Made by a program: the position numbers and the translations under genes. A model generated the notes under the pieces. It worked only from the letters and a program-made list of their open reading frames with translations. It did not search any database and was not told the DNA's origin. From Actinomycetes bacterium (GTDB lineage: Bacteria; Actinomycetota; Actinomycetes; Actinomycetales; Microbacteriaceae), in NCBI GenBank assembly GCA_029779645.1, contig JAKPAC010000041.1, forward strand, positions 115,995-179,994: a stretch of DNA of 64,000 bases, in the 5' to 3' direction. Position 1 is the first letter of the stretch. Each line of letters begins with the position of its first letter. Below, in pieces: positions 1 to 64,000 of this stretch.

Positions 1-1599
1 CTGGCGGTGCTCGTGCTCGGCGGCACGCTGGCGCTCGCGCCCCTCATGAAGACGAACTTCCTCGGCGACTCGGGGCAGAACACGTTCACGATGACGCAGA
101 GCCTTGGGCCCGCGGCCAGCCTCGAGAGCGAGGATGCTGCGGCCACGCAGGTGGAGGAGCTCCTCCTGCAGATCGACGGCATCGAGACGGTGCAGGTGTC
201 GATCGGCTCGTCGGGCTCGGCGCTTCGCGACGCCTTCAGCGGCGGGGGCGGCGGGGTGACGTACTCGGTCACCACGGCGGCCGGCGCCGACCAGCTCGCG
301 CTGCGCGACGAGGTCACCGCCCAGGTGGCGAAGCTGGGCGATGTGGGCGAGATCTCCATCGGCGGCGCGGGCGGCGGCTTCGGCTCGAGCGACATCGAGA
401 TCGACATCTCGGCCCCCGACCGGGCCACCCTCGAGGAGGCGACCCAGGCGGTCGTCGACACCATGAGCGACAGGTCGGGCATCGGCCAGGTCACCAGCAA
501 CCTCAGCAACGCGCTGCCCTACATCGGGGTCGTGGTCGATCGCGACGCGGCCGCTCGCCTCGGCCTCAGCGAGGTCGCCGTCGGCGCCCTCGTCTCAAGC
601 TCGATGCAGCCCCAGCGCGTCGGCACCGTCGAGATCGACTCGCGCTCGCTCACGATCTATCTCGCCGCGAGCCAGTCGCCGGCGACGCTCGACGAGCTGC
701 GCCAGCTGACGATCCCGAGCGCGCTGGGCCCGATCCCCCTCGAGCAGGTCGCCACCGTCGCCGAGACCGTCGGCCCGACCTCGGTGACCACCGAGCGGGG
801 CGTGCGCACCTCCACCGTCACCGTGACGCCCTCGACTGACGACCTCAGCGCGGCCTCCACCGCAGTGCGCACGGCCCTCGACACCGTGGAGCTGCCGGCG
901 GGCGCGAAGGCGGCCGTGGGCGGCGTCGTCTCGCAGCAGAACGAGGCGTTCGCGCAGCTCGGACTCGCTCTGCTCGCGGCGATCCTCATCGTCTACATCG
1001 TCATGGTCGCGACGTTCAAGTCGCTGCGCCAGCCGCTGCTGCTGCTCATCTCGGTGCCGTTCGCGGCGACCGGCGCCATCCTGCTGCAGATCGTCTCGGG
1101 CGTGCCGCTGGGCGTCGCCTCGCTCATCGGCGTGCTGATGCTCATCGGCATCGTCGTGACGAACGCGATCGTGCTCGTCGACCTGGTCAACCAGTACCGC
1201 GAGCACGGGCTCAAGGCGCACGATGCCGTCGAGGCTGGCGCCGCGAGGCGTCTGCGCCCGATCCTGATGACCGCGCTCGCCACGATCTTCGCGCTCCTGC
1301 CGATGGCGCTCGGCATCACCGGGCATGGCGGCTTCATCTCGCAGCCGCTCGCGATCGTCGTGATCGGCGGCCTCGTCTCTTCCACGGTGCTGACCCTGAT
1401 CGTGCTGCCGACGCTCTACAACCTCGTGGAGGGCGCGCGCGAGCGCCGGGTCGACCGGCGCCGGGCGAAGGCGGCGGCGGCGGGCGAGGGCGACGAGGGC
1501 ATGGATGCGGCGGCCGACGCTCCGGACGGCGACGGCTCGGCGCCCGGCGACGCCGCGCCGCGCAGCCGCCGCGACCTGCGAGCGCAGACCGAGGGCTGA
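1..1599 (+). CDS. RND-type efflux transporter permease, C-terminal part (5' end outside window)
   Basis: The reading frame is open from base 1, so this is the C-terminal 532 codons of a longer protein. It starts in a transmembrane segment (LAVLVLGGTLALAPL), followed by a large extracytoplasmic porter-like domain and then a dense block of membrane helices from about codon 320 (LGLALLAAILIVYIVMVATF, LLISVPFAATGAILL, SLIGVLMLIGIVVTNAIVLVDL, ILMTALATIFALLPMALGI, VVIGGLVSSTVLTLIVLPTLY). The NAIVLVDL and RRLRPILMTALATI stretches are typical of the AcrB/HAE family of proton-driven exporters. The hydrophilic tail is rich in Ala, Asp and Arg and probably cytoplasmic. A role in drug or lipid export is inferred from the family; the substrate cannot be read. 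Confidence 0.88.
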   Translation: MAVLVLGGTLALAPLMKTNFLGDSGQNTFTMTQSLGPAASLESEDAAATQVEELLLQIDGIETVQVSIGSSGSALRDAFSGGGGGVTYSVTTAAGADQLALRDEVTAQVAKLGDVGEISIGGAGGGFGSSDIEIDISAPDRATLEEATQAVVDTMSDRSGIGQVTSNLSNALPYIGVVVDRDAAARLGLSEVAVGALVSSSMQPQRVGTVEIDSRSLTIYLAASQSPATLDELRQLTIPSALGPIPLEQVATVAETVGPTSVTTERGVRTSTVTVTPSTDDLSAASTAVRTALDTVELPAGAKAAVGGVVSQQNEAFAQLGLALLAAILIVYIVMVATFKSLRQPLLLLISVPFAATGAILLQIVSGVPLGVASLIGVLMLIGIVVTNAIVLVDLVNQYREHGLKAHDAVEAGAARRLRPILMTALATIFALLPMALGITGHGGFISQPLAIVVIGGLVSSTVLTLIVLPTLYNLVEGARERRVDRRRAKAAAAGEGDEGMDAAADAPDGDGSAPGDAAPRSRRDLRAQTEG

Positions 1600-1719
1600 G
1601 CCGCACGCCGCGGCGAGGGCCGCGGCGCGACTCTCAGCTTCGAGCCGGCCGCATCCGCTACACTCGTGGGGTCGGCTCTGGGCACCGCGCGTCGCGCGCG
1701 GATGGGTTTGTGAGTCCAA

Positions 1720-1773
1720 GGGGCCGATGGTGGGCGCGAATCCGCGCCGACGACCATCAGATTGAATGGCCCC
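1720..1773 (+). promoter_or_regulatory. Structured 5' leader of the DEAD-box helicase gene
   Basis: Three nested inverted repeats form one long hairpin about 95 nt before the helicase start: GGGGCC/GGCCCC (outer), GATGGT/ACCATC (middle) and GGCGCG/CGCGCC with an AATC loop (inner). A TACACT -10-like box lies at 1659-1664, so the hairpin would be transcribed. Leader-based control is known for several RNA helicase genes; a role here is inference. Confidence 0.5.
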
Positions 1774-1866
1774 CGGCCGACGACAGTCCGGGTTGCTCCG
1801 CGCCGCGCTCGCGGCGCCCTGTGGAGCGCTGTTCTCGCACGAAGAGAAACCCAGAAGGACACAGTC

Positions 1867-4221
1867 ATGCCCAAGCACAAGAAGCCTGCCGGCGCGAGCC
1901 GAGGCAAGAACTTCGAGCCGCGCTACGGCGAGAAGAAGACGTCGTTCCACGAGCGCACCGGCCGCGGACGCGCGGGCGAGACCCGCGGCTCGAAGCCGGG
2001 CAGCCGCAGCGCCGGCCACCGCGGCTACCGCCCCGAGGGCGACGAGGGCTCGGCGCCCAAGGCGCGCTGGACGAACGAGCAGCGCGCCGGCCGCGACGAG
2101 TCGCGCACCCGCAGCGGCCGCGGCTCGCAGCCGTCGTACGGCGAGCGCGGCGCATACGGCGACCGCCCCGCACGCGGCTCCTACGCTGACCGTCCCGCAC
2201 GCGGCTCGTACGGCGATCGCCCGGCACGCGGGTCGCACAGTGACCGTCCCGAGCGCGGCTCGTACGGCGACCGCCAGACCCGTGGATCGTATGGCGATCG
2301 CCCGGTCCGCGGCGCCTCCGGCGACCGCCCCACGTACGGCGACCGGCCCACGTACGACCACCGCCCCGCGCGCGGTGGTCGTCCCGACGTCAACGGCGAT
2401 CGCCCGACGCGTTCGTTCGACGGCGAGCGGGGCTCGCGCCACGGCGGCGACCGCCCGTCGTACGGGGGCGATCGCGCTGAGCGCTCCTCGTACGGCGAGC
2501 GTCGCTCCTTCGACCGGGACGGCTCGCGCGGCGAGCGTCCCTCGTACGGCGAGCGTCCCGCCTACGGCGAGCGAGGCGCACGCGGTGGCCGCCCCGACTT
2601 CGCGGGCGACCGCGGTCAGCGCGGCGCACACGACGGCGGCCGCAACGACCGCCCCCGCTACAGCAGCGACCGCCTGGCGCGCGCATACGACGGCGAGCGC
2701 TCCGGCCGCCCCGCACGCTCGTTCGACGGCGACCGCCGCGAGCGCGGCTCGTACGAGCGCCCTGGCTTCGGCGAGCGCTCCTCGTACGGCGAGCGCGCCT
2801 CGCGCGGCGGCCGCCCCGACTTCAACCCCGAGCGCCCCGAGCGTCGCGAGCGGCCCCGCTTCGAGCGCGCCGAGCGACCCGACCGCGACCGCCGGCCCGC
2901 GGCATCCCGCAGCGACTGGAACGCGAAGCCCGAGCGCTCGGCGAAGCACGACGAGCACGTCGACGTCGTGCACGAGCGGCTGCAGGCGCAGGCGATCCAG
3001 GCGGTGGAGCTCGAGGGCGTGAGCTTCGGCGACCTCGGCCTCGGCGGCAACATCGTGAACACGCTCGCCGAGCTCGGCGCGCCGACCCCGTTCCCGATCC
3101 AGGCCGCGACGATCCCCGAGATCCTCGGCGGTCGCGACGTGCTCGGCCGCGGCCGCACCGGCTCGGGCAAGACGATCGCCTTCGGCGCGCCGCTGGTCGA
3201 GACCATCCTGCGCTCGCAGGCCGGCCAGCGCCGTGAGTTCGGCCGCAGCCCGCGCGCGCTCATCCTCGCCCCCACCCGCGAGCTCGCGCTGCAGATCGAC
3301 CGCACCGTGCAGCCGATCGCCCGCAGCGTCGGCCTGTTCACCACGCAGATCTACGGCGGCGTGCCGCAGGCGCGCCAGGTGGGCGCGCTGCGCAAGGGCG
3401 TCGACATCATCATCGGCACCCCCGGCCGCATCGAGGACCTGATCGAGCAGGGCAAGCTCGACCTGAGCGAGGTGCGCGTCGCGGTGCTCGACGAGGCCGA
3501 CCACATGTGCGAGCTCGGCTTCCTCGAGCCCGTGCAGCGCATCCTCCGCAAGACCGCGGAGGGCTCGCAGAAGCTGCTGTTCTCGGCGACCCTCGACCGC
3601 GAGGTCTCTGCGCTGGTCGACGAGTTCCTCGTCGAGCCCGCCGTCTACGAGGTCGCCGGCGAAGACCAGGCCTCGAGCACCATCGACCACCAGGTGCTCG
3701 TGATCGAGCACCGCTCCAAGGACGAGGTGCTCGAGCAGCTCGTCGACCGCGAGGGCAAGACGCTCGTGTTCGCCCGCACCCGCGCCTACGCGGAGCGTCT
3801 GGCCGAGCAGTTCGACGAGGCGGGCATCCCCTCGGTCTCGCTGCACGGCGACCTCAACCAGGCCCGCCGCACACGCAACCTGCAGCGCATGACCTCCGGC
3901 AAGGTCCGCGTGCTGGTGGCGACGGATGTCGCAGCCCGCGGCATCCACGTCGACGACATCGATCTCGTGATCCAGGCCGACGCGCCCGACGAGTACAAGA
4001 CGTACCTGCACCGCGCCGGCCGCACCGGCCGCGCCGGCGCCGAGGGACGCGTGGTCACGCTGATCACGCGCCAGCGCCGCCGCCGCATGAGCGAGATGCT
4101 CGAGCGTGCTGAGATCACGGCGCCGTTCACCGACGCCGGGCCCGGCGACGAGGTGCTCGAGGAGCTCTCGGGCCGGGTCGCGACGGTGGCCGAGCTGACC
4201 ACCGCCTCGCGCGACGCCTAG
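1867..4221 (+). CDS. DEAD-box ATP-dependent RNA helicase with long RG/Y-rich N-terminal tail
   Basis: 784 aa. The ATG at 1867 follows AGAAGGA at good spacing; the ORF-track start further upstream would run through the leader hairpin. The first ~360 residues are low complexity, with a recurring unit of the type RGSYGDRPxRG, rich in Arg, Gly, Tyr and Asp. The helicase core follows: Q-motif region FPIQAATIP, motif I GRTGSGKT (~428), PTRELA, TPGR, DEAD box VLDEADHM (~540), SAT (~572), and motif VI HRAGRTGRAG (~714). It should unwind or remodel structured RNA, for example in ribosome assembly, RNA decay or cold adaptation. The disordered tail is much longer than in E. coli RhlE-type proteins and could drive RNA binding or condensation (inference). 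Confidence 0.95.
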   Translation: MPKHKKPAGASRGKNFEPRYGEKKTSFHERTGRGRAGETRGSKPGSRSAGHRGYRPEGDEGSAPKARWTNEQRAGRDESRTRSGRGSQPSYGERGAYGDRPARGSYADRPARGSYGDRPARGSHSDRPERGSYGDRQTRGSYGDRPVRGASGDRPTYGDRPTYDHRPARGGRPDVNGDRPTRSFDGERGSRHGGDRPSYGGDRAERSSYGERRSFDRDGSRGERPSYGERPAYGERGARGGRPDFAGDRGQRGAHDGGRNDRPRYSSDRLARAYDGERSGRPARSFDGDRRERGSYERPGFGERSSYGERASRGGRPDFNPERPERRERPRFERAERPDRDRRPAASRSDWNAKPERSAKHDEHVDVVHERLQAQAIQAVELEGVSFGDLGLGGNIVNTLAELGAPTPFPIQAATIPEILGGRDVLGRGRTGSGKTIAFGAPLVETILRSQAGQRREFGRSPRALILAPTRELALQIDRTVQPIARSVGLFTTQIYGGVPQARQVGALRKGVDIIIGTPGRIEDLIEQGKLDLSEVRVAVLDEADHMCELGFLEPVQRILRKTAEGSQKLLFSATLDREVSALVDEFLVEPAVYEVAGEDQASSTIDHQVLVIEHRSKDEVLEQLVDREGKTLVFARTRAYAERLAEQFDEAGIPSVSLHGDLNQARRTRNLQRMTSGKVRVLVATDVAARGIHVDDIDLVIQADAPDEYKTYLHRAGRTGRAGAEGRVVTLITRQRRRRMSEMLERAEITAPFTDAGPGDEVLEELSGRVATVAELTTASRDA

Positions 4222-4230
4222 CCTCGCCTG

Positions 4231-4264
4231 ACGATGCCCCCGCTCTTCGGAGCGGGGGCATCGT
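4231..4264 (+). terminator. Hairpin terminator after the DEAD-box gene
   Basis: A perfect 15-bp inverted repeat (ACGATGCCCCCGCTC / GAGCGGGGGCATCGT) closes on a TTCG tetraloop, 10 bases after the helicase stop. There is no T-tract, which is common for actinobacterial terminators. Confidence 0.8.
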
Positions 4265-4316
4265 GGTTCGCGGGGTGGACCGTTGCGCGCATCGCCGAAC
4301 CCGAACCTCGGAGGCC

Positions 4317-4347
4317 TTGCGACGCGGTGTCATGCCCTGCCTAGACT
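4317..4347 (+). promoter_or_regulatory. Candidate promoter of the acyl-CoA dehydrogenase gene
   Basis: TTGCGA (4317-4322) and TAGACT (4342-4347) are separated by 19 bases and lie about 57 bases upstream of the chosen ATG. The -10 fits the TAnnCT pattern repeated elsewhere in this window; the spacing is slightly long. Confidence 0.45.
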
Positions 4348-4403
4348 GGGCGTGCATGGGCGGCAATGGGGCCGGTTCGCATGCCGAGCGAGGGAGCATC
4401 ACC

Positions 4404-5567
4404 ATGGATCGCATTCTGTATGGCGAGGATCACGAAGCGTTCCGCGAGGTCGTCAAGGCCTTCGCGAGGAAGTACGTCACGACCGAGCGGCGAGAGGCGT
4501 GGGATGCCGCGGGCGAGATCGACCGCGAGACCATGCTGGCGGCGGGGGAGTCGGGGCTGATCGGCCTCTCGGTGCCGGAGGAGTTCGGCGGCGCCGGCAT
4601 GCTGCACGACTTCCGCTACCGCGCGATCGTCAACGAGGAGATCATCGGCGCGGGCTCCGGCTCGCTCGCGAGCGCGTTCGGCATCCAGGACGACCTCGCG
4701 GTGCCGTACCTCGTGCACTTCGGCACCGACGAGCAGAAGGCGAGGTGGCTGCCCGGGATGGCCACGGGCGAGATCATCGGCGCCCTCGCGATGACCGAGC
4801 CGGGCGCGGGCAGCGACCTGCGCGGCGCGACCACGACGGCCAAGAAGGTCGAGGGCGGCTATCTCGTCAACGGCGCCAAGACGTTCATCTCGAGCGGCAA
4901 GACCGCCGACGTGATCGTCACCTTCGTGAAGACGGGCGAGGGCAATCGTCCCGACGCGTTCAGCCTCATCCTCGTCGAGAACGGCATGCCGGGCTTCGAG
5001 CACGGCAAGACGCTCAGCAAGATGGGATTCCACGGGCATGACACGGCCGAGCTGTCGTTCGCCGATGTCTTCGTGCCAGACGCCAACCTGCTCGGCGCGG
5101 CCGAGGGGCACGGCTTCGTGCAGCTGATGAAGAACCTGCCCCTCGAGCGCCTCACGATCGGCGTGGCCGCGGCATCGGCCGCGCAGGCCGCGTTCGGCTG
5201 GACGCTCGCCTACGTCAAAGACCGTGAGGCGTTCGGCGAGCGCGTCGCCGACTTCCAGAACACCCGATTCCGCCTCGCCGACATCGCGGTGACGGTCGAC
5301 GTGATCTGGGCCTACATCGACCGCGCGATCGCGCTGTACGGCGAAGGCGCGCTCACGGCGGAGGAGGCGGCGAAGGTGAAGTTCTGGACCACCGAGCGCG
5401 AGTGGGAGGTGCTCGACACCTGCGTCCAGCTGCACGGCGGCTACGGGTACATCACCGAGTACCCGATCGCGCGGGCATTCCTCGACGCGCGCGTGCACCG
5501 CATCTACGGCGGCACGAACGAGATCATGCGCGAGATCGTGGGGCGCCAGCTCGCGGGTCGCCGCTAG
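4404..5567 (+). CDS. Acyl-CoA dehydrogenase (FadE-like)
   Basis: 387 aa, normal for the family. The ATG at 4404 follows GAGGGAG; the longer ORF-track start adds an unconserved Arg-rich stretch. The protein has the N-terminal helical domain, the flavin-binding middle domain with AMTEPGAGSDLRG, and the C-terminal signature QLHGGYGYITEYPI followed by RIYGGTNEIMREI. At the YxGT site the MCAD-type catalytic Glu is Gly, so the base is probably the Glu in LPLERL, as in isovaleryl/long-chain type enzymes. It catalyses FAD-dependent alpha,beta-desaturation of an acyl-CoA in fatty-acid or branched-chain catabolism; the chain length cannot be told. It is monocistronic and converges on the ECF operon. 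Confidence 0.93.
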   Translation: MDRILYGEDHEAFREVVKAFARKYVTTERREAWDAAGEIDRETMLAAGESGLIGLSVPEEFGGAGMLHDFRYRAIVNEEIIGAGSGSLASAFGIQDDLAVPYLVHFGTDEQKARWLPGMATGEIIGALAMTEPGAGSDLRGATTTAKKVEGGYLVNGAKTFISSGKTADVIVTFVKTGEGNRPDAFSLILVENGMPGFEHGKTLSKMGFHGHDTAELSFADVFVPDANLLGAAEGHGFVQLMKNLPLERLTIGVAAASAAQAAFGWTLAYVKDREAFGERVADFQNTRFRLADIAVTVDVIWAYIDRAIALYGEGALTAEEAAKVKFWTTEREWEVLDTCVQLHGGYGYITEYPIARAFLDARVHRIYGGTNEIMREIVGRQLAGRR

Positions 5568-5611
5568 CCGCCGGGTGCGGCAGGCCCCGGCGCGGCGGGG
5601 CGTCGGGTCCC

Positions 5612-5671
5612 GCCGACGAGAACGCCGACGAGAACGGCGATGAGAACGCTGCCTAGAACGGCGACCAGAAC
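5612..5671. repeat. Five 12-bp tandem repeats running into the ecfT 3' end
   Basis: Units at exactly 12-bp spacing all end in AGAAC: GCCGACGAGAAC twice, GGCGATGAGAAC, GCTGCCTAGAAC and GGCGACCAGAAC. The last two overlap the final codons and stop of the minus-strand EcfT gene. Confidence 0.75.
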
Positions 5672-6513
5672 CAGAACACCAGCGCGGTGAGCGCCCAGAA
5701 GCCGATCATGAACACCCAGTCTCGCGCCCGGAACGGCACCAGGTGGCGCTCGGTGCGCGTGGGGTAGGCGCCGAACGCCCGGGAGTCCATCGCGAGGGCG
5801 ACGTGCTCGGCGTGCCGAATCGCGCTCGCCAGCAGCGGCACGATCGTGCCGGTGGTGCGGCGCAGCCAGGCGATCGGGCCGCGCCCGCCGCCGAGCCCGC
5901 GCACGCGGTGCGCGGCGCGGATCACCTCGAGCTCGTAGCCGAAGCGGGGCACGAAGCGGTAGGCGGCCAGCGCCGTGTAGCCGATGCGGTAGGGCACCTT
6001 GAGCTGCTGCACCAGGGCCCGCACGAGGTCGGGCCCCGTGGTCGTGAGTCCGCCGATCAGGGCGAGGGAGAACACGGCGCCGAGGCGCAGCGCGGTCGCC
6101 GCGCCGACGAGCAGGGCGCCGGCGTAGAAGGTCCAGTCGCCGATGCGCAGCAGCGGGACCGACTGGTCGACGCTGCCGGTGTCGGCCCAGAGGGCGAAGC
6201 TGAGGGTGATGATGCCCATCGCCACCGGCGCGCCGACGAGGAGCACCAGCAGCATCGTGCGGCTCAGGCGCGCGCCGATGAGCAGGAGCGCGTACGCGAT
6301 CACGATCAGCGTGATCGGCGTCGCCAGGTCGCGCGCGAAGATCACCAGGAGCATGGCCGGGATCGGCCCGGCGATCTTCGCGAGGGGGTTGAGGTGGCCG
6401 AGTAGTCCGCGCGTCCCGCGCGCGGCATAGGGGTCGAAGCGGCGCGGCGTGCGGGCGGCGACGTCGACGGCCGAGGGGGCCACCGCGCCCAGCTCGCCGC
6501 TCACGGCGCTCAC
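5653..6513 (-). CDS. ECF transporter transmembrane (T) component
   Basis: 286 aa, the usual size of EcfT/CbiQ/YkoC proteins. It has several hydrophobic helices (PIPAMLLVIFARDLATPITLIVIAY, MLLVLLVGAPVAMGIITLSFALW, ALLVGAATALRLGAVFSLALIGG) and, in the cytoplasmic coupling region, the two Arg-containing coupling motifs AHRVRG and AMDSRAFG that contact the ATPases. The GTG start overlaps the stop of the upstream ATPase gene by four bases (GTGA), so the two are translationally coupled. The T component passes ATP-driven movement to the substrate-binding S component. The likely partner S component is the YkoE-like protein encoded two genes upstream. Confidence 0.93.
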   Translation of the reverse strand: MSAVSGELGAVAPSAVDVAARTPRRFDPYAARGTRGLLGHLNPLAKIAGPIPAMLLVIFARDLATPITLIVIAYALLLIGARLSRTMLLVLLVGAPVAMGIITLSFALWADTGSVDQSVPLLRIGDWTFYAGALLVGAATALRLGAVFSLALIGGLTTTGPDLVRALVQQLKVPYRIGYTALAAYRFVPRFGYELEVIRAAHRVRGLGGGRGPIAWLRRTTGTIVPLLASAIRHAEHVALAMDSRAFGAYPTRTERHLVPFRARDWVFMIGFWALTALVFWFWSPF

Positions 6514-8270
6514 GCCGCGGTCCCCGGCAGCTCGGAGAGCCGCACGAGGCCGCGCAGCTCGGGGTGGCCCTGCGTGCCGCGAAGCGCGGTCACGAGCGGC
6601 GGCACCTGCAGTCCCACCTGGGTGATCCAGTCCGGGTCGGCGAAGATCTCGGCGGTCGGGGCGTGGGCGAGCAGGCGCCCGCCGCGCATCACGGCCGTGC
6701 GGGTGGCGTACTCGGCGACGAGCTGCATGTCGTGGGTCACGACGATCACCGTGGTGCCCGCGGCGTTGAGCTCCTTCAGCAGGCCGAGCAGCTCGTCCGC
6801 GCGGGCGCGGTCCTGCCCGAACGTGGGCTCGTCGAGCGCGAGCACGGGCGCGCCTGCGATGAGCGCGGTGCCCACCGAGAGTCGCCGCTTCTCGCCGCCC
6901 GAGAGCAGGAAGGGGTGGGTGTCGGCCTTGTCGGCGAGGCCGAATCGATCGAGCATGTCGCCGACGCGCTGCTCGATCTCGTCGCGGTGCACGCGGCCTA
7001 CGCGCAGCCCGTGCGCGAGCTCGTCGAACACGGTGCCGGTGATGAACTGGTGCTCGGGGTTCTGGAAGACGAAGCCGATCTGGGCGGCGAGGGCGCGCAC
7101 ATCCGAGCGCGCCGGGTCGAGGGTGCCGACCCGGATCCTGCCCTTCGGCGGCGGGATCACGCCGGCGATCGCCTGCACCAGCGTGGTCTTGCCGGCGCCG
7201 TTCTCGCCGACGACCGCGAGGAACTCGCCGGCGTGCACCTCGAGGTCGATCTCGGCGAGCACCGGGGTTCGCCCGCGCTGCAGGCTCAGCCCGCGCACCT
7301 CGATGAGGGGGGTGGATGCCGCAGCCGCCGCGTCATCCTCACGCGCCGGCATCCAGCCGGTCAGCGCGGCCGGGGCCGGCGCTGCGTCGAGGGCGTACCG
7401 CAGCTCGGCGGCCGTGAGCGGAAGCGGCTCGAGCGCGTATCCGGCGGTGCGCAGGCGCAGGGCCGCGAGCGTCGCGGTGGGAAGCCAGACGCCCATGGCG
7501 ACGAGCTCCTCGGCGTGCGCGCGCAGCACCGTCTCGACGGGACCGTCGAACGCGAGCCGGCCCGCGCGGTCGATCACGACGACGCGGTCGACGAGCGCGA
7601 TCGCCGCGTCGAGGTTGTGCTCGATGAGCACGATCGAATGGTCACCGGCCGCGACGAGCTCCGACAGCGCCTCGTAGACGTCGTCGATGCCCTGCGGGTC
7701 GAGGTTGGCGGTGGGCTCGTCGAGCACGAGGATGGGGGCGCCGATCGCGAGCGCGCACGCGATGGCGAGGCGCTGCCTCCCTCCGCCTGAGAGGGTGTCG
7801 GGGTTTGCCGCGCGATGCTCCCACAGGCCGACGCGGCGCAGGCCGGCCTCGGCGCGGGCGAGCACCTCCTCCACCGGCATCCGCAGGTTCTCGGGGCCGA
7901 AGGCCACCTCGTCGAGCACCGTGCCGGTGACGATCTGCGAGTCGGGGTCTTGGAAGACCATCGAGACGTGGGTGCTCAGCTCGGCGACGGTGGTGTCGGC
8001 GGTGTCGAGGCCGGCGACGGTGACGGTGCCGGCCAGCTCGGCCGGAAGCGCGTGGGGGATGAGTCCGTTCAGCGAGAGCGCCAGCGTCGACTTGCCCGAG
8101 CCGCTGGGGCCGAGCAGCAGCACGACCTCGCCGCGGCGCACGTCGAAGGTGATCGCCTCGGGCGTTGCGCGGGTCGCGCCCTCGTGGGTGATCCCGACCT
8201 GCTGCACGCGAAGCGTCGCCGCGACATCGCCGTCATTGGCGGGCTGTCGGAGGGCAGACTCAATTGTCAC
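6510..8270 (-). CDS. ECF transporter ATPase, two ABC domains fused in one chain
   Basis: 586 aa from the GTG at 8270. The ORF-track ATG at 8348 is rejected because it lies upstream of the predicted promoter. Domain 1 has Walker A GPSGSGKST, signature LSGGGRQR and Walker B LVLDEPTANLD. Domain 2 has GENGAGKTT, LSGGEKRR and LALDEPTFGQD. Duplicated ATPases of this length are typical of YkoD-type ECF systems, so one polypeptide replaces EcfA1/EcfA2. It energises uptake of a vitamin-like or metal-linked substrate at the inner face of the membrane. Translation is coupled to EcfT. The promoter carries an iron-box-like operator, which is unusual for a thiamine-precursor transporter. Confidence 0.93.
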   Translation of the reverse strand: MTIESALRQPANDGDVAATLRVQQVGITHEGATRATPEAITFDVRRGEVVLLLGPSGSGKSTLALSLNGLIPHALPAELAGTVTVAGLDTADTTVAELSTHVSMVFQDPDSQIVTGTVLDEVAFGPENLRMPVEEVLARAEAGLRRVGLWEHRAANPDTLSGGGRQRLAIACALAIGAPILVLDEPTANLDPQGIDDVYEALSELVAAGDHSIVLIEHNLDAAIALVDRVVVIDRAGRLAFDGPVETVLRAHAEELVAMGVWLPTATLAALRLRTAGYALEPLPLTAAELRYALDAAPAPAALTGWMPAREDDAAAAASTPLIEVRGLSLQRGRTPVLAEIDLEVHAGEFLAVVGENGAGKTTLVQAIAGVIPPPKGRIRVGTLDPARSDVRALAAQIGFVFQNPEHQFITGTVFDELAHGLRVGRVHRDEIEQRVGDMLDRFGLADKADTHPFLLSGGEKRRLSVGTALIAGAPVLALDEPTFGQDRARADELLGLLKELNAAGTTVIVVTHDMQLVAEYATRTAVMRGGRLLAHAPTAEIFADPDWITQVGLQVPPLVTALRGTQGHPELRGLVRLSELPGTAA

Positions 8271-8289
8271 GGGCGTCTTCTCGCAAAGG

Positions 8290-8331
8290 ATAGGGTTACC
8301 TAAACTTAGCCGAGCCTTGTCGGTGTTGCAA
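8290..8331 (-). promoter_or_regulatory. Promoter with overlapping DtxR/IdeR-like iron box
   Basis: On the minus strand, -35 TTGCAA and -10 TAAGTT are separated by exactly 17 bases. The -10 is embedded in TAAGTTTAGGTAACCCTAT (8290-8308), which agrees with the IdeR/DtxR consensus TWAGGTWAGSCTWACCTWA at 14 of 19 positions by hand alignment. An operator over the -10 fits iron-dependent repression of the ATPase-EcfT unit. Confidence 0.6.
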
Positions 8332-8429
8332 AGGTGTGTCGGCGGCATCCGCGCACCCGAACGGTGCGGGTTTTCGGGGCACGGCCCGCTGCGTCGCCGC
8401 GCTCGAGGGCCGGCGCCGCCCGCCCGGGG

Positions 8430-8990
8430 CTAGCGGCCGCGCGTCGTGCCGCCCGAGACGCCCGCCCGCGTGAGCGCCGCCGCCACACCGCGCCCGATCA
8501 GCGTGAAGCCGAGCGGCGAGATGAAGAACAGCGAGAGGTAGATGATCTGCGTGGCGAGGGCGAAGCGCTCGGCGTCGAAGGTCGTCCACACGAGCAGGCC
8601 GAAGGCGAGCCCGCCGACCACCGGGGGGATGTAGTAGAGCCAGGTGTCCCAGCGGCGGTAGCGGAAGATCACGAAGACGAGCTCCTGCAGGATGCCGATC
8701 AGCAGCGCGGTGCCGAGGAACGCGGCCGCGAGGTGCGGCGCGAACGCGAGACCGACGAGCGCCGAGAGCATGTTGGTGATCAGCGCGACCAGGGGCATCC
8801 GCAGCAGCGACTGCGCGATCACACCGGGCAGGAAGTACACGCCGATCATCGCGCCGTACAGCAGCGGCACGGTCGCCGAGATCAGGAAGCTCGCGTAGGC
8901 GAGCCCCGCCGACACGAGCCCTGCTGCGACGCCGATGGCGGCGCAGGTGAGCAGTACGCGGGTCGAGAGCAGGGATGATTTACGGGCCAC
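8430..8990 (-). CDS. ECF transporter S component, YkoE family
   Basis: 186 aa, almost entirely membrane-embedded, with a GTG start. Features that resemble the YkoE family are LYGAMIGVYFLPGVIAQ, the central LVALITNMLSALVG, and GILQELVFVIFRYRRW. YkoE proteins bind thiamine or its pyrimidine precursor HMP, and the gene order S / double ATPase / T equals Bacillus ykoEDC. About 160 bases separate this gene from the ATPase gene, and the iron-box promoter lies in that gap, so the S component may be expressed separately. A heme or other iron-linked substrate is an alternative, since ECF heme importers exist in Gram-positives; binding residues cannot settle this by eye. Confidence 0.8.
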   Translation of the reverse strand: MARKSSLLSTRVLLTCAAIGVAAGLVSAGLAYASFLISATVPLLYGAMIGVYFLPGVIAQSLLRMPLVALITNMLSALVGLAFAPHLAAAFLGTALLIGILQELVFVIFRYRRWDTWLYYIPPVVGGLAFGLLVWTTFDAERFALATQIIYLSLFFISPLGFTLIGRGVAAALTRAGVSGGTTRGR

Positions 8991-8996
8991 GGTGTC

Positions 8997-9002
8997 AGCG
9001 TA
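8997..9002 (-). promoter_or_regulatory. -10 box of the S-component gene, probably leaderless
   Basis: TACGCT on the minus strand is six bases before the GTG at 8990, the spacing expected of a leaderless transcript. There is no Shine-Dalgarno and no iron box here. Confidence 0.45.
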
Positions 9003-9082
9003 CCGCTCGGGCGCGAGCGCGCCGAAAAGATTGCCGCCGGGGTGGATGCCGCCGCCCGGCGCGGTGCGCGTCGAGCCCGCCG

Positions 9083-10075
9083 TCAGCCTCGCCGGCCCAA
9101 GCGGCGCTGGCGGGTCGTGAGCCGCACGCCCGGCATGGGCGGCGCCGGGATGCGCTCGCCGCCGTGCCCGGGCACGTGCCCGAAGCGAGGGGCGTCATTC
9201 TCCCAGTCCGCGCGCGCCGCCACGATCTCCTCGTGGGTGCGGCCCACGAAGTTCCACCACATGATGATCTGCTCGGAGAAGGGCTCGCCGCCCAGCAGGA
9301 ACACGATCGCGCCCTCGGCGCTGTGCACGTCGATGTGGTCGCGGTCGATGCCGAGGTAGAGCATCGCCTTGTCGTCGACGCGGATGCGCTCGGAACCGGC
9401 CGGGTCCGTCGCGGCGTCGACCTCGATCGCGCCCTCGACGCCCAGCAGGGCATGCTCCCACTGCGCGTTGAGGGGCAGACGCACGGTCGCGCCGGGTGCG
9501 ATGCGCAGCTCGGCGCCCACGATGGGTGTGTGTGCGGTCGCCGGCGAGGTCACGCCGCCGAACTCGCCCATCACGACGAGCACCTCGAGGCCCGGCAGGC
9601 TCAGGTGGGGCAGCTCGGTGTGCTGCTCGAAGGCGGGGGCCATGTGCCGGGCCGATTCCGGCAGCGCGACCCAGAACTGGAGCGCGTCGAGGGGGATCTC
9701 CTCCTCGCCAAGCGAGTACTCGGAGTGCGCGATGCCGTGGCCGCTGGTCATCAGGTTGAGCGCGCCGCGGGTCACGACCACGTCGCTGCCGATGGTGTCG
9801 CGGTGGCGCACCTCGCCCAGCAGCGGCCACGTGACGGTCTGCAGGCCGATGTGCGGGTGCGGCTCCACGCGCATGCGGGTCGGCTGTGGGCCGAAGCGGT
9901 CGAGGAAGCACCAGGCGCCCACCATCGGAAGGTCGCGCTGGGGCAGCGTGCGTCGCACGTGCATGTTGCGCACGCCGCCGAGCGGCACCTCCCGGGCCTC
10001 GAGGAGCACCGCCATCGGACCGGTGCACTCGGCGGCGGTGGCGAGGTCTTCGGTGCCGACGTCGAGCCGGCTCAT
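9083..10075 (-). CDS. Pirin family cupin protein
   Basis: 330 aa. The start at 10075 is fixed by a four-base ATGA overlap with the upstream GNAT gene. The N-terminal cupin carries the pirin metal ligands: EPHPHIGLQTV (two His) and GHGIAHSEYS (His and Glu), plus WCFLDRFGP, typical of the family. The C-terminal cupin is less conserved, as usual. Pirins bind one Fe or Ni ion; some act as quercetin dioxygenases, others as redox-sensing regulators. The C-terminal WNFVGRTHEEI motif is also common in bacterial pirins. It is probably co-transcribed with the small acetyltransferase. Confidence 0.9.
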   Translation of the reverse strand: MSRLDVGTEDLATAAECTGPMAVLLEAREVPLGGVRNMHVRRTLPQRDLPMVGAWCFLDRFGPQPTRMRVEPHPHIGLQTVTWPLLGEVRHRDTIGSDVVVTRGALNLMTSGHGIAHSEYSLGEEEIPLDALQFWVALPESARHMAPAFEQHTELPHLSLPGLEVLVVMGEFGGVTSPATAHTPIVGAELRIAPGATVRLPLNAQWEHALLGVEGAIEVDAATDPAGSERIRVDDKAMLYLGIDRDHIDVHSAEGAIVFLLGGEPFSEQIIMWWNFVGRTHEEIVAARADWENDAPRFGHVPGHGGERIPAPPMPGVRLTTRQRRLGRRG

Positions 10076-10389
10076 GCCTGGGCGCTCGTCTTGGCACCCT
10101 CCGGCCACTCGATCACGGCGCCGGGCACCTCGTTCGCGCGCACCCAGGCCTGCACGTAGCTGCACACCGGGATGATGCGCGAGCCGCGGGCCGTGGCATC
10201 CGTCAGCGCGAACTGCACGAGCCTGCCGGCGAGTCCCTGGCCCCCGAAGCTCGGGTCGACGTGGGTGTGGTCGAAGGTGATCTCGCCGTCTCCCTGCACG
10301 AAGTGGGCGTAGCCCGCCTCGGCACCGCCGACCTTGATGAGGTAGCTGCTGCGCTCGTCGTCGCGCTCGATGAGGATCTCGTCGGTCAT
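10072..10389 (-). CDS. Small GNAT-family N-acetyltransferase (YjdJ/COG2388 type)
   Basis: 105 aa, typical for this short GNAT subgroup. The ATG at 10389 follows GGAAGGG. Visible motifs are HTHVDPSFGGQGLAGRLVQFAL, where GGQGLAGRL is the acetyl-CoA pyrophosphate loop, and GSRIIPVCSYVQAW, the C-terminal beta-strand segment containing the conserved Cys-Ser-Tyr. The substrate is unknown for this subgroup. It is the first gene of a two-gene unit with pirin, and divergent from the DUF3516 helicase. Confidence 0.9.
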   Translation of the reverse strand: MTDEILIERDDERSSYLIKVGGAEAGYAHFVQGDGEITFDHTHVDPSFGGQGLAGRLVQFALTDATARGSRIIPVCSYVQAWVRANEVPGAVIEWPEGAKTSAQA

Positions 10390-10541
10390 GATGCAACCCT
10401 TCCAGTTGTGGCGAGGCGGCTCTGCCGCGCCCTCATCTCAACCTATGCCGCGGCGTCGGGTATTCCCAGCGCTCGGGCCGCTCCGTGCGTGTCTGCGCCC
10501 CGCGCGCGGCCGTCGCGCGCGCCATGCGGCAGACTCGGAGG

Positions 10542-13157
10542 ATGCCCACTCCCGCCCCGACCGAGGCGCCCCTGCCGCTGCTCGACCGCCTGCCGCGCGG
10601 CGCCGACGCCGACCCCGACGAGCTCTACACCGGCTTCGTCGAGTGGGCCGAGGCGACCGGATTCTCGCTGTACCCGGCGCAGGACGAGGCCGCGATCGAG
10701 ATCGTCTCGGGGTCGAACGTGATCCTCTCGACGCCGACGGGCACGGGCAAGTCGCTCGTCGCGATCGCCGCGCACGCCGCGGCCGTCGCGCGCGGGGGCC
10801 GGACCTTCTACACGGCGCCGATCAAGGCGCTGGTGAGCGAGAAGTTCTTCGCCCTCATCGAGGTCTTCGGCGCCGAGAACGTGGGCATGGTCACGGGCGA
10901 TTCGTCGGTGAACGCCGATGCCCCGATCATCTGCTGCACCGCCGAGATCCTCGCCAACGCCGCGCTCCGGCACGGCGCCGACACCCCGGTCGACCAGGTC
11001 GTCATGGACGAGTTCCACTACTACGGCGACCCCGATCGGGGCTGGGCCTGGCAGGTGCCGCTCCTGCTGCTGCCGCGCGTGCAGTTCGTCCTCATGTCGG
11101 CCACCCTCGGCGACGTCACCGAGATCGCCGACGACCTCACCGAGCGCACCGGCCGCCCCACCGCGCTGATCACCGGCGTGGAGCGCCCGGTGCCGCTGCA
11201 CTTCTCCTACGCGCGCACGCCCGTGCACGAGACCGTCGAAGAGCTGCTCGACACGCGGCAGGCGCCCATCTACATCGTGCACTTCTCGCAGGCCGCCGCC
11301 ATGGAGCGGGCGCAGGCGCTGTCGAGCCTGCGCATCGTGAGCCGCGAGCAGCGCGACGAGATCGCCGACGCGATCGGCGGCTTCCGATTCACGACGGCCT
11401 TCGGGCGCATCCTCTCGCGGTACGTGCGCGCCGGCATCGGGGTGCATCACGCCGGCATGCTGCCGCGCTACCGCCGCCTCGTCGAGACGCTCGCCCAGCG
11501 CGGGCTCCTGCGGGTGATCTGCGGCACCGACACGCTCGGCGTCGGCATCAACGTGCCGATTCGCACCGTGCTCATCACCGCGCTGGCGAAGTACGACGGG
11601 CAGCGGATGCGTCAGCTCAGCGCCCGCGAGTTCCATCAGATCGCGGGCCGGGCGGGCCGGGCGGGGTACGACACCGCCGGCACCGTCGTTGTGATGGCGC
11701 CCGAGCACGAGATCGAGAACGCGCAGGCGCTCGCCAAGGCGGGAGACGATCCCAAGAAGCTGCGCAAGGTGGTGCGCAAGAAGGCGCCCACCGGCTTCGT
11801 GAACTGGGGCGAGGCGAGTTTCGAGAAGCTGGTGGCCGCCGAACCCGAGCCGCTGACCCCGCACCTGGTGCTCACCGCCGCGATGATGATCAACGTCATC
11901 GCCCGCGGCGGCGACGTCTTCGCGAACATCCGCTCGCTCGTGTTCGACAACCACGAGTCGCGCCCGCGGCAGTACGAGCTCGCGCGTCGCGCGCTCGGCA
12001 TCTTCCGCACGCTGGTCGTCGCGGGCGTGGTCGAGGTCGTCCCGGCCGAGGGCCCGGCCGAGGGCCCGGCCGCGGCCCCCGGCATCCGCCTCACGGTCGA
12101 TCTGCAGCCCAACTTCGCGCTCAACCAGCCGCTCTCGCCGTTCGCGCTCGCCGCGATCGAGCTGCTCGACCCGGAGGACGGGGCGGGCGAGCACGCAGGG
12201 GCTGGGAGCGGGGCCGGGGCTGAGGCATCCACCGCCGGCACCGGGCACTACGCGCTCGACGTGGTCAGCGTGATCGAGGCGACCCTCGACGACCCGCGTC
12301 CGGTGCTCTCGCAGCAGCAGTTCCTGGCCCGCGGCGAGGCGGTCGCGGCGATGAAGCGCGAGGGCATCGAGTACGACGAGCGGATGGAGCTGCTCGAGGA
12401 GGTGACGCACCCCAAGCCGCTCGCCGAGCTGCTCGCGCAGTCGTTCGAGGTGTTCGCGTCGAGCCAGCCGTGGGTGCGCGATTTCGAGCTCTCGCCCAAA
12501 TCGGTCGTGCGCGACATGTTCGAGCGCGCCCTCTCGTTCGGCGAGTTCGTCTCGCACTATCAGCTGGCCCGCAGCGAGGGGCTGGTGCTGCGCTACCTCA
12601 GCGACGCGTACCGGGCGATTCGCCAGACGGTGCCGACCGAGGCGAAGACCGAGGAGCTGCTCGACATCATCGAGTGGCTCGGCGAGCTGGTGCGGCAGGT
12701 CGACTCGAGCCTCGTCGACGAGTGGGAGGAGCTCATCAATCCCCTGGATGCTCCATCCGACGCCGCTCCCGTCGTCCCGCCCGCGCCGCCGTCGTTGCTC
12801 ACGAACCGTCGCGCCTTCGTGGTGCTGGTGCGCAACGAGCTGTTCCGCCGCGTGCGGCTGGCCGCGCGCGAAGACGACGAGGCGCTGGCCGAGCTCGATC
12901 CCGGCGTGGACTGGTCGGCGGCGCTCGATGACTACTTCGACGAGCACGACGAGATGCTCACGGGCGGTCCGGCGCGCTCGCCGGCGCTGGTCGATATCGA
13001 CGAGTCGGATGCCGCCGACGGACTGTGGCGCGTCGAGCAGACGATCGACGACCCCGAGGAGCATCACGATTGGCGCATCCGCGCTGTCGTCGATCTCGCG
13101 GCGTCGGAGGAGGCGGGCACCGCGGTGCTGCGCGTGACCGAGGTGCTGCGACTCTGA
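10542..13157 (+). CDS. Ski2-like DEAD/DEAH-box helicase, DUF3516 family
   Basis: 871 aa from the ATG at 10542. A CAGACT box lies six bases upstream, and GGAGG is directly against the start, so translation may be leaderless. Helicase motifs are STPTGTGKSLVA (Walker A), the Ski2-type box VVMDEFHYYGD, LMSATLGD, GIGVHHAGMLPRYRR, CGTDTLGVGINVPIRTV and QIAGRAGRAGYDT. The C-terminal half (from about residue 430) is the DUF3516 region found mainly in actinobacteria. It has an acidic, variable linker around residues 500-570. A function in RNA or DNA metabolism is likely; the precise substrate is not established. Confidence 0.92.
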   Translation: MPTPAPTEAPLPLLDRLPRGADADPDELYTGFVEWAEATGFSLYPAQDEAAIEIVSGSNVILSTPTGTGKSLVAIAAHAAAVARGGRTFYTAPIKALVSEKFFALIEVFGAENVGMVTGDSSVNADAPIICCTAEILANAALRHGADTPVDQVVMDEFHYYGDPDRGWAWQVPLLLLPRVQFVLMSATLGDVTEIADDLTERTGRPTALITGVERPVPLHFSYARTPVHETVEELLDTRQAPIYIVHFSQAAAMERAQALSSLRIVSREQRDEIADAIGGFRFTTAFGRILSRYVRAGIGVHHAGMLPRYRRLVETLAQRGLLRVICGTDTLGVGINVPIRTVLITALAKYDGQRMRQLSAREFHQIAGRAGRAGYDTAGTVVVMAPEHEIENAQALAKAGDDPKKLRKVVRKKAPTGFVNWGEASFEKLVAAEPEPLTPHLVLTAAMMINVIARGGDVFANIRSLVFDNHESRPRQYELARRALGIFRTLVVAGVVEVVPAEGPAEGPAAAPGIRLTVDLQPNFALNQPLSPFALAAIELLDPEDGAGEHAGAGSGAGAEASTAGTGHYALDVVSVIEATLDDPRPVLSQQQFLARGEAVAAMKREGIEYDERMELLEEVTHPKPLAELLAQSFEVFASSQPWVRDFELSPKSVVRDMFERALSFGEFVSHYQLARSEGLVLRYLSDAYRAIRQTVPTEAKTEELLDIIEWLGELVRQVDSSLVDEWEELINPLDAPSDAAPVVPPAPPSLLTNRRAFVVLVRNELFRRVRLAAREDDEALAELDPGVDWSAALDDYFDEHDEMLTGGPARSPALVDIDESDAADGLWRVEQTIDDPEEHHDWRIRAVVDLAASEEAGTAVLRVTEVLRL

Positions 13158-13215
13158 GCGGGATGCGCTGCTGGCGCTGAGTCGCCCTGCTGAGCCGCCG
13201 GCATCGCTACGACGC

Positions 13216-13260
13216 GTCACGCGCGGTCACGCGCCGTCATGCGGCGTCATGCTCCGTCAC
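13216..13260. repeat. Five GTCA(C/T) motifs at exact 10-bp spacing
   Basis: GTCAC, GTCAC, GTCAT, GTCAT and GTCAC begin at 13216, 13226, 13236, 13246 and 13256, in a GC-rich frame. They end about 50 bases before the DUF1684 start. The 10-bp spacing puts all copies on one face of the helix. Confidence 0.7.
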
Positions 13261-13310
13261 GGTGCGCAACGCCGGGCCGGTGCCGGCGTGCGTCCTGTTT
13301 CAATGGGCCC

Positions 13311-14051
13311 ATGACGAATCCGAACGAGGAACATCTGGCGTGGGCGCAGTCCCGGCGCGACACGGTCACCGCGGCGCAGGGCGTCCTGTCGCTCGTGGTG
13401 CAGGCATGGGCCGGGGCCGGCGAACCCGAGATCGCGGAGGAGGTCGCGCGCGAGGGGCACCCCGCCGAGGCCGGGTTCACGCGGCTCGAGCGCCCGGACC
13501 TCGAGACGGGCGAGGTGCAGCAGGGCTACCGCATCTGGCGAACGGATTCTCCGGCGCAGCGGGCCTTCGAGGCGATCGAGGTGTACGACTACGACCCCGC
13601 CTGGGTGGTCGAGGGCCGTTTCGAGCTCGTCGACGAGGAGCGCGTCGTGCCGATCGAGCACCTCCTCGATGGGGGCGCCACGCGCGAGCTGCCGGTGTCG
13701 GGCGATCTCGTCTTCACGCATGAGGGGCAGGAGATCCGGCTCGCGGCGGTCGACGCGAACTACGGGGGCCAGTCGATCCTGCACCTGGTGTTCGCCGACC
13801 AGAGCAACGGCGTCGAGTCGTACGGCACGGGGCGCTTCCTCCTGCTTGAGCACCCGGCGGCCGGTGCCGAGCTCGCGGCCGGCGGGTCGGTCTCGCTCAC
13901 GATCGACTTCAACCGCGCGGTCGTGCCGCCCTGCGGCTTCTCGAACCAGATGAACTGCCCGCTGCCGCCGCTGCAGAACCGACTGCCCTTCCCGGTGCGG
14001 GCGGGCGAGCGCACCGTGCGCTTCGCCGAGGGCTTCTCGCTCCACGCCTGA
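13311..14051 (+). CDS. DUF1684 domain protein
   Basis: 246 aa from the ATG at 13311, the first codon after an unconserved Arg-rich stretch in the ORF track. The C-terminal half carries the family hallmark: YGTGRFLLLEHP, then SLTIDFNRAVVPPCGFSNQMNCPLPPLQNRLPFPVRAGE, in which the PPCGFS...CPLPPxxNRL block is strongly conserved. There is no signal peptide or membrane helix. DUF1684 proteins have no established reaction; the conserved Cys pair could bind a metal or form a disulfide (inference). It stands alone, with a repeat-rich spacer downstream. Confidence 0.88.
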   Translation: MTNPNEEHLAWAQSRRDTVTAAQGVLSLVVQAWAGAGEPEIAEEVAREGHPAEAGFTRLERPDLETGEVQQGYRIWRTDSPAQRAFEAIEVYDYDPAWVVEGRFELVDEERVVPIEHLLDGGATRELPVSGDLVFTHEGQEIRLAAVDANYGGQSILHLVFADQSNGVESYGTGRFLLLEHPAAGAELAAGGSVSLTIDFNRAVVPPCGFSNQMNCPLPPLQNRLPFPVRAGERTVRFAEGFSLHA

Positions 14052-14120
14052 GCGCGGGTTTCCTCGCGCTGAAGATCGTCGCGCCGCGCGAGCACGCGCG
14101 ACTGGCATCGTGCGTGCGGC

Positions 14121-14140
14121 GGTGCGGTGCGGTGCGGTGC
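14121..14140. repeat. GGTGC pentanucleotide repeat, four copies
   Basis: Four perfect GGTGC units followed by GGTGG, in the non-coding spacer between the DUF1684 and HNH genes. The 473-base spacer (14052-14524) holds only such simple-sequence tracts; no credible gene was seen in it. Confidence 0.85.
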
Positions 14141-14159
14141 GGTGGAGAGGGCTAGGTTC

Positions 14160-14200
<41 letters not shown>

Positions 14201-14369
14201 TGCCGTGCCGTGTGCGCTGCTGTGCTCTGCCGTGCAGTGTGCAGGCCATGCGGTGCGCGTGGTCTGTGCGCTGCCCCGCCCGGTGTGCGATCCGAGATGC
14301 CGCAGCGCGTTCGACACCCCGCACGGCGTGGGCCTTCCGGATGGACCGTGCCGTGCCGATCCGAAGCCC

Positions 14370-14482
14370 GAGTCCAAGTCCAAGTCCAAGTCCGATTCCG
14401 ACCCGGGCCCGAGTCCGAGTCCGATTCCGACCCGGGCCCGAGTCCGAGTCCGAGTCCGACCCGAGTCCGACCCGAGTCCGAG
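14370..14482. repeat. (A/G)AGTCC-type hexamer array with a 29-bp duplicated block
   Basis: Repeated GAGTCC/AAGTCC units are interrupted by GATTCCGACCCGGGCCC. The TCCGATTCCGACCCGGGCCCGAG block occurs twice, 29 bases apart. It ends 43 bases before the stop of the minus-strand HNH gene. Confidence 0.9.
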
Positions 14483-14524
14483 GTGCCCCCATTCTCACTT
14501 GCCCCGCCCCGAGGGCGGCAGGCG

Positions 14525-16312
14525 TCAGAAGGGTGGTGCGTCGTCCGTGTCGGTGCCGGCTCTGGCGTCGGTGCGGGCTCGCGACCAGTGCCCGACTGTT
14601 CCATCGGCGCTGCTGGTGGCGTGTTTCCAGTTGGGGTCGGGTGAGAAAGTGACGGTGCTGGTGGGGATGTCTGGGTGGGTTCGGCCGGTGGGGCTGGTCC
14701 ATTCGAGGATGCCGCCGGGTTTCTGGGTGACCGACCATGCGGTGGCGTGTTTGAGGGTGTGGTGTCGGCGGCAGAGGTGGGCGAGGTTGTCGTGTCTTGT
14801 CGGGCCGCCGTGGGCGTGGTCGGTGGTGTGGTCGATGTCGCACCGGTGGGCGGGCCATCGGCAGCCGGGGAAGCGGCAGTGTTGGTCGCGTGTACGGAGG
14901 GTGCGTTTGAGGTCGCGGCTGGGGGTGTACCGGTCGACGGTGAGGATGGCGCCGGTGATGGGGTGGGTGAGGACTCGGTCCCATCCGGTCGCGGCGCCGG
15001 CGAGTTCGCGGGCGGTGTTCGCGTCGATCGGTCCGATCCCGGCGAGTTCGCCGGGGGTATCCGTGTGGCCCATCAGCGCGAGCACCGGGATAGTGACCTG
15101 GACCCGGGCGTTGATGGTGCCGAGGGCGGTGGTGCCGGTGTGTGCGGTGGGGGATGCGGTGAGGGCGAGGTCGGCGAAGACGTCGGCGCAGAGCTGCTGA
15201 ATCGTGCGCAGATCGCGCACATCGTGCTCGTCGGCGCCCTCGGCCGCTCCGTTCCCGGTTGCACGCTCTCCGCCCGCTCCGAGCCCGTTGACCCCGAACC
15301 CCGCACTGCCCGTACCGCTTGTGCCCGCGACGCCGCGTGAGCCGCGGCGGCTGGTTGGACGGGCGTCGGTGACGCTGTGTGCCATCTGCAGGATTCGGTC
15401 GCGGATCGCGTGTGCGTGGACGGCGGGGATGGTGGCGATCAGCTCTGCCATCCCGTCCGGGAGATCGACCACGCGCAGCCCGCGGCACGCGGCGGCGGTG
15501 GTGTGGCGTTCGGTGAAGGTGCGGGGGTGGACGCGTTCGGCGATGATCGGGGCGAGGTGGCGCACCCGGCCCGGGGTCTCGCGTTCCGCGATCGGCAGGA
15601 TCAGTGCCTCGAACGCGGCCCGCGCTTCGGGGTCGGGGAGGTGGGCCCCGCCGCGGAGGATCGCCTCGGCGTGCGCACCGGTGATCCTCGCCGCGCGCAG
15701 TGCGGTGAGGGTGTCGGGGAACTGCTCGACGAGGCGGGGTGCCTCGCTGAGTTCGCGCTGCACGGTGCGGTCGCTCACGCGCAGCGCGGTGCCCAGCTCG
15801 GCCGCGATGGCCCGGTAGGGCAGCTCGATCGCCCGGCCCGTGCGCTCGCCACGCCCCGCGACCGCACCCGCGATGCGGGCGGCCGCGGTCATGAGCTCGG
15901 CACGCTCGGCGTGCCACACGCTCACCGCCGCATCCCCATCGACCAGGGCGCGCACGATCGCATCCAACTCGACGAGCTCGGCGGGCAGAAACTCGGGATG
16001 CGCCGCCGGCTCGAACACAGCGGGCACATCGGTTGCCATGCCGGTGGCGGGAGCTCCGGTGATCGCCGCTTCGGTGCGGACAGTTCGGCGGGTTCTCGCC
16101 TGAGCGCCGGAACCTCCACCACCGGCTACTCCGGGGCCTCGAGCACCGGAACGTGCAACACCGGCCACCTCAGCCTCGACACCTCGATCGGCCTCCGGGC
16201 CCTGCGGGACGAACGTCACGGTGCTCCGAGCGCTGCGCGCCGGGATGCTCCCGACGGCGCGCACGGCGATCATCGCGAGGCCGCCTGCTGCTGTGCCCAT
16301 GGAGGGGTTCAT
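14525..16312 (-). CDS. DUF222 / HNH endonuclease domain protein (13E12-repeat type)
   Basis: 595 aa from the ATG at 16312; the ORF-track extension overlaps the divergent recQ start and is dropped. The order is a variable Ala/Gly-rich N-terminus (1-90), a DUF222 helical region (about 95-420; LPYRAIAAELGTALRVSDRTVQREL, ITGAHAEAILRGGA), and a C-terminal HNH nuclease with CRFPGCRWPAHRCDIDHTTDHAHGGPT...NLAHLCRRHHTLKH (paired Cys, His cluster). The family is abundant in Microbacteriaceae and mycobacteria, often in many copies; its role is not established and mobility has been suggested. The C-terminal tail after the HNH (ARTDARAGTDTDD) abuts the repeat-rich spacer. Confidence 0.9.
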   Translation of the reverse strand: MNPSMGTAAGGLAMIAVRAVGSIPARSARSTVTFVPQGPEADRGVEAEVAGVARSGARGPGVAGGGGSGAQARTRRTVRTEAAITGAPATGMATDVPAVFEPAAHPEFLPAELVELDAIVRALVDGDAAVSVWHAERAELMTAAARIAGAVAGRGERTGRAIELPYRAIAAELGTALRVSDRTVQRELSEAPRLVEQFPDTLTALRAARITGAHAEAILRGGAHLPDPEARAAFEALILPIAERETPGRVRHLAPIIAERVHPRTFTERHTTAAACRGLRVVDLPDGMAELIATIPAVHAHAIRDRILQMAHSVTDARPTSRRGSRGVAGTSGTGSAGFGVNGLGAGGERATGNGAAEGADEHDVRDLRTIQQLCADVFADLALTASPTAHTGTTALGTINARVQVTIPVLALMGHTDTPGELAGIGPIDANTARELAGAATGWDRVLTHPITGAILTVDRYTPSRDLKRTLRTRDQHCRFPGCRWPAHRCDIDHTTDHAHGGPTRHDNLAHLCRRHHTLKHATAWSVTQKPGGILEWTSPTGRTHPDIPTSTVTFSPDPNWKHATSSADGTVGHWSRARTDARAGTDTDDAPPF

Positions 16313-16478
16313 GAGTCCATTTTCGCAGAAATCTTCTAATGTGTCACCGCTCGGGCCGCATCTGTGGAGAACGTTCTCGAAGAGGCATTCCCATGATCGG
16401 GGTGGCGAATCACGCCGGAACGCCCCCGAATCGCCCCCGAACGACCGAAGCCCGCCGACCGATGTCGACGGCTCCAGG

Positions 16479-16484
16479 TAGCGT
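16479..16484 (+). promoter_or_regulatory. -10 box of recQ, probably leaderless
   Basis: TAGCGT sits seven bases before the GTG at 16492, matching the leaderless pattern seen at several other genes here. There is no Shine-Dalgarno at that GTG. Confidence 0.4.
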
Positions 16485-16491
16485 TGAAGCC

Positions 16492-18540
16492 GTGACTCCA
16501 ATCCATGGTTCCGACCCCTCCGCACCCGACGCCGCATACAGCGGCGGTGCGATCGAGTGGGACGAACCCGTCTGGGTGCCCCTCGACGAGGACGCCCCGC
16601 CGGAGTGGGATGACGCCCCGCCGCCCGAGTGGGAGCCCGCGGGCGCCTACGGCACCGGCAACGGCAGCACCGGCGGCAGCAGAAGCGGCAGCCCGGCCGC
16701 ACACGCAGTGGCCGCGCCCTCCCGCTTCGCCACCGCGCAAGAGGCGCTGCACACGGTCTTCGGCTACGAGTCGTTCCGCGGCGACCAGGCCGAGGCCATC
16801 GCGCAGATCATCGGCGGCGGCGACGCCATCGTGCTCATGCCCACCGGCGGCGGCAAGAGCCTCGTCTATCAGGTGCCGGCGCTGGTGCGCGAGGGCACGG
16901 GGCTCGTCGTCAGCCCGCTCATCGCGCTCATGCACGATCAGGTCGACGCGCTGCGGGCGAACGGCGTCCGGGCGGGATACCTCAACTCCACGCAGAGCGC
17001 CTCCGAGCGCTCGGCGACCGAGCGCGCCTACCTCGCGGGCGAGCTCGACCTGCTGTATGTCGCGCCCGAGCGACTTTCGAACCAGGGCACCCTCGCGCTC
17101 CTCCAGCGGGGCACGCTGGGCGTCATCGCCATCGACGAGGCGCATTGCGTCTCGCAGTGGGGGCATGACTTCCGCCCCGACTACCTCACCCTCGGGGCGC
17201 TCGCCGAGCAGTTCCCGGGCGTTCCCCGCGTGGCCCTCACCGCGACCGCCACGGAGGCCACCCACGCCGAGATCGGCGAGCGGCTCGACATGCCGAACGC
17301 CAGGCACTTCGTCGCGAGCTTCGACCGGCCGAACATCCAGTACCGGATCGTGCCGAAGAGCGAGGCGCGTCAGCAGCTGCTCGGCTTCATCCGATCGCAG
17401 CCGGAGGGCTCGGCGGGCATCGTGTACGCGCTCAGTCGCAAGAGCGTCGAGCAGACCGCCGAGTTCCTGCGGGGCAAGGGCATCGATGCGCTTCCGTACC
17501 ACGCGGGCCTGCCCGCCGAGGTGCGTGCGGCGAACCAGTCCCGGTTCCTGCGCGAAGACGGCGTCGTGATGTGCGCGACCATCGCGTTCGGCATGGGCAT
17601 CGACAAGCCCGACGTGCGATTCGTCGCGCACATCGACCTGCCCAAGTCGGTCGAGGGCTACTACCAGGAGACGGGCCGCGCGGGCCGCGACGGCGAGCCC
17701 GCGAACGCGTGGCTCGCGTACGGCCTCGGCGACGTCGTCCAGCAGCGCCGACTCATCGAGCGCGGCGACGGCGATCTGGCGCACCGCATCCGCCAGGGCC
17801 AGCACCTCGACGCGATGCTCGCCCTGTGCGAGACGACGGGATGCCGCCGAGTCGACCTCCTCGGCTACTTCGGCCAGCCCTCAGGCCCGTGCGGCAACTG
17901 CGACACCTGCCTCGAGCCGCCCGAGACGTGGGACGGCCTCGTGCCCGCGCAGAAGCTCCTCTCGACGATCGTCCGGCTCAAGCGTGAGCGTGGCCAGGCG
18001 TTCGGCGCCGGGCACCTCATCGACATCCTGCGCGGCAATCGCACCGATCGCGTCGGCCAGCAGGGGCACGACGCCCTGGCCACCTTCGGTATCGGAGGCG
18101 ACCTCAGCGAGCAGGACTGGCGCAGCGTCATCCGCCAGCTGCTCGCGCGGGGGCTGCTGGTCGCCCAAGGCGAGTACGGCACCCTGGCGCTGAGCGAAGC
18201 CAGCGGCGGGGTGCTCGCGGGCTCCACCCCGGTGCCGCTTCGCCGCGACGTGCTGGGCCGCGGCGGCTCGAGCGGGGCCCCGCGTGCCCGCAAGTCGAGT
18301 GCATCCGAGAGCCTGGATGCCGCGGACCGGCCGCTCTTCGAGGCGCTTCGGGTCTGGCGCGCCGAGACGGCGCGCACCCAGGGCGTGCCCGCATACATCG
18401 TGTTCGGCGACGCGACGCTGCGGGCGCTCGCCGAGCACCGTCCCGCGAGCATCGGCGCGCTGGAGGGCATCACCGGCATCGGCGAGAAGAAGCGCGAGGC
18501 CTATGGCGAGTCGGTGCTCGCCGTGATCGCGGCCAACTGA
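16492..18540 (+). CDS. recQ: RecQ-family ATP-dependent DNA helicase
   Basis: 682 aa if read from the GTG at 16492; an in-frame ATG at 16462 is the alternative. After an acidic, Gly/Ser-rich N-terminus of ~75 residues come FRGDQAEAI (motif 0), MPTGGGKSLVYQ (I), SPLIALMHDQVDAL, IDEAHCVSQWGHDFRPDY (DEAH box and RecQ aromatic loop), ALTATAT, YHAGLPAEVRAANQ, ATIAFGMGIDKPDVRFVAH and YYQETGRAGRDG. The RecQ zinc-binding region has CETTGCRRVDLLGYFGQPSGPCGNCDTC. A C-terminal HRDC domain (LFEALRVWRAETARTQGVPAYIVFGDATL) is present. It is a 3'-5' DNA helicase for recombination and repair, with the full RecQ/RQC/HRDC layout. Confidence 0.96.
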   Translation: MTPIHGSDPSAPDAAYSGGAIEWDEPVWVPLDEDAPPEWDDAPPPEWEPAGAYGTGNGSTGGSRSGSPAAHAVAAPSRFATAQEALHTVFGYESFRGDQAEAIAQIIGGGDAIVLMPTGGGKSLVYQVPALVREGTGLVVSPLIALMHDQVDALRANGVRAGYLNSTQSASERSATERAYLAGELDLLYVAPERLSNQGTLALLQRGTLGVIAIDEAHCVSQWGHDFRPDYLTLGALAEQFPGVPRVALTATATEATHAEIGERLDMPNARHFVASFDRPNIQYRIVPKSEARQQLLGFIRSQPEGSAGIVYALSRKSVEQTAEFLRGKGIDALPYHAGLPAEVRAANQSRFLREDGVVMCATIAFGMGIDKPDVRFVAHIDLPKSVEGYYQETGRAGRDGEPANAWLAYGLGDVVQQRRLIERGDGDLAHRIRQGQHLDAMLALCETTGCRRVDLLGYFGQPSGPCGNCDTCLEPPETWDGLVPAQKLLSTIVRLKRERGQAFGAGHLIDILRGNRTDRVGQQGHDALATFGIGGDLSEQDWRSVIRQLLARGLLVAQGEYGTLALSEASGGVLAGSTPVPLRRDVLGRGGSSGAPRARKSSASESLDAADRPLFEALRVWRAETARTQGVPAYIVFGDATLRALAEHRPASIGALEGITGIGEKKREAYGESVLAVIAAN

Positions 18541-18637
18541 CGCCCCTGCGCCCAGCTGGCCCCCGCCACCGCTCGGGCGAGGTTTTTCCGTCGCAATGCC
18601 CCGGAATGCGCGCGTGTGCGGCAATGTTGAGCTCATC

Positions 18638-19153
18638 ATGAGCAACGAAGCCACCGCACCCAGCGAAGACACGCCCCTCGACAGCATCCCGTTCCACACC
18701 ATGGACGGCACCTCGCAGACGCTCGCCGACTACGGCGACAAGGTCTTCCTCGTCGTGAACGTCGCCTCACGCTGCGGCCTCACCCCGCAGTACGAGACGC
18801 TCGAGCAGCTGCAGCAGCGCTACGGCGACCGCGGCTTCCAGGTGCTCGGCTTCCCGAGCAATCAGTTTCTGCAGGAGCTGTCGACCAACGAGGAGATCGC
18901 CACCTTCTGCTCGGCGACCTACGGCATCACGTTCCCGGTGCTCGACAAGGTGAAGGTCAACGGCAAGAAGGCCGCGCCCATCTTCAAGGCGCTGAAGAAG
19001 ACCCCGGATGCCTCGGGCGAGGCCGGGCGCGTCGTGTGGAACTTCGAGAAGTTCCTGGTGCTGCCGGGCGGCGAGGTCAAGCGCTTCCGCCCGCGCACGG
19101 TGCCCGACGCCCCCGAGATCGTGGAGGCGATCGAGGCCGCGCTGCCCGCGTAG
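18638..19153 (+). CDS. Glutathione peroxidase family thiol peroxidase (Cys type)
   Basis: 171 aa from the ATG at 18638. Family signatures are present: NVASRCGLTPQY with the peroxidatic Cys, LGFPSNQFLQEL with the conserved Gln, and VVWNFEKFLV with the Trp and Asn of the catalytic tetrad. The Cys in CSATYGITFPVL is placed like the resolving Cys of thioredoxin-dependent enzymes. Actinobacteria lack glutathione, so reduction by thioredoxin or mycothiol-linked systems is likely (inference). It detoxifies lipid or organic hydroperoxides. No strong ribosome-binding site is visible. Confidence 0.93.
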   Translation: MSNEATAPSEDTPLDSIPFHTMDGTSQTLADYGDKVFLVVNVASRCGLTPQYETLEQLQQRYGDRGFQVLGFPSNQFLQELSTNEEIATFCSATYGITFPVLDKVKVNGKKAAPIFKALKKTPDASGEAGRVVWNFEKFLVLPGGEVKRFRPRTVPDAPEIVEAIEAALPA

Positions 19154-19227
19154 CCCTCGAACCTCGCTGGGATTCGGCCTAGCCTGGGGGCACCGCGACG
19201 CGAAGGCGCGACACGAAGGGGTGCCCG

Positions 19228-21036
19228 ATGACCGATCACGACGCCGCCGCCGCGCGGCCCTGGCTCAACGCCGCGCTCCCCGTCGACGCGCGCGTCGATC
19301 TGCTCCTGGCCGAGATGACGCTCGAGGAGAAGGCCGGGCTCTGCTTCCAGTCGATGATCACGATCGGCGACGACGGCGGGCTCGCCGGCCCGCACCCCGT
19401 GTTCGGGCTCCCGTCCACCGAGGAGGCCGTGGTGGGGCGGCACATGACCCACTTCAATCTGTTCGGCGAGACGCCGAGCGGACGGTGGATCGCGCGGTGG
19501 CAGAACGAGCTGCAGCGGCTGGCGGCATCCACGCGCCTGGGCATCCCGGTGACGATCTCGACCGATCCGAGGCACTCGTTCAGCGACAACCCTGGCGCCG
19601 CGATGCTCGCGGGCGCGTTCTCGCAGTGGCCCGAGACGCTGGGGCTGGCGGCGATTCGCGACGAGGCCCTCGTCGAGCGCTTCGCAGACATCGCCCGCCA
19701 GGAGTACCTGGCCGTCGGGATCCGCGTCGCGCTGCATCCGCAGATCGACCTCGCGACCGAGCCTCGCTGGGCGCGCCAGCTCGCGACGTTCGGCGAGGAC
19801 GCCGAGCTGACCGCCCGGCTCGGCGCGGCCTACATCCGCGGCTTCCAGGGTGGCACGCTCGGCACGGCGTCGGTCGCGACGATGGTCAAGCACTTCCCGG
19901 GCGGCGGCCCGCAGAAGGACGGCGAAGACCCGCACTTCGCCTACGGCCGCGAGCAGGTGTACCCCGGCGGCGAGTTCGAGTTGCATCTGCGCCCGTTCGT
20001 CGCGGCATTCGAGGCCGGCGCCAGCCAGGTGATGCCCTACTACGGCATGCCCGTCGGCACCGAGCACGAGGAGGTCGGCTTCGGCTTCAACCGATCGGTG
20101 ATCACGGGGCTGCTTCGCGAGCGCTTCGGGTTCGACGGCGTCGTGTGCACCGACTGGGGGCTGATCAACGACTCCGTGCTCATGGGCGAGCCGTTTCCGG
20201 CGCGGGCGTGGGGTGTCGAGCACCTCACGCCCCTTGCGCGCATCGTGAAGGTGCTCGACGCGGGCGTCGACCAGTTCGGCGGAGAGTCGACTCCCGATCA
20301 GCTCGTGGCGCTCGTGCGCGGCGGCGAGGTCAGCGAGGAGCGGCTCGACGTCTCGGCCCGACGCCTGCTTCGCGAGAAGTTCGTGCTCGGCTTGTTCGAG
20401 AACGCGATGGTGGATGCTGACGCCGCGGCCGAGATCGTCGGATCCGAGGCATTCCGTGCCGCCGGTGAGGCGGCGCAGCGGGCCTCGGTCACGGTGCTGA
20501 CGAACACCGCGCCCACGGTCACCGCGCCCACGCGCACCCCGGGCGCCCCGGTGCTCCCGTTCGCGCGGGGCCTGCGCATCTACGCCGAGGGGATCGCCCC
20601 CGAGGTCGTCGCCGAGTACGGCGCCGTGGCATCCGCCCCCGGCGAGGCCGATATCGCGGTGCTTCGACTCCAGGCGCCGTTCGAGGCCCGGGCGACCTTC
20701 TTCGAGAACTTCTTCCACGCGGGATCCCTTGACTTCGACGACGCCACGCTCGCGCAGGTGCGAGAGGTTGCGGCGGCCGTGCCGACGGTCGTCGACGTGT
20801 TCCTCGACCGCCCGGCCATCCTCGAGCCGCTCGTCGAGGTCGCCGCGGCGGTGACCGCGAACTGGGGTGTGAACGCTCGGGCGCTGCTCGACGTGCTCAC
20901 CGGCGTCGCCGAGCCGGGGGGCAGGCTGCCCTTCGACATTCCGCGCTCGATGGCGGCGGTCGAGGCCAGCATGCCGGATGTGCCCTTCGACACACCCGAC
21001 CCGCTGTTCCGGTTCGGGCACGGGCTCGCGCTGTAG
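19228..21036 (+). CDS. Glycoside hydrolase family 3 (beta-glucosidase-like)
   Basis: 602 aa, starting at an ATG preceded by GAAGGGG. There is no signal peptide, so a cytoplasmic enzyme is expected. The N-terminal (beta/alpha)8 domain starts with the GH3-type segment LLAEMTLEEKAGLCFQ, then has ISTDPRHSFSDNPGA, VKHFPGGGPQKDG (conserved KHF) and GFDGVVCTDWGLIND, whose Asp (~307) is the expected nucleophile. The alpha/beta sandwich domain follows and ends with the usual PFDIPRSMAAVEA...DPLFRFGHGL. It probably removes terminal beta-linked sugars from imported oligosaccharides. A TAGCCT -10-like box lies at 19180. Confidence 0.92.
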   Translation: MTDHDAAAARPWLNAALPVDARVDLLLAEMTLEEKAGLCFQSMITIGDDGGLAGPHPVFGLPSTEEAVVGRHMTHFNLFGETPSGRWIARWQNELQRLAASTRLGIPVTISTDPRHSFSDNPGAAMLAGAFSQWPETLGLAAIRDEALVERFADIARQEYLAVGIRVALHPQIDLATEPRWARQLATFGEDAELTARLGAAYIRGFQGGTLGTASVATMVKHFPGGGPQKDGEDPHFAYGREQVYPGGEFELHLRPFVAAFEAGASQVMPYYGMPVGTEHEEVGFGFNRSVITGLLRERFGFDGVVCTDWGLINDSVLMGEPFPARAWGVEHLTPLARIVKVLDAGVDQFGGESTPDQLVALVRGGEVSEERLDVSARRLLREKFVLGLFENAMVDADAAAEIVGSEAFRAAGEAAQRASVTVLTNTAPTVTAPTRTPGAPVLPFARGLRIYAEGIAPEVVAEYGAVASAPGEADIAVLRLQAPFEARATFFENFFHAGSLDFDDATLAQVREVAAAVPTVVDVFLDRPAILEPLVEVAAAVTANWGVNARALLDVLTGVAEPGGRLPFDIPRSMAAVEASMPDVPFDTPDPLFRFGHGLAL

Positions 21037-21062
21037 CGCGGCGTTCGCGCGCCGCGGCTCGA

Positions 21063-21087
21063 CCGGCTGTGGATTCCACACAGCCGG
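21063..21087 (+). terminator. Hairpin after the GH3 gene
   Basis: A nine-bp stem CCGGCTGTG / CACAGCCGG with a seven-base loop, 26 bases after the stop. There is no T-tract. Confidence 0.55.
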
Positions 21088-21148
21088 CCGGACGACGCCT
21101 CGAACAGAATTTGTTGGGAGTGCACAGCATGATTTGTGAGTTCTTGTC

Positions 21149-21158
21149 GTAGATCTAC
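21149..21158. promoter_or_regulatory. GTAGATCTAC palindrome upstream of the acyl-CoA oxidase-like gene
   Basis: A perfect 10-bp palindrome in a locally AT-richer 100-base stretch, about 90 bases before the ATG at 21248. It could be an operator half-core; no matching regulator gene is adjacent. Confidence 0.25.
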
Positions 21159-21247
21159 CATTGCAGTGACTTCATGCCCGTGTGCTCGCGCGACACCACG
21201 CGACTCAGACACCACACGGCGTGCTGCGCACTGGGAGGCAGAACACC

Positions 21248-23332
21248 ATGACCGACATCACGAACCGCGCCGGCGCGGGGCAGGCTGAGGCATCCACCGC
21301 TCGCATCGACGTCGCAGACGTGACCAACCGTCTGCTCGGCACCTGGGCCGACGTGCGTCGCGAGGCTCGCGAGATGGTGAAGGACCCGGCGTTCTGGCGC
21401 GACGACGAGCTGGCGCGCGACGCGCACCGCGAGCGCGTGCTCGAGCAGCTGCACCTGCTGGTCGAGAACAAGGCTGTGCACCGCGCGTTCCCCAAGGAGT
21501 ACGGCGGCCTGGAGAACAACGGCGCCAACATCGCGGGCTTCGTCGAGCTGGTCAGCGCCGACCCGAGCCTGCAGATCAAGGCGGGCGTGCAGTGGGGCCT
21601 GTTCGGCTCGGCGGTGCAGCAGCTGGGCACCAAGGAGCACCACGACAAGTGGCTGCCGGGCATCATGAGCCTCGAGATTCCGGGCGCGTTCGCGATGACC
21701 GAGACCGGGCACGGCTCCGACGTCGCCTCCGCGGCGACGACGGCGACGTACGACCCCGAGACCGAGGAGTTCGTGATCCACACGCCCTTCCGCGCGGCGT
21801 GGAAGGAGTACCTCGGCAACGCGGCCGTGCACGGCATCGCCGCCACGGTGTTCGCGCAGCTCATCACGAACGGCGTCAACCACGGCGTGCACTGCTTCTA
21901 CGTGCCGATCCGCGACGCCGACGGCGCCTTCCTCCCCGGCGTCGGCGGCGAGGACGACGGCCAGAAGGGCGGGCTCAACGGCATCGACAACGGCCGCCTG
22001 CACTTCACGAACGTGCGGATCCCGCGCACGAACCTGCTGAACAAGTACGGCGATGTCGCCCCCGACGGCACCTACAGCTCGCCGATCAAGAGCGCCGGCC
22101 GGCGCTTCTTCACCATGCTCGGCACGCTGGTGCAGGGTCGCGTCTCGCTCGACGGCTCGGCGGCCTGGGCCTCGGCGCTCGCGCTGAAGATCGCGGTCAC
22201 CTACGCCAGCGAGCGTCGCCAGTTCAACGCCGGCGAGGGCACCGAAGAGACCGTGATCCTCGAGTACGCGCGCCACCAGCGCCGGCTGCTCCCGCGGCTT
22301 GCCACCACGTACGCGTCGATCTTCGCGCACGACGAGTTCCTGGTGAAGTTCGACGCCGTCTTCAGCGGCGCGGCCGACACCGACGAGGACCGCGAAGACC
22401 TCGAGACCCTCGCGGCCGCGCTCAAGCCGCTGTCGACCTGGCACGCCCTCGACACGCTGCAAGAGGCGCGCGAGGCGTGCGGCGGCGCCGGCTTCATGTT
22501 CGAGAACCGCCTCGTGGGCCTGCGCGCCGACCTCGACATCTACGCGACGTTCGAGGGCGACAACAACGTGCTGCTCCAGCTCGTCGGCAAGCGCCTGCTC
22601 TCTGACTTCGCCAAGCAGTTCAAGGGGGCGGATGCCGCGGCACTGGCCAAGTTCGCCGTCGGGCAGACCGCGGGCAAGGTGTTCCACGGCGCGGGGCTGC
22701 GCCAGTTCGGTCAGACGGTGGGCGACCTCGGCTCGACCGCCCGCGCGGTCGAGCGGGGGCTGCGCGCAGACCAGCAGCACGCGCTGCTGGCCGGTCGCGT
22801 CGAGCAGATGGTCTCTGACGTCGCGACGCGCCTGCGCCCGGCATCCAAGCTCTCGAAGGCCGATGCCGCGGCGCTGTTCAACGAGAACCAGTCCGAGCTG
22901 ATCGAGGCGGCCCGCGCGCACGGCGAGCTGCTGCAGTGGGAGGCGTTCACCGACGCCGTGAACGCCATCGACGACGAGGGCACCCGCACGGTGCTCACGT
23001 GGCTGCGGGACCTGTTCGGGCTCGGGCTCATCGAGAAGCACCTGGCCTGGCACCTGATCAACGGGCGCCTCTCGGCGCAGCGCGCCGCGGCCGTCACGGC
23101 ATACATCGACCGCCTGTGCCAGCGCCTGCGCCCGCACGCGCTCGACCTGGTCGACGCGTTCGGCTATGCCCCCGAGCACCTGCGGGCGCCGATCGCGTCG
23201 GGTGCCGAGCGGGCCCGGCAGGACGAGGCTCGCGCGTACTACGCCGAGCAGCGCGCCTCCGGCACCGCGCCGATCCTCGAGAAGCACGCCGGCACGCACG
23301 GCGCCGGCCGCAGCGCGAAGCCGGTCGAGTAG
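21248..23332 (+). CDS. Acyl-CoA oxidase / acyl-CoA dehydrogenase family protein, long form
   Basis: 694 aa, much longer than ordinary acyl-CoA dehydrogenases (~390) and in the size range of acyl-CoA oxidases. The ATG at 21248 follows GGGAGG. Motifs are LFGSAVQQLGTKEHHDKWLPGI, AFAMTETGHGSDVAS (flavin/substrate loop), a YCGG-like region at REACGGAGFMFENRL, and FEGDNNVLLQLVGKRLL, characteristic of the oxidase-like C-terminal half. The C-terminal helical domain (residues ~450-690) is typical of acyl-CoA oxidases. The first beta-oxidation step is the expected reaction; whether oxygen or ETF is the acceptor cannot be read. Confidence 0.88.
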   Translation: MTDITNRAGAGQAEASTARIDVADVTNRLLGTWADVRREAREMVKDPAFWRDDELARDAHRERVLEQLHLLVENKAVHRAFPKEYGGLENNGANIAGFVELVSADPSLQIKAGVQWGLFGSAVQQLGTKEHHDKWLPGIMSLEIPGAFAMTETGHGSDVASAATTATYDPETEEFVIHTPFRAAWKEYLGNAAVHGIAATVFAQLITNGVNHGVHCFYVPIRDADGAFLPGVGGEDDGQKGGLNGIDNGRLHFTNVRIPRTNLLNKYGDVAPDGTYSSPIKSAGRRFFTMLGTLVQGRVSLDGSAAWASALALKIAVTYASERRQFNAGEGTEETVILEYARHQRRLLPRLATTYASIFAHDEFLVKFDAVFSGAADTDEDREDLETLAAALKPLSTWHALDTLQEAREACGGAGFMFENRLVGLRADLDIYATFEGDNNVLLQLVGKRLLSDFAKQFKGADAAALAKFAVGQTAGKVFHGAGLRQFGQTVGDLGSTARAVERGLRADQQHALLAGRVEQMVSDVATRLRPASKLSKADAAALFNENQSELIEAARAHGELLQWEAFTDAVNAIDDEGTRTVLTWLRDLFGLGLIEKHLAWHLINGRLSAQRAAAVTAYIDRLCQRLRPHALDLVDAFGYAPEHLRAPIASGAERARQDEARAYYAEQRASGTAPILEKHAGTHGAGRSAKPVE

Positions 23333-23352
23333 CGCGGCGACGCCCAGCGACA

Positions 23353-23399
23353 GGGGGCGGGCGGTGGTTGCAAGGCCGCCGCCGCCCGCCCCCTAAGCT
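23353..23399 (+). terminator. Strong GC hairpin followed directly by a -10 box
   Basis: A 12-bp perfect stem GGGGGCGGGCGG / CCGCCCGCCCCC (23353-23364 / 23382-23393) terminates the acyl-CoA oxidase-like gene. The next base begins TAAGCT (23394-23399), the -10 box of the DUF1622 gene, six bases before its GTG. Confidence 0.65.
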
Positions 23400-23405
23400 G
23401 GGCGC

Positions 23406-23840
23406 GTGAGCTTCGAGAGCGTCTTTTCAACGATCGCCGTGGTGTTCGAGACCGTCGGCGTGATCGTGATGATCGTCGGCTTCGGCATCGCCCTCGTGCT
23501 CGCGGTCCGCGCGCTCGCGCGCCGCGAGTCGGGCCAGGCGGCGTTCACGATCCTGCGCACCACCCTCGGCTCATCGATCCTCCTCGGCCTCGAGGTGCTC
23601 GTCGCGGCCGACCTCGTGCGCACCATCACGTCGAAGCCCTCCCTCGAGGAGGCCGCGATCCTCGGCATGATCGTGATCATCCGAACCATCCTCAGCATGT
23701 CGATCCAGATCGAGATCGAGGGCACGCTGCCGTGGCGCCGGGCGCTGCTGCGCAGCGGCGGGCAGATGCTCGGCGACGCCGTCGCCCGCGACCGCGAGGC
23801 GCAGTCCGCCCACGTCGCCGCGCGGGATGCCTCGGCCTGA
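23406..23840 (+). CDS. DUF1622 membrane protein
   Basis: 144 aa, GTG start, leaderless by its TAAGCT-N6-GTG arrangement. There are three hydrophobic stretches: TIAVVFETVGVIVMIVGFGIALVLAV, TTLGSSILLGLEVLVAADLVRTI and EAAILGMIVIIRTILSMSIQIEIEG. The TLGSSILLGLEVLVAADLVRTI and IVIIRTILS segments are characteristic of DUF1622. The function of the family is not known. It is monocistronic, between two enzyme genes. Confidence 0.88.
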   Translation: MSFESVFSTIAVVFETVGVIVMIVGFGIALVLAVRALARRESGQAAFTILRTTLGSSILLGLEVLVAADLVRTITSKPSLEEAAILGMIVIIRTILSMSIQIEIEGTLPWRRALLRSGGQMLGDAVARDREAQSAHVAARDASA

Positions 23841-23977
23841 CCCCGTGACACGACCCCGCCCGAACCCGCGGGATGCCCCCCGGTGGCCCGGCCTCGTCCC
23901 GCGACCGACCCGCGCCGCGATCCATCCAACGGAATAGATTTGCGCCCGGGGCGTTTGCTCCAGGAGGAGGCAGCAAC

Positions 23978-26206
23978 GTGGACTACGGACAGCGGCTCGA
24001 ATTCGGAGCCTTCATCACCCCGATCGCGGCAGACCCGACGGCGCCGGTGGCGCTGGCGCAGGTGGCCGAGGCATCCGGGCTCGACCTCGCGACCTTTCAA
24101 GACCACCCGTACCAGCCGGCGTTCCTCGACGCCTGGACGCTGATGAGCTTCGTGGCCGCGCGCACCGAGCGGATCCGCGTCGCACCCAATGTGCTCAACG
24201 TGCCGCTGCGGCAGCCCGCGGTGACGGCCGTCGCCGCCGCCAGCCTCGACCTGCTCTCGGGCGGGCGCCTCGAGCTCGGGCTCGGCGCCGGCGGCTTCTG
24301 GGACGCCATCGAGTCGATGGGCACGGCACGCCTGACCCCGGCCGAGTCGGTCGTCGCCCTCGAGGAGGCGATCGACGTGATCCGCGGCAAGTGGGACACC
24401 TCGGAGCGCGGCGGACTGTTCACCGAGGGCGAGTTCCACCGGCTGCGCGGCGCGAAGCGGGGGCCGCGCCCGGCCCACGACATCCCGATTCTCGTGGGCG
24501 CGCTCAAGCCCCGGATGCTTCGCCTGATCGGGCGGAAGGCCGACGGCTGGCTGCCCTCGCTCGCCTACCTGAAGCCCGGCGATCTGGGCCGGGCGAACAC
24601 GATCATCGACGAGGCCGCGGAGGACGCGGGGCGCGACCCCCGCGAGATCCGCCGCATGCTCAACATCGGCGCGGGCCCCTCGGGCAGCGCGCCCTGGGCG
24701 GAGGAGCTCGCCGAGCTGACGATCACGCACGGGGTCAGCACCTTCATCGCGATGGGCGACGACCCGAACCTGCTCGCGCACTTCGGGCAGGAGATCGCCC
24801 CCTCGGTGCGCGAGCTGGTGGACGCCGAGCGCGCGCACCGCGGCACGGCGGGCGGGCCGACCCGCAGCCGGATCGCGCTGTCGCGCCGGCGAGACGGCAT
24901 CGACTACGACGCCGTGCCCGAGGGGCTTCGGGCGATCGAGCCCGGCGACTTCGACTACCCCGAGCTCAGCTCGACCTACATGCGCGGCGGCACGCCGGGC
25001 ATCATCCTGCAGCCCGAGACGGCCGCCCAGGTCGCCGAGGCCGTCGGCTTCGCGCGCCGCCACCCGGGCGTGCCGCTCTCGACGCGCAGCGGCGGGCACG
25101 GCATCAGCGGCCGCAGCACGAACGACGGCGGCATCGTCATCGACCTGCGGCACATGAACGGCATCGAGGTCATCGACCGAGAGCGCCGCCTCGTGCGCAT
25201 CGGCCCTGGCGCGCGGTGGATGGAGGTGGCCGCCGCGCTCGGCGAGCACGGGTGGGCGCTGAGCTCGGGCGACTACGGCGCCGTCGGCGTCGGCGGGCTC
25301 GCCACCGCGGGCGGCATCGGCTGGCTCGCCCGCGAGCACGGCCTCACCATCGACCACCTGCGCGCCGCCGAGATCGTGCTCGCCGACGGCAGCATCCAGC
25401 GCGCGGATGCCACGACCAACGCGGAGCTGTTCTGGGCCGTGCGCGGGGCGGGTGCCAACATCGGCGTGGTCACGAGCTTCGAGTTCGAGGCCGTCGAGAT
25501 CGGCGAGCTCGGCTGGGCGCAGCTCGCGTTCGACGCCACCGACACCGCGGCGTTCCTCGAGGGCTGGGGTGCGCTGGTCGAGGCCTCGCCGCGCGATCTC
25601 ACGGCGTTCCTGATCCTCGGCGGGCGTCGGCCTGGGCAGCCGCAGGTGGCGACCATGCTCGCCGTGGTCGACTCGCCCGACCCCGACACGATCATCGACC
25701 GGCTTCAGCCCTTCGCTGCCCTGGCCCCGCTGCTGCAGCAGTCGGTGCACCTGTCGACGTACCCGCGGATCATGGCCAACGCCGATATCGGCCCGCAGTA
25801 TGGCGCGGGCGAGCCGCTCGCCAGCTCCGGGCTCATCGACCACATCACGCCCGAGTTCGCCCAGGCGGCGGCGCGCATGCTCGAGGTCGGGGCGACGTAC
25901 TTCTTCCAGATCCGCTCGGTCGGGGGCGCGGTCGCCGACGTGCCCGACGACGCGACGGCCTACGCGCACCGCGCGGCGAACTTCTCGGTCGTCGCGTTCG
26001 GCTCGAACCCCGAGGCGTTTGACGCGATGTGGCAGGCGCTGGCTGGCCACGCGCGCGGGCTCTACCTCAGCTTCGAGACCTCGCTGCGCCCGGAGCGCAT
26101 CGGCGAGGCCTTCCCGCCCGCCACCCTCGCGCGCCTGCGGGCGATCAAGGCCGAGGTCGACCCGGGCGCCCTGTTCTCAGACAACTTCGCGGTGACGCCG
26201 GGCTGA
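23978..26206 (+). CDS. Fusion: luciferase-like (LLM) flavin oxidoreductase plus BBE-type FAD oxidase
   Basis: 742 aa from the GTG at 23978, preceded by a near-perfect AGGAGGAGG. Residues ~1-290 form an LLM-class barrel (FGAFITPIAAD, RIRVAPNVLNVPLRQP, LSGGRLELGLGAGGFWDAIE, DIPILVGALKPRMLRLIGRKADGWLPS). Residues ~330-742 form an FAD-linked oxidase of the berberine-bridge type: PLSTRSGGHGISGR with the His for 8-alpha attachment, VGVGGLATAGGIGWLAREHGLT, and a C-terminal BBE-like end (LRAIKAEVDPGALFSDNF). The second attachment Cys of bicovalent enzymes appears to be missing (SSGDYGAVGVGG). LLM enzymes use FMN or F420. The fusion suggests coupled oxidation steps on one substrate (inference). Confidence 0.9.
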   Translation: MDYGQRLEFGAFITPIAADPTAPVALAQVAEASGLDLATFQDHPYQPAFLDAWTLMSFVAARTERIRVAPNVLNVPLRQPAVTAVAAASLDLLSGGRLELGLGAGGFWDAIESMGTARLTPAESVVALEEAIDVIRGKWDTSERGGLFTEGEFHRLRGAKRGPRPAHDIPILVGALKPRMLRLIGRKADGWLPSLAYLKPGDLGRANTIIDEAAEDAGRDPREIRRMLNIGAGPSGSAPWAEELAELTITHGVSTFIAMGDDPNLLAHFGQEIAPSVRELVDAERAHRGTAGGPTRSRIALSRRRDGIDYDAVPEGLRAIEPGDFDYPELSSTYMRGGTPGIILQPETAAQVAEAVGFARRHPGVPLSTRSGGHGISGRSTNDGGIVIDLRHMNGIEVIDRERRLVRIGPGARWMEVAAALGEHGWALSSGDYGAVGVGGLATAGGIGWLAREHGLTIDHLRAAEIVLADGSIQRADATTNAELFWAVRGAGANIGVVTSFEFEAVEIGELGWAQLAFDATDTAAFLEGWGALVEASPRDLTAFLILGGRRPGQPQVATMLAVVDSPDPDTIIDRLQPFAALAPLLQQSVHLSTYPRIMANADIGPQYGAGEPLASSGLIDHITPEFAQAAARMLEVGATYFFQIRSVGGAVADVPDDATAYAHRAANFSVVAFGSNPEAFDAMWQALAGHARGLYLSFETSLRPERIGEAFPPATLARLRAIKAEVDPGALFSDNFAVTPG

Positions 26207-26276
26207 TCCCGCCTGCAGCCTCGTCGCCGCGCCCAGACCGGGCCGACGCAGGGCGACCCCCTGCACGGCCCGCACC

Positions 26277-26314
26277 GGCCCCCGCCATGCGCCCACCCGG
26301 CGCGGGCGGGGGCC
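26277..26314 (+). terminator. Hairpin after the LLM/BBE fusion gene
   Basis: A 10-bp stem GGCCCCCGCC / GGCGGGGGCC with an 18-base loop, before the promoter of the UvrA-like gene. There is no T-tract. Confidence 0.55.
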
Positions 26315-26336
26315 TCCCTCTGCCCGCGCCGCCAGG

Positions 26337-26342
26337 TATTCT
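26337..26342 (+). promoter_or_regulatory. -10 box of the UvrA-like gene
   Basis: TATTCT, 21 bases before the ATG at 26364, which also has GAGAGGA as ribosome-binding site. A clear -35 was not found. Confidence 0.35.
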
Positions 26343-26363
26343 CTACCCGTCGAGAGGACCACC

Positions 26364-28718
<2,355 letters not shown>

Positions 28719-28779
28719 GGTCGCCGCCGCACGACGCGGGTCGGCGCAGCGCGGCGGGACGATCGTGTGGCGCCCGGGG

Positions 28780-29208
28780 CTACCGCCCGGCGGAGTGCAG
28801 GTGGCCGGAGCCGTGCGAGAGCACCTTGACCACGATGCCGCGCCGGCTGAGCTCGGCGACCGCTGCCGTCTCCTCGGCGAGATCGCGGCCCAGGGCGTGC
28901 ACGTTCGCGACGACGAGCACGTCGCCTCGCGAGAGGGTGTCGAAGAAGCGGTGCAGCCGCTCGCGCCAGCTCTCGAGCGTCTCGGCGGCGGGATGCCGGA
29001 ACCCGGCGATCGGCACGCCGAAGCGGCTCAGCAGATTGCGCTGCTCGGTGACCGAGGGCATGTCGTCGCGCGCGACGACGAGGCCGACGAGCCGCGACGA
29101 GTCGGGACGCGCCTCCCACCAGGCGTGCTCCTGCTTCTCGGGGGCGAAGCACACCGTGCAGGTCGCGGCGTCGTGATTGACGTCGATGATTCCCGTGCTG
29201 TGCTCCAC
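28780..29208 (-). CDS. Serine-recombinase N-terminal domain homologue, probably catalytically dead
   Basis: 142 aa from the GTG at 29208, preceded by GGGAGG; the ORF-track start far upstream is spurious. From residue ~40 it follows the resolvase fold: VGLVVARDDMPSVTEQRNLLSRFGV aligns with the usual GYxRVSTxxQ...Q...L block, and GDVLVVANVHALGRDLAEE with DxLVVxxLDRLGRS. The catalytic Ser and its Arg are replaced (VARDD for RVSTD), and the LDRL Arg is also lost (VHAL). No DNA-binding domain follows. It may be an exapted regulator or a remnant; the intact frame and strong ribosome-binding site argue against simple decay. Confidence 0.75.
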   Translation of the reverse strand: MEHSTGIIDVNHDAATCTVCFAPEKQEHAWWEARPDSSRLVGLVVARDDMPSVTEQRNLLSRFGVPIAGFRHPAAETLESWRERLHRFFDTLSRGDVLVVANVHALGRDLAEETAAVAELSRRGIVVKVLSHGSGHLHSAGR

Positions 29209-29288
29209 TGCCTGCCTCCCGCGACCATTCTCGCCCATTTGCGCCGCGGCGGCACCTTTTCGCGACCCGCGGCGCCGCGATGCCGCGC

Positions 29289-31061
29289 CTAGGCGCGGAA
29301 CGCGGCCATCAGCGTGCGAGCGAGCCCGATCGGATTCCGGCGCGCCTGGAATTCGGTCAGTCCGGCGCTCACCTGCGCGCCGGTGCGCGCCGTGACGAAC
29401 CACGGCGGCTTCGGCAGCACCGAGCCCTCGCGCGCGATCAGCGAGCTGGGCGAGACCGAGCGCGGGAAGGGGCGGAACGGGCCGCGCACGACCGAGCGCT
29501 CGACGTCGTCGAGCAGGAACGAGTTGTGCACCACCCCGATCCCGCTCGAGACGTTCTCGAGGGTGGCGCCCGGGTACGCGCCCCAGGTGCAGCCCGAGGT
29601 GAGGAACGCGACGGCGGTCCACGTGTTGATGGCGATGGCGCCGTAGTGCAGACGCTCGATCGCGGCCTCGAAGCCCTCGCCGAGTCGGCGCTGCGTGACG
29701 GGATCGATCAGCACGTTCGCCCCCAGGGTGCCGGTGAGCCGGTCGTTGGCGTGGTCGACGGCGGCGTCGACGAAGCGCTGCCCGGTGCCCCGGAGCTCGA
29801 CGACGCCGAGCACTGGAGCGAAGTACTCGGTGTGCTCCATCGCCGACGCGTCGTCGCCCGGCGCGAGGTCGATCAGGAGCCGGCTGCCGTCGCCGAGCCG
29901 CTCGGCGTGCGGATATGCGGCGGCGGCGTCCTCGAGCTTGCGCTCGGCGCCCGGGTACCAGACCGGTCGCTGGGGTGCGCGCGAGTAGGCGTCGCGCAGC
30001 TCGATGAGAAACGCGTGCTTCTGCGGCCAGTCGGCGCTCAGCAGCACGACCTGCCCGGCGATGCAGTTGTGCCCGCTGTTCTGCAGGCGCATGGTGGCGA
30101 TGTGCTCGGCCTGGAAGCGCAGATCGGCCTTCGACCAGCGGCCCGGCACCACGATGATCGGCGAGACGCCGCCGAGCTCGCTCGAGATCTCGGTCTGCAG
30201 CAGGGGGGTGCCCGCGGCCTTGCGGCGCGCGGCCTCCTCGCCCACGCCCCAGACGATCGCGTCGTGCGTGGCGGCCGAGCCGGTGATGTGCACGTGGGCG
30301 ATGCCCGGATGCGCGGTGAGGTAGGCGCCCACGTCGCCGGCGCCGGTCACGATCCGCACCAGGTTCAGCTCGATCAGCGGCGCGAAGGCGCGCGTGAACA
30401 CCGGCAGCAGCGCGTCCTGCGTCGGGTTCAGCTTCAGCAGCACGACGCGGTTGAAGGCGAGCAGCTCGTACAGCGCGTCGAGCAGCGGGATGCTCGTGAC
30501 ATTCCCCGCGCCAAGCACGAGGCCGATCCCGCCGGTGCGCTCGGGCGTCAGCTGGGCGAGGCCCGCGTTCGCGCGCACCTGCGCCTCGGTGACGCCGGGG
30601 CGCATCCACACCTCGCCGGTGAAGCCGCTCAGCAGCATGCCGTCGACGGCCGAGGTCGGGAAGACGTGCGCGCGAAACCGCCCACCCGGTGCGCGGTCGA
30701 TGCGCAGCTCGCCCGCCGGGCTCTTGCCGGCCTCGAGGGCGCGGAGACTGTTCGCATAGGACGCGAGGGCGGTGAGGGTGCCGTAGGGGCCCGAGAGCCA
30801 TTCCTCGCCCCGGAGCGGGTCGCCCTGGGGGAGGCTCTTTGCCGTGGCGGCGACGTCGGCCCACTCGGCGGCGTGCGCGCCCACGGTCTCGGTCACGCGG
30901 TCGAGCAGACGGGCGCGCTGCCCGACCGTGAAGGCGCCCCAGGTGCGCTCGCCGATCGCGAGCTGTGCGATCGCCGCGTCGAGCGGCGCGCGCACGGCCT
31001 CCTCGAGCGTGGGTGCGGGCGTGGGTGCAGGTGCTGCTGCGGCCTGTGAGTTCGTCGCCAC
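29289..31061 (-). CDS. Aldehyde dehydrogenase family protein, long variant
   Basis: 590 aa from the GTG at 31061, which follows AGGAGG at five bases; the ORF-track ATG upstream lacks such a site. A Pro/Ala-rich N-terminus precedes the NAD(P)-binding region (GIGLVLGAGNVTSIPLLDALYELL, VHITGSAATHDAIVWG). The general base Glu is in TEISSELGGVSP and the nucleophile Cys in SGHNCIAGQ. It is about 100 residues longer than typical ALDHs, and the C-terminal region (VVRGPFRPFPRS...WFVTARTG) is unlike common subfamilies. It oxidises an aldehyde to an acid; the substrate is not evident. A 68-base gap separates it from the MFS gene upstream, so co-transcription is plausible. Confidence 0.87.
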   Translation of the reverse strand: MATNSQAAAAPAPTPAPTLEEAVRAPLDAAIAQLAIGERTWGAFTVGQRARLLDRVTETVGAHAAEWADVAATAKSLPQGDPLRGEEWLSGPYGTLTALASYANSLRALEAGKSPAGELRIDRAPGGRFRAHVFPTSAVDGMLLSGFTGEVWMRPGVTEAQVRANAGLAQLTPERTGGIGLVLGAGNVTSIPLLDALYELLAFNRVVLLKLNPTQDALLPVFTRAFAPLIELNLVRIVTGAGDVGAYLTAHPGIAHVHITGSAATHDAIVWGVGEEAARRKAAGTPLLQTEISSELGGVSPIIVVPGRWSKADLRFQAEHIATMRLQNSGHNCIAGQVVLLSADWPQKHAFLIELRDAYSRAPQRPVWYPGAERKLEDAAAAYPHAERLGDGSRLLIDLAPGDDASAMEHTEYFAPVLGVVELRGTGQRFVDAAVDHANDRLTGTLGANVLIDPVTQRRLGEGFEAAIERLHYGAIAINTWTAVAFLTSGCTWGAYPGATLENVSSGIGVVHNSFLLDDVERSVVRGPFRPFPRSVSPSSLIAREGSVLPKPPWFVTARTGAQVSAGLTEFQARRNPIGLARTLMAAFRA

Positions 31062-31129
31062 GGGCTCCTCCTTCTGGGCGTCGTGCGTTGCACGCTGGGC
31101 GTCGTGCGGTGCACGAGGTGGTCGTTCCA

Positions 31130-32632
31130 TCATGCGCTGGCGGGCGCATCCACGTCACGCGCCGGTCGCGTCGCGATGCCCTGCTCGGCGTCGATGGTCC
31201 CCTTGCGGAGGCGGTAGCGGCGGAGCGTCAGCAGGCTGGCGAGCACGAGCAGCGCGGGCAGGGCGCTGAAGGTGACGACGATGCCGGCCACCGCGGAGCC
31301 GGGCTGCGCCACCGCCTGCCCCGCGACGCTCTCGACGTAGCCCGTGGCGGCCAGGACAAGCGATTGGATGCCGGCGCCGAACGCGAATCCGGTCGTCTCG
31401 CCCGCGCTCCACACGCCGGCGAAGGCGCCCGCGCGGCCGTCGCCATGGGAGGCGGCGTCGTGCGAGATGACGTCGGGGAGCATCGCCATCGGCAGCGACT
31501 GCATGCCGGCGTAGGCGATCCCCGCGGCGGCGACGGGGAGGTAGATCCAGTCGCCCGGCGCCCAGAGCGAGGCGAGGATCGAGAGCGTGGCCGCTCCGAA
31601 CAGCACGGTGGCGATGGCGAAGCCGCGCTCCTTGCCGATGCGCCGTGCGAGCGCGCCCCACGCGGGCGCCGCGAGCAGCGCGGGAGCGATGAGCGCGACG
31701 AACAGCAGGGTGATCGCGTCCTCGGAGTGGAGCACCCATGTGGCGTAGAACTGGGCGCAGGCGAGCATGGTCGCGGTGGCCAGGGCCTGCAGCAGGTAGG
31801 TCGAGAGCAGCGCGCGAAACGGCTGGCTGGCGCGGAGCGTGCGCAGCGCAGCCGCGAAGTGGGCGCGCACGCGGGTTCCGGTGGCGCGCCCGGTGTCGAC
31901 AGGGTCGCGCCCGGTGTCGGCGGGGTCGTGCGGTTCGCCTGGGCCGCCCTCGCCGTCGGGTCCGGTCGTCGCCGCGGGCGCGTCGGTCGGCGCGCGGCGC
32001 GCGGCGGTGGTCGCTACCAGCATGCCCGCGCCGAGCGTGATGCCGGCGACGACCCCCATGAGGAGGTATCCGGCGGTCTCGTCCCCAGCGAGGCCGCGCA
32101 GCATCGGGCCACCGGCGCCGAACAGCAGGATGGAGAACGTCAGCACGACGACGCTCCACGTCAGCAGGCGGGTGCGCTCGTCGTAGCGCTGGGTGAGCTC
32201 GGCGGGGAGCGCGACGAACGGCACCTGAAACAGGCTGAACGCCGTCGCCGTGGCGACGAAGGAGACGAGCACCCAGGCTGCTGCGGCCCAGGGCCCGACG
32301 CTTGGCGGCACCGCGAACGTGAGCGCGAAGCAGATCGGCAGCAGCACCGCGCCGGCGAGCATGAGCCGTCGACGCGAGCCGCGCAGGCGCAGCTCGCGGT
32401 CGCTGATCGCGCCGATCACGGGGTCGATGAGCACGTCCCAGATCTTGGCGACGGTGACGATGATGCCCGCGAGCAGGGCGGTCACCCCGAGCGAGTTGGT
32501 CAGGTAGTACGTGAGCACCAGTCCGGGGAGGGTGGCGAAGCCTCCGGTGCCGATCGAGCCCGCCGCGTAGCGGGCCAGGGTGCGTCGCGAGAGAGCCGCG
32601 GTCGGCGGCGACCCGGGTGCACCATTGCTCAT
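31130..32632 (-). CDS. MFS transporter, glycoside-pentoside-hexuronide (GPH) symporter type
   Basis: 500 aa with about 12 hydrophobic helices and a central hydrophilic loop rich in Asp, Pro and Gly (TTGPDGEGGPGEPHDPADTGRD). Early GPH-like features are LTYYLTNSLGVTALLAGIIVTVAKIWDVLIDPVIGAISDR; the KIWDVLIDPVIGxxSD block is the family signature for cation-coupled sugar carriers. The ATG at 32632 is six bases from TAGGCT, so it is probably leaderless. A glycoside or related solute is the expected cargo, but no sugar-catabolic genes are adjacent. Confidence 0.9.
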   Translation of the reverse strand: MSNGAPGSPPTAALSRRTLARYAAGSIGTGGFATLPGLVLTYYLTNSLGVTALLAGIIVTVAKIWDVLIDPVIGAISDRELRLRGSRRRLMLAGAVLLPICFALTFAVPPSVGPWAAAAWVLVSFVATATAFSLFQVPFVALPAELTQRYDERTRLLTWSVVVLTFSILLFGAGGPMLRGLAGDETAGYLLMGVVAGITLGAGMLVATTAARRAPTDAPAATTGPDGEGGPGEPHDPADTGRDPVDTGRATGTRVRAHFAAALRTLRASQPFRALLSTYLLQALATATMLACAQFYATWVLHSEDAITLLFVALIAPALLAAPAWGALARRIGKERGFAIATVLFGAATLSILASLWAPGDWIYLPVAAAGIAYAGMQSLPMAMLPDVISHDAASHGDGRAGAFAGVWSAGETTGFAFGAGIQSLVLAATGYVESVAGQAVAQPGSAVAGIVVTFSALPALLVLASLLTLRRYRLRKGTIDAEQGIATRPARDVDAPASA

Positions 32633-32638
32633 CGCGCC

Positions 32639-32644
32639 AGCCTA
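32639..32644 (-). promoter_or_regulatory. -10 box of the GPH-type transporter, leaderless
   Basis: TAGGCT, six bases before the ATG at 32632. No Shine-Dalgarno is visible between them. Confidence 0.45.
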
Positions 32645-32752
32645 TCCAGCGGGTGCCCCGCACGGACAGGCCTTTTCACGCTCCGGCGATCCCTGCAGGG
32701 CCCGCGCGCAGGGGAGGCCTGGTGGATGCCTCGGCCGAGGCATCCACCGCCG

Positions 32753-33019
32753 CTAGATCAGCGAGAGCTCGCGCAGCTTCGCCGCCACGTCGTCGTTCGA
32801 CGGCTCGACGTGGTGCGTGGCGTCGGGGTAGACCACGACGGGGATGTTGGTGCGTCCCGAGATCTCGCGGGCCACCTCTGCGGCGTCGGGGGTCTCGACG
32901 AGGTCGATGTACGTGTATTCGATGCCGAGGCCGTCGAGCTGACGCTTGGTGCGGCGGCAGTCGCTGCACCATTCGGCGCCGAACATGGTGATCCCGGTCA
33001 ACTTCTCAGCGGCAGTCAT
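32753..33019 (-). CDS. Glutaredoxin-like protein with CSDC active site
   Basis: 88 aa, thioredoxin fold. The active-site motif is EWCSDCRRTKRQL near the N-terminus, followed by IEYTYIDLVETPDAAE and the cis-Pro segment TNIPVVVYPDATHHVEPSNDDV. Mycoredoxin and NrdH are the relevant families in actinobacteria; the CSDC dithiol differs from the more usual CGYC/CVQC. It reduces disulfides or mixed disulfides with mycothiol in the cytoplasm (inference). Single gene, probably leaderless. Confidence 0.9.
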   Translation of the reverse strand: MTAAEKLTGITMFGAEWCSDCRRTKRQLDGLGIEYTYIDLVETPDAAEVAREISGRTNIPVVVYPDATHHVEPSNDDVAAKLRELSLI

Positions 33020-33026
33020 GCCTACA

Positions 33027-33032
33027 AGCTTA
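33027..33032 (-). promoter_or_regulatory. -10 box of the glutaredoxin-like gene, leaderless
   Basis: TAAGCT, seven bases before the ATG at 33019. Confidence 0.45.
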
Positions 33033-33085
33033 TGGGCGTGCGGCTGTGCGAGCTCCGAATGCGTCGGGCGGAATGTGCCCGAGGT

Positions 33086-33688
33086 TCACACTGCCGGCGC
33101 GAGGACGCCGTCGGTCTCGAGGTACTGCTCGCCGGACTCCGGGCACACCCAGCGACCGTCGCGCTGCTCGAGCGGATGCCCCGCGCGGCCGACCCAGCCG
33201 ATGCGTCGCGCAGGAACGCCGACCATGAGCGCATAGTCGGGGACGTTCTTGGTGACGACCGCGCCGGCGGCGACCAGCGCCCAGGCGCCGATCTGCACGG
33301 GCGCGACGCAGACGGCTCGTGCGCCGATGGACGCGCCGCGGCCGATCTCGACGCCCACCGCCTCCCAGTCGTCGGCGCCCTTGGGTGTGCCGTCGGGGTT
33401 GATCGCTCGCGGGAAGACGTCGTTGGTGAGCACCGCGGCGGGCCCGATGAAGACGCCGTCGCTGAGGCGGGCGGGCTCGTACACGAGCGCGTAGTTCTGC
33501 AGCTTGCACCCGTCGCCCAGCACGACGTCCGGGCCGATGTATGCGCCGCGGCCGATGTTGCAGTCGGCGCCGAGCTGCGCACCCTCGCGCACCTGCGCGA
33601 GGTGCCAGACCCGCGTCCGCGGGCCGAGCGTGGCCGACTCCGCGACATCGGCGGTCGCCTGAACGGTGGGGAGGTCGGCTTCGCTCAC
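33086..33688 (-). CDS. Left-handed beta-helix N-acetyltransferase, WlbB/WbpD type
   Basis: 200 aa from the GTG at 33688, with GAAGGG upstream; the ORF-track ATG at 33727 is too near the -10. Hexapeptide repeats run through the protein (LGPRTRVWHLAQVREGAQLGADCNIGRGAYIGPDVVLGDGCKLQNYALVYE). The blocks VFIGPAAVLTNDVFPRAIN, WEAVGVEIGRGASIGARAVCVAPVQIG and VVTKNVPDYALMVGVPARRIGWVGR closely follow WlbB/WbpD, which N-acetylate the 3-amino group of UDP-GlcNAc(3NH2)A. A Gfo/Idh dehydrogenase and two DegT aminotransferases that could supply that substrate lie 7-12 kb downstream. The substrate is inferred, not shown. Confidence 0.85.
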   Translation of the reverse strand: MSEADLPTVQATADVAESATLGPRTRVWHLAQVREGAQLGADCNIGRGAYIGPDVVLGDGCKLQNYALVYEPARLSDGVFIGPAAVLTNDVFPRAINPDGTPKGADDWEAVGVEIGRGASIGARAVCVAPVQIGAWALVAAGAVVTKNVPDYALMVGVPARRIGWVGRAGHPLEQRDGRWVCPESGEQYLETDGVLAPAV

Positions 33689-33725
33689 GATGGGGCCCTT
33701 CGGTCGGCGGTGGGATGTGGCATCC

Positions 33726-33770
33726 ACACTAGAGGCGCAGCGCTGACGCGTGCGCGCGCGTCAGTAGGAT
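33726..33770. promoter_or_regulatory. Divergent -10 boxes of the acyltransferase and L-2-hydroxyglutarate oxidase genes
   Basis: TAGTGT on the minus strand (33726-33731) would drive the acyltransferase with a ~30-nt leader. On the plus strand CTGACG (33743-33748) and TAGGAT (33765-33770) are 16 bases apart and would drive lhgO. Confidence 0.4.
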
Positions 33771-33792
33771 TGGTGCCGGATTGGGGGAGTCG

Positions 33793-34986
33793 ATGGCTCG
33801 AATCGTGGTTGTGGGCGGCGGGATCGTGGGGCTGGCGGTCGCGCGGGCGGTGTCGATGCGAGGCGACGAGGTCGTGGTCTTCGAGAAGGAGGACCGCGTC
33901 GCCGCCCATCAGACCGGCCACAACTCGGGCGTCGTGCACGCCGGCATCTACTACGCCCCCGGCACGCTCAAGGCCGAGCTGTGCCGCCTCGGCCGCCACG
34001 CGATCCGCGAGTACTGCGCCGAGAAGGCCCTGACCTACCGCGAGCTCGGCAAGCTCGTCGTCGCCCTCGACGAGAGCGAGATCGGTGCGCTCGACGCCCT
34101 CGAGGTGCGCGCGACGGCCAACGAGGTGCCGGGCCTGCGACGCATCGGCGCCGAGCAGATCCGCGAGATCGAGCCGCACGGCGTCGGCATCGCGGCGCTG
34201 CACTCTCCGCAGACCGCGGCCGTCGACTACACCGCAATCAGCGAGGCGATGGCAGACGACGTGCGCGCCGCCGGCGGCAGGGTCGTCCTGGGCGCAGAGG
34301 TGACGGAGATCCGCCGCGAGGGCGCCGGCGTGCGGGTCGTGGCCGGGACCGAAGACGTGTACGCCGATCGGCTGATCGCCTGCGCGGGCCTGCAGTCGGA
34401 CGCGGTCGCGAAGATGGTCGGCGCCGATCCCTCGCCGCGCATCCTGCCGTTCCGCGGCGAGTACTGGGTGCTCGACCCGGCGCGCGCCGACCTCGTGCGC
34501 GGCATGATCTACCCGGTGCCCGACCCGCGGTTCCCGTTCCTCGGCGTGCACTTCACACGCGGCTTCGACGATGGCGTGCACGTGGGGCCGAACGCCGTTC
34601 CCGCCCTGGCCCGCGAGGGCTACGACTGGGGCACGATCTCGGTGCGCGACACATGGGGCTCGCTGACGTGGCCCGGGGCGTTCCCCCTGGCCCGCAAGCA
34701 CTGGCGGATGGGCGTCAGCGAGGTGTGGGGCTCGCTGGTGAAGTCCGCGTACTTCCGTCAGGCGCAGCGATTCATGCCCGAGCTGACGATGGCCGACCTG
34801 ACCCATAAGTCGGGCGCCGGCGTGCGCGCGCAGGCGTGGGGCCGGGATGGTTCACTGCTCGACGATTTCGCGATCGACACCATCGGCCCGATCACGGTGC
34901 TGCGAAACGCGCCGTCGCCGGCCGCCACATCGTCGATGGCGATCGCCGACTACCTCCTCGCCGACATCGATCGAGCCACTTTCTGA
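33793..34986 (+). CDS. lhgO: L-2-hydroxyglutarate oxidase
   Basis: 397 aa from the ATG at 33793, preceded by GGGGGAG. The N-terminal Rossmann motif is VVVGGGIVGLAVARAV, followed by the family block TGHNSGVVHAGIYYAPGTLKAELCRLG. Later segments SPQTAAVDYTAI, RGEYWVLDP and FLGVHFTRGFDDGVHVGPNAV, and the C-terminal SGAGVRAQAWGRDGSLLDDFAI, are characteristic of LhgO. It is an FAD enzyme that oxidises L-2-hydroxyglutarate to 2-oxoglutarate, repairing a metabolic by-product or feeding electrons to the respiratory chain. Length is normal. It sits at the edge of the polysaccharide island but has no obvious link to it. Confidence 0.93.
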   Translation: MARIVVVGGGIVGLAVARAVSMRGDEVVVFEKEDRVAAHQTGHNSGVVHAGIYYAPGTLKAELCRLGRHAIREYCAEKALTYRELGKLVVALDESEIGALDALEVRATANEVPGLRRIGAEQIREIEPHGVGIAALHSPQTAAVDYTAISEAMADDVRAAGGRVVLGAEVTEIRREGAGVRVVAGTEDVYADRLIACAGLQSDAVAKMVGADPSPRILPFRGEYWVLDPARADLVRGMIYPVPDPRFPFLGVHFTRGFDDGVHVGPNAVPALAREGYDWGTISVRDTWGSLTWPGAFPLARKHWRMGVSEVWGSLVKSAYFRQAQRFMPELTMADLTHKSGAGVRAQAWGRDGSLLDDFAIDTIGPITVLRNAPSPAATSSMAIADYLLADIDRATF

Positions 34987-35015
34987 ATTTTTCGTGAGAA
35001 TTCCGCCATCCTGTG

Positions 35016-35023
35016 TATAAGAT
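35016..35023 (+). promoter_or_regulatory. TATAAGAT -10 region of the giant DUF4082 gene
   Basis: TATAAG/TAAGAT in an unusually AT-rich 40-base stretch directly after lhgO, ~135 bases before the chosen ATG. A convincing -35 was not fixed. Confidence 0.45.
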
Positions 35024-35080
35024 GCAGGCGGGGATGGACCCGCGCGCATGGGGGAATCGTGTGCACCGGTCCGGATTTTG

Positions 35081-35139
35081 CGAAGCATCTGGGAGGTGCT
35101 TCGACGACGACGATCGCCGACGGTTCGACCTTGGCGATC
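35081..35139 (+). promoter_or_regulatory. Two stem-loops in the 5' leader of the giant DUF4082 gene
   Basis: CGAAGCA/TGCTTCG (35081-35103) and GATCGCC/GGCGATC (35112-35139), each a seven-bp stem, lie between the -10 and the Shine-Dalgarno GGGGA. No match to a riboswitch class was recognised. Confidence 0.4.
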
Positions 35140-35156
35140 AAACCTGGGGACATCAC

Positions 35157-38100
35157 ATGGGGAAACTTGCGCCTGCAGAGGCCACCATCGCTCGACGGCC
35201 ACGATTCGGGGCGCGCGTCGGCGCGCTGCTTGCGACTTTCGCGGTCGTCGCATCGTCGCTGATCGCCTTCGAGCCGGCTGCGTCCGCCCAGGCGGCCAGC
35301 CCCTGCGGCCCGGGGGTCAACGCGATCGTCTGTGAGAACCAGCAGCCCGGCACGGATCCGGATGTCTGGGACATCGACGGCGCCGGCGACCCCAGCATCC
35401 AAGGCTTCGCCACCGATATCAGTGTCAACGCCGGCTCGCGCATCGACTTCAAGATCGACACGGATGCCTCGAACTACACGATCGACATCTATCGCACCGG
35501 CTGGTACCAGGGCCTCGGCGCGCGTCACATCGCCTCGTTGGCGCCGTCGGCCGCGCTCCCGCAGGCGCAGCCTGAGTGCATCTCAGACCTCGCGACCGAA
35601 CTCTACGACTGCGGCACCTGGGCGGTGTCGGCGGGCTGGGACGTTCCCGCAACGGCTGTCTCGGGCGTGTACATCGCGAGCCTCAAGCGCACCGACACGG
35701 GCGGGCAGAGCCACATCATCTTCATCGTCCGCCAGGACGGCAACACCTCGGATGTGCTGTTCCAGACCTCCGACCCGACCTGGCACGCGTACAACACCTA
35801 CGGCGGCTCGGACTTCTATCAGGGCGCCGCGAACGGCCGCGCGTACAAGCTGAGCTACAACCGACCGTTCGCGACGCGGCAGGGTTCTGAGAAGCGAGAC
35901 TTCTACTTCGCGTCGGAGTACGCGACGGTCCGCTTCCTTGAGCGCAACGGCTACGACGTGTCGTACCTCGCCGGCGTGGACACCGACCGGCGGGGCAGCG
36001 AGCTCCTGAACCACAACGTGTTCCTCTCGGTCGGCCACGACGAGTACTGGTCGGGCGCGCAGCGCGCGAACATGGAGGCTGCGCGCGATGCGGGCGTCAA
36101 CATGCAGTTCCTGACCGGAAACGAGGGCTACTGGCGTACGCGGTACGAGCCATCGGCGGACCCATCGCGCACGGACCACCGCACCCTCGTGTCGTACAAG
36201 GAGACCTGGGGCAACGGAAAGATCGACCCGGCATCGGAATGGACCGGTACCTGGCGCGACCCGCGGTTTGCTGGCGCGGCGCAGGGCGGGCACAGCCCGG
36301 AGAACAGCCTCACGGGCACGATGTACATGGTCAACGACGTCTATCTGCCGGTGACCGTCAACTCGGACGAGGGCAAGTACCGGCTCTGGCGGAACTCGGG
36401 ACTCGACGCGCTGCCGGCAGGAACCTCCGTCGAGCTGGCCGATCAGACCGTCGGGTACGAGTCCAACGAAGATATCGACAACGGATTCCGCCCCGAGGGC
36501 CTCATCCGATTGTCGACGACGCAGGGGCCCACGCCGCAGTACCTGACCGACTACGGCAACACAGTGACGCCCGGCATGACTGAGCATCACGTGACCCTGT
36601 ATCGCGCCGCCAGTGGTGCGCTCGTCTTCTCGGCGGCCAGCGTGCAGTGGGGCTGGGGGCTGGACAGCCAGCACGACGGAACGAAGGTTCCGGCCGATCC
36701 CCGCATGCAGCAGGCTCAGGTCAACCTCCTCGCAGACATGGGCGCGCAGCCGGGCTCGCTCATGGCCGGACTGGTCGCCGCCACGCCATCGACCGACGCG
36801 ACACCCCCCGTGACGCACATCGAGACGCCGCTCGAGAATCAGCGGCTCGCCCACGGCTCCGTCGTCACTGTCACCGGCACTGCCGCGGACGCCGCGGGTC
36901 GCGTTGCCGGCGTCGAGGTCTCGACCGATGGCGGCATCTCATGGCACCCTGCGAAGGGCACGACGAACTGGACTTACAGCTACGTGCAGCAGGGGTTCGA
37001 AACGGCGACGATCATCGCGCGTGCCATCGACGACAGCGCGAACTTCTCGGCGACCGGCGTCACCCGCACCGTGGACGTATCGGGTCCGTACTCGGCGCTC
37101 GGCGACGAACAGCCGACGCTCGCTTCGACCGACGACCCCCAGTCAGTTGAGGTCGGCCTCCAGTTCACCCCGGACCGCGACGGATTTGTCACGGGCGTGC
37201 GCTTCTACAAGGGGCCAGCCAACACCGGCGTGCACACCGGGCGCCTGTGGAGCAGCGACGGGCAGCAGCTGGCGGGCGTGACCTTCGCCGGTGAGACCGC
37301 GACGGGCTGGCAGACGGCGCTCTTCGACGCCCCAGTCTCGGTGCAGGCGGCGACGAGGTACGTCGTGTCGTACACCGCGCCACAGGGCGGATACGCCTAT
37401 GCGGACGAATACTGGCCGTATCGCGGTCGGGCCTCGGCGCCGCTCACCATCGCGTCCGGCGTGGGGGCGGCGAGCCCCGGTGTGTACGGAAACGCCGGCG
37501 CATTCCCGACGAGCACGTGGGGCAACGCCAACTACTACGTCGACGCCGTCTTCGAGTCGACCTCGCAATCGCCGGTACGCCTGGCAGCGCGCCAACCTGC
37601 AGCCGACGCAACGGCCGTGCCGGTCAACTCCGACGTGTCGGCCGTGTTCACTCGGCCCGTGATTCCCGGCTCGGTCGCGCTGACCGTGGCGCACGGGGCG
37701 AACCCCGTCACCGGTGTCGTGTCGTACGACGAGCCGACGCGCACGGTGCGATTCGTCCCCGCGGAGCCATTCGCCGAGTTGACGCAGTACCAGGTCACGC
37801 TGACCGCGACGCCCGTCGACGGCACAGCCTTCGATCCGGGGACGCCGTGGAAGTTCACGACGGCGACGCCCGAGCTCCCCGAGGGTGAGTGCCCCTGCTC
37901 GCTGTACAAAGACACCGACCGCCCGCTCATCTCCTCTGACATCGACACCGATTCCGTGACCCTTGGCATGCGGTTCTCGGTGACGGAGCCTGGCCTGATC
38001 ACCGGCGTGCGCTACTTCCGAGGCGCGAACAACGGCGGTCCGCATTCCGGTGCGCTCTGGGGCCCGTCGGGTGAGCGGCTCGCAACCGTCGACTTCGGCG

Positions 38101-40772
38101 GCGAGACGATCTCCGGCTGGCAGACGGCGATCTTCGCGACGCCCGTGGACGTCACGCCTGGCATCGAGTACACGGTGTCATATCTCGCCCCGGTCGGCGG
38201 CTACTCGGTGACCCCGGCGGCCTTCGCCACGTCCTCATCGCGTGGTCCGATCACCGTGCCGGAGCGCGCGGGTGTCTTCACCTACCAGGGCGGCTTCCCG
38301 TCGCAGACCTCGACAACGAGCTACTTCGTCGACGTGGTGTTCGAGCGATCGGTTCAGGGACCGTCGCTGGTCTCGACGTCGCCGACCGGGGGTGCGATCG
38401 ACGTGCCGGTCGACGCTGCCGTGTCTGCAACCTTCAGCGAATCGTTGACGGCGGCGCCGAGCATGCGAGTCACCGCCAACGGCGCAGCCGTCACGGGGAC
38501 AGTCACGCTCGACGCGAGTGGCCGAATCGCAACGTTCACGCCGGACGCCGCGTTCGCCAAGGGGGCGAACGTCGTGGTCGTACTCACAGGTGTGTCAGCC
38601 ACGTCCGGTCCCGGCCGCGACCGCACATGGGCGTTCGACATCGTGAACGACGCTGTCGCCTGGGACGGCTCATTCTTCGGCAACACCGTGCCGGCACCGG
38701 TCGGCTACGCTGCCGACGGGGTTCCGGTCGAGCTTGGGATGTCGTTCACCTCGGCGGTCGCAGGGCAGGTCACCGCGATCCGATTCCTGAAGGCCCCGGG
38801 AGACTCCGGCGCGCACACGGGCACGCTGTGGTCGAGCGACGGCACCGCGCTGGCTTCCGTCGCCTTCGGAGCCGGATCCGCCGAGGGCTGGCAGACCGCT
38901 TCCCTCGTCTCACCCGTCACGCTCGCGGCGGGGGCGAGCTACACGGTCTCGTACTTCTCCCCGCAGGGGAAGTATGCCTCGAGCGCGAAGTACTTCGCGT
39001 CGCCCGTCGTAAGCGGGCCGCTCACCGCGGGCACGAACAACGGTCTGTATCGGTACGGCGCCGGTGGCGTGGCCCCGGCAGCCTCGTGGCAGTCTTCCAA
39101 CTACTTCGTAGACGTCGTCTTCAGCGCGGGGACGCCGACCACCCCGGCGCTCGAAGTGACAGACGCGTCCCCCGACGGTGGCTCGGTGGCCTTGAACGCG
39201 TCGGTCAGCGCGACGCTCTCGGAGCACCGTGCCGACACCGATCTGGTTCTCACTGCCGGTGGGATCGTCGTGCCCGGCACGTCGAGCTACAGCGCCGCGA
39301 CCCGCACCGTGACCTTCGTCCCGAGCTCTGAGCTCGCGCTCGCGACGACGTACACCGCCAATGTTCGAGTCGGCGGACAATCGCTGAAGCAGTGGACGTT
39401 CACCACGGTCGAGCCGAACCTCGACGGCGTGGTCGGCAACCTCTTCGGCGAGACGGTGCCCGCGGTAGGCGCCATCACCGATACCGACCCGGTCGAGCTG
39501 GGCACGGCGTTCACGGTGGCCTACTCGGGGCGCGCCACGGCGATCCGCTTCTACAAGGGCGCGGCCAACACCGGGGCGCACATCGGTCACCTCTGGGGCG
39601 ACGACGGTTCGCTTCTGGCGACGGTCGCCTTCGAGAACGAGACGACGTCGGGATGGCAGCGGGCCGCGCTCTCGACTCCGGTGGAGGTCAAGCCGGGACG
39701 CACCTACGTCGTGTCGTACTTCTCGCCGGGCGGACGCTATGCGATGACCTCCGACTACTTCGCAGCGGATGTCACGAGCGGCTACATCACGGCTCCCGGC
39801 GGCAACAACGGGCGGTTCTTCTACGGACCCGCTGGCGGGATGCCGACGTCATCCTGGTCGGCGTCGTCCTACTTCGTCGATGCGGAAATCGCCTTCGGCA
39901 CCGCGCCCACCCCGACCCCGACGCCCACTCCGACCCCGACCCCGACGCCCACGCCGACGCCCACGCCGACGCCCACGCCGACGCCCACGCCGACCCCGAC
40001 CCCGACCCCGACGCCGGTCGTCGTGCAGTCCCGCGCGCCAGAGGCTTCTGCCTCGGATGTCGCTCCGACGGCACCGGTGACGGTCGGGTTCGACATGCAC
40101 CAGCCGAGCGCGGTGCTGGCGGTGTCTGGACCGGACGGCGCGATTGCCGGGTCGACGAGCTACGACAGCGCATCCCGCACTGTCACGTTCACTCCCGCGG
40201 CCCCGCTCGCATGGTCGACGCAGTACAGCGCGAGCGTCACCATTCCCGGGATGGACGTCACCGGCGGCGCATGGACGTTCACGACCGCCGCCGAGCCCGA
40301 GGTGCTGGGGGTCAGCACGATCTTCGGCGACGCGCTCCCGCAGAACGGCGCGTGGGACGACCCAGACGGCGTGCAGGTCGCGACGCGGTTCAGCGTCGAC
40401 GTCGCGGGCACCGCATCGGGCGTGCGCTTCTACAAGGGTGCGGCGAACACGGGCGCGCACACCGGCTACCTGTGGGACGCGAGCGGGACCAAGCTGGCCG
40501 AGGTGGTGTTCACTGGCGAGACGACGGAAGGGTGGCAGAAAGCCGACTTCGCGACACCGGTTGCGCTGCAGGCAGGCGTTGAATACCGTGTCGGGCTGCA
40601 CAGCACGACGGGTCGCTACGCCGTCGATCTCGGCACGCTCTCCGATGGCCTCGTGGCCGGGCATTTCACCGTGCCTGAGCAGGGGAGCGCCTTCACATAC
40701 TCCACTGGGTTCCCTGCCAGCCTGTCACGGAACAACTACTGGGTGGACGTGCTGTTTCTGCCCGCGACTTGA
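35157..40772 (+). CDS. Giant secreted protein: dimethylformamidase-like domain, Ig-like domains and five DUF4082 repeats
   Basis: 1871 aa. The ATG at 35157 follows GGGGA and begins a signal peptide (Arg-rich n-region, VGALLATFAVVASSLIAF, likely cleavage near ASAQA). Residues ~50-545 resemble the N,N-dimethylformamidase large-subunit-like domain (VLFQTSDPTWHAYNTYGG, FLSVGHDEYWSGAQR, FLTGNEGYW). An Ig-like domain (~550-640) is followed by five DUF4082 domains (starting ~644, 911, 1164, 1421 and 1715; hallmarks VRFYKGxxNTGxHTGxLW and GWQxAxF), separated by four Big_5-like domains and a (TP)18 linker. No LPXTG or PEP-CTERM tail is present. A surface or matrix glycan-binding adhesin is plausible; enzymatic activity is unproven. 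Confidence 0.88.
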   Translation: MGKLAPAEATIARRPRFGARVGALLATFAVVASSLIAFEPAASAQAASPCGPGVNAIVCENQQPGTDPDVWDIDGAGDPSIQGFATDISVNAGSRIDFKIDTDASNYTIDIYRTGWYQGLGARHIASLAPSAALPQAQPECISDLATELYDCGTWAVSAGWDVPATAVSGVYIASLKRTDTGGQSHIIFIVRQDGNTSDVLFQTSDPTWHAYNTYGGSDFYQGAANGRAYKLSYNRPFATRQGSEKRDFYFASEYATVRFLERNGYDVSYLAGVDTDRRGSELLNHNVFLSVGHDEYWSGAQRANMEAARDAGVNMQFLTGNEGYWRTRYEPSADPSRTDHRTLVSYKETWGNGKIDPASEWTGTWRDPRFAGAAQGGHSPENSLTGTMYMVNDVYLPVTVNSDEGKYRLWRNSGLDALPAGTSVELADQTVGYESNEDIDNGFRPEGLIRLSTTQGPTPQYLTDYGNTVTPGMTEHHVTLYRAASGALVFSAASVQWGWGLDSQHDGTKVPADPRMQQAQVNLLADMGAQPGSLMAGLVAATPSTDATPPVTHIETPLENQRLAHGSVVTVTGTAADAAGRVAGVEVSTDGGISWHPAKGTTNWTYSYVQQGFETATIIARAIDDSANFSATGVTRTVDVSGPYSALGDEQPTLASTDDPQSVEVGLQFTPDRDGFVTGVRFYKGPANTGVHTGRLWSSDGQQLAGVTFAGETATGWQTALFDAPVSVQAATRYVVSYTAPQGGYAYADEYWPYRGRASAPLTIASGVGAASPGVYGNAGAFPTSTWGNANYYVDAVFESTSQSPVRLAARQPAADATAVPVNSDVSAVFTRPVIPGSVALTVAHGANPVTGVVSYDEPTRTVRFVPAEPFAELTQYQVTLTATPVDGTAFDPGTPWKFTTATPELPEGECPCSLYKDTDRPLISSDIDTDSVTLGMRFSVTEPGLITGVRYFRGANNGGPHSGALWGPSGERLATVDFGGETISGWQTAIFATPVDVTPGIEYTVSYLAPVGGYSVTPAAFATSSSRGPITVPERAGVFTYQGGFPSQTSTTSYFVDVVFERSVQGPSLVSTSPTGGAIDVPVDAAVSATFSESLTAAPSMRVTANGAAVTGTVTLDASGRIATFTPDAAFAKGANVVVVLTGVSATSGPGRDRTWAFDIVNDAVAWDGSFFGNTVPAPVGYAADGVPVELGMSFTSAVAGQVTAIRFLKAPGDSGAHTGTLWSSDGTALASVAFGAGSAEGWQTASLVSPVTLAAGASYTVSYFSPQGKYASSAKYFASPVVSGPLTAGTNNGLYRYGAGGVAPAASWQSSNYFVDVVFSAGTPTTPALEVTDASPDGGSVALNASVSATLSEHRADTDLVLTAGGIVVPGTSSYSAATRTVTFVPSSELALATTYTANVRVGGQSLKQWTFTTVEPNLDGVVGNLFGETVPAVGAITDTDPVELGTAFTVAYSGRATAIRFYKGAANTGAHIGHLWGDDGSLLATVAFENETTSGWQRAALSTPVEVKPGRTYVVSYFSPGGRYAMTSDYFAADVTSGYITAPGGNNGRFFYGPAGGMPTSSWSASSYFVDAEIAFGTAPTPTPTPTPTPTPTPTPTPTPTPTPTPTPTPTPTPTPVVVQSRAPEASASDVAPTAPVTVGFDMHQPSAVLAVSGPDGAIAGSTSYDSASRTVTFTPAAPLAWSTQYSASVTIPGMDVTGGAWTFTTAAEPEVLGVSTIFGDALPQNGAWDDPDGVQVATRFSVDVAGTASGVRFYKGAANTGAHTGYLWDASGTKLAEVVFTGETTEGWQKADFATPVALQAGVEYRVGLHSTTGRYAVDLGTLSDGLVAGHFTVPEQGSAFTYSTGFPASLSRNNYWVDVLFLPAT
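39909..40016 (+). repeat. Hexanucleotide microsatellite encoding (Thr-Pro)18
   Basis: Eighteen ACNCCN hexamers (ACC/ACG/ACT plus CCG/CCC) without interruption. It forms the linker between DUF4082 domain 4 and the last Big_5-like domain. In-frame slippage would change linker length only. Confidence 0.95.
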
Positions 40773-40841
40773 CCGCTGAATTGCTGTGGCTGCGGAGTAC
40801 GATGACTGCTGCATGCCTTGGCGCGATTGAATGAGGAATCC

Positions 40842-41894
40842 GTGACTGGTCGATTGAGTGTTGCTGTTGTTGGCGCTGGGTATTGGGGGCCGAACCTGGC
40901 CCGTAACTTCCGCTCCAGCGCGGATTGGGATCTCGCTGTCATCTGCGATCTCGACATCGAGCGCGCCCAGCACGTCGCGGACAGTGTCGGCGGCGTGCCG
41001 GTGTCTGCGAGCCTCGACGAGGTGCTTGCCGACCCGCGAATCGACGCAATCGCCATCGCGACGCCGGCGCGCACCCATCATCCGATCGTCATGGCTGCGC
41101 TGAACGCAGGCAAGCATGTGATCGTGGAGAAGCCTCTCGCGGACGATCGGATCCGAGGAGCGGAGATGGTGTCCGAGGCGCGCGCCAGGGGCCTGGTGCT
41201 CATGGCTGACCACACCTACTGCTACACGCCCGCGGTGCTGAAGATTCGCGAGCTCATCGCAGACGGATTTCTCGGGGAGATTCTCTACGTCGACAGCGTG
41301 CGCATCAACCTCGGGCTCATCCAGCCCGACGTGGACGTGTTCTGGGATCTCGCGCCGCATGATCTTTCGATCATCGACTTCATTCTGCCCGGGGGTCTCG
41401 AGGGCACCACCGTCGCGGCGCAAGGCGCCGACCCGCTTCGCACCGGCAAGTCCTGCATCGGCTATCTGTCGATGCCACTTCCCGGCGGTGCGATCGTGCA
41501 TGTGCACGTCAACTGGCTCAGCCCGACGAAGATTCGGCAGATGGTGATCGGCGGGACCAAGCGCACGCTGGTCTGGGACGACCTGAACCCGCAGCAGCGA
41601 GTCAGCGTGTACGACCGCGGCATCGACATCGCCGCGCAGTCGGAGGCGACGACGCTCGATCGTCGCGCCGCGAACATCTCGTACCGACTCGGTGACACCT
41701 GGGCGCCCGCGCTCGAGGAGCATGAGGCGCTTGCTGGCGTCGCGCGAGAATTCGCCGCGGCGATCCGCGAAGGCCGAGACGCGCGAACCAGCGGCGAGTC
41801 CGGATTGCGCGTGCTGTCGGTGCTTGAGGCGGCGGCCGGCAGTCTGCGCGCCGGAGGCGCACCGCACCCCATTGATGTGACCGCAGCGAGTTAA
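40842..41894 (+). CDS. Gfo/Idh/MocA family sugar-nucleotide dehydrogenase
   Basis: 350 aa from the GTG at 40842, with GAGGAAT just upstream; the ORF-track TTG is less likely. Rossmann motif VAVVGAGYWGPNLARNF, then the EKP motif KHVIVEKPLADD, and catalytic-region residues VFWDLAPHDLSIIDFIL. Homologues next to DegT and acyltransferase genes (WlbA/WbpB type) oxidise C3 of UDP-GlcNAc-derived uronates with NAD, preparing it for amination. It is the first gene of an 11-gene operon in which nearly all junctions overlap or abut. A TACGAT -10-like box lies ~40 bases upstream. Confidence 0.88.
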   Translation: MTGRLSVAVVGAGYWGPNLARNFRSSADWDLAVICDLDIERAQHVADSVGGVPVSASLDEVLADPRIDAIAIATPARTHHPIVMAALNAGKHVIVEKPLADDRIRGAEMVSEARARGLVLMADHTYCYTPAVLKIRELIADGFLGEILYVDSVRINLGLIQPDVDVFWDLAPHDLSIIDFILPGGLEGTTVAAQGADPLRTGKSCIGYLSMPLPGGAIVHVHVNWLSPTKIRQMVIGGTKRTLVWDDLNPQQRVSVYDRGIDIAAQSEATTLDRRAANISYRLGDTWAPALEEHEALAGVAREFAAAIREGRDARTSGESGLRVLSVLEAAAGSLRAGGAPHPIDVTAAS

Positions 41895-41902
41895 GGGAAA
41901 AG

Positions 41903-42898
41903 ATGACAAAGCTTGAAGGAACGACCGTCCTCGTCACCGGGGGCGCGGGAACGATCGGCTCGACGCTCGTCGACCAGCTGCTCGACGCAGGTGTCGAACG
42001 GGTCGACGTGCTGGACAATCTTGTTCGAGGGCGCCTCGCCAACCTCGAGCAGGCGATGGCGAGCGGTCGGGTACAGCTGATCGAGGGAGATGTGCGCGAC
42101 GCGCGGCTCGTCGACGAGCTCGTCGCCGGCAAGGACGTGGTCTTTCACCAGGCGGCAATCCGAATCACGCAGTGCGCGGAGGAGCCCCGCCTGGCACTCG
42201 AGGTGCTCGTCGACGGCACGTTCAACGTGGTGGAATCCGCCGCGCGACACCAGGTGAAGAAGCTGGTCGCGGCATCGTCGGCGTCGGTCTACGGCATGGC
42301 GGAGCAGTTCCCGACGACCGAGCGACACCATCATCACAACAACGACACCTTGTACGGCGCGGCGAAGTCGTTCAATGAGGGCCTGATCCGAAGCTTCCGT
42401 GCGATGCAGGGACTCGACTACGTGCTGCTGCGCTACTTCAACGTGTACGGGCCGCGTATGGATGTGCACGGGCTCTACACCGAGGTGCTGGTGCGGTGGA
42501 TGGAGCGCATCGCGGACGGCAAGCCACCGCTCATCTTCGGAGATGGGCAGCAGACGATGGACTTCGTCTACGTGCCGGACATCGCGCGTTCGAACATCCT
42601 CGCGGCCGAGAGCAGCGTCGTCGAGGGCGTGTACAACATCGCGAGCGGGACGGAGACGAGCCTGCTTGAGCTTGCGCACGCGCTGCTGCGCGCCATGGAT
42701 TCCGACCTTCCCGTCGAGCACGGTCCAGAGCGCGCGGTGAACGGTGTGGTGCGGCGCCTCGCCGACACCACGGCCGCGCGCAACGACCTTGGCTTCGAGA
42801 CACAGGTTGGCCTGGAGGACGGGCTGCGAGCGCTCGTGGAGTGGTGGCGCCCTCAGCGCGAGGAGATCGCCGCGGGTCGTACGGTGGTGGCATCATGA
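41903..42898 (+). CDS. NAD-dependent sugar-nucleotide epimerase/dehydratase (extended SDR)
   Basis: 331 aa; the ATG follows AAGGGAAAAG, eight bases after the preceding stop. It has the Rossmann glycine motif LVTGGAGTIGSTL, the active-site YxxxK in TLYGAAKSFNE with SSASVYG (Ser) before it, and the substrate-side RYFNVYGPRMD and DFVYVPDIA typical of UDP-glucose/UDP-GlcNAc 4-epimerase-like enzymes. It likely converts or dehydrates a nucleotide sugar for the polymer; the exact substrate is not readable. An unusual HHHHNN run occurs just before the active site. Confidence 0.9.
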   Translation: MTKLEGTTVLVTGGAGTIGSTLVDQLLDAGVERVDVLDNLVRGRLANLEQAMASGRVQLIEGDVRDARLVDELVAGKDVVFHQAAIRITQCAEEPRLALEVLVDGTFNVVESAARHQVKKLVAASSASVYGMAEQFPTTERHHHHNNDTLYGAAKSFNEGLIRSFRAMQGLDYVLLRYFNVYGPRMDVHGLYTEVLVRWMERIADGKPPLIFGDGQQTMDFVYVPDIARSNILAAESSVVEGVYNIASGTETSLLELAHALLRAMDSDLPVEHGPERAVNGVVRRLADTTAARNDLGFETQVGLEDGLRALVEWWRPQREEIAAGRTVVAS

Positions 42899-44031
42899 GC
42901 CGCATCAATGTCATGTCGCCCTGGCTGGGCCAGGAAGAGGCGGACGCCGTCGCCGAGGTCATCGCGTCGGGCTGGGTCGCGCAGGGGCCCCGGGTCGCGC
43001 AGTTCGAGCGCGAGTTCGCGGCGTCGGTGGAGGTGCCGCACGCGGTCGCGACGACGAGCTGCACCTCGGCGCTGCACCTCGCGCTGATCGTGGTAGGCGT
43101 CGGTCCGGGCGACGACGTCGTGATCCCATCCTTCTCTTTCGTGGCCACCACGAACGCGGTGCGATACGTCGGGGCGAACCCGGTGTTCGCCGACGTCGAC
43201 CTCGAGACCGGAAACGTGACCGCGGCATCGATCTCGGCAGCGCTCACCCCGGCCACCAAGGCGGTCATCGCGGTCGACCAGGGCGGTGTTCCCGTCGACC
43301 TGGGCGCGATTCGGGCCGTGACCGATCCGCTCGGCATCGTCGTCGTCGAGGATGCCGCCTGCGGGGCGGGTTCCACCTACAAGGGGCGGCCCGTCGGCGC
43401 AACGGCCGAGATCGCCGCCTGGTCGTTCCATCCGCGCAAGCTCCTCACGACGGGCGAGGGTGGAATGCTGACGACCGTCCGTGAGGACTGGGCCGCGCGC
43501 GCGCGACACCTGCGCGAGCACGCCATGAGCGTGTCTGCAGCCGAACGGCACCAGTCCGTGCTGCCGCCGGCGGAGCAGTACACCGAAGTCGGCTACAACT
43601 ATCGGATGACCGACCTGCAGGCCGCGGTTGGCATCATCCAGCTTGGGCGCCTGCCCGAGATCGTCGCCCGACGTCGCGAGATCGCGGCGCGATACCAGGC
43701 CGCCATCGCTGAGATCCCCGGCCTGCGTGCGGTGCGCGACCCCGAGCACGGAACCGGGAACTTCCAGTCGTTCTGGGTCGAAGTCCTGCCCGAGTACCCG
43801 ATCAACCGCCAGCAGCTGCTTGAGGCGATGGCGCATGCCGACATCTCGGCGCGCACCGGCATCATGGCCGCCCACCGGCAGCCGCCATACCGGGCGCTCA
43901 CGCCTGAAGGCGGGCTGCCCGTGACCGAGCGGCTCACCGACAACACGCTGATCCTGCCGGTGTATCACCTGCTGACCGACGCCGAACAAGACCGTGTCAT
44001 CGCGGTGCTGCGAAGCGCCGGTGGACAGTGA
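42895..44031 (+). CDS. DegT/DnrJ/EryC1/StrS aminotransferase (first copy)
   Basis: 378 aa; the ATG overlaps the previous stop (ATGA). PLP aminotransferase of the sugar type: CTSALHLALIVVGVGPGDDVVIPSFSFVATTNAVRYVGANPVFADVD, then VVVEDAACGAG, and SFHPRKLLTTGEGGML with the PLP-binding Lys. It transfers an amino group to a keto sugar nucleotide (C3 or C4). The position after an SDR gene and before a PglD-like acyltransferase suggests a 4-amino (bacillosamine- or perosamine-like) branch, but a 3-amino branch is possible too. Confidence 0.91.
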   Translation: MSRINVMSPWLGQEEADAVAEVIASGWVAQGPRVAQFEREFAASVEVPHAVATTSCTSALHLALIVVGVGPGDDVVIPSFSFVATTNAVRYVGANPVFADVDLETGNVTAASISAALTPATKAVIAVDQGGVPVDLGAIRAVTDPLGIVVVEDAACGAGSTYKGRPVGATAEIAAWSFHPRKLLTTGEGGMLTTVREDWAARARHLREHAMSVSAAERHQSVLPPAEQYTEVGYNYRMTDLQAAVGIIQLGRLPEIVARRREIAARYQAAIAEIPGLRAVRDPEHGTGNFQSFWVEVLPEYPINRQQLLEAMAHADISARTGIMAAHRQPPYRALTPEGGLPVTERLTDNTLILPVYHLLTDAEQDRVIAVLRSAGGQ

Positions 44032-44032
44032 C

Positions 44033-44656
44033 GTGAACGGTGTGCTCCTGATCGGCGCGAGCGGTCTGGCGAGGGAAGTGCTCGCCGCGGGCATCGAGGG
44101 CGCCGTCGGCATCCTCGATGACGACGAGTCCAGGCACGGCCAGATCATCGGCGGAGTCCCGGTGCTCGGGGCGGTCGCCTCGGCAGCGGCGCGGGCGGAA
44201 GACCTGCTGATCACGATCGGCCCGAGCGGCGCGCGGCGCAAGGTCGTCGCGATGCTTGCTGCGCTTGGCGTCGCCGACGAGCGGTTCGCCACCTTTGTCA
44301 GCACCGGGGTCCGCCTCGGTGCGACGAGCGTCGTGGGTCGGGGATCCGTGATTCTCGACGGCACAGTGATCACGGCCGATGCGGCGATCGGACGCCACGT
44401 TGTGGTGATGCCCAACTGCACGATCACACACGACGATGTCATCGCCGACTTCGCGACCCTCGCGGCTGGAGTCAGCCTCGGCGGCACGGTGCGGGTCGGC
44501 GAGGCCGCCTACATCGGAATGAACGCCTCGGTGCGCCAGCAGCTGAGCATCGGCCCGAATGCCACAGTGGGAATGGGGTCCGTCGTGCTTGGCGACGTTC
44601 CGGCCTCACAGACATGGGCCGGTGTGCCCGCACGAGAATTGGGAGTACAAGCGTGA
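44033..44656 (+). CDS. PglD/NeuD-like sugar O/N-acyltransferase
   Basis: 207 aa from the GTG at 44033, which gives the usual N-terminus MNGVLLIGASGLAREVL; a GTG at 44021 is possible. The N-terminal small Rossmann-like domain (GILDDDESRHGQIIGGVPVLG) is followed by a left-handed beta-helix (VILDGTVITADAAIGRHVVVMPNCTITHDDVIADFATLAAGVSLGGTVRVGEAAYIGMNASV), ending VLGDVPASQTWAGVPAREL. This is the PglD layout; the His in TITHDD is the expected base. Likely acetylates the amino group made by the preceding aminotransferase. Confidence 0.9.
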   Translation: MNGVLLIGASGLAREVLAAGIEGAVGILDDDESRHGQIIGGVPVLGAVASAAARAEDLLITIGPSGARRKVVAMLAALGVADERFATFVSTGVRLGATSVVGRGSVILDGTVITADAAIGRHVVVMPNCTITHDDVIADFATLAAGVSLGGTVRVGEAAYIGMNASVRQQLSIGPNATVGMGSVVLGDVPASQTWAGVPARELGVQA

Positions 44657-45771
44657 CCCAGCAGGTGCCATTTCTTGACCTGGCAGCACAGTCGGCGGAG
44701 ATCGCCGAGGAAGTGCTGCCGACCTGGCGCGTGCAGTTCGAATCTGCGAACTTCGTGGGCGGCCCTGAGGTCGCAGCCTTTGAGCGGGAGTTCGCCGACT
44801 ACATCGGCGTCGACCATGTCATCGGCGTGTCGAACGGCACTGACGCGCTGGAGCTCGCCTTCCGCGCAACCGGTGTCGAGGCGGGCGACGAGGTCATCAT
44901 GCCCGCGAACACGTTCATCGCGACCGCCGAGGCAGTCTCGCGCATCGGCGCGGTGCCCGTATTCGTCGATGTCGACAGCGACTGCCTGCTGATCGACGCC
45001 GGCGCCGTGGAGGCGGCAGTCACCGAACGCACCCGCGCAATCGCGCCCGTGCACCTGTATGGGCAGACGGCGGCCGTTGAGTCGCTCGCACCGATCGCCG
45101 ACAAGCACGGGCTGGTCATCATCGAGGATGCGGCCCAGTCCCAGGGCGCGTCGTCGCACGCTGGGCGGGCTGGCGCACTGGGCCGAGTCGCCGCAACCAG
45201 CTTCTACCCGGGCAAGAATCTCGGCGCGGCCGGCGACGCCGGTGCCGTGCTCACCGACGATGCCGCCATCGCCGCCGTCGTGCGAAACATGGCCGCTCAC
45301 GGCAGCAGCGTCAAGTACGTGCACGACCGCATCGGCATGAATGCGCGGCTCGACGCGGTCCAGGCCACGGTGCTCCGTGCCAAGCTGCGTCGACTCGAGG
45401 GCTGGAACTCGGCGCGCCGCGCGGCAGCGGTGCGGTACGGGATGCTCCTCGGCGACATCGACGGTGTGGAGACGCCGCGCACGCGGGAGGGCAACATCGA
45501 CGTCTGGCACCTGTACGTAGTGCAGCTCGATGAGCGGGACCGGGTCGCCGAGGCGCTCACCGCCGCCGGCATCGGTGTCGGCATTCACTACCCGACCCCG
45601 GTGCACCTGACCGCGGCATACGCGGGCCTCGGGTACCGCGAGGGGCAGTTCCCCGTGGCGGAGGCCGCCGCAGCCCGGATCTTGTCGCTGCCGATGTTCC
45701 CGCACCTCACCGAAGAGCAGCAGGTGCTCGTCGCAGACGCGCTGCGTCAAGCAGTCGGCCATGGCGGATGA
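44653..45771 (+). CDS. DegT/DnrJ/EryC1/StrS aminotransferase (second copy)
   Basis: 372 aa; the GTG overlaps the previous stop (GTGA). It is the more canonical of the two copies: VPFLDLAAQ, FVGGPEVAAFEREFADYIGVDHVIGVSNGTDALELA, PANTFIATAEAVSRIGAVPVFVDVD, IAPVHLYGQTA, IIEDAAQSQGA, and SFYPGKNLGAAGDAGAV with the PLP Lys. It resembles WlbC/WbpE and QdtB/FdtB-type 3-aminotransferases. Together with the Gfo/Idh dehydrogenase and the WlbB/WbpD-like acetyltransferase it could complete a 2,3-diamino-uronate branch. Confidence 0.92.
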   Translation: MTQQVPFLDLAAQSAEIAEEVLPTWRVQFESANFVGGPEVAAFEREFADYIGVDHVIGVSNGTDALELAFRATGVEAGDEVIMPANTFIATAEAVSRIGAVPVFVDVDSDCLLIDAGAVEAAVTERTRAIAPVHLYGQTAAVESLAPIADKHGLVIIEDAAQSQGASSHAGRAGALGRVAATSFYPGKNLGAAGDAGAVLTDDAAIAAVVRNMAAHGSSVKYVHDRIGMNARLDAVQATVLRAKLRRLEGWNSARRAAAVRYGMLLGDIDGVETPRTREGNIDVWHLYVVQLDERDRVAEALTAAGIGVGIHYPTPVHLTAAYAGLGYREGQFPVAEAAAARILSLPMFPHLTEEQQVLVADALRQAVGHGG

Positions 45772-47221
45772 GGTAGGTCAGCCGGATTCCGTCGCGCGGA
45801 AGGCGAGCCGAGCGTTTGGATGGAGCTTCGGCAACACCCTCGCTTCTCGGCTGGGCACGCTGGCGATCGGCGTCGCGCTTGCGCGCATCCTCGGCCCCGA
45901 CGAGTTCGGAGTCTTCGCGATCGCCACGGTGACGCTGCTCGCGATCCTGAGCTTCAATGAGCTCGGCGTGAGCCTTGCCGTCATCCGGTGGCGCGAGGAT
46001 CCGGCGAAGATCGCTCCCACGATCAACACGGTCTCGGTCGTGAGCAGCGCGGTGCTGATGTCGGCGCTCATCATCGCGGCGCCATGGCTGGCCACGGCGC
46101 TTGGCGATGTCGAGGCCACGCCCGTCGTCCAGGTGATGGCCGTGTCTGTCTTGATCAACGGACTGGTCGCGACGCCGGCTGCCATTCTCCAGCGCGAGTT
46201 CATGCAGAAGGAACGCACGATCGCCGATCAGGTGAACACCTGGCTGGGCGCGGGCCTGTCGATCGTCCTCGCGCTGTTTGGCTGGGGCGCCATGAGCCTC
46301 GCGGTCGGGCGGGTCGTCGCGAGCATCGTCTTCGCGATCCTCCTGTGGCGCTGGTCGCCGGTGCCGTATCGTTTCGGCTGGGATCGGACGCTGATCGGCA
46401 GGCTGATGAGGTTCGGGCTGCCCCTGGCGGCGTCGAGCGTGGTCCTGTTCGCCGCGAGCTACGCCGACCAGATCATCATCGGCGCGACGCTTGGCGCACA
46501 GGCGCTCGGTTTCTATGTGCTCGCCTTCAACCTCGCGAGCTGGCCGTTGACGATCTTCTCGATGCCGTTGCGTGCGGTCGCGCCGGCGGCGTTCTCAGCG
46601 ATCAAGCATGACTCACCGCGGATGTCGCGCAACTATGCCCGCATCTTCGCCCTGCTCATGAGCGTCGCGTTGCCGGCCTGTCTCGCGATCAGCGGCGCGT
46701 CCGACCCGGTGATCCGGTTCGTCTATGGGGCCGCGTGGTCGGATTCCGGGCCCATCCTCATGTGGCTGGCCCTGCTCATCGCCTTCAAGATCGGCTTCGA
46801 GCTCGCGTACGACTACCTGGTCGTGCTCGGGAAGTCGGGCTGGATCTTCGCCACGCAGGCGGTCTCGCTGGTCACCGCTGTGCCCGCGATGCTGCTCGCG
46901 GCAAGCCCGTTCGGGGCACCAGGCGTGGCGGCTGCCCAGGTTGCCGTGGCGGCGGTCATCCTGATGCCGATCTATGCGGCACAGCTCCATCGGATGGGCG
47001 TGCGTGTGGCGACCTCCGTTCGCGCCGTGCTGCTGCCGACCTGCGTCGGCATCGTCGTCTGGGTTGCGAGCAGGCTTTTCGCTGAGAGCGTGCCGATTGC
47101 GTTCGTCGCGGCTGCGCTGGCCGCGCTTGTGTCTGTGCTGGGAATCGCCGTGGCGGTCTATCCTCGCCGCGACACGGTCCGGCTATTTCGTTCGTCGATG
47201 TCGGGAGGCGGCGCGTCATGA
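45761..47221 (+). CDS. Wzx-like polysaccharide flippase (MOP superfamily)
   Basis: 486 aa with about 12-14 hydrophobic helices. It starts within the previous gene (11-base overlap). N-terminal FGWSFGNTLASRLGTLAIGVALARILGPDEFGVFAIATVTLL is the usual flippase entry; YADQIIIGATLGAQALGFYVLAFNLASWPLTIFSMPLRAV is the RfbX/Wzx middle. It moves the undecaprenyl-PP-linked repeat unit to the outer face. The presence of Wzx and a Wzy-like protein points to a Wzx/Wzy-dependent polymer. Confidence 0.9.
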   Translation: MADEVGQPDSVARKASRAFGWSFGNTLASRLGTLAIGVALARILGPDEFGVFAIATVTLLAILSFNELGVSLAVIRWREDPAKIAPTINTVSVVSSAVLMSALIIAAPWLATALGDVEATPVVQVMAVSVLINGLVATPAAILQREFMQKERTIADQVNTWLGAGLSIVLALFGWGAMSLAVGRVVASIVFAILLWRWSPVPYRFGWDRTLIGRLMRFGLPLAASSVVLFAASYADQIIIGATLGAQALGFYVLAFNLASWPLTIFSMPLRAVAPAAFSAIKHDSPRMSRNYARIFALLMSVALPACLAISGASDPVIRFVYGAAWSDSGPILMWLALLIAFKIGFELAYDYLVVLGKSGWIFATQAVSLVTAVPAMLLAASPFGAPGVAAAQVAVAAVILMPIYAAQLHRMGVRVATSVRAVLLPTCVGIVVWVASRLFAESVPIAFVAAALAALVSVLGIAVAVYPRRDTVRLFRSSMSGGGAS

Positions 47222-49608
47222 GAATTCTGGTGTACCCGCACGACCTGAACATGGGCGGCAGTCAGATGAATGCCATCGAGCTCGCCGCCGCCGTCACCGC
47301 GCTCGGGCACGAGTGCATCATCTTCGGGCGTCGGGGCACGCTCTGCGAGCGAATCGAAGAGCTCGGCCTTGAGTTCGTCGAATCCCCGGATCCCGGTCGA
47401 ACCCCGTCGATGGCGGTCGCGCGTGCGATTCGCGAGCTGATCCGAGAGCGTGGCATCGACATCGTGCACGGCTACGAGTGGCCGCCGGGGATGGAAGGCG
47501 CATGGGCCGTGCGCGGCACGTCGGCGGCCGCGGTGTGTACCGTCATGTCGATGGCGGTTGCGGACTTTCTCCCGCGCGCGCTGCCGCTCACCGTGGGCAC
47601 ACAGCAGATCTCTGCACACGAGCAGGCGAAGGGCCGCGAGCGCGTGATCCTGCTCGAGCCTCCGGTCGACATCGCGCACAACCACGAGCCATCCGCGATC
47701 GAGCTGCGCGCGTTCCGCGAGCGGTGGAGCCTCGACGGGAGCCCGCTGCTGGTCTGCGTCGGCCGGCTCGCAACCGAGCTCAAGTCCGAGGGGCTGCTGA
47801 CCGCTATCGAGGTAGTGGGCAAGATCGCGCAGCAGCATCCGATGCAGTTCCTGATCGTGGGAGACGGGGCCGCTCGTCCCGCCATCGAGCGGGCGGCCGC
47901 AGCGGTCAACACGGCGACCGGGACCAACACGATCGTGCTGACGGGCCAGCTGGACGACCCGCGCGCGGCATATGCGGTTGCCGACATATCGCTGGCCATG
48001 GGCGGTTCAGCGCTGCGCTCCCTTGCGTACGGCAAGCCGCTGATCGTGCAGGGAGAGCAGGGGTTCTTCGTCACGGTCACTCCGGAAACCGTGGATCTCT
48101 TCCGCTGGCAGGGCTGGTACGGCATCGGCGCGGGGGCCGAGCTCGGACCCGCGGCCCTCACCGCGGAGCTCCTGCCGCTCGTGCGCGATCCGCTGCTTCG
48201 GGACGAGCTTGGCGGGTTTGCTCGGCACATCGTCGGTGAGTACTCCCTCGCGGCGGCAGCCGGCCGCGTCGTGGGCGTGTACAGCGATGCGCTGCAGGCG
48301 AAGACGGAACGCGAGATACCGTGGGCGGATTGGGTGCGCTCGGCGCGTCAGTTCCTCAGCTACTTCGTGCGACGTCGGCTCGCGCGAGCCCTGGGGAGGC
48401 ACCGGGCAGATGACTTCAACGCGGTCCCGGTGGCCGCGCAGGGACTGCGCACCGAGCCCACGCACGACGCCGGTCGAGCGGGCACCGGCATCGTCTACTT
48501 CGCGGGTGTCCGCTGGGATGACGTGGTGGGGTCTGACCGGCAGCTCGTGGCCGAGCTTGCGAAGCTCACGGATGTCGTGTGGGTCGACCCGATCCGGTCG
48601 GTGCTCCGCCATCGTCGTTCGCCGGCGGTGGAAGTGAGCGAACCCGCCGCGGGGGTGACGCGCGTCGCCGTCAGCGGCCCTCCAGGGGCGAGCCGGCCGG
48701 TGCTCCGGGCGGTTGCGGTCCGCGTCCATGCGCGCGCGGTGCAGCGCTTTCTTCGCGACCACGGCACGCCGATGCGCGCCGTGGTCGCCTCCACCCCCGC
48801 GCCGATCCTGCCCCGGCTGCGCGGCCTGTCGGCGATGAAGGCGTATTTCGCGACCGATGACTTCGTGGAAGCGGCCCGGCTCTGGGGGGTATCGCCCCGC
48901 TATCTCTCGGCGGCGCGCGAGAAGAACCTGGCCGCCGCTGATCTGGTGCTGGCGGTGACGCCGGAGCTCGCCCGCCAGCTGCAGCGTGGCGCCTCGATGC
49001 CGAAGCTGTTCCCCAACGGGGCAGACCTGGAGCGATACGCCCGGATCGACGACGTTCCGGTCGCCGACGGCATCGCGCTCGTGCACCCGCGTGCCGGCGT
49101 CGTCGGTCAGTTCAATGAGCGCACTGACGTCGCGCTGCTGCGCAGCCTCCCGCTTGCCGGCATTCCACTGCTCCTGGTCGGTCCCGCGAGCTTCCGCTCC
49201 GAGCGGCTGCGCCGCGACTTCCACGCGCTGACAGCGATGTCCGGGGTGCAGTGGGTCGGTGGAGTGCCGCGCGAACAGGTGGCGAGCTACCTTCGGGCGA
49301 TCGATGTCGGGGTGACCCCGTACGCTGACACGGCATTCAACCGGCGAAGTTACCCGTTGAAGACGGTCGAGTATCTTGCCGCCGGCGTGCCCGTTGTATC
49401 CTCGACGGCGCCGCCACTCGAGGATTTCGACCCCGATTTCGTCGTCGGCGCGGAATCCGGAGATGCCCTCGTCGCCGGAGTGGAGCACTTCTTCGCGGAG
49501 CGCCCGCGAGCGGAGGAGGTCCGTCGGTCGGTGGCAGACAAGAGCTGGTCGCACCGAGCGGCGGCGTTGTGGGAGATGCTTGGAGGAGTCATCAGTGAGG
49601 AGAGGTGA
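47218..49608 (+). CDS. Tandem glycosyltransferase: two GT-B enzymes in one chain
   Basis: 796 aa; overlaps the flippase stop by ATGA. Residues ~1-375 are one GT4-like unit (MRILVYPHDLNMGGSQMNAIELA, LLVCVGRLATELKSEGL, FLIVGDGAARPAIERA). Residues ~420-796 are a second GT-B unit (GIVYFAGVRWDDVVGSDRQLVAELAKLTDVVWVDP, LFPNGADLERYARI, GQFNERTDVALLRSLP, RRSYPLKTVEYLAAGVPVVSS). The second unit looks like the GT family that follows a WDxxxSRxQ-type start. A basic linker of ~40 residues separates them. The two transferases probably add consecutive sugars. Confidence 0.88.
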   Translation: MRILVYPHDLNMGGSQMNAIELAAAVTALGHECIIFGRRGTLCERIEELGLEFVESPDPGRTPSMAVARAIRELIRERGIDIVHGYEWPPGMEGAWAVRGTSAAAVCTVMSMAVADFLPRALPLTVGTQQISAHEQAKGRERVILLEPPVDIAHNHEPSAIELRAFRERWSLDGSPLLVCVGRLATELKSEGLLTAIEVVGKIAQQHPMQFLIVGDGAARPAIERAAAAVNTATGTNTIVLTGQLDDPRAAYAVADISLAMGGSALRSLAYGKPLIVQGEQGFFVTVTPETVDLFRWQGWYGIGAGAELGPAALTAELLPLVRDPLLRDELGGFARHIVGEYSLAAAAGRVVGVYSDALQAKTEREIPWADWVRSARQFLSYFVRRRLARALGRHRADDFNAVPVAAQGLRTEPTHDAGRAGTGIVYFAGVRWDDVVGSDRQLVAELAKLTDVVWVDPIRSVLRHRRSPAVEVSEPAAGVTRVAVSGPPGASRPVLRAVAVRVHARAVQRFLRDHGTPMRAVVASTPAPILPRLRGLSAMKAYFATDDFVEAARLWGVSPRYLSAAREKNLAAADLVLAVTPELARQLQRGASMPKLFPNGADLERYARIDDVPVADGIALVHPRAGVVGQFNERTDVALLRSLPLAGIPLLLVGPASFRSERLRRDFHALTAMSGVQWVGGVPREQVASYLRAIDVGVTPYADTAFNRRSYPLKTVEYLAAGVPVVSSTAPPLEDFDPDFVVGAESGDALVAGVEHFFAERPRAEEVRRSVADKSWSHRAAALWEMLGGVISEER

Positions 49609-49612
49609 AGGT

Positions 49613-50932
49613 ATGTCGCCGCACGTCCTGATCATCGTGCAGAATCTTCCGGTGCCGCTGGATCGAAGAGTGTGGCTGGAGTGCCAGGCGCTGATTGCGC
49701 GCGGCTACCGCGTGAGCGTCATCTGCCCGAAGGGGCCGGGCGATCCCGCGCGTCAGCTCATCGACGGCGTCTACATCTACAAGTACAAGCCGGCACCTGA
49801 GGCGAGAGGTATTCTTGGCTTCATCTGGGAGTTCGCGTACAGCTGGGTGCGCACCGCATGGCTGTCTCTGGCCGTGCGCCGTCGCGCGCGCTTCGACATC
49901 ATGCAGGCATGCAACCCGCCCGACATCTACTGGCTGCTGGCACTGCTGTGGCGGCCCTGGGGCGTGAAGTTCATCTTCGACCACCACGACCTCAATCCCG
50001 AGCTGTTCATCTCCCGCTTCGGTAGTCCGACGAGCATCGGCCAGAAGGTGCAGTACAAGGGGCTGCGATGGCTGGAGCGGCGCACGTTCCGTGCGGCGCA
50101 CAAGATCACGTCGACAAACGAGTCATACAAGGCGGTCGCGGTCCGTCGCGGCGATCGCCGACCGGAGGATGTGACCGTCGTGCGAAGCGGCCCCGACACC
50201 CAGCAGATGCGGCCGATCTATCCCGCCGCGCCACGACCCGTCGATGGCATCAATCTCGCCTACCTGGGGATCATGGGACCGCAGGATGGCGTGGATCAGG
50301 CGCTGCTGGTCATCGACGAGCTCGTCAACAAGCGCGGGCGCACGCAGATCACGGCCACCATGCTCGGCTTCGGCGACTGCCTCGAAGCGCTCAAGCAGCA
50401 GTCGAGCGAGCTCGGACTGGACGCATACGTGACATTCACCGGCCGCGTCGACCGTGTCGAGATCGCGGAGTATCTGAGTCGCGCCGATATCGGGCTCTGC
50501 CCGGATCTGAAGACGCCGCTGAACGACCTGTCGACGATGAACAAGACGATGGAGTACATGTCATACGGCCTCCCCGCAGTCTCGTTCGATCTCGCCGAGA
50601 CGCGGGTATCGGGTGCTGACACCGTGCAGTACGTGCCGTCCGGCGACATCGGCGCGTTCGCGGACGCCGTCGAGAAGCTGATCGACGACAGCGACCTTCG
50701 CATCACGCTGGGCAAGAAGGCCCGTGCGCGCGTCGCGACGGAGCTGGACTGGCGCCCGCAGGCCGAGGCGTATGTCGCGGTGTTCGACGAGCTCTCCGGG
50801 TTTTCCAAGCCCGGACCTGCGGTTCCGCCGTCCGACGCGACCCCCTTGAAGGATCCGCAGGGTCGCACCTATGTCGATCTCGACGACGCGCACGAGTTCG
50901 AGCGCTACCTTCGTGAGCGGAGGGCGCCGTGA
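49613..50932 (+). CDS. Glycosyltransferase family 4
   Basis: 439 aa; the ATG at 49613 is just after the previous stop, with GAGGTGAAGG upstream. N-terminal acceptor domain begins HVLIIVQNLPVPLDRRVWLECQALIARGYRVSVICPKG, followed by IFDHHDLNPELFISRFG. C-terminal donor domain has NLAYLGIMGPQDGVDQAL, ATMLGFGDCLEALKQQS, VTFTGRVDRVEIAEYLSRADIGLCPD and NKTMEYMSYGLPAVSFDLAETR. This resembles retaining GT4 enzymes of exopolysaccharide loci. A C-terminal extension (KDPQGRTYVDLDDAHEFERYL) follows the fold. Confidence 0.92.
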   Translation: MSPHVLIIVQNLPVPLDRRVWLECQALIARGYRVSVICPKGPGDPARQLIDGVYIYKYKPAPEARGILGFIWEFAYSWVRTAWLSLAVRRRARFDIMQACNPPDIYWLLALLWRPWGVKFIFDHHDLNPELFISRFGSPTSIGQKVQYKGLRWLERRTFRAAHKITSTNESYKAVAVRRGDRRPEDVTVVRSGPDTQQMRPIYPAAPRPVDGINLAYLGIMGPQDGVDQALLVIDELVNKRGRTQITATMLGFGDCLEALKQQSSELGLDAYVTFTGRVDRVEIAEYLSRADIGLCPDLKTPLNDLSTMNKTMEYMSYGLPAVSFDLAETRVSGADTVQYVPSGDIGAFADAVEKLIDDSDLRITLGKKARARVATELDWRPQAEAYVAVFDELSGFSKPGPAVPPSDATPLKDPQGRTYVDLDDAHEFERYLRERRAP

Positions 50933-52500
50933 CCCGCACCCGCACGAATATGCACCACCTGTTGAGCCATATGGCGGCTGCGACGCCGGATGCTCCCGCC
51001 CTGAGCTATCGCAACGTGACGGTGAGCTATGCCGACACGTGGCGGCAGACGCAGCAGGTTGCGACGCAGCTGCTCGAGATCGGTCTGCAGCGCGAGGATC
51101 GCGTCGCGATCTATCTCGAGAAGCGGCACGAGACGGTCGCGGCGATCTTCGCGGCCTCGGCGGCCGGCGGGGTGTTCGTGCCGATCAACCACGTGCTCAA
51201 GCCAGTGCAGGTCGGGCACATTCTCGTAGACAGCGGGGCGCGAGTGCTGGTGACGTCGGCTGATCGACTGCGCCAGCTCGCGGCCGTGCTGGGCGACACG
51301 GAGGTGTCGGAGGTCATCGTCGTAGGCGCAGCGGCCGCGCCGATCGACGGGCGCCGCCTGCACGCCTGGCCCGCAGTCGACGCGTCCATGTCCGTCGCCG
51401 AGCTGCCCGCCCCTGAGCCGATCGACGGCGACCCTGCCGCGATTCTGTACACCTCCGGCAGCACCGGTAAGCCGAAGGGGGTCGTGCTCAGCCATCGAAA
51501 TCTGATCGTCGGCGCCGAGAGCGTCAGCTCCTATCTGGGCAATACCCCGGACGACGTGATCCTCAGCGTGCTGCCGCTCAGCTTCGACGCCGGCCTCAGT
51601 CAGGTGACCACCGCGTTCGCGGTTGGCGCCCACTGCGTGCTGATGAACTATCTGCTGCCGCGGGAGGTGCCGAAGCTGTGCGCCCAGTACGGTGTGACAG
51701 GGCTCACCTGCGTGCCTCCCTTGTGGCTTCAGCTTGCGGAGCTCGAGTGGCCCGACGACGCCGCACGGGGCCTGCGCTATTGGGCGAACACCGGTGGTCG
51801 GATGCCGCGAAAGACGCTCGATCGTCTGCGCGAGGTCTTTCCGCTCGCGCGTCCCTACCTGATGTACGGGCTCACCGAAGCGTTTCGGTCCACATTCCTC
51901 GACCCCGCCGAGGTCGACCGCCGCCCGGATTCGATCGGCAAGGCGATTCCGAACGCCGAGATTCTCGTGCTTCGGCCGGACGGCACGCGCTGCGATCCCG
52001 GCGAGGAGGGCGAGCTCGTTCACCGGGGTCCGCTCGTCGCGCTTGGCTACTGGAACGATCCGCTCCGCACCGCGGAGCGCTACCGACCGCTTGCGCGGCC
52101 GGCGCAGGCATGGCGCGCGCCGGAGCTGGCCGTGTGGTCGGGCGACACGGTCGTCGCCGACGATGACGGATTCCTCTATTTCGTGGGCCGCAGCGACGAC
52201 ATGATCAAGACGTCGGGCTACCGCGTGAGCCCGACGGAGATCGAGGAAGCCGCCTACAGCACGGGAATGGTCGGCGATGCCGTGGCGGTGGGTGTCGCAG
52301 ACGATGTCCTTGGTCAGCGCATCGTCCTGAGCGCGACCGTCGCCCGCCCCGACATCGACGGCGCCGAGATCATCGCCGCGCTGCGGCAGGTGCTCCCCAT
52401 GTACATGGTGCCAGCGCGCATTGAGATTCGAGGCGAGCTCCCTCGCTCGCCCAACGGCAAGTTCGACCGCAATCTGATCAAAGCCGAGGTGTCCGCATGA
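50929..52500 (+). CDS. Acyl-CoA/acyl-carrier ligase (AMP-forming), exosortase-A-associated type
   Basis: 523 aa; GTGA overlap with the preceding glycosyltransferase. ANL-superfamily motifs: AILYTSGSTGKPKGVVLSHRNL (A3), YGLTEAFRSTFLDP (A5), WSGDTVVADDDGFLYFVGRSDDMIKTSGYRVSPTEIEE (A7-A8), and LPRSPNGKFDRN (A10, catalytic Lys). The YGLTEAFRST segment strongly recalls the AMP-forming ligase of exosortase-A loci (TIGR03098 type, recognised from memory). It activates a carboxylate as its adenylate and probably loads it on the ACP encoded two genes on. The substrate is not known; the next gene suggests an amino acid. Confidence 0.9.
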   Translation: MTRTRTNMHHLLSHMAAATPDAPALSYRNVTVSYADTWRQTQQVATQLLEIGLQREDRVAIYLEKRHETVAAIFAASAAGGVFVPINHVLKPVQVGHILVDSGARVLVTSADRLRQLAAVLGDTEVSEVIVVGAAAAPIDGRRLHAWPAVDASMSVAELPAPEPIDGDPAAILYTSGSTGKPKGVVLSHRNLIVGAESVSSYLGNTPDDVILSVLPLSFDAGLSQVTTAFAVGAHCVLMNYLLPREVPKLCAQYGVTGLTCVPPLWLQLAELEWPDDAARGLRYWANTGGRMPRKTLDRLREVFPLARPYLMYGLTEAFRSTFLDPAEVDRRPDSIGKAIPNAEILVLRPDGTRCDPGEEGELVHRGPLVALGYWNDPLRTAERYRPLARPAQAWRAPELAVWSGDTVVADDDGFLYFVGRSDDMIKTSGYRVSPTEIEEAAYSTGMVGDAVAVGVADDVLGQRIVLSATVARPDIDGAEIIAALRQVLPMYMVPARIEIRGELPRSPNGKFDRNLIKAEVSA

Positions 52501-53726
52501 AACCGCACGAGCATACCGCCCAATTCGGCACCGTCGACGGTGAGCTGCGCATCGGCGAGATGCCGCTGAGCCGGCTCGCGGCGCGAGTGGGATCGACACC
52601 CTTCTTCGCCTACGATCGAGCTCACCTGGACGCGCGCATCGATCGGCTGCGATCGACGCTGCCCTCGCGCATCGAGCTCAGCTACGCGATGAAGGCGAAT
52701 CCGATGCCGGCTGTCGTGCAGCACCTCGCGCGGCGGCTGGATCGTATCGATGTCGCCTCCGGGCTGGAGATGCTCACGGCCCTCGACACCACCATGCCCG
52801 CGGCTCGTGTGAGTTTCGCGGGCCCCGGAAAGGCGCCAGCCGAGATTCGGCAGGCGGTTGCGGCGGGCATCATCGTCGAGGTGGAGTCGACGACAGAGCT
52901 TCGCCGGGTGATCGCGGCCGGCGACGAGCTGGGTGTCACGCCACAGGTCGCAATCCGAGTCAACCCCGACTTCGCGGTGAAGGGGTCGGGGATGCGCATG
53001 GGCGGCGGTCCCCAGCAGTTCGGAATCGACGCAGAGACCGTGCCCGACGTGCTTCGCGAGTTCGGCGGGTCTGGCCTGGATGTGCTCGGGTTCCACGTGT
53101 TCGCCGGGTCGCAGAACCTCAACGCCGAGATCATCGCCGAGGCGCAGCGACGCACCGTCGAGCTGATCGGCGATCTCGCGGAGCACCTGCCCACCGAGCT
53201 GCGGTATGTCAACATCGGCGGCGGATTCGGCATCCCCTACACCGAGCGCGATCGCCCCCTCGACCTCGACGCGGTCGGTGCGAGCCTGCACGAACTCGTT
53301 GGGGGCCCAATCGCCGAGCGCATTCCGAGCGAGGCGAGCGTCGTGATCGAGCTGGGCCGCTACCTCGTCGGAGAGAGCGGCGTCTATGTCACGAAGGTGC
53401 TTGATCGGAAGGTGTCGCGAGGTACGACATACCTCGTGGTCGACGGTGGCATGCACCACCAGCTCGCGGCCTCGGGCAACTTCGGCCAGGCGATCCGCCG
53501 AAACTATCCGCTGATCGTCGGGAATCGAGCTGACGCGGCCTCCGACGAGGGTGTGACCGTCGTAGGATGCCTTTGCACGCCGCTTGACCTTCTTGGGGAT
53601 GCCGTCGAGCTGCCGGCAGCCGAGATCGATGATCTGATCGTCATCTTCCAGGCGGGCGCGTACGGGCTTACAGCAAGCCCCACGGCGTTCCTGGGCCACC
53701 CGGCCCCGACCGAAGTGCTCGTCTGA
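52497..53726 (+). CDS. Type III PLP-dependent decarboxylase, exosortase-A-associated / BtrK-like
   Basis: 409 aa; ATGA overlap with the ligase. Alanine-racemase-fold barrel: FFAYDRAHLDARIDRL, IELSYAMKANPMPAVVQHLARRLDRIDVASGLEM (PLP Lys in AMKAN), SFAGPGKAPAEI, AIRVNPDFAVKGSGMRMGGGPQQFG, LGFHVFAGSQNLN, VNIGGGFGIPY, ELGRYLVGESGVYVTKV, VVDGGMHHQLAASGNFGQAIRRNYP, and GCLCTPLDLLGD with the conserved Cys. The segments match the PLP decarboxylase of exosortase-A loci (TIGR03099 type, from memory), related to diaminopimelate/ornithine decarboxylases and to BtrK, which decarboxylates an ACP-bound glutamyl group in butirosin biosynthesis. ACP-bound substrate here is inferred. Confidence 0.9.
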   Translation: MKPHEHTAQFGTVDGELRIGEMPLSRLAARVGSTPFFAYDRAHLDARIDRLRSTLPSRIELSYAMKANPMPAVVQHLARRLDRIDVASGLEMLTALDTTMPAARVSFAGPGKAPAEIRQAVAAGIIVEVESTTELRRVIAAGDELGVTPQVAIRVNPDFAVKGSGMRMGGGPQQFGIDAETVPDVLREFGGSGLDVLGFHVFAGSQNLNAEIIAEAQRRTVELIGDLAEHLPTELRYVNIGGGFGIPYTERDRPLDLDAVGASLHELVGGPIAERIPSEASVVIELGRYLVGESGVYVTKVLDRKVSRGTTYLVVDGGMHHQLAASGNFGQAIRRNYPLIVGNRADAASDEGVTVVGCLCTPLDLLGDAVELPAAEIDDLIVIFQAGAYGLTASPTAFLGHPAPTEVLV

Positions 53727-53739
53727 AACTGGAGACCAC

Positions 53740-53997
53740 ATGACCCACACCATCGACGCGGTTCGCGCCGTCCTGATCGAGGCGCTCGAGCTGCAGCAGG
53801 CCCCCGAAGAGCTGCAGGCCGAGACGGAGCTGTTCGGCTCGTTGCCCGAGCTTGACTCGTTCGGCGTCGTCGCGCTCGTGGGCGCGCTCGAAGACCGATT
53901 CGAGATCACGATCGATGACGACGAGTTCGGCGCCGAGCTGTTTGAGACCGTGGGCAGTCTGACCGACTTCGTCGCGGCGAAGCTCGCGACGGCGTAG
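53740..53997 (+). CDS. Acyl carrier protein
   Basis: 85 aa, acidic, with GGAG ribosome-binding site and a 13-base gap after the decarboxylase. The phosphopantetheine site is ELDSFGVVALV, where Ser follows Asp and the usual Leu is Phe. The four-helix ACP pattern is clear (AVRAVLIEALEL, VVALVGALEDRFEITI, SLTDFVAAKL). Ligase, decarboxylase and carrier end the 11-gene operon, so they should be made together. The likely role is to carry the activated amino acid during decarboxylation and transfer. Confidence 0.92.
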   Translation: MTHTIDAVRAVLIEALELQQAPEELQAETELFGSLPELDSFGVVALVGALEDRFEITIDDDEFGAELFETVGSLTDFVAAKLATA

Positions 53998-54012
53998 CAG
54001 GAGGAAGTGCAC

Positions 54013-54879
54013 CTACCAGCGCACGAGCGCGAGCTCGCTGTACAGGTAGTCGACATTCTGCGGGTCCAGGTGGGTTCCGCGGTACATCTTGGGCCTCGGG
54101 TTCGCGAGCAGTCTTCCTGGCGACGTCGGGAGGAAGCCCAGGATGCGTCGCTCCGCGAGGGTCGCGAGCAGCCCGCGTGAGAGCAGCCACGCCGACACCT
54201 GAGGCCATGCTCGTCGCAGCAGCTCGCGGTCGCCGCCGACGAAGAGCGGCGACGCGAACACCGGCACCCGCTTGCGGCGATCTCGTCGGAAGATGAGGTA
54301 GGCGTACCTCTCACCACCGCGCACCAGCAGGTGGTGGGCGGCCGCCGCGGCACGGTGATCTCGATATGCGACGGCGTCCTCGCCATGAAGCGACGCTTCG
54401 AGCTCGTGGGGGTTCGACGTCACCGTCACGCCGCGCCGAGGGAGCGCGGGAAGGTTGATCGTGAGTCTGGTGCTCGTGTCGAGGCGCTTGAACCCGAGCC
54501 GCTCATTCATGGCGATCACGTTCCCGCTCGGGGAGAGATCGGTGAACTCGACGCCGTCCTGCTTGAGGAGCGCGCGCACGAGACGAAGGCCGTGCATGCG
54601 ATGCGGCTCCAGCACGCAGAACGCGGCGAGGTTGCAGACCGTGACCGTCGCCTGCCCGATGGTGCGCTCCGCATAGACCGCTGCGTACACGCCGACAAGC
54701 GCATCGCCGGAGAACAGCTGAAAGCCGTGGTTGGGCCCGACCGACTTCCAAGGTGGTGCGAGCAGCGCCGACCACGCCGAGGCTGACACGCGAGAGTTCA
54801 GATGCTGGTGCAGAAAGCGCGCGACTGCCGCAACGTCAGCGGATGCGATCGGTCGCACCGTCATCTTCTCTGCGGCCAC
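54013..54879 (-). CDS. GNAT-family acyltransferase, candidate transferase for the ACP cassette
   Basis: 288 aa from the GTG at 54879 (TAGCCT seven bases before it); the ATG at 54864 is the alternative. N-terminal GNAT region: MTVRPIASADVAAVARFLHQHLNSRVSASAWSALL, then VGVYAAVYAERTIGQATVTVCNLAAFCVLEPHRMHGLRLVRALLKQDGVEFTDLSPSGNVIAMNERLGFKRL. The C-terminal half (~150-288) is a second, weaker GNAT-like module. It converges on the ACP gene with only 15 bases between stops. Coding strand and convergent placement do not prove a link, but acyl transfer to the polymer is a reasonable hypothesis. Confidence 0.75.
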   Translation of the reverse strand: MAAEKMTVRPIASADVAAVARFLHQHLNSRVSASAWSALLAPPWKSVGPNHGFQLFSGDALVGVYAAVYAERTIGQATVTVCNLAAFCVLEPHRMHGLRLVRALLKQDGVEFTDLSPSGNVIAMNERLGFKRLDTSTRLTINLPALPRRGVTVTSNPHELEASLHGEDAVAYRDHRAAAAAHHLLVRGGERYAYLIFRRDRRKRVPVFASPLFVGGDRELLRRAWPQVSAWLLSRGLLATLAERRILGFLPTSPGRLLANPRPKMYRGTHLDPQNVDYLYSELALVRW

Positions 54880-54886
54880 AGGCCCA

Positions 54887-54892
54887 AGGCTA
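54887..54892 (-). promoter_or_regulatory. Possible -10 box of the GNAT gene
   Basis: TAGCCT, seven bases before GTG 54879. It overlaps the TAG stop of the upstream Wzz-like gene, so the match may be fortuitous. Confidence 0.3.
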
Positions 54893-55558
54893 ATGCATGC
54901 CTGCGAACTCGGGATCGAGGAGCATGTTTCGTCGAGATCGGTACTCGAGCGCCACGACGGTCGCGAGCGTGATCCCGCCGCCAAGCGCCGCGATCATCCC
55001 CAGCGCGCGCACTCGATTGCCCCGCACGTGATAGATCACCGGGGGCTCCGGCGCGACCGTGAACGTGATGTCGTTGACCGGGTCGACGAACTGCTCGCGC
55101 TGCATGGCATTGAGCTCGAACCGAGCGCGAGCGACGACATCATCCTGGATCTGCTGAACTTCTTCTGGCGAGTCGCCGACGACCTCGAGAATGAGGAACT
55201 GGTCGGCAAAGTTCGGCGACCACTGCCCGCCGGTGTCGGGGAGTCGGAGCCAGAACGGCGACCCGGTGTCGGGGATGCCGATGATGGTGGCATCCGTCGA
55301 CGAGTACTTCTCCACTGCCGCGGGACCGTTGACACGCTTGGCGACGAGCCCGGCCGTGATGATCAGGTCCTCGGAGCGGGTTTTGAGCGAGTTCGGGTAC
55401 ATCTTGCTCGAAGGGGCGAGGAACACGAGGTTGGTGCGCGACCAGTACACCCCGTCCGCACGCACCGCGACGAACCCGACCGCTGCGGTGCACAGCGCCC
55501 CGACGAGCAGGATCGGCCATCGACGCACAAGTGCGCGAAGCAGATGCCGAAACGACAT
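54890..55558 (-). CDS. Wzz-like chain-length/transport membrane protein (minus strand)
   Basis: 222 aa from the ATG at 55558, with GGAGGAA upstream. TM1 near the N-terminus (RRWPILLVGALCTAAVGFVAV), a ~150-residue external domain with a Wzz-like strand (YWSRTNLVFLAPSSKMYPNSLKT), and TM2 near the C-terminus (ALGMIAALGGGITLATVVALEY). This two-helix polysaccharide co-polymerase topology lacks a tyrosine-kinase domain. It is upstream of the GNAT gene (10-base gap) and divergent from a second Wzz-like gene. Confidence 0.75.
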   Translation of the reverse strand: MSFRHLLRALVRRWPILLVGALCTAAVGFVAVRADGVYWSRTNLVFLAPSSKMYPNSLKTRSEDLIITAGLVAKRVNGPAAVEKYSSTDATIIGIPDTGSPFWLRLPDTGGQWSPNFADQFLILEVVGDSPEEVQQIQDDVVARARFELNAMQREQFVDPVNDITFTVAPEPPVIYHVRGNRVRALGMIAALGGGITLATVVALEYRSRRNMLLDPEFAGMH

Positions 55559-55743
55559 GCCGTTCCTCCAACCCGCGCAGTGTGGCGCCCCGATGTTCGA
55601 GCGTATCGCGATCATGACGCGGCGCCGGTCGAAGCGGCGGGTTCCCGGTCGTTGCTGGCTCAATGGTCAGTAACGTCCCAGGGGAATCGCGCGCCGCACT
55701 TGCTAGAGTGAGCGACGGCAAGGATCAAGGGTGGGGGCTCTGC

Positions 55744-56502
55744 ATGGCGATGTCTGGAGTGTTTGGCACGCTTCGTCGTCGCTGGTATCTCGTGCTGGCC
55801 GGTCTCCTTCTCACGGCGGGACTCACCGCTGGTGCCGCGGTGCTCTTCCAGCCGAGCTACACCGCGCGGGGACTCGTGCTGCTGATCCCGCCTGTGGACG
55901 CCGAGACGGCTACGGGCAGCAACCCATTCCTCGGCTTGGGTGGGCTGGACCTTCCCGCCCGCGTGCTCGTCGCTTCGTACTCCAGCAACGCGGCCCAGCA
56001 GGACATCGCGAAGCGAGCGCCGGACGCAGAGGTGACCGTTTCGATGGAGGAGTCGACACGCGGACCAGTCATCGCCGTCGATGTGAAGGACAGCAGCGCG
56101 AAGGGCGCGCTGGGCCTGCTCGACTATGTCTCGAGCTCCATCCCGGAGACGCTGCAGCGGCTCCAGTCCGAGGTCGGCGCGCCCCCGTCGACCACGGTCA
56201 CGTCGATCCCCCTCACCATGGACACAGAAGCCGAGGTCGATCGAAGCGATTCGATGCGGATGATCATCCTCGCAGCCGGCGCTGGAGTGGGGCTCACCGT
56301 GCTGATGATCTTCGTCGTCGAGAGTCTCGGGACGCGGCCCGCGCTTCGTCGTCGTGGCGCTCCGACGGAGCCGCTGATGCCTGCCGCAGGCAGCGGCCCC
56401 GAGCTGGAAGTGCTCCCGCTCCTTCGCGCGGCGCCGGCCGACCCGCGTCCGGCGGCGCGGACGACGACTCCGGGCGCCGCGGGGGGCGCGTTCGATGACT
56501 AG
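55744..56502 (+). CDS. Wzz-like membrane protein (plus strand)
   Basis: 252 aa from the ATG at 55744; an ATG at 55750 is also possible. TM1 RRWYLVLAGLLLTAGLTAGAAVLF, an external domain with SYTARGLVLLIPPVDAETA and SNAAQQDIAKRAPDAEVTVSMEE, TM2 MIILAAGAGVGLTVLMIFVVESL, and a Pro/Ala/Arg-rich cytoplasmic tail. Same topology as the protein encoded divergently at 54890-55558, but little sequence similarity by eye. It starts the second polymer operon. A TAGAGT -10-like box lies ~40 bases upstream. Confidence 0.75.
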   Translation: MAMSGVFGTLRRRWYLVLAGLLLTAGLTAGAAVLFQPSYTARGLVLLIPPVDAETATGSNPFLGLGGLDLPARVLVASYSSNAAQQDIAKRAPDAEVTVSMEESTRGPVIAVDVKDSSAKGALGLLDYVSSSIPETLQRLQSEVGAPPSTTVTSIPLTMDTEAEVDRSDSMRMIILAAGAGVGLTVLMIFVVESLGTRPALRRRGAPTEPLMPAAGSGPELEVLPLLRAAPADPRPAARTTTPGAAGGAFDD

Positions 56503-56529
56503 CCCGCGCGACATCCGGCCAGCACGCTG

Positions 56530-57894
56530 ATGTCGAACGTCTCGCGGGAGCCTGTGCACACGCCGGTCGGCGTCGTCGGGCCCGCCATCCTGCCGACTCG
56601 ATTCGGTTCGGGTCGCGTGAGCCGGGGGCCCGGGGCAGACGCCGTGACCTGGCTCACGCTGTACATCGTCGTGCTGTTTGCGATTCCTTCGCGGCTGATT
56701 CTGGGCCCGCTCGGCAGCGCGGGCGCGCCCTCGATGCTGCTCGGCCTGGCGAGCCTCGCGTTCTGGCTGTCGTTCATTCTGACCAACGCCGTGAGCCGCC
56801 CGTTCACCGTGACCTACCCGCTGAAGTGGGCGATTGCGGTCTTCGTGGTGTGTGTGGGCGTCTCGTACGCGATCACGATGTCGCAGCCGATCAGCCCGGA
56901 TGAGGTCAGTCCGGCGGATGTCGCGCTGCTCTCGCTCGGCTCGTGGATCGGCACCATGCTCCTTGCCCACGATGCGATCCGAACCAGATCGCGCCTGGAA
57001 GACCTGTCCTGGCGGTTCGCGCTCGCCGGTGGCTTCATGGCGCTCCTCGGGCTGGCACAGTTCGTCACCAAGCTCTCGATCGTCAATCTCATCTCGATTC
57101 CCGGGCTGACGGCGGTGGCCGAAGCGGCGGTCTACGAGCGGAACGGGCTGGTGCGGCCGGCTGGGACGGCGATTCACCCCATCGAATACGGCACGCTCCT
57201 GACGATCATCCTCCCGATCGCGTTGCACGTGGCGTTGCGCCGTCGCGACATCGCGCTGCCCCTGCGCTGGTTCCCTGCGGTCGCTATCCTCGCGGTCGTC
57301 GCCATCTCGTCGTCTCGATCGGCCTACCTCGGAGCGGTGATCGGCGTCGCCGTGTGTGTGGTGGCCTGGGCTCCCAAGGTCCGCCGCATCGTCGCGATCG
57401 TGGCCGTTGCAGGCACCGTGGTCGTCGCAGCCGCGGTCCCGCGGCTGTTCAACTCGATCATCGGATTGTTCGCCGGCGTGGAAAGCGATCCGAGCATCTC
57501 GTCGCGCACCGACAGCTTCAGCTTCGCGTGGCGATTCATCGTCGACAGCCCGTTCTTCGGGCGCGGGCTGGGCACATTCCTGCCCAAGTATCGAATCTTC
57601 GACAACGAGTATCTCGGGATGCTGGTCACCATCGGATTCGTCGGGACCGCAGCGTTCGTGTGCATCGGCATCGTCGCCGTCGCTCAGCTCCTGCGCGTCT
57701 ACGGGGCGGCGACCGACGACGGGACCAAGGACTTTTCGGTGTCGCTCATCGGTTCGATCGCCGCAGGCTTTGCCAGCCTCGCGTTCTTCGATGCGTTCGC
57801 ATTCCCGATGACGATGGGGACGCTGTTTCTCGCGATCGGCATCGCAGGGGCACTCGTCCGCTTGGAAAGCGTGGCCCGGCGACCGCTCCAATAA
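56530..57894 (+). CDS. O-antigen ligase / Wzy-type polymerase membrane protein
   Basis: 454 aa with about 11 hydrophobic helices. The large external loop between late helices has the WzyC-like pattern SSRTDSFSFAWRFIVDSPFFGRGLGTFLPKYRIFDNEYLGMLVTIG, including Arg and His residues in GLVRPAGTAIHPIEYGT on the preceding loop. It either polymerises repeat units or ligates the polymer to an acceptor; the two activities cannot be told apart by sequence. It follows the Wzz-like gene by 27 bases. Confidence 0.87.
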   Translation: MSNVSREPVHTPVGVVGPAILPTRFGSGRVSRGPGADAVTWLTLYIVVLFAIPSRLILGPLGSAGAPSMLLGLASLAFWLSFILTNAVSRPFTVTYPLKWAIAVFVVCVGVSYAITMSQPISPDEVSPADVALLSLGSWIGTMLLAHDAIRTRSRLEDLSWRFALAGGFMALLGLAQFVTKLSIVNLISIPGLTAVAEAAVYERNGLVRPAGTAIHPIEYGTLLTIILPIALHVALRRRDIALPLRWFPAVAILAVVAISSSRSAYLGAVIGVAVCVVAWAPKVRRIVAIVAVAGTVVVAAAVPRLFNSIIGLFAGVESDPSISSRTDSFSFAWRFIVDSPFFGRGLGTFLPKYRIFDNEYLGMLVTIGFVGTAAFVCIGIVAVAQLLRVYGAATDDGTKDFSVSLIGSIAAGFASLAFFDAFAFPMTMGTLFLAIGIAGALVRLESVARRPLQ

Positions 57895-57963
57895 GCTGCC
57901 GGGGAAGGAATATGCTGGCCAGAACCCGCGGCCAGCCCATTCGACTTGAGACAGGACCGATCG

Positions 57964-58806
57964 ATGCCGAGCGTAGTGATCGCTGCCCACAATGAGGAGT
58001 CCGTGATCGGAGCCTGTCTGCGGGCGCTGTATCGCGCCGACCCGGCGGCGCAGGTGATCGTCAGCGCCAACGGCTGCAGCGATCGCACTGCGGCGATCGC
58101 GACGGATGCCGGTGTGCTGGTCGTGGATCGCGCTGAGCCGGGCAAAGCGGGGGCGCTGAATGCTGCCGAGGTGATTGCGAGCGTGTTTCCGCGGATCTAT
58201 CTTGATGCCGACATCGTCGTGCCGCCCGATGGGATCTCCGGCATCACCGAGGCGTTCGGGCCCGGAATTCTGGCTGTCGTGCCACGGCGCCGCATCGATA
58301 CGCAGGGTCGCCCTTGGCCGGTTCGGGGGTATTTCGCGATCAACGAGCGGCTGCCCGCATTTCGCCGCGGGCTGTTCGGGCGCGGCATGATCGCGGTGTC
58401 GGAGGAGGGTCGCGCGCGTTTCGACTCCTTTCCCGACATGGTTGCCGACGATCTGTTCCTGGATTCGCAGTTCGGTGACGACGAGAAGGCGATCGCGCAC
58501 GGCGTGGAGGTCGTCATCGCCGCGCCGCATACGACCGGAGACCTGATCCGCCGTCTTGTGCGGGTGCGCCGCGGCAACGCGGAGATGCGTGCTGCGGCCG
58601 CTCGGGGTGAACTTCCGATCAGCGTGCGCCAGGCGGATCGCTGGGCGTGGCTGCGCGACGTCGTGATCCCGAATCCTTCGCTCGCGCTCGCCGCGGTTCC
58701 ATTTCTCGCGATCACGGTCATCGCGGCGCGTCGCGCGCGGCGGGCGCCCGCGCCAGGTGCGGAGTGGGGCCGGGACGAGAGCACGAGGGAGTCGACGCGA
58801 GCATGA
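57964..58806 (+). CDS. Glycosyltransferase family 2 with C-terminal membrane helix
   Basis: 280 aa from the ATG at 57964 with AGGA upstream; the ORF-track TTG is less likely. GT2 start: PSVVIAAHNEESVIGACLRALYRADPAAQVIVSANGCSDRTAAIA. Metal/donor site in RIYLDADIVVPPDG (DAD for DxD). Later MIAVSEEGRARFDSFPDMVADDLFLDSQF carries the expected acidic pair (ADD). A hydrophobic segment LALAAVPFLAITVIAA lies near the C-terminus, anchoring it to the membrane. It overlaps the next gene by ATGA. Confidence 0.85.
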   Translation: MPSVVIAAHNEESVIGACLRALYRADPAAQVIVSANGCSDRTAAIATDAGVLVVDRAEPGKAGALNAAEVIASVFPRIYLDADIVVPPDGISGITEAFGPGILAVVPRRRIDTQGRPWPVRGYFAINERLPAFRRGLFGRGMIAVSEEGRARFDSFPDMVADDLFLDSQFGDDEKAIAHGVEVVIAAPHTTGDLIRRLVRVRRGNAEMRAAAARGELPISVRQADRWAWLRDVVIPNPSLALAAVPFLAITVIAARRARRAPAPGAEWGRDESTRESTRA

Positions 58807-59450
58807 TCAATCTCTGTTTTCACGGTGTCGGAGTGTGCGCCATCGAGCGGGAGCCTGGCGAGGCGTCGTACTGGGTGACACGCGAGCTCTTTCTGCAGGT
58901 GCTTGATGCGGTGGCGGGGCGTGGGGACGTACGCCTGAGCTTCGACGACGGCAACCGCTCCGACATCGAGACGGCTCTGCCGGCGCTCGTCGAGCGAGGA
59001 CTTCGCGCAGACTTCTTCGCGCTCGCCGGCAGGCTGGACGATCCCGCCAGCCTCGGACCCGCCGAGCTGCGCGAGCTCCGGGCTGCCGGGATGAACCTTG
59101 GCAGCCATGGCTGGGACCACGTTCCCTGGCGCGGGCTGGACGCTCGCGAGCGGGAGCGTGAATTCGTCGAGGCGCGGATCGCGCTTTCGGAGGCGAGCGA
59201 AGGTGTGATCGACACTGCGGCCTTCCCGCTCGGGCGCTACGACCGTGCTGCGCTGCGCGGGCTGAAGGCTGCCGGCTACCGGACGGTGTTCACCAGCGAC
59301 CGGTTTCGGGCGCGTCCGGGCGCGTGGCTCCAGGCGAGGTACAGCATCACCGCCGGCGACACGATCGCGTCGGTTCGGCAGATCCTCGCACACGCGGGCG
59401 TCGCGGAGGCGAGGGCTCGGATGGTGAGTGTGGTGAAGCAGTTGCGCTGA
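58803..59450 (+). CDS. Polysaccharide deacetylase family protein (NodB fold)
   Basis: 215 aa, ATGA overlap with the upstream GT2. Motif 1 is LSFDDGNRSDIET, a variant of the usual TFDDGP, and motif 2 is NLGSHGWDHVPW (the His pair of the metal site). It has no signal peptide or membrane helix by eye, so it could act on a cytoplasmic lipid-linked precursor. Deacetylation of an N-acetylamino sugar would free amino groups for other substituents. The Gly-to-Asn change after DDG is unusual but does not remove a catalytic residue. Confidence 0.85.
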   Translation: MINLCFHGVGVCAIEREPGEASYWVTRELFLQVLDAVAGRGDVRLSFDDGNRSDIETALPALVERGLRADFFALAGRLDDPASLGPAELRELRAAGMNLGSHGWDHVPWRGLDAREREREFVEARIALSEASEGVIDTAAFPLGRYDRAALRGLKAAGYRTVFTSDRFRARPGAWLQARYSITAGDTIASVRQILAHAGVAEARARMVSVVKQLR

Positions 59451-59487
59451 CCCCGTGGCGCTGCGCGCAGGCGCGGGCGCGGGCCGG

Positions 59488-59493
59488 TACGAT
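59488..59493 (+). promoter_or_regulatory. -10 box before the second GT2 gene
   Basis: TACGAT, seven bases before the GTG at 59501, as at other leaderless genes in this window. It lies inside an otherwise co-directional unit. Confidence 0.4.
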
Positions 59494-59500
59494 TGCCGGT

Positions 59501-60400
59501 GTGCCCCTAGATGTTGCCGCCGTGGTAGTGACGTACAACAGCGAGGACCGCATTGAAGCCCTCCTTGCGAGCCTGCCGGCGGCGATGGGCGACTTGAGCT
59601 ATTCGGTTGTCGTCGTCGACAACGGCTCGATCGACGGAACGGTCGCGCTTCTCGAGGGACGGACGGACTGCACCGTCGTACGGTCGACGAATGTCGGCTA
59701 CGCGGGCGGCATGAATCGCGCGGTGAAGGCATCCCCGCCGTCGAAGACGGTGCTCATCCTCAACCCAGACTCGGTGCTCGACCCTGGCTGCGTGCCCGCC
59801 ATGTGCCGGGTGCTCGAGGCGCCTGAGGTGACGGTCGTCGCACCGCGCGTGCGTGAGGAGGACGGCTCGCTCTCGCCGACGCTGCGCCGTGGACCGACCT
59901 TCCTGCGCGTGGGCGGGCTGAGCTTCACCGGAAGGCCCGCGTTCTCCGAGCGAATCGAAGACCCGCGAGAGTACGAGCTCGAGCACGAGGTCGAGTGGGC
60001 GGTTGGCGCGATCCTACTGATCGACCGTGCCCGCTACGAGGCGCTCGGTGGCATGGACGAGTCGTATTTCCTGTACTCCGAGGAGACGGATTTCAGCCTT
60101 CGCGCGAAGGATCGCGGCTGGATCACCGTGTACACGCCCGCGGCGGGAGCCATGCACGTCGGTGGCGCTTCGGGTGAGAGCTCTACCACGCACACCATGA
60201 AGGTGCTCAATCGCGTGCGCCTGTATCGGCGTCGAGCCGGGAAGATTCGTGCGGTGTTCTACTTCTGGGGCGTCGTGCTGATCGAGCTTCGACGTGCAGT
60301 CCTCGGGCATGGCAAGTCGTGGGGCACGATCCGTGCGCTGGTCCGGCCTTCGCAGCGCCCGGCGGCGCTCGGCGCGTCAAAGCACCTCGTGCCTCGCTGA
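59501..60400 (+). CDS. Glycosyltransferase family 2 (rhamnosyltransferase-like)
   Basis: 299 aa from the GTG at 59501. LDVAAVVVTYNSEDRIEALLASLP, VVVVDNGSIDGTVALLEG, RSTNVGYAGGMNRAV, TVLILNPDSVLDPGC, EVEWAVGAILLIDRARYEALGGMDESYFLYSEETDFSLRAKDRGW. The NVGYAGGMN, LNPDS and GGMDExYFLYxEExDFxLR pattern is that of WbbL/RfbF-type rhamnosyltransferases. This suggests a deoxyhexose in the polymer, though no dTDP-rhamnose genes are in the window. Confidence 0.9.
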   Translation: MPLDVAAVVVTYNSEDRIEALLASLPAAMGDLSYSVVVVDNGSIDGTVALLEGRTDCTVVRSTNVGYAGGMNRAVKASPPSKTVLILNPDSVLDPGCVPAMCRVLEAPEVTVVAPRVREEDGSLSPTLRRGPTFLRVGGLSFTGRPAFSERIEDPREYELEHEVEWAVGAILLIDRARYEALGGMDESYFLYSEETDFSLRAKDRGWITVYTPAAGAMHVGGASGESSTTHTMKVLNRVRLYRRRAGKIRAVFYFWGVVLIELRRAVLGHGKSWGTIRALVRPSQRPAALGASKHLVPR

Positions 60401-60417
60401 TACGAAAGAGGCAGAAG

Positions 60418-61611
60418 ATGAAGCTCCTGTTGATCGTGCCAACCTGCGACGGCGAAGACGTAGGGGAATCCTGGCTTGCTTTTCAATGGGCGAAGGCGAT
60501 GTCGCAGCGCGTCGATGTCACGGTGCTCGCGAGCTACAAGGCGGGGCATACCCCGCCTTCGGTGCAGCTGCCAGGCGTTCGCGTCATCGAGTGGCCGGAG
60601 CCGCCCTTGGTTGGGCGGTTTGAACGGCTCAACAGCCTGATGCAGCCGGGCTACGTCTCGTTCTATCGGCGCGCGAGGAGCTGGATTCGCGCGCGGATGA
60701 AGGAGGGCGAGAACTTCGACGTCGCCCACCAGGTCGTGCCCGTCGCGATGCGCTACCCATCGCCCGCTGCAGGACTCGGCATCCCGTTCGTGATCGGACC
60801 GGTCGGGGGAAGCCTTGACTCGCCCCCGGCGTTCGTCGCGGAGGAGGGGGGCACCCCCTGGTATCAGAAGCTTCGGAGCGTCGACCGGTTCCGCATTCGC
60901 CACGACCGGTTGCTGCGCCGCACGTATGAATCCGCTGACGCAGTGCTCGGGATCGCGCCGTACGTGCGGGAGTTCCTGGCCGATGTCGACGTGCAGAGAC
61001 TCGAGATCATGAGCGATGTCGCACTCCACGAGGTGCAGCCGCCCGTGGCTCGGGCCGATCGTGTCGGGCCGACCCGCCTGCTCCACGTCGGCCGCATCGT
61101 GCGCACGAAGGGGGTCCGCGACGCCATCCGTGCGGTCGGCGCGGTGAGCGACCTCGATGTGAGACTCGACATCGTCGGGGAAGGCAACGATCGAGCATCG
61201 TGCGAGCAGCTGGTGCGCGAGCTTGGCCTGGAGGAGCGCGTCACGTTTCACGGCGCGATCCCCCGCAAGGCGGTAGACGAGTTCTACCGACGCGCCGACG
61301 TCTTCGTCTTCCCGAGCTATCGTGAACCCGGTGGCAGCGTCGTTCTCGAGGCGATGAGCTTCGGACTGCCCCTGATCGTGTGTGATCGTGGAGGTCCGGC
61401 AGCCAACGTCACCGACGAATGCGCGATCGTCCTTCATGCGGGCTCTCCGGAGCAGCTCGCAGCGGACTGCGCCGCGGCGATCCGTCGCCTCGTGACCGAC
61501 CGCGCGCTCAGACTGAAGATGGGCGCCGCTGCGCGAGAACACGCGAGCGACGCCCACCTCTGGGCCCGGCGATTTGAGGCCGCCGAGGCCATCTATCAAT
61601 CTCTCGTCTAG
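60418..61611 (+). CDS. Glycosyltransferase family 4
   Basis: 397 aa from the ATG at 60418 (AAAGAGGC upstream). N-terminal MKLLLIVPTCDGEDVGESWLAFQWAKAMSQRVDVTVLASYK, then FDVAHQVVPVAMRYPSP and FVIGPVGGSLDSPPAF (the GPVGG turn seen in GT4). C-terminal TRLLHVGRIVRTKGVRDAIRAV, LDIVGEGNDRASCEQLV, VTFHGAIPRKAVDEFYRRADVFVFPSYREPGGSVVLEAMSFGLPLIVCDRGG, with the EPGGSVVLEAM donor-binding motif. Its TAG stop shares CTAG with the stop of the convergent DUF4082 gene, so no terminator fits between them. Confidence 0.93.
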   Translation: MKLLLIVPTCDGEDVGESWLAFQWAKAMSQRVDVTVLASYKAGHTPPSVQLPGVRVIEWPEPPLVGRFERLNSLMQPGYVSFYRRARSWIRARMKEGENFDVAHQVVPVAMRYPSPAAGLGIPFVIGPVGGSLDSPPAFVAEEGGTPWYQKLRSVDRFRIRHDRLLRRTYESADAVLGIAPYVREFLADVDVQRLEIMSDVALHEVQPPVARADRVGPTRLLHVGRIVRTKGVRDAIRAVGAVSDLDVRLDIVGEGNDRASCEQLVRELGLEERVTFHGAIPRKAVDEFYRRADVFVFPSYREPGGSVVLEAMSFGLPLIVCDRGGPAANVTDECAIVLHAGSPEQLAADCAAAIRRLVTDRALRLKMGAAAREHASDAHLWARRFEAAEAIYQSLV

Positions 61612-63128
61612 TTGCCCTCACCCGAGCAGGCGATGCTGCGGAGCGCAACCGGCTGTCCTGCGGCATCCAGCGTCGCGGTCTGTGCCGACCACGCCGAGAG
61701 CACCGAGCAGTTCACGTCGACCGGGCCGTAGTCCCAGCTCCGGTCGACAACGAAGAGGTTCTGCACCGATCCGGGCATGCCGTTGCGGAACGAGTAGCCG
61801 CCGCCGCTGACCAGGAGCCCGTCGATGTCGACCGAGGTGTTGCCCTGGCTGTGCGGGTAGAAGAACGGCGAGGTGCCGCCGCACTTGGACGTCTGCTCCA
61901 TGATCACAGCCGTGTTGCGGACGGTGAGCGCGGTGCCCTGGTAACCCTGGATTCCGTCACCGTGCCAGTCGTTGCACACGGTCGGAGGGGTCACCCGGAT
62001 GAACGAGTTGGTGATCGCAGTCGGGCCGCATCCACCGTAGCGACCGCTGACGCGGAGGCCTTCCGGGACGCCGTCGATCTTGATGTTGTTCGCGGTGTAG
62101 CCACCGGCGCCGATCACAGGAAGATCCTTGTCGGAGGTGGTTCCGTTGGGGACGAAGTTGGAATCCTCGATGAGGAGCCCGTTGCGGCAGTCGGCATAGT
62201 CGTTGATGACACCCGATCCAACTGCTTCGATGCGTCGCAGGGTGACGTTCGGCGCGTCGACGTAGATCGTGCCGTTGGTGATTCGGAGATCCTCGACGAC
62301 AGCGCCAGCGGTGCGGACCCAGAAGTCACCGGTCACCTCGCGCTTCGGCGTCCAGCCGGCGGGGAGCCCGGCGGTGGCAGCGGTCGGGAACTTTCCGGCC
62401 TCGGTCGGGGGCGTGGGCTTCTCCTCGACCGGCGGGGTCGGCTTCTCCTCGACCGGCGGCGTGGGCTCCTCGGTCGGGGGCGTGGGCTCCTCGGTTGGCG
62501 GCGTGGGCTTCTCTTCGACGGGGGGAGTCGGCTTCTCGGGGGTGGTCGAGTAGACGATGTCGACGAGATAGTTGGTGCCACGGTAGCTCTGCGTGGGCAG
62601 CGTGCTCGTCTTGGAGTACTTGTACACGCCGGCACCCGAGCGAAGCGAGAACCCGTTCACCGTCTTGGCCTTGGTGAGGTCGCCTTCGGTGGCGACGTAG
62701 CCGCCCTTGGGTGCATGGTACGAGACGACGTAGCTTGAGCCCGACTTCAAGGCGACGGGCTTGTCGAGCTTGATCGTGCGCCATCCGGTGTTGGTCGTGG
62801 CGTCGAACTTGGCGCGGGCGAGCTCGCGGCCGGAGGACGACCACAGCGTTGCGGTGGTCACATCCTTCGCCTTTGCGCCCTGGTAGTACTGCAGTGCGGT
62901 GACTTCGCCAGCGTGCTTCGGGGTGAAGCGGACTCCCAGTTCCACGGGGACGCGGTCGGGGTCAGCGGTGATCTTTGGGGTGAGCGTGTCAGAGAACATC
63001 CCGAGGGTCGACGGTTGCGCGGGCTGCTGCGCCATCGCGGGCGCGACGGCGAGGCCAGCGAGAGCAACCGCGCCGGTGAGAGTGAGTGCGATCAGTCCTC
63101 TTTTGACGAGGGGACGATTTCGAGGCAT
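61608..63128 (-). CDS. Secreted protein: one DUF4082 domain, Pro/Glu-rich linker, parallel beta-helix
   Basis: 506 aa from the ATG at 63128. Signal peptide: KRGLIALTLTGAVALAGLAVAPAMAQQ. DUF4082 at ~45-190 (VPVELGVRFTPKHAGEVTALQYYQGAK, GWRTIKLDKPVAL, SYVVSYHAPKGGYVA), then a repeat linker of EKPTPPVE/EEPTPPTE units (~190-235), then a right-handed beta-helix-like region (TNGTIYVDAPNVTLRRIEAVGSGVINDYADCRNGLLIEDSNFVPNG). Such helices occur in polysaccharide lyases and sugar-binding surface proteins. It shares the DUF4082 domain only with the giant protein at 35157-40772. No LPXTG tail. Confidence 0.88.
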   Translation of the reverse strand: MPRNRPLVKRGLIALTLTGAVALAGLAVAPAMAQQPAQPSTLGMFSDTLTPKITADPDRVPVELGVRFTPKHAGEVTALQYYQGAKAKDVTTATLWSSSGRELARAKFDATTNTGWRTIKLDKPVALKSGSSYVVSYHAPKGGYVATEGDLTKAKTVNGFSLRSGAGVYKYSKTSTLPTQSYRGTNYLVDIVYSTTPEKPTPPVEEKPTPPTEEPTPPTEEPTPPVEEKPTPPVEEKPTPPTEAGKFPTAATAGLPAGWTPKREVTGDFWVRTAGAVVEDLRITNGTIYVDAPNVTLRRIEAVGSGVINDYADCRNGLLIEDSNFVPNGTTSDKDLPVIGAGGYTANNIKIDGVPEGLRVSGRYGGCGPTAITNSFIRVTPPTVCNDWHGDGIQGYQGTALTVRNTAVIMEQTSKCGGTSPFFYPHSQGNTSVDIDGLLVSGGGYSFRNGMPGSVQNLFVVDRSWDYGPVDVNCSVLSAWSAQTATLDAAGQPVALRSIACSGEGN

Positions 63129-63180
63129 AGAAAAATCCAAACATTTGGGGTTGGGACGCAACAAGTATCAGCTGGCTGCC

Positions 63181-63186
63181 TAGAAT
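63181..63186 (+). promoter_or_regulatory. -10 box of the VanZ-like gene
   Basis: TAGAAT in an AT-richer divergent region between the DUF4082 and VanZ-like genes. It would give a ~90-base leader to the GTG at 63285. Confidence 0.35.
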
Positions 63187-63284
63187 GTTCGGCACGTATG
63201 AGAACATCCTCACTCGAGGGCCATCTTATTCGCAGGGCCAGGTTTCGTCTCGAAGTCGGTGTGCGATCGACGAGGGAGCGCGGC

Positions 63285-63737
63285 GTGGGCAGCCAAGCAG
63301 ACAGTGTGACTCGGCGTCCGGCCTGGGTGCTCGCATGCCTGTCACTGTATGGGGTTGCGGTGCTCCTCGTGGTGCTCCTGCCTGTCGGCTACGCCGACAT
63401 CGTGGCAGCGGTCAGCGATTGGATCCAGCAGCTGCCGGGCCTGGCACCCTTCGGCTCTGGCTGGATCGAGTTCGGTGCCAACATCCTCATGTTCGCGCCG
63501 CTTGGACTGCTGCTGACGCTGCTGTTCCGCCACCCCTGGTATGGCGTGGCGCTGGCGCTGGCGCTGTCAGTGGGCGTCGAGGTCGCGCAGGTCATCATTC
63601 CGTCACGTCATCCGAGCCTGCGCGATGTGGCCGCGAACGTCGCTGGCGCCGCGCTGGGCGCGGGCATCGCGTGGCTGATCATCCGCTCGCAGCAGCGCAG
63701 GCGTGCGCGTGCGGTCGCACGCGCCGCCGCCGGCTGA
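63285..63737 (+). CDS. VanZ-like family membrane protein
   Basis: 150 aa from the GTG at 63285, which has GAGGGAG six bases upstream; an ATG at 63198 would add 29 Arg-rich residues. Four hydrophobic segments include VLACLSLYGVAVLLVVLLPVG, FGANILMFAPLGLLLTLLF, WYGVALALALSVGVEVAQVIIP and DVAANVAGAALGAGIAWLII. The N(I/V)LMFxPLGxLL, (V/S)xExxQ and RxxxxxDVxxNxxGxxxG blocks define VanZ-like proteins. Roles in glycopeptide tolerance or envelope polymers are described for the family; members also occur in exosortase-A loci. Confidence 0.88.
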   Translation: MGSQADSVTRRPAWVLACLSLYGVAVLLVVLLPVGYADIVAAVSDWIQQLPGLAPFGSGWIEFGANILMFAPLGLLLTLLFRHPWYGVALALALSVGVEVAQVIIPSRHPSLRDVAANVAGAALGAGIAWLIIRSQQRRRARAVARAAAG

Positions 63738-63739
63738 GC

Positions 63740-64000
63740 TCAACGCGCTGCACGCACCACCGCAGGCGACCACGCGTGCTCCAGGAACACGGTCGGCTCA
63801 GCCGAGCCGTCGGCCGCGAGCGACCAGACGTCGCTGTCTCCAGGGGTGGCTTCACGAGGCATCCCGTACAGAATCGTGTCGTCGTCGAGCCACTCGATCT
63901 GGTCGTCGATGCTGCGCTTCTCGGGGAGAAGCTCGACGGCCCCGGTGGCCAGGTCGAGGATCGCCGGCTGCCAGTGCACGGTCGACCCGGAGCCCGAGGC
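63740..64000 (-). CDS. C-terminal end of a TolB/PD40-type beta-propeller protein (5' end outside window)
   Basis: The frame stays open to base 64000, so only the last 86 codons are seen. Blade-like repeats are evident: PAILDLATGAVELLPE, IDDQIEWLDDDTILYGM, DSDVWSLAADGSAEPTVFLEHAWSPAVV. Such proteins are periplasmic or secreted propellers. Three bases separate its stop from the VanZ-like stop (convergent). Confidence 0.7.
   Translation of the reverse strand, partial: ASGSGSTVHWQPAILDLATGAVELLPEKRSIDDQIEWLDDDTILYGMPREATPGDSDVWSLAADGSAEPTVFLEHAWSPAVVRAAR

Follow-up and report, generated by a model that had tools for sequence, protein, structure and literature searches.

Candidate carrier-protein-based supply and transfer of an amino acid in an exosortase-free surface-polysaccharide locus of a Microbacteriaceae bacterium

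We analysed a 64,000-nt window from an Actinomycetes bacterium (Microbacteriaceae; contig JAKPAC010000041.1 of GCA_029779645.1), and all coordinates given here are positions within this window. ORF calls placed three consecutive genes on the forward strand at 50929-53997, encoding an AMP-forming ligase (50929..52500, 523 aa), an alanine-racemase-fold PLP decarboxylase (52497..53726, 409 aa) and a free-standing acyl or aminoacyl carrier protein (ACP; 53740..53997, 85 aa). The GTG start of the ligase gene overlaps the stop of the upstream gene, the ligase and decarboxylase ORFs overlap by 4 nt, and 13 nt separate the decarboxylase gene from the ACP gene; the trio is translationally coupled and lies inside a Wzx/Wzy-type locus. 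Upstream on the same strand are amino-sugar genes (40818..45771), which encode a Gfo/Idh/MocA dehydrogenase, an NAD-dependent epimerase/dehydratase, a PseC-like DegT aminotransferase, an acetyltransferase of the NeuD/PglD/VioB type (43994-44656) and a second DegT aminotransferase, followed by a Wzx-type flippase (45761..47221, PF13440), a glycosyltransferase with two GT4-type halves (47218..49608) and a GT4 glycosyltransferase directly 5′ of the ligase (49610..50932, start approximate). Downstream, the reverse strand carries an unannotated ORF of 283 aa (54013..54864) and a Wzz-like membrane protein (54890..55600, very weak match, start approximate). The forward strand then encodes a Wzz-like chain-length protein (55663..56502), a Wzy-like polymerase or O-antigen ligase (56530..57894, PF04932, Wzy_C) and a polysaccharide deacetylase (58647..59450, PF01522), and a VanZ domain match lies within 62913-63737. 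An earlier note on this DNA had described three adjoining genes with overlapping or nearly abutting ends, amid Wzx, Wzy-like, Wzz-like, deacetylase and VanZ-like proteins; the ORFs reproduced that arrangement and all of these neighbours are present, the Wzz-like match at 55663-56502 being weak and below the Pfam cut-off.

Profile searches of the kind that the earlier note had called for agreed with its identification of the enzymes, as the ligase matched TIGR03098 with 716.6 bits (NCBI cut-off, 592.35) and the decarboxylase matched TIGR03099 with 564.1 bits (478.45). Its reading of the third product as an ACP with an LDSFG motif was likewise upheld by a match to PF00550 (33.1 bits; cut-off, 20.8) and by the phosphopantetheine serine of LDSF, S40, whose conservation across 75 sequences is at least 95%. 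In a PDB search, the decarboxylase matched BtrK of butirosin biosynthesis best (250 bits), followed by the next enzyme at 158 bits and the best typical DAP decarboxylase at 129 bits, in line with the BtrK analogy already drawn in the note. A housekeeping LysA is unlikely, because the genome has another match to the decarboxylase profile and BtrK outscores the DAP decarboxylases by a wide margin; an ACP of fatty-acid synthesis is unlikely too, given a separate, stronger PP-binding match elsewhere in the genome. Exosortase-free actinobacterial and rhizobial sequences formed one supported group in the decarboxylase tree, whose deeper order is unsafe owing to several long branches (BtrK, DAP decarboxylases).

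The top single-domain PDB match of the ligase was VinN, which became the top match outright when the family profile was used. Alignment showed that the aspartate-binding residues Asp230, Ser299 and Arg331 of VinN correspond to D220, T288 and R320, so that positions for the α-amino and α-carboxyl groups of an acidic amino acid are occupied as in VinN, apart from Thr in place of Ser; these residues are also kept in exosortase loci, and the catalytic lysine is K511. The ten-position pocket code reads DASLATMRSK in the window, DFYLTSMRIK in VinN, and DYxLTSMRSK or DASLATMRSK in exosortase loci. Because T288 replaces Ser299 and pocket positions 236 and 299 hold smaller residues (A), a substrate other than aspartate is possible. 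By comparison with homologues of known chemistry, the ligase is predicted to attach aspartate (or glutamate) to the ACP through the side-chain carboxyl, and the decarboxylase to use the amino acid while it is bound to the ACP.

The earlier note had regarded the trio as a signature of exosortase-A loci in Gram-negatives, while seeing neither an exosortase nor PEP-CTERM tails here. Genome-wide profile searches confirmed both absences: PF09721 had no match in the 99.9% complete genome, and no PEP-CTERM match exceeded its cut-off, with at least 5 in each of four exosortase genomes used as positive controls. The exosortase-A-associated FemAB family TIGR03019 also had no match in the genome; of 30 exosortase genomes, 28 gave a match above its cut-off. 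An exosortase near the trio is rejected by the absence of PF09721, since the same search detected a strong exosortase in 30 of the 39 Pseudomonadota genomes carrying the ligase. The Gram-negative link thus stands, but the term signature does not, because many Actinobacteria and Rhizobiales also carry the trio in surface-polysaccharide loci that have no exosortase; its occurrence in a Gram-positive is accordingly common. In exosortase loci, the hydrolases TIGR03101 and TIGR03100 follow the ACP gene. Literature searches found no account of trio function in exosortase loci, and Haft 2006 makes no mention of the trio enzymes.

The reverse-strand ORF at 54013..54864 is a strongly linked candidate for a fourth member of the cassette; it adjoins the interval described in the earlier note, which had left the transferase unnamed. 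Of 72 trio loci, 62 carry a homologue. In 30 of these, from 18 genera, it immediately precedes the ligase gene on the same strand, with gaps of 9-111 nt; in 10 it lies past the ACP gene in convergent orientation, as in the window. A few trio loci, among them L037, L050, L098, L101 and L104, had no GNAT gene within ~10 kb. No homologue was present in the 16 exosortase-positive trio loci examined (~19 kb each), and no TIGR03100 or TIGR03101 hydrolase was found in the loci bearing one. The protein has no Pfam match, GNAT or other, up to E = 1. Its AF2 model, an alignment-based prediction (pLDDT 94.3), and Foldseek placed it in the GNAT superfamily, with matches at E 1e-7 to 1e-5 to tandem-GNAT acyltransferases, namely Eis, N-myristoyltransferase and a glucosamine N-acetyltransferase, the likeness being moderate over the whole protein (TM ~0.55, rmsd ~6 Å). 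The CoA pyrophosphate motif [RQ]xxGx[GA] is replaced by an RxHSLR or RxHGLR type, and the last position is R or K in place of G/A in 47 of 47 sequences; such a degenerate motif might suit a carrier-protein donor. Gene context predicts that this protein probably transfers the aminoacyl group to the polymer.

Gene identities, order, conservation and the absence of an exosortase were observed directly, and the GNAT fold was predicted; on this basis, we propose that the trio would be an aminoacyl-ACP supply module working like VinN/VinL/VinO (vicenistatin) and BtrI/BtrK (butirosin). The ligase would join aspartate (or glutamate) by its side-chain carboxyl to the ACP, and the BtrK-like decarboxylase would strip the α-carboxyl on the carrier to give β-alanyl-S-ACP (or GABA-S-ACP), two steps modelled on the homologues; in the vicenistatin system, the thioester is formed before decarboxylation (PMC11284099). 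The tandem GNAT would then move the ω-aminoacyl group onto an amine of the surface glycan, and the polymer would acquire a positively charged side group; transfer, acceptor and purpose are all suggested by gene linkage. The acceptor amine would come from an amino-sugar precursor, for which the genes at 40.8-45.8 kb are the likely source, or be exposed by the deacetylase, which could free an amine and has homologues in 46 of 80 related loci. We give this explanation as a whole somewhat better than an even chance. Against the role of the GNAT protein stand its position on the strand opposite to the trio in the window, the trio loci that lack it, and the use of the trio without it in exosortase loci. 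As for the substrate, methylaspartate is less likely, because glutamate mutase (PF06368) is absent from the genome; none of 39 genomes gave a match above the cut-off.

It is rather unlikely, though the strongest of the alternatives, that the GNAT protein is an ordinary acetyl-CoA-dependent sugar N-acetyltransferase and that another enzyme, for example of the α/β-hydrolase type, transfers the aminoacyl group from a trio acting as proposed. Acetyltransferases do occur among its fold matches, and in exosortase loci the ACP gene is followed by hydrolases and this GNAT gene is absent; however, the operon-tight linkage to the ligase across 18 genera, the degenerate CoA motif and the tandem GNATs or FemAB proteins that accompany the trio in other lineages argue against this alternative. 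Decarboxylation might instead come first, on a free amino acid, with the ligase loading a β-amino acid such as β-alanine for transfer by the GNAT protein. IdnL3 offers a precedent, as it decarboxylates free β-glutamate before loading in incednine biosynthesis (PMC11284099), but we consider this order unlikely, given that the ligase keeps the Thr/Ser and Arg proposed in VinN to bind a carboxylate that would already be lost, and that the closest relative of the decarboxylase, BtrK, has a carrier-bound substrate. It seems very unlikely that the product is a free small molecule, be it an antibiotic, a siderophore or a signal, and that the trio lies among polysaccharide genes by chance: the nearest characterised relatives of the trio are antibiotic enzymes, and the decarboxylase occurs without the trio in some Amycolatopsis loci, in one of which (L081) it lies next to a regulator, yet most related loci across Actinobacteria and Rhizobiales have polysaccharide genes on either side of the trio, and the exosortase trio loci are polysaccharide loci too. 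Finally, a fatty acyl-CoA/ACP ligase with a lipid-carrying ACP, as the NCBIfam name acyl-CoA ligase and generic fatty acyl-CoA ligase matches would have it, is highly improbable in view of the invariant aspartate at the amino-binding position, the arginine in the pocket, and VinN and amino-acid adenylation domains as top PDB scorers.

The proposed supply-and-transfer cassette shares with VinN/VinL/VinO a stand-alone adenylating ligase with an Asp/Ser(Thr)/Arg pocket, a free-standing ACP and, as predicted here, a PLP decarboxylase acting on the ACP-bound acid; the BtrK-like decarboxylase and the ACP are encoded in one operon. That system, however, feeds a polyketide synthase and uses methylaspartate made via the glutamate mutase that this genome lacks, whereas the trio here sits in an envelope-polysaccharide locus, linked to a GNAT as the predicted transferase. 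Neither its second adenylating enzyme VinM nor its acyltransferase VinK had a counterpart among the proteins of the locus that were scanned. Glutamate mutase is not part of aspartate-using VinN-type relatives such as FlvN. In butirosin biosynthesis, BtrK, the closest solved relative of the decarboxylase, converts glutamyl-ACP (BtrI) to GABA-ACP; there, the ATP-grasp ligase BtrJ loads glutamate in place of an adenylating ligase, and the product goes to an aminoglycoside. In Dlt D-alanylation (DltA/DltC), as proposed here, an amino acid destined for an envelope polymer is activated by an AMP-forming ligase and handed to a carrier protein, but Dlt has no decarboxylase; no MBOAT protein was found among the proteins scanned here. 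In exosortase-A loci, the ligase and decarboxylase come from the same families and the ACP is similar; these loci differ in having an exosortase, PEP-CTERM proteins and TIGR03019 FemAB in place of the tandem GNAT, as well as the two hydrolases not seen in related loci. For bolagladin (BolO/BolC/BolN), a VinN-like ligase was proposed to load aspartate by its β-carboxyl on a free ACP and a BtrK-like enzyme to decarboxylate it, and feeding β-alanine did not rescue a bolN deletion (PMC7756342); the product there is a starter unit for a nonribosomal peptide synthetase.

The ligase and decarboxylase families are named "exosortase A system-associated", with no stated chemistry. The VinN residue match and the kinship with BtrK provide a specific hypothesis that would cover both exosortase-A loci and many exosortase-free surface polymers and put right a family name that is misleading in genome annotation, and the GNAT linkage gives the missing transfer step a candidate. 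A wider reading, which we advance only tentatively and at less than even confidence, is a tRNA-independent, carrier-protein-based attachment of ω-amino acids to envelope glycans, in which one supply trio would serve differing GNAT-fold transferases. Its partner would be the 283-aa tandem GNAT in the polysaccharide loci of Actinobacteria and Rhizobiales, and TIGR03019 FemAB where exosortase A is present; a further actinobacterial family would pair it with both a tandem GNAT and FemAB, close to MurJ, the lipid II flippase. If so, enzymes of the FemAB type would be able to work with aminoacyl-ACP, and the proximity of FemAB and MurJ makes it conceivable that peptidoglycan precursors are modified by a carrier-protein-fed route. 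In that third, exosortase-free lineage, all 7 loci have a tandem GNAT next to the ACP and all 7 have MurJ; FemAB is present in 4.

Three coupled genes close a long plus-strand gene run in the window and encode a predicted ligase (50929-52500, plus strand), a PLP decarboxylase (52497-53726, plus strand) and a free-standing ACP (53740-53997, plus strand). A profile check proposed in the earlier note placed the first two above the NCBI cut-offs for TIGR03098 and TIGR03099, respectively, and the ACP passes the Pfam cut-off for PF00550. The Wzx/Wzy-type setting described there, with Wzz-like, deacetylase and VanZ proteins, was borne out: the 40.8-63.7 kb region around the trio holds genes for a Wzx-type flippase, for glycosyltransferases and for a Wzy_C protein, a deacetylase, a VanZ domain and weakly matching Wzz-like proteins, together with amino-sugar genes (Gfo/Idh/MocA, epimerase/dehydratase, two DegT aminotransferases and a NeuD/PglD-type acetyltransferase). 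Two DUF4082 proteins, which may be surface proteins linked to the polymer, lie on either side of the polysaccharide genes: one of 1919 aa (35013-40772, plus strand) carrying five DUF4082 domains, four Big_5 domains and one dimethylformamidase-like domain, portions of which protein match 43 related loci, and one of 518 aa (61608-63164, minus strand).

A profile of 18 ligases returned the vicenistatin ligase VinN as its first PDB match. VinN puts 3-methylaspartate on the ACP VinL, and VinO then decarboxylates it on the carrier (PMC11284099). In the VinN alignment (chain offset of 16 residues), the pocket residues Asp230/Ser299/Arg331 correspond to D220/T288/R320 of the window ligase, which are almost invariant among 95 relatives; all examined ligases of exosortase loci have the D/T/R triad, mostly with S for T. 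Of the two pocket types, DASLATMRSK occurs in the window, in most Actinobacteria and Rhizobiales and in 4 of 16 exosortase loci; the other 12 exosortase loci have DYxLTSMRSK, which is closer to DFYLTSMRIK of VinN. One-letter variants also occur. Judged from these residues, the pocket suits an acid activated at its side-chain carboxyl. Glutamate mutase was absent from the window genome and exceeded the cut-off in 0 of 39 genomes; methylaspartate is therefore unlikely, and aspartate or glutamate remain as candidates. The closest solved protein to the decarboxylase is BtrK (250 bits vs 129 for typical DAP decarboxylases), in keeping with the butirosin analogy drawn earlier, and motifs such as CTPxD and MGGxPxQFG are common to both. 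BtrK converts glutamyl-BtrI into GABA-BtrI (PMC7857480). By analogy, the ligase would likely load Asp or Glu onto the ACP through the side-chain carboxyl, and decarboxylation, giving an omega-aminoacyl-ACP, would quite likely happen on the carrier.

The fourth gene (54013-54864, minus strand; likely ATG start at 54864) ends 16 nt past the ACP. It had no protein-family match; AlphaFold2, run from 47 sequences, predicted a confident tandem-GNAT fold (pLDDT 94.3), with Foldseek matches to Eis, N-myristoyltransferase and a glucosamine N-acetyltransferase. All 47 sequences have a degenerate CoA-pyrophosphate motif, as might be expected with a non-CoA donor. We scanned one genome per species, obtaining 471 decarboxylase relatives, mostly Microbacteriaceae among the closest, and scored gene absence within ~10 kb; the best 80 loci (Microbacteriaceae, Jiangella, Micromonosporaceae, Promicromonospora, Nocardioides, mycobacteria, Rhizobiales and others) were used, and counts lean to close kin because relatives were ranked by similarity to the window decarboxylase. 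Given these closest relatives, the source organism probably belongs to the Microbacteriaceae as well. Fourth-gene homologues were found in 62 of 72 related full-trio loci vs 0 of 16 exosortase-positive trio loci (Fisher p ~1e-11, kinship not corrected for). The gene immediately precedes the ligase, in the same orientation, in 30 loci from 18 genera (gaps of 9-111 nt), in both Actinobacteria and Alphaproteobacteria, is convergent after the ACP in 10, as in the window, and is elsewhere within ~10 kb in 19; this placement count scored 13 loci as lacking it, of which 3 are ORF-calling artefacts and several are truncated by contig ends. The GNAT is thus predicted, with some confidence, to be the transferase that would pass the omega-aminoacyl group to the glycan, tentatively onto an amino sugar or deacetylated sugar. 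That an omega-aminoacyl-ACP is supplied and then transferred to a glycan is slightly favoured overall, a rating given to the whole chain because its steps depend on one another; confidence in the exact acceptor is lower. Three Nocardioides loci (L098, L101, L104) have the trio, no GNAT and an asparagine-synthetase-like protein; certain exosortase loci (L144) have a related protein adjoining the trio. A 19-kb contig labelled Stenotrophomonas maltophilia P13 (L051, gammaproteobacterial label) carries this locus, with Microbacterium-like gene order and a decarboxylase 79% identical, and is contamination or a recent transfer. Six Amycolatopsis loci carry a decarboxylase, 68% identical to that of the window, without ligase or ACP; in one (L081) it adjoins a BTAD/NB-ARC regulator, a different context.

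The genome-wide search proposed in the earlier note found no exosortase and no PEP-CTERM match over cut-off in the window genome (2.34 Mb, 99.9% complete), which also has no FemAB TIGR03019. The trio as a mark of exosortase-A loci held only in part: the ligase occurs in 39 of 399 sampled Pseudomonadota, 30 of these 39 with a strong exosortase, but exosortase-free loci also carry the trio. Among the genomes of the best 80 loci, full-length exosortase was found in 0 of 50, and seven actinobacterial genomes with the trio gave weak partial matches (21-31 bits), mostly to the model's C-terminal end. The trio therefore falls into two settings, one with exosortase A and one free of exosortase. Seven Pseudomonadota with mostly more distant ligases had no exosortase match, and the GNAT was absent from the two loci examined in this set (L157, L158); further ligase settings therefore exist.

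In exosortase loci (L141-L160), the ACP is often followed by the alpha/beta hydrolase TIGR03101, often with TIGR03100 nearby (e.g. L144, 6939-8925; L143, 10578-11728); these hydrolases might act on the loaded ACP as thioesterases or as acyltransferases. FemAB TIGR03019 was present in 28 of 30 exosortase genomes, mostly adjoining the exosortase. A third, exosortase-free setting is an actinobacterial family (f18; L161-L168 without L165) with the gene order tandem GNAT, ACP, ligase, decarboxylase. FemAB enzymes attach amino acids to peptidoglycan precursors, and the three settings therefore pair the trio, at locus or genome level, with GNAT-fold transferases of an amide-forming kind. All 7 wide f18 loci hold the lipid II flippase MurJ, and 4 of the 7 hold FemAB proteins (PF02388), which suggests that the trio there serves peptidoglycan-precursor modification; in L168, a FemAB gene lies between the GNAT neighbour and the ACP.
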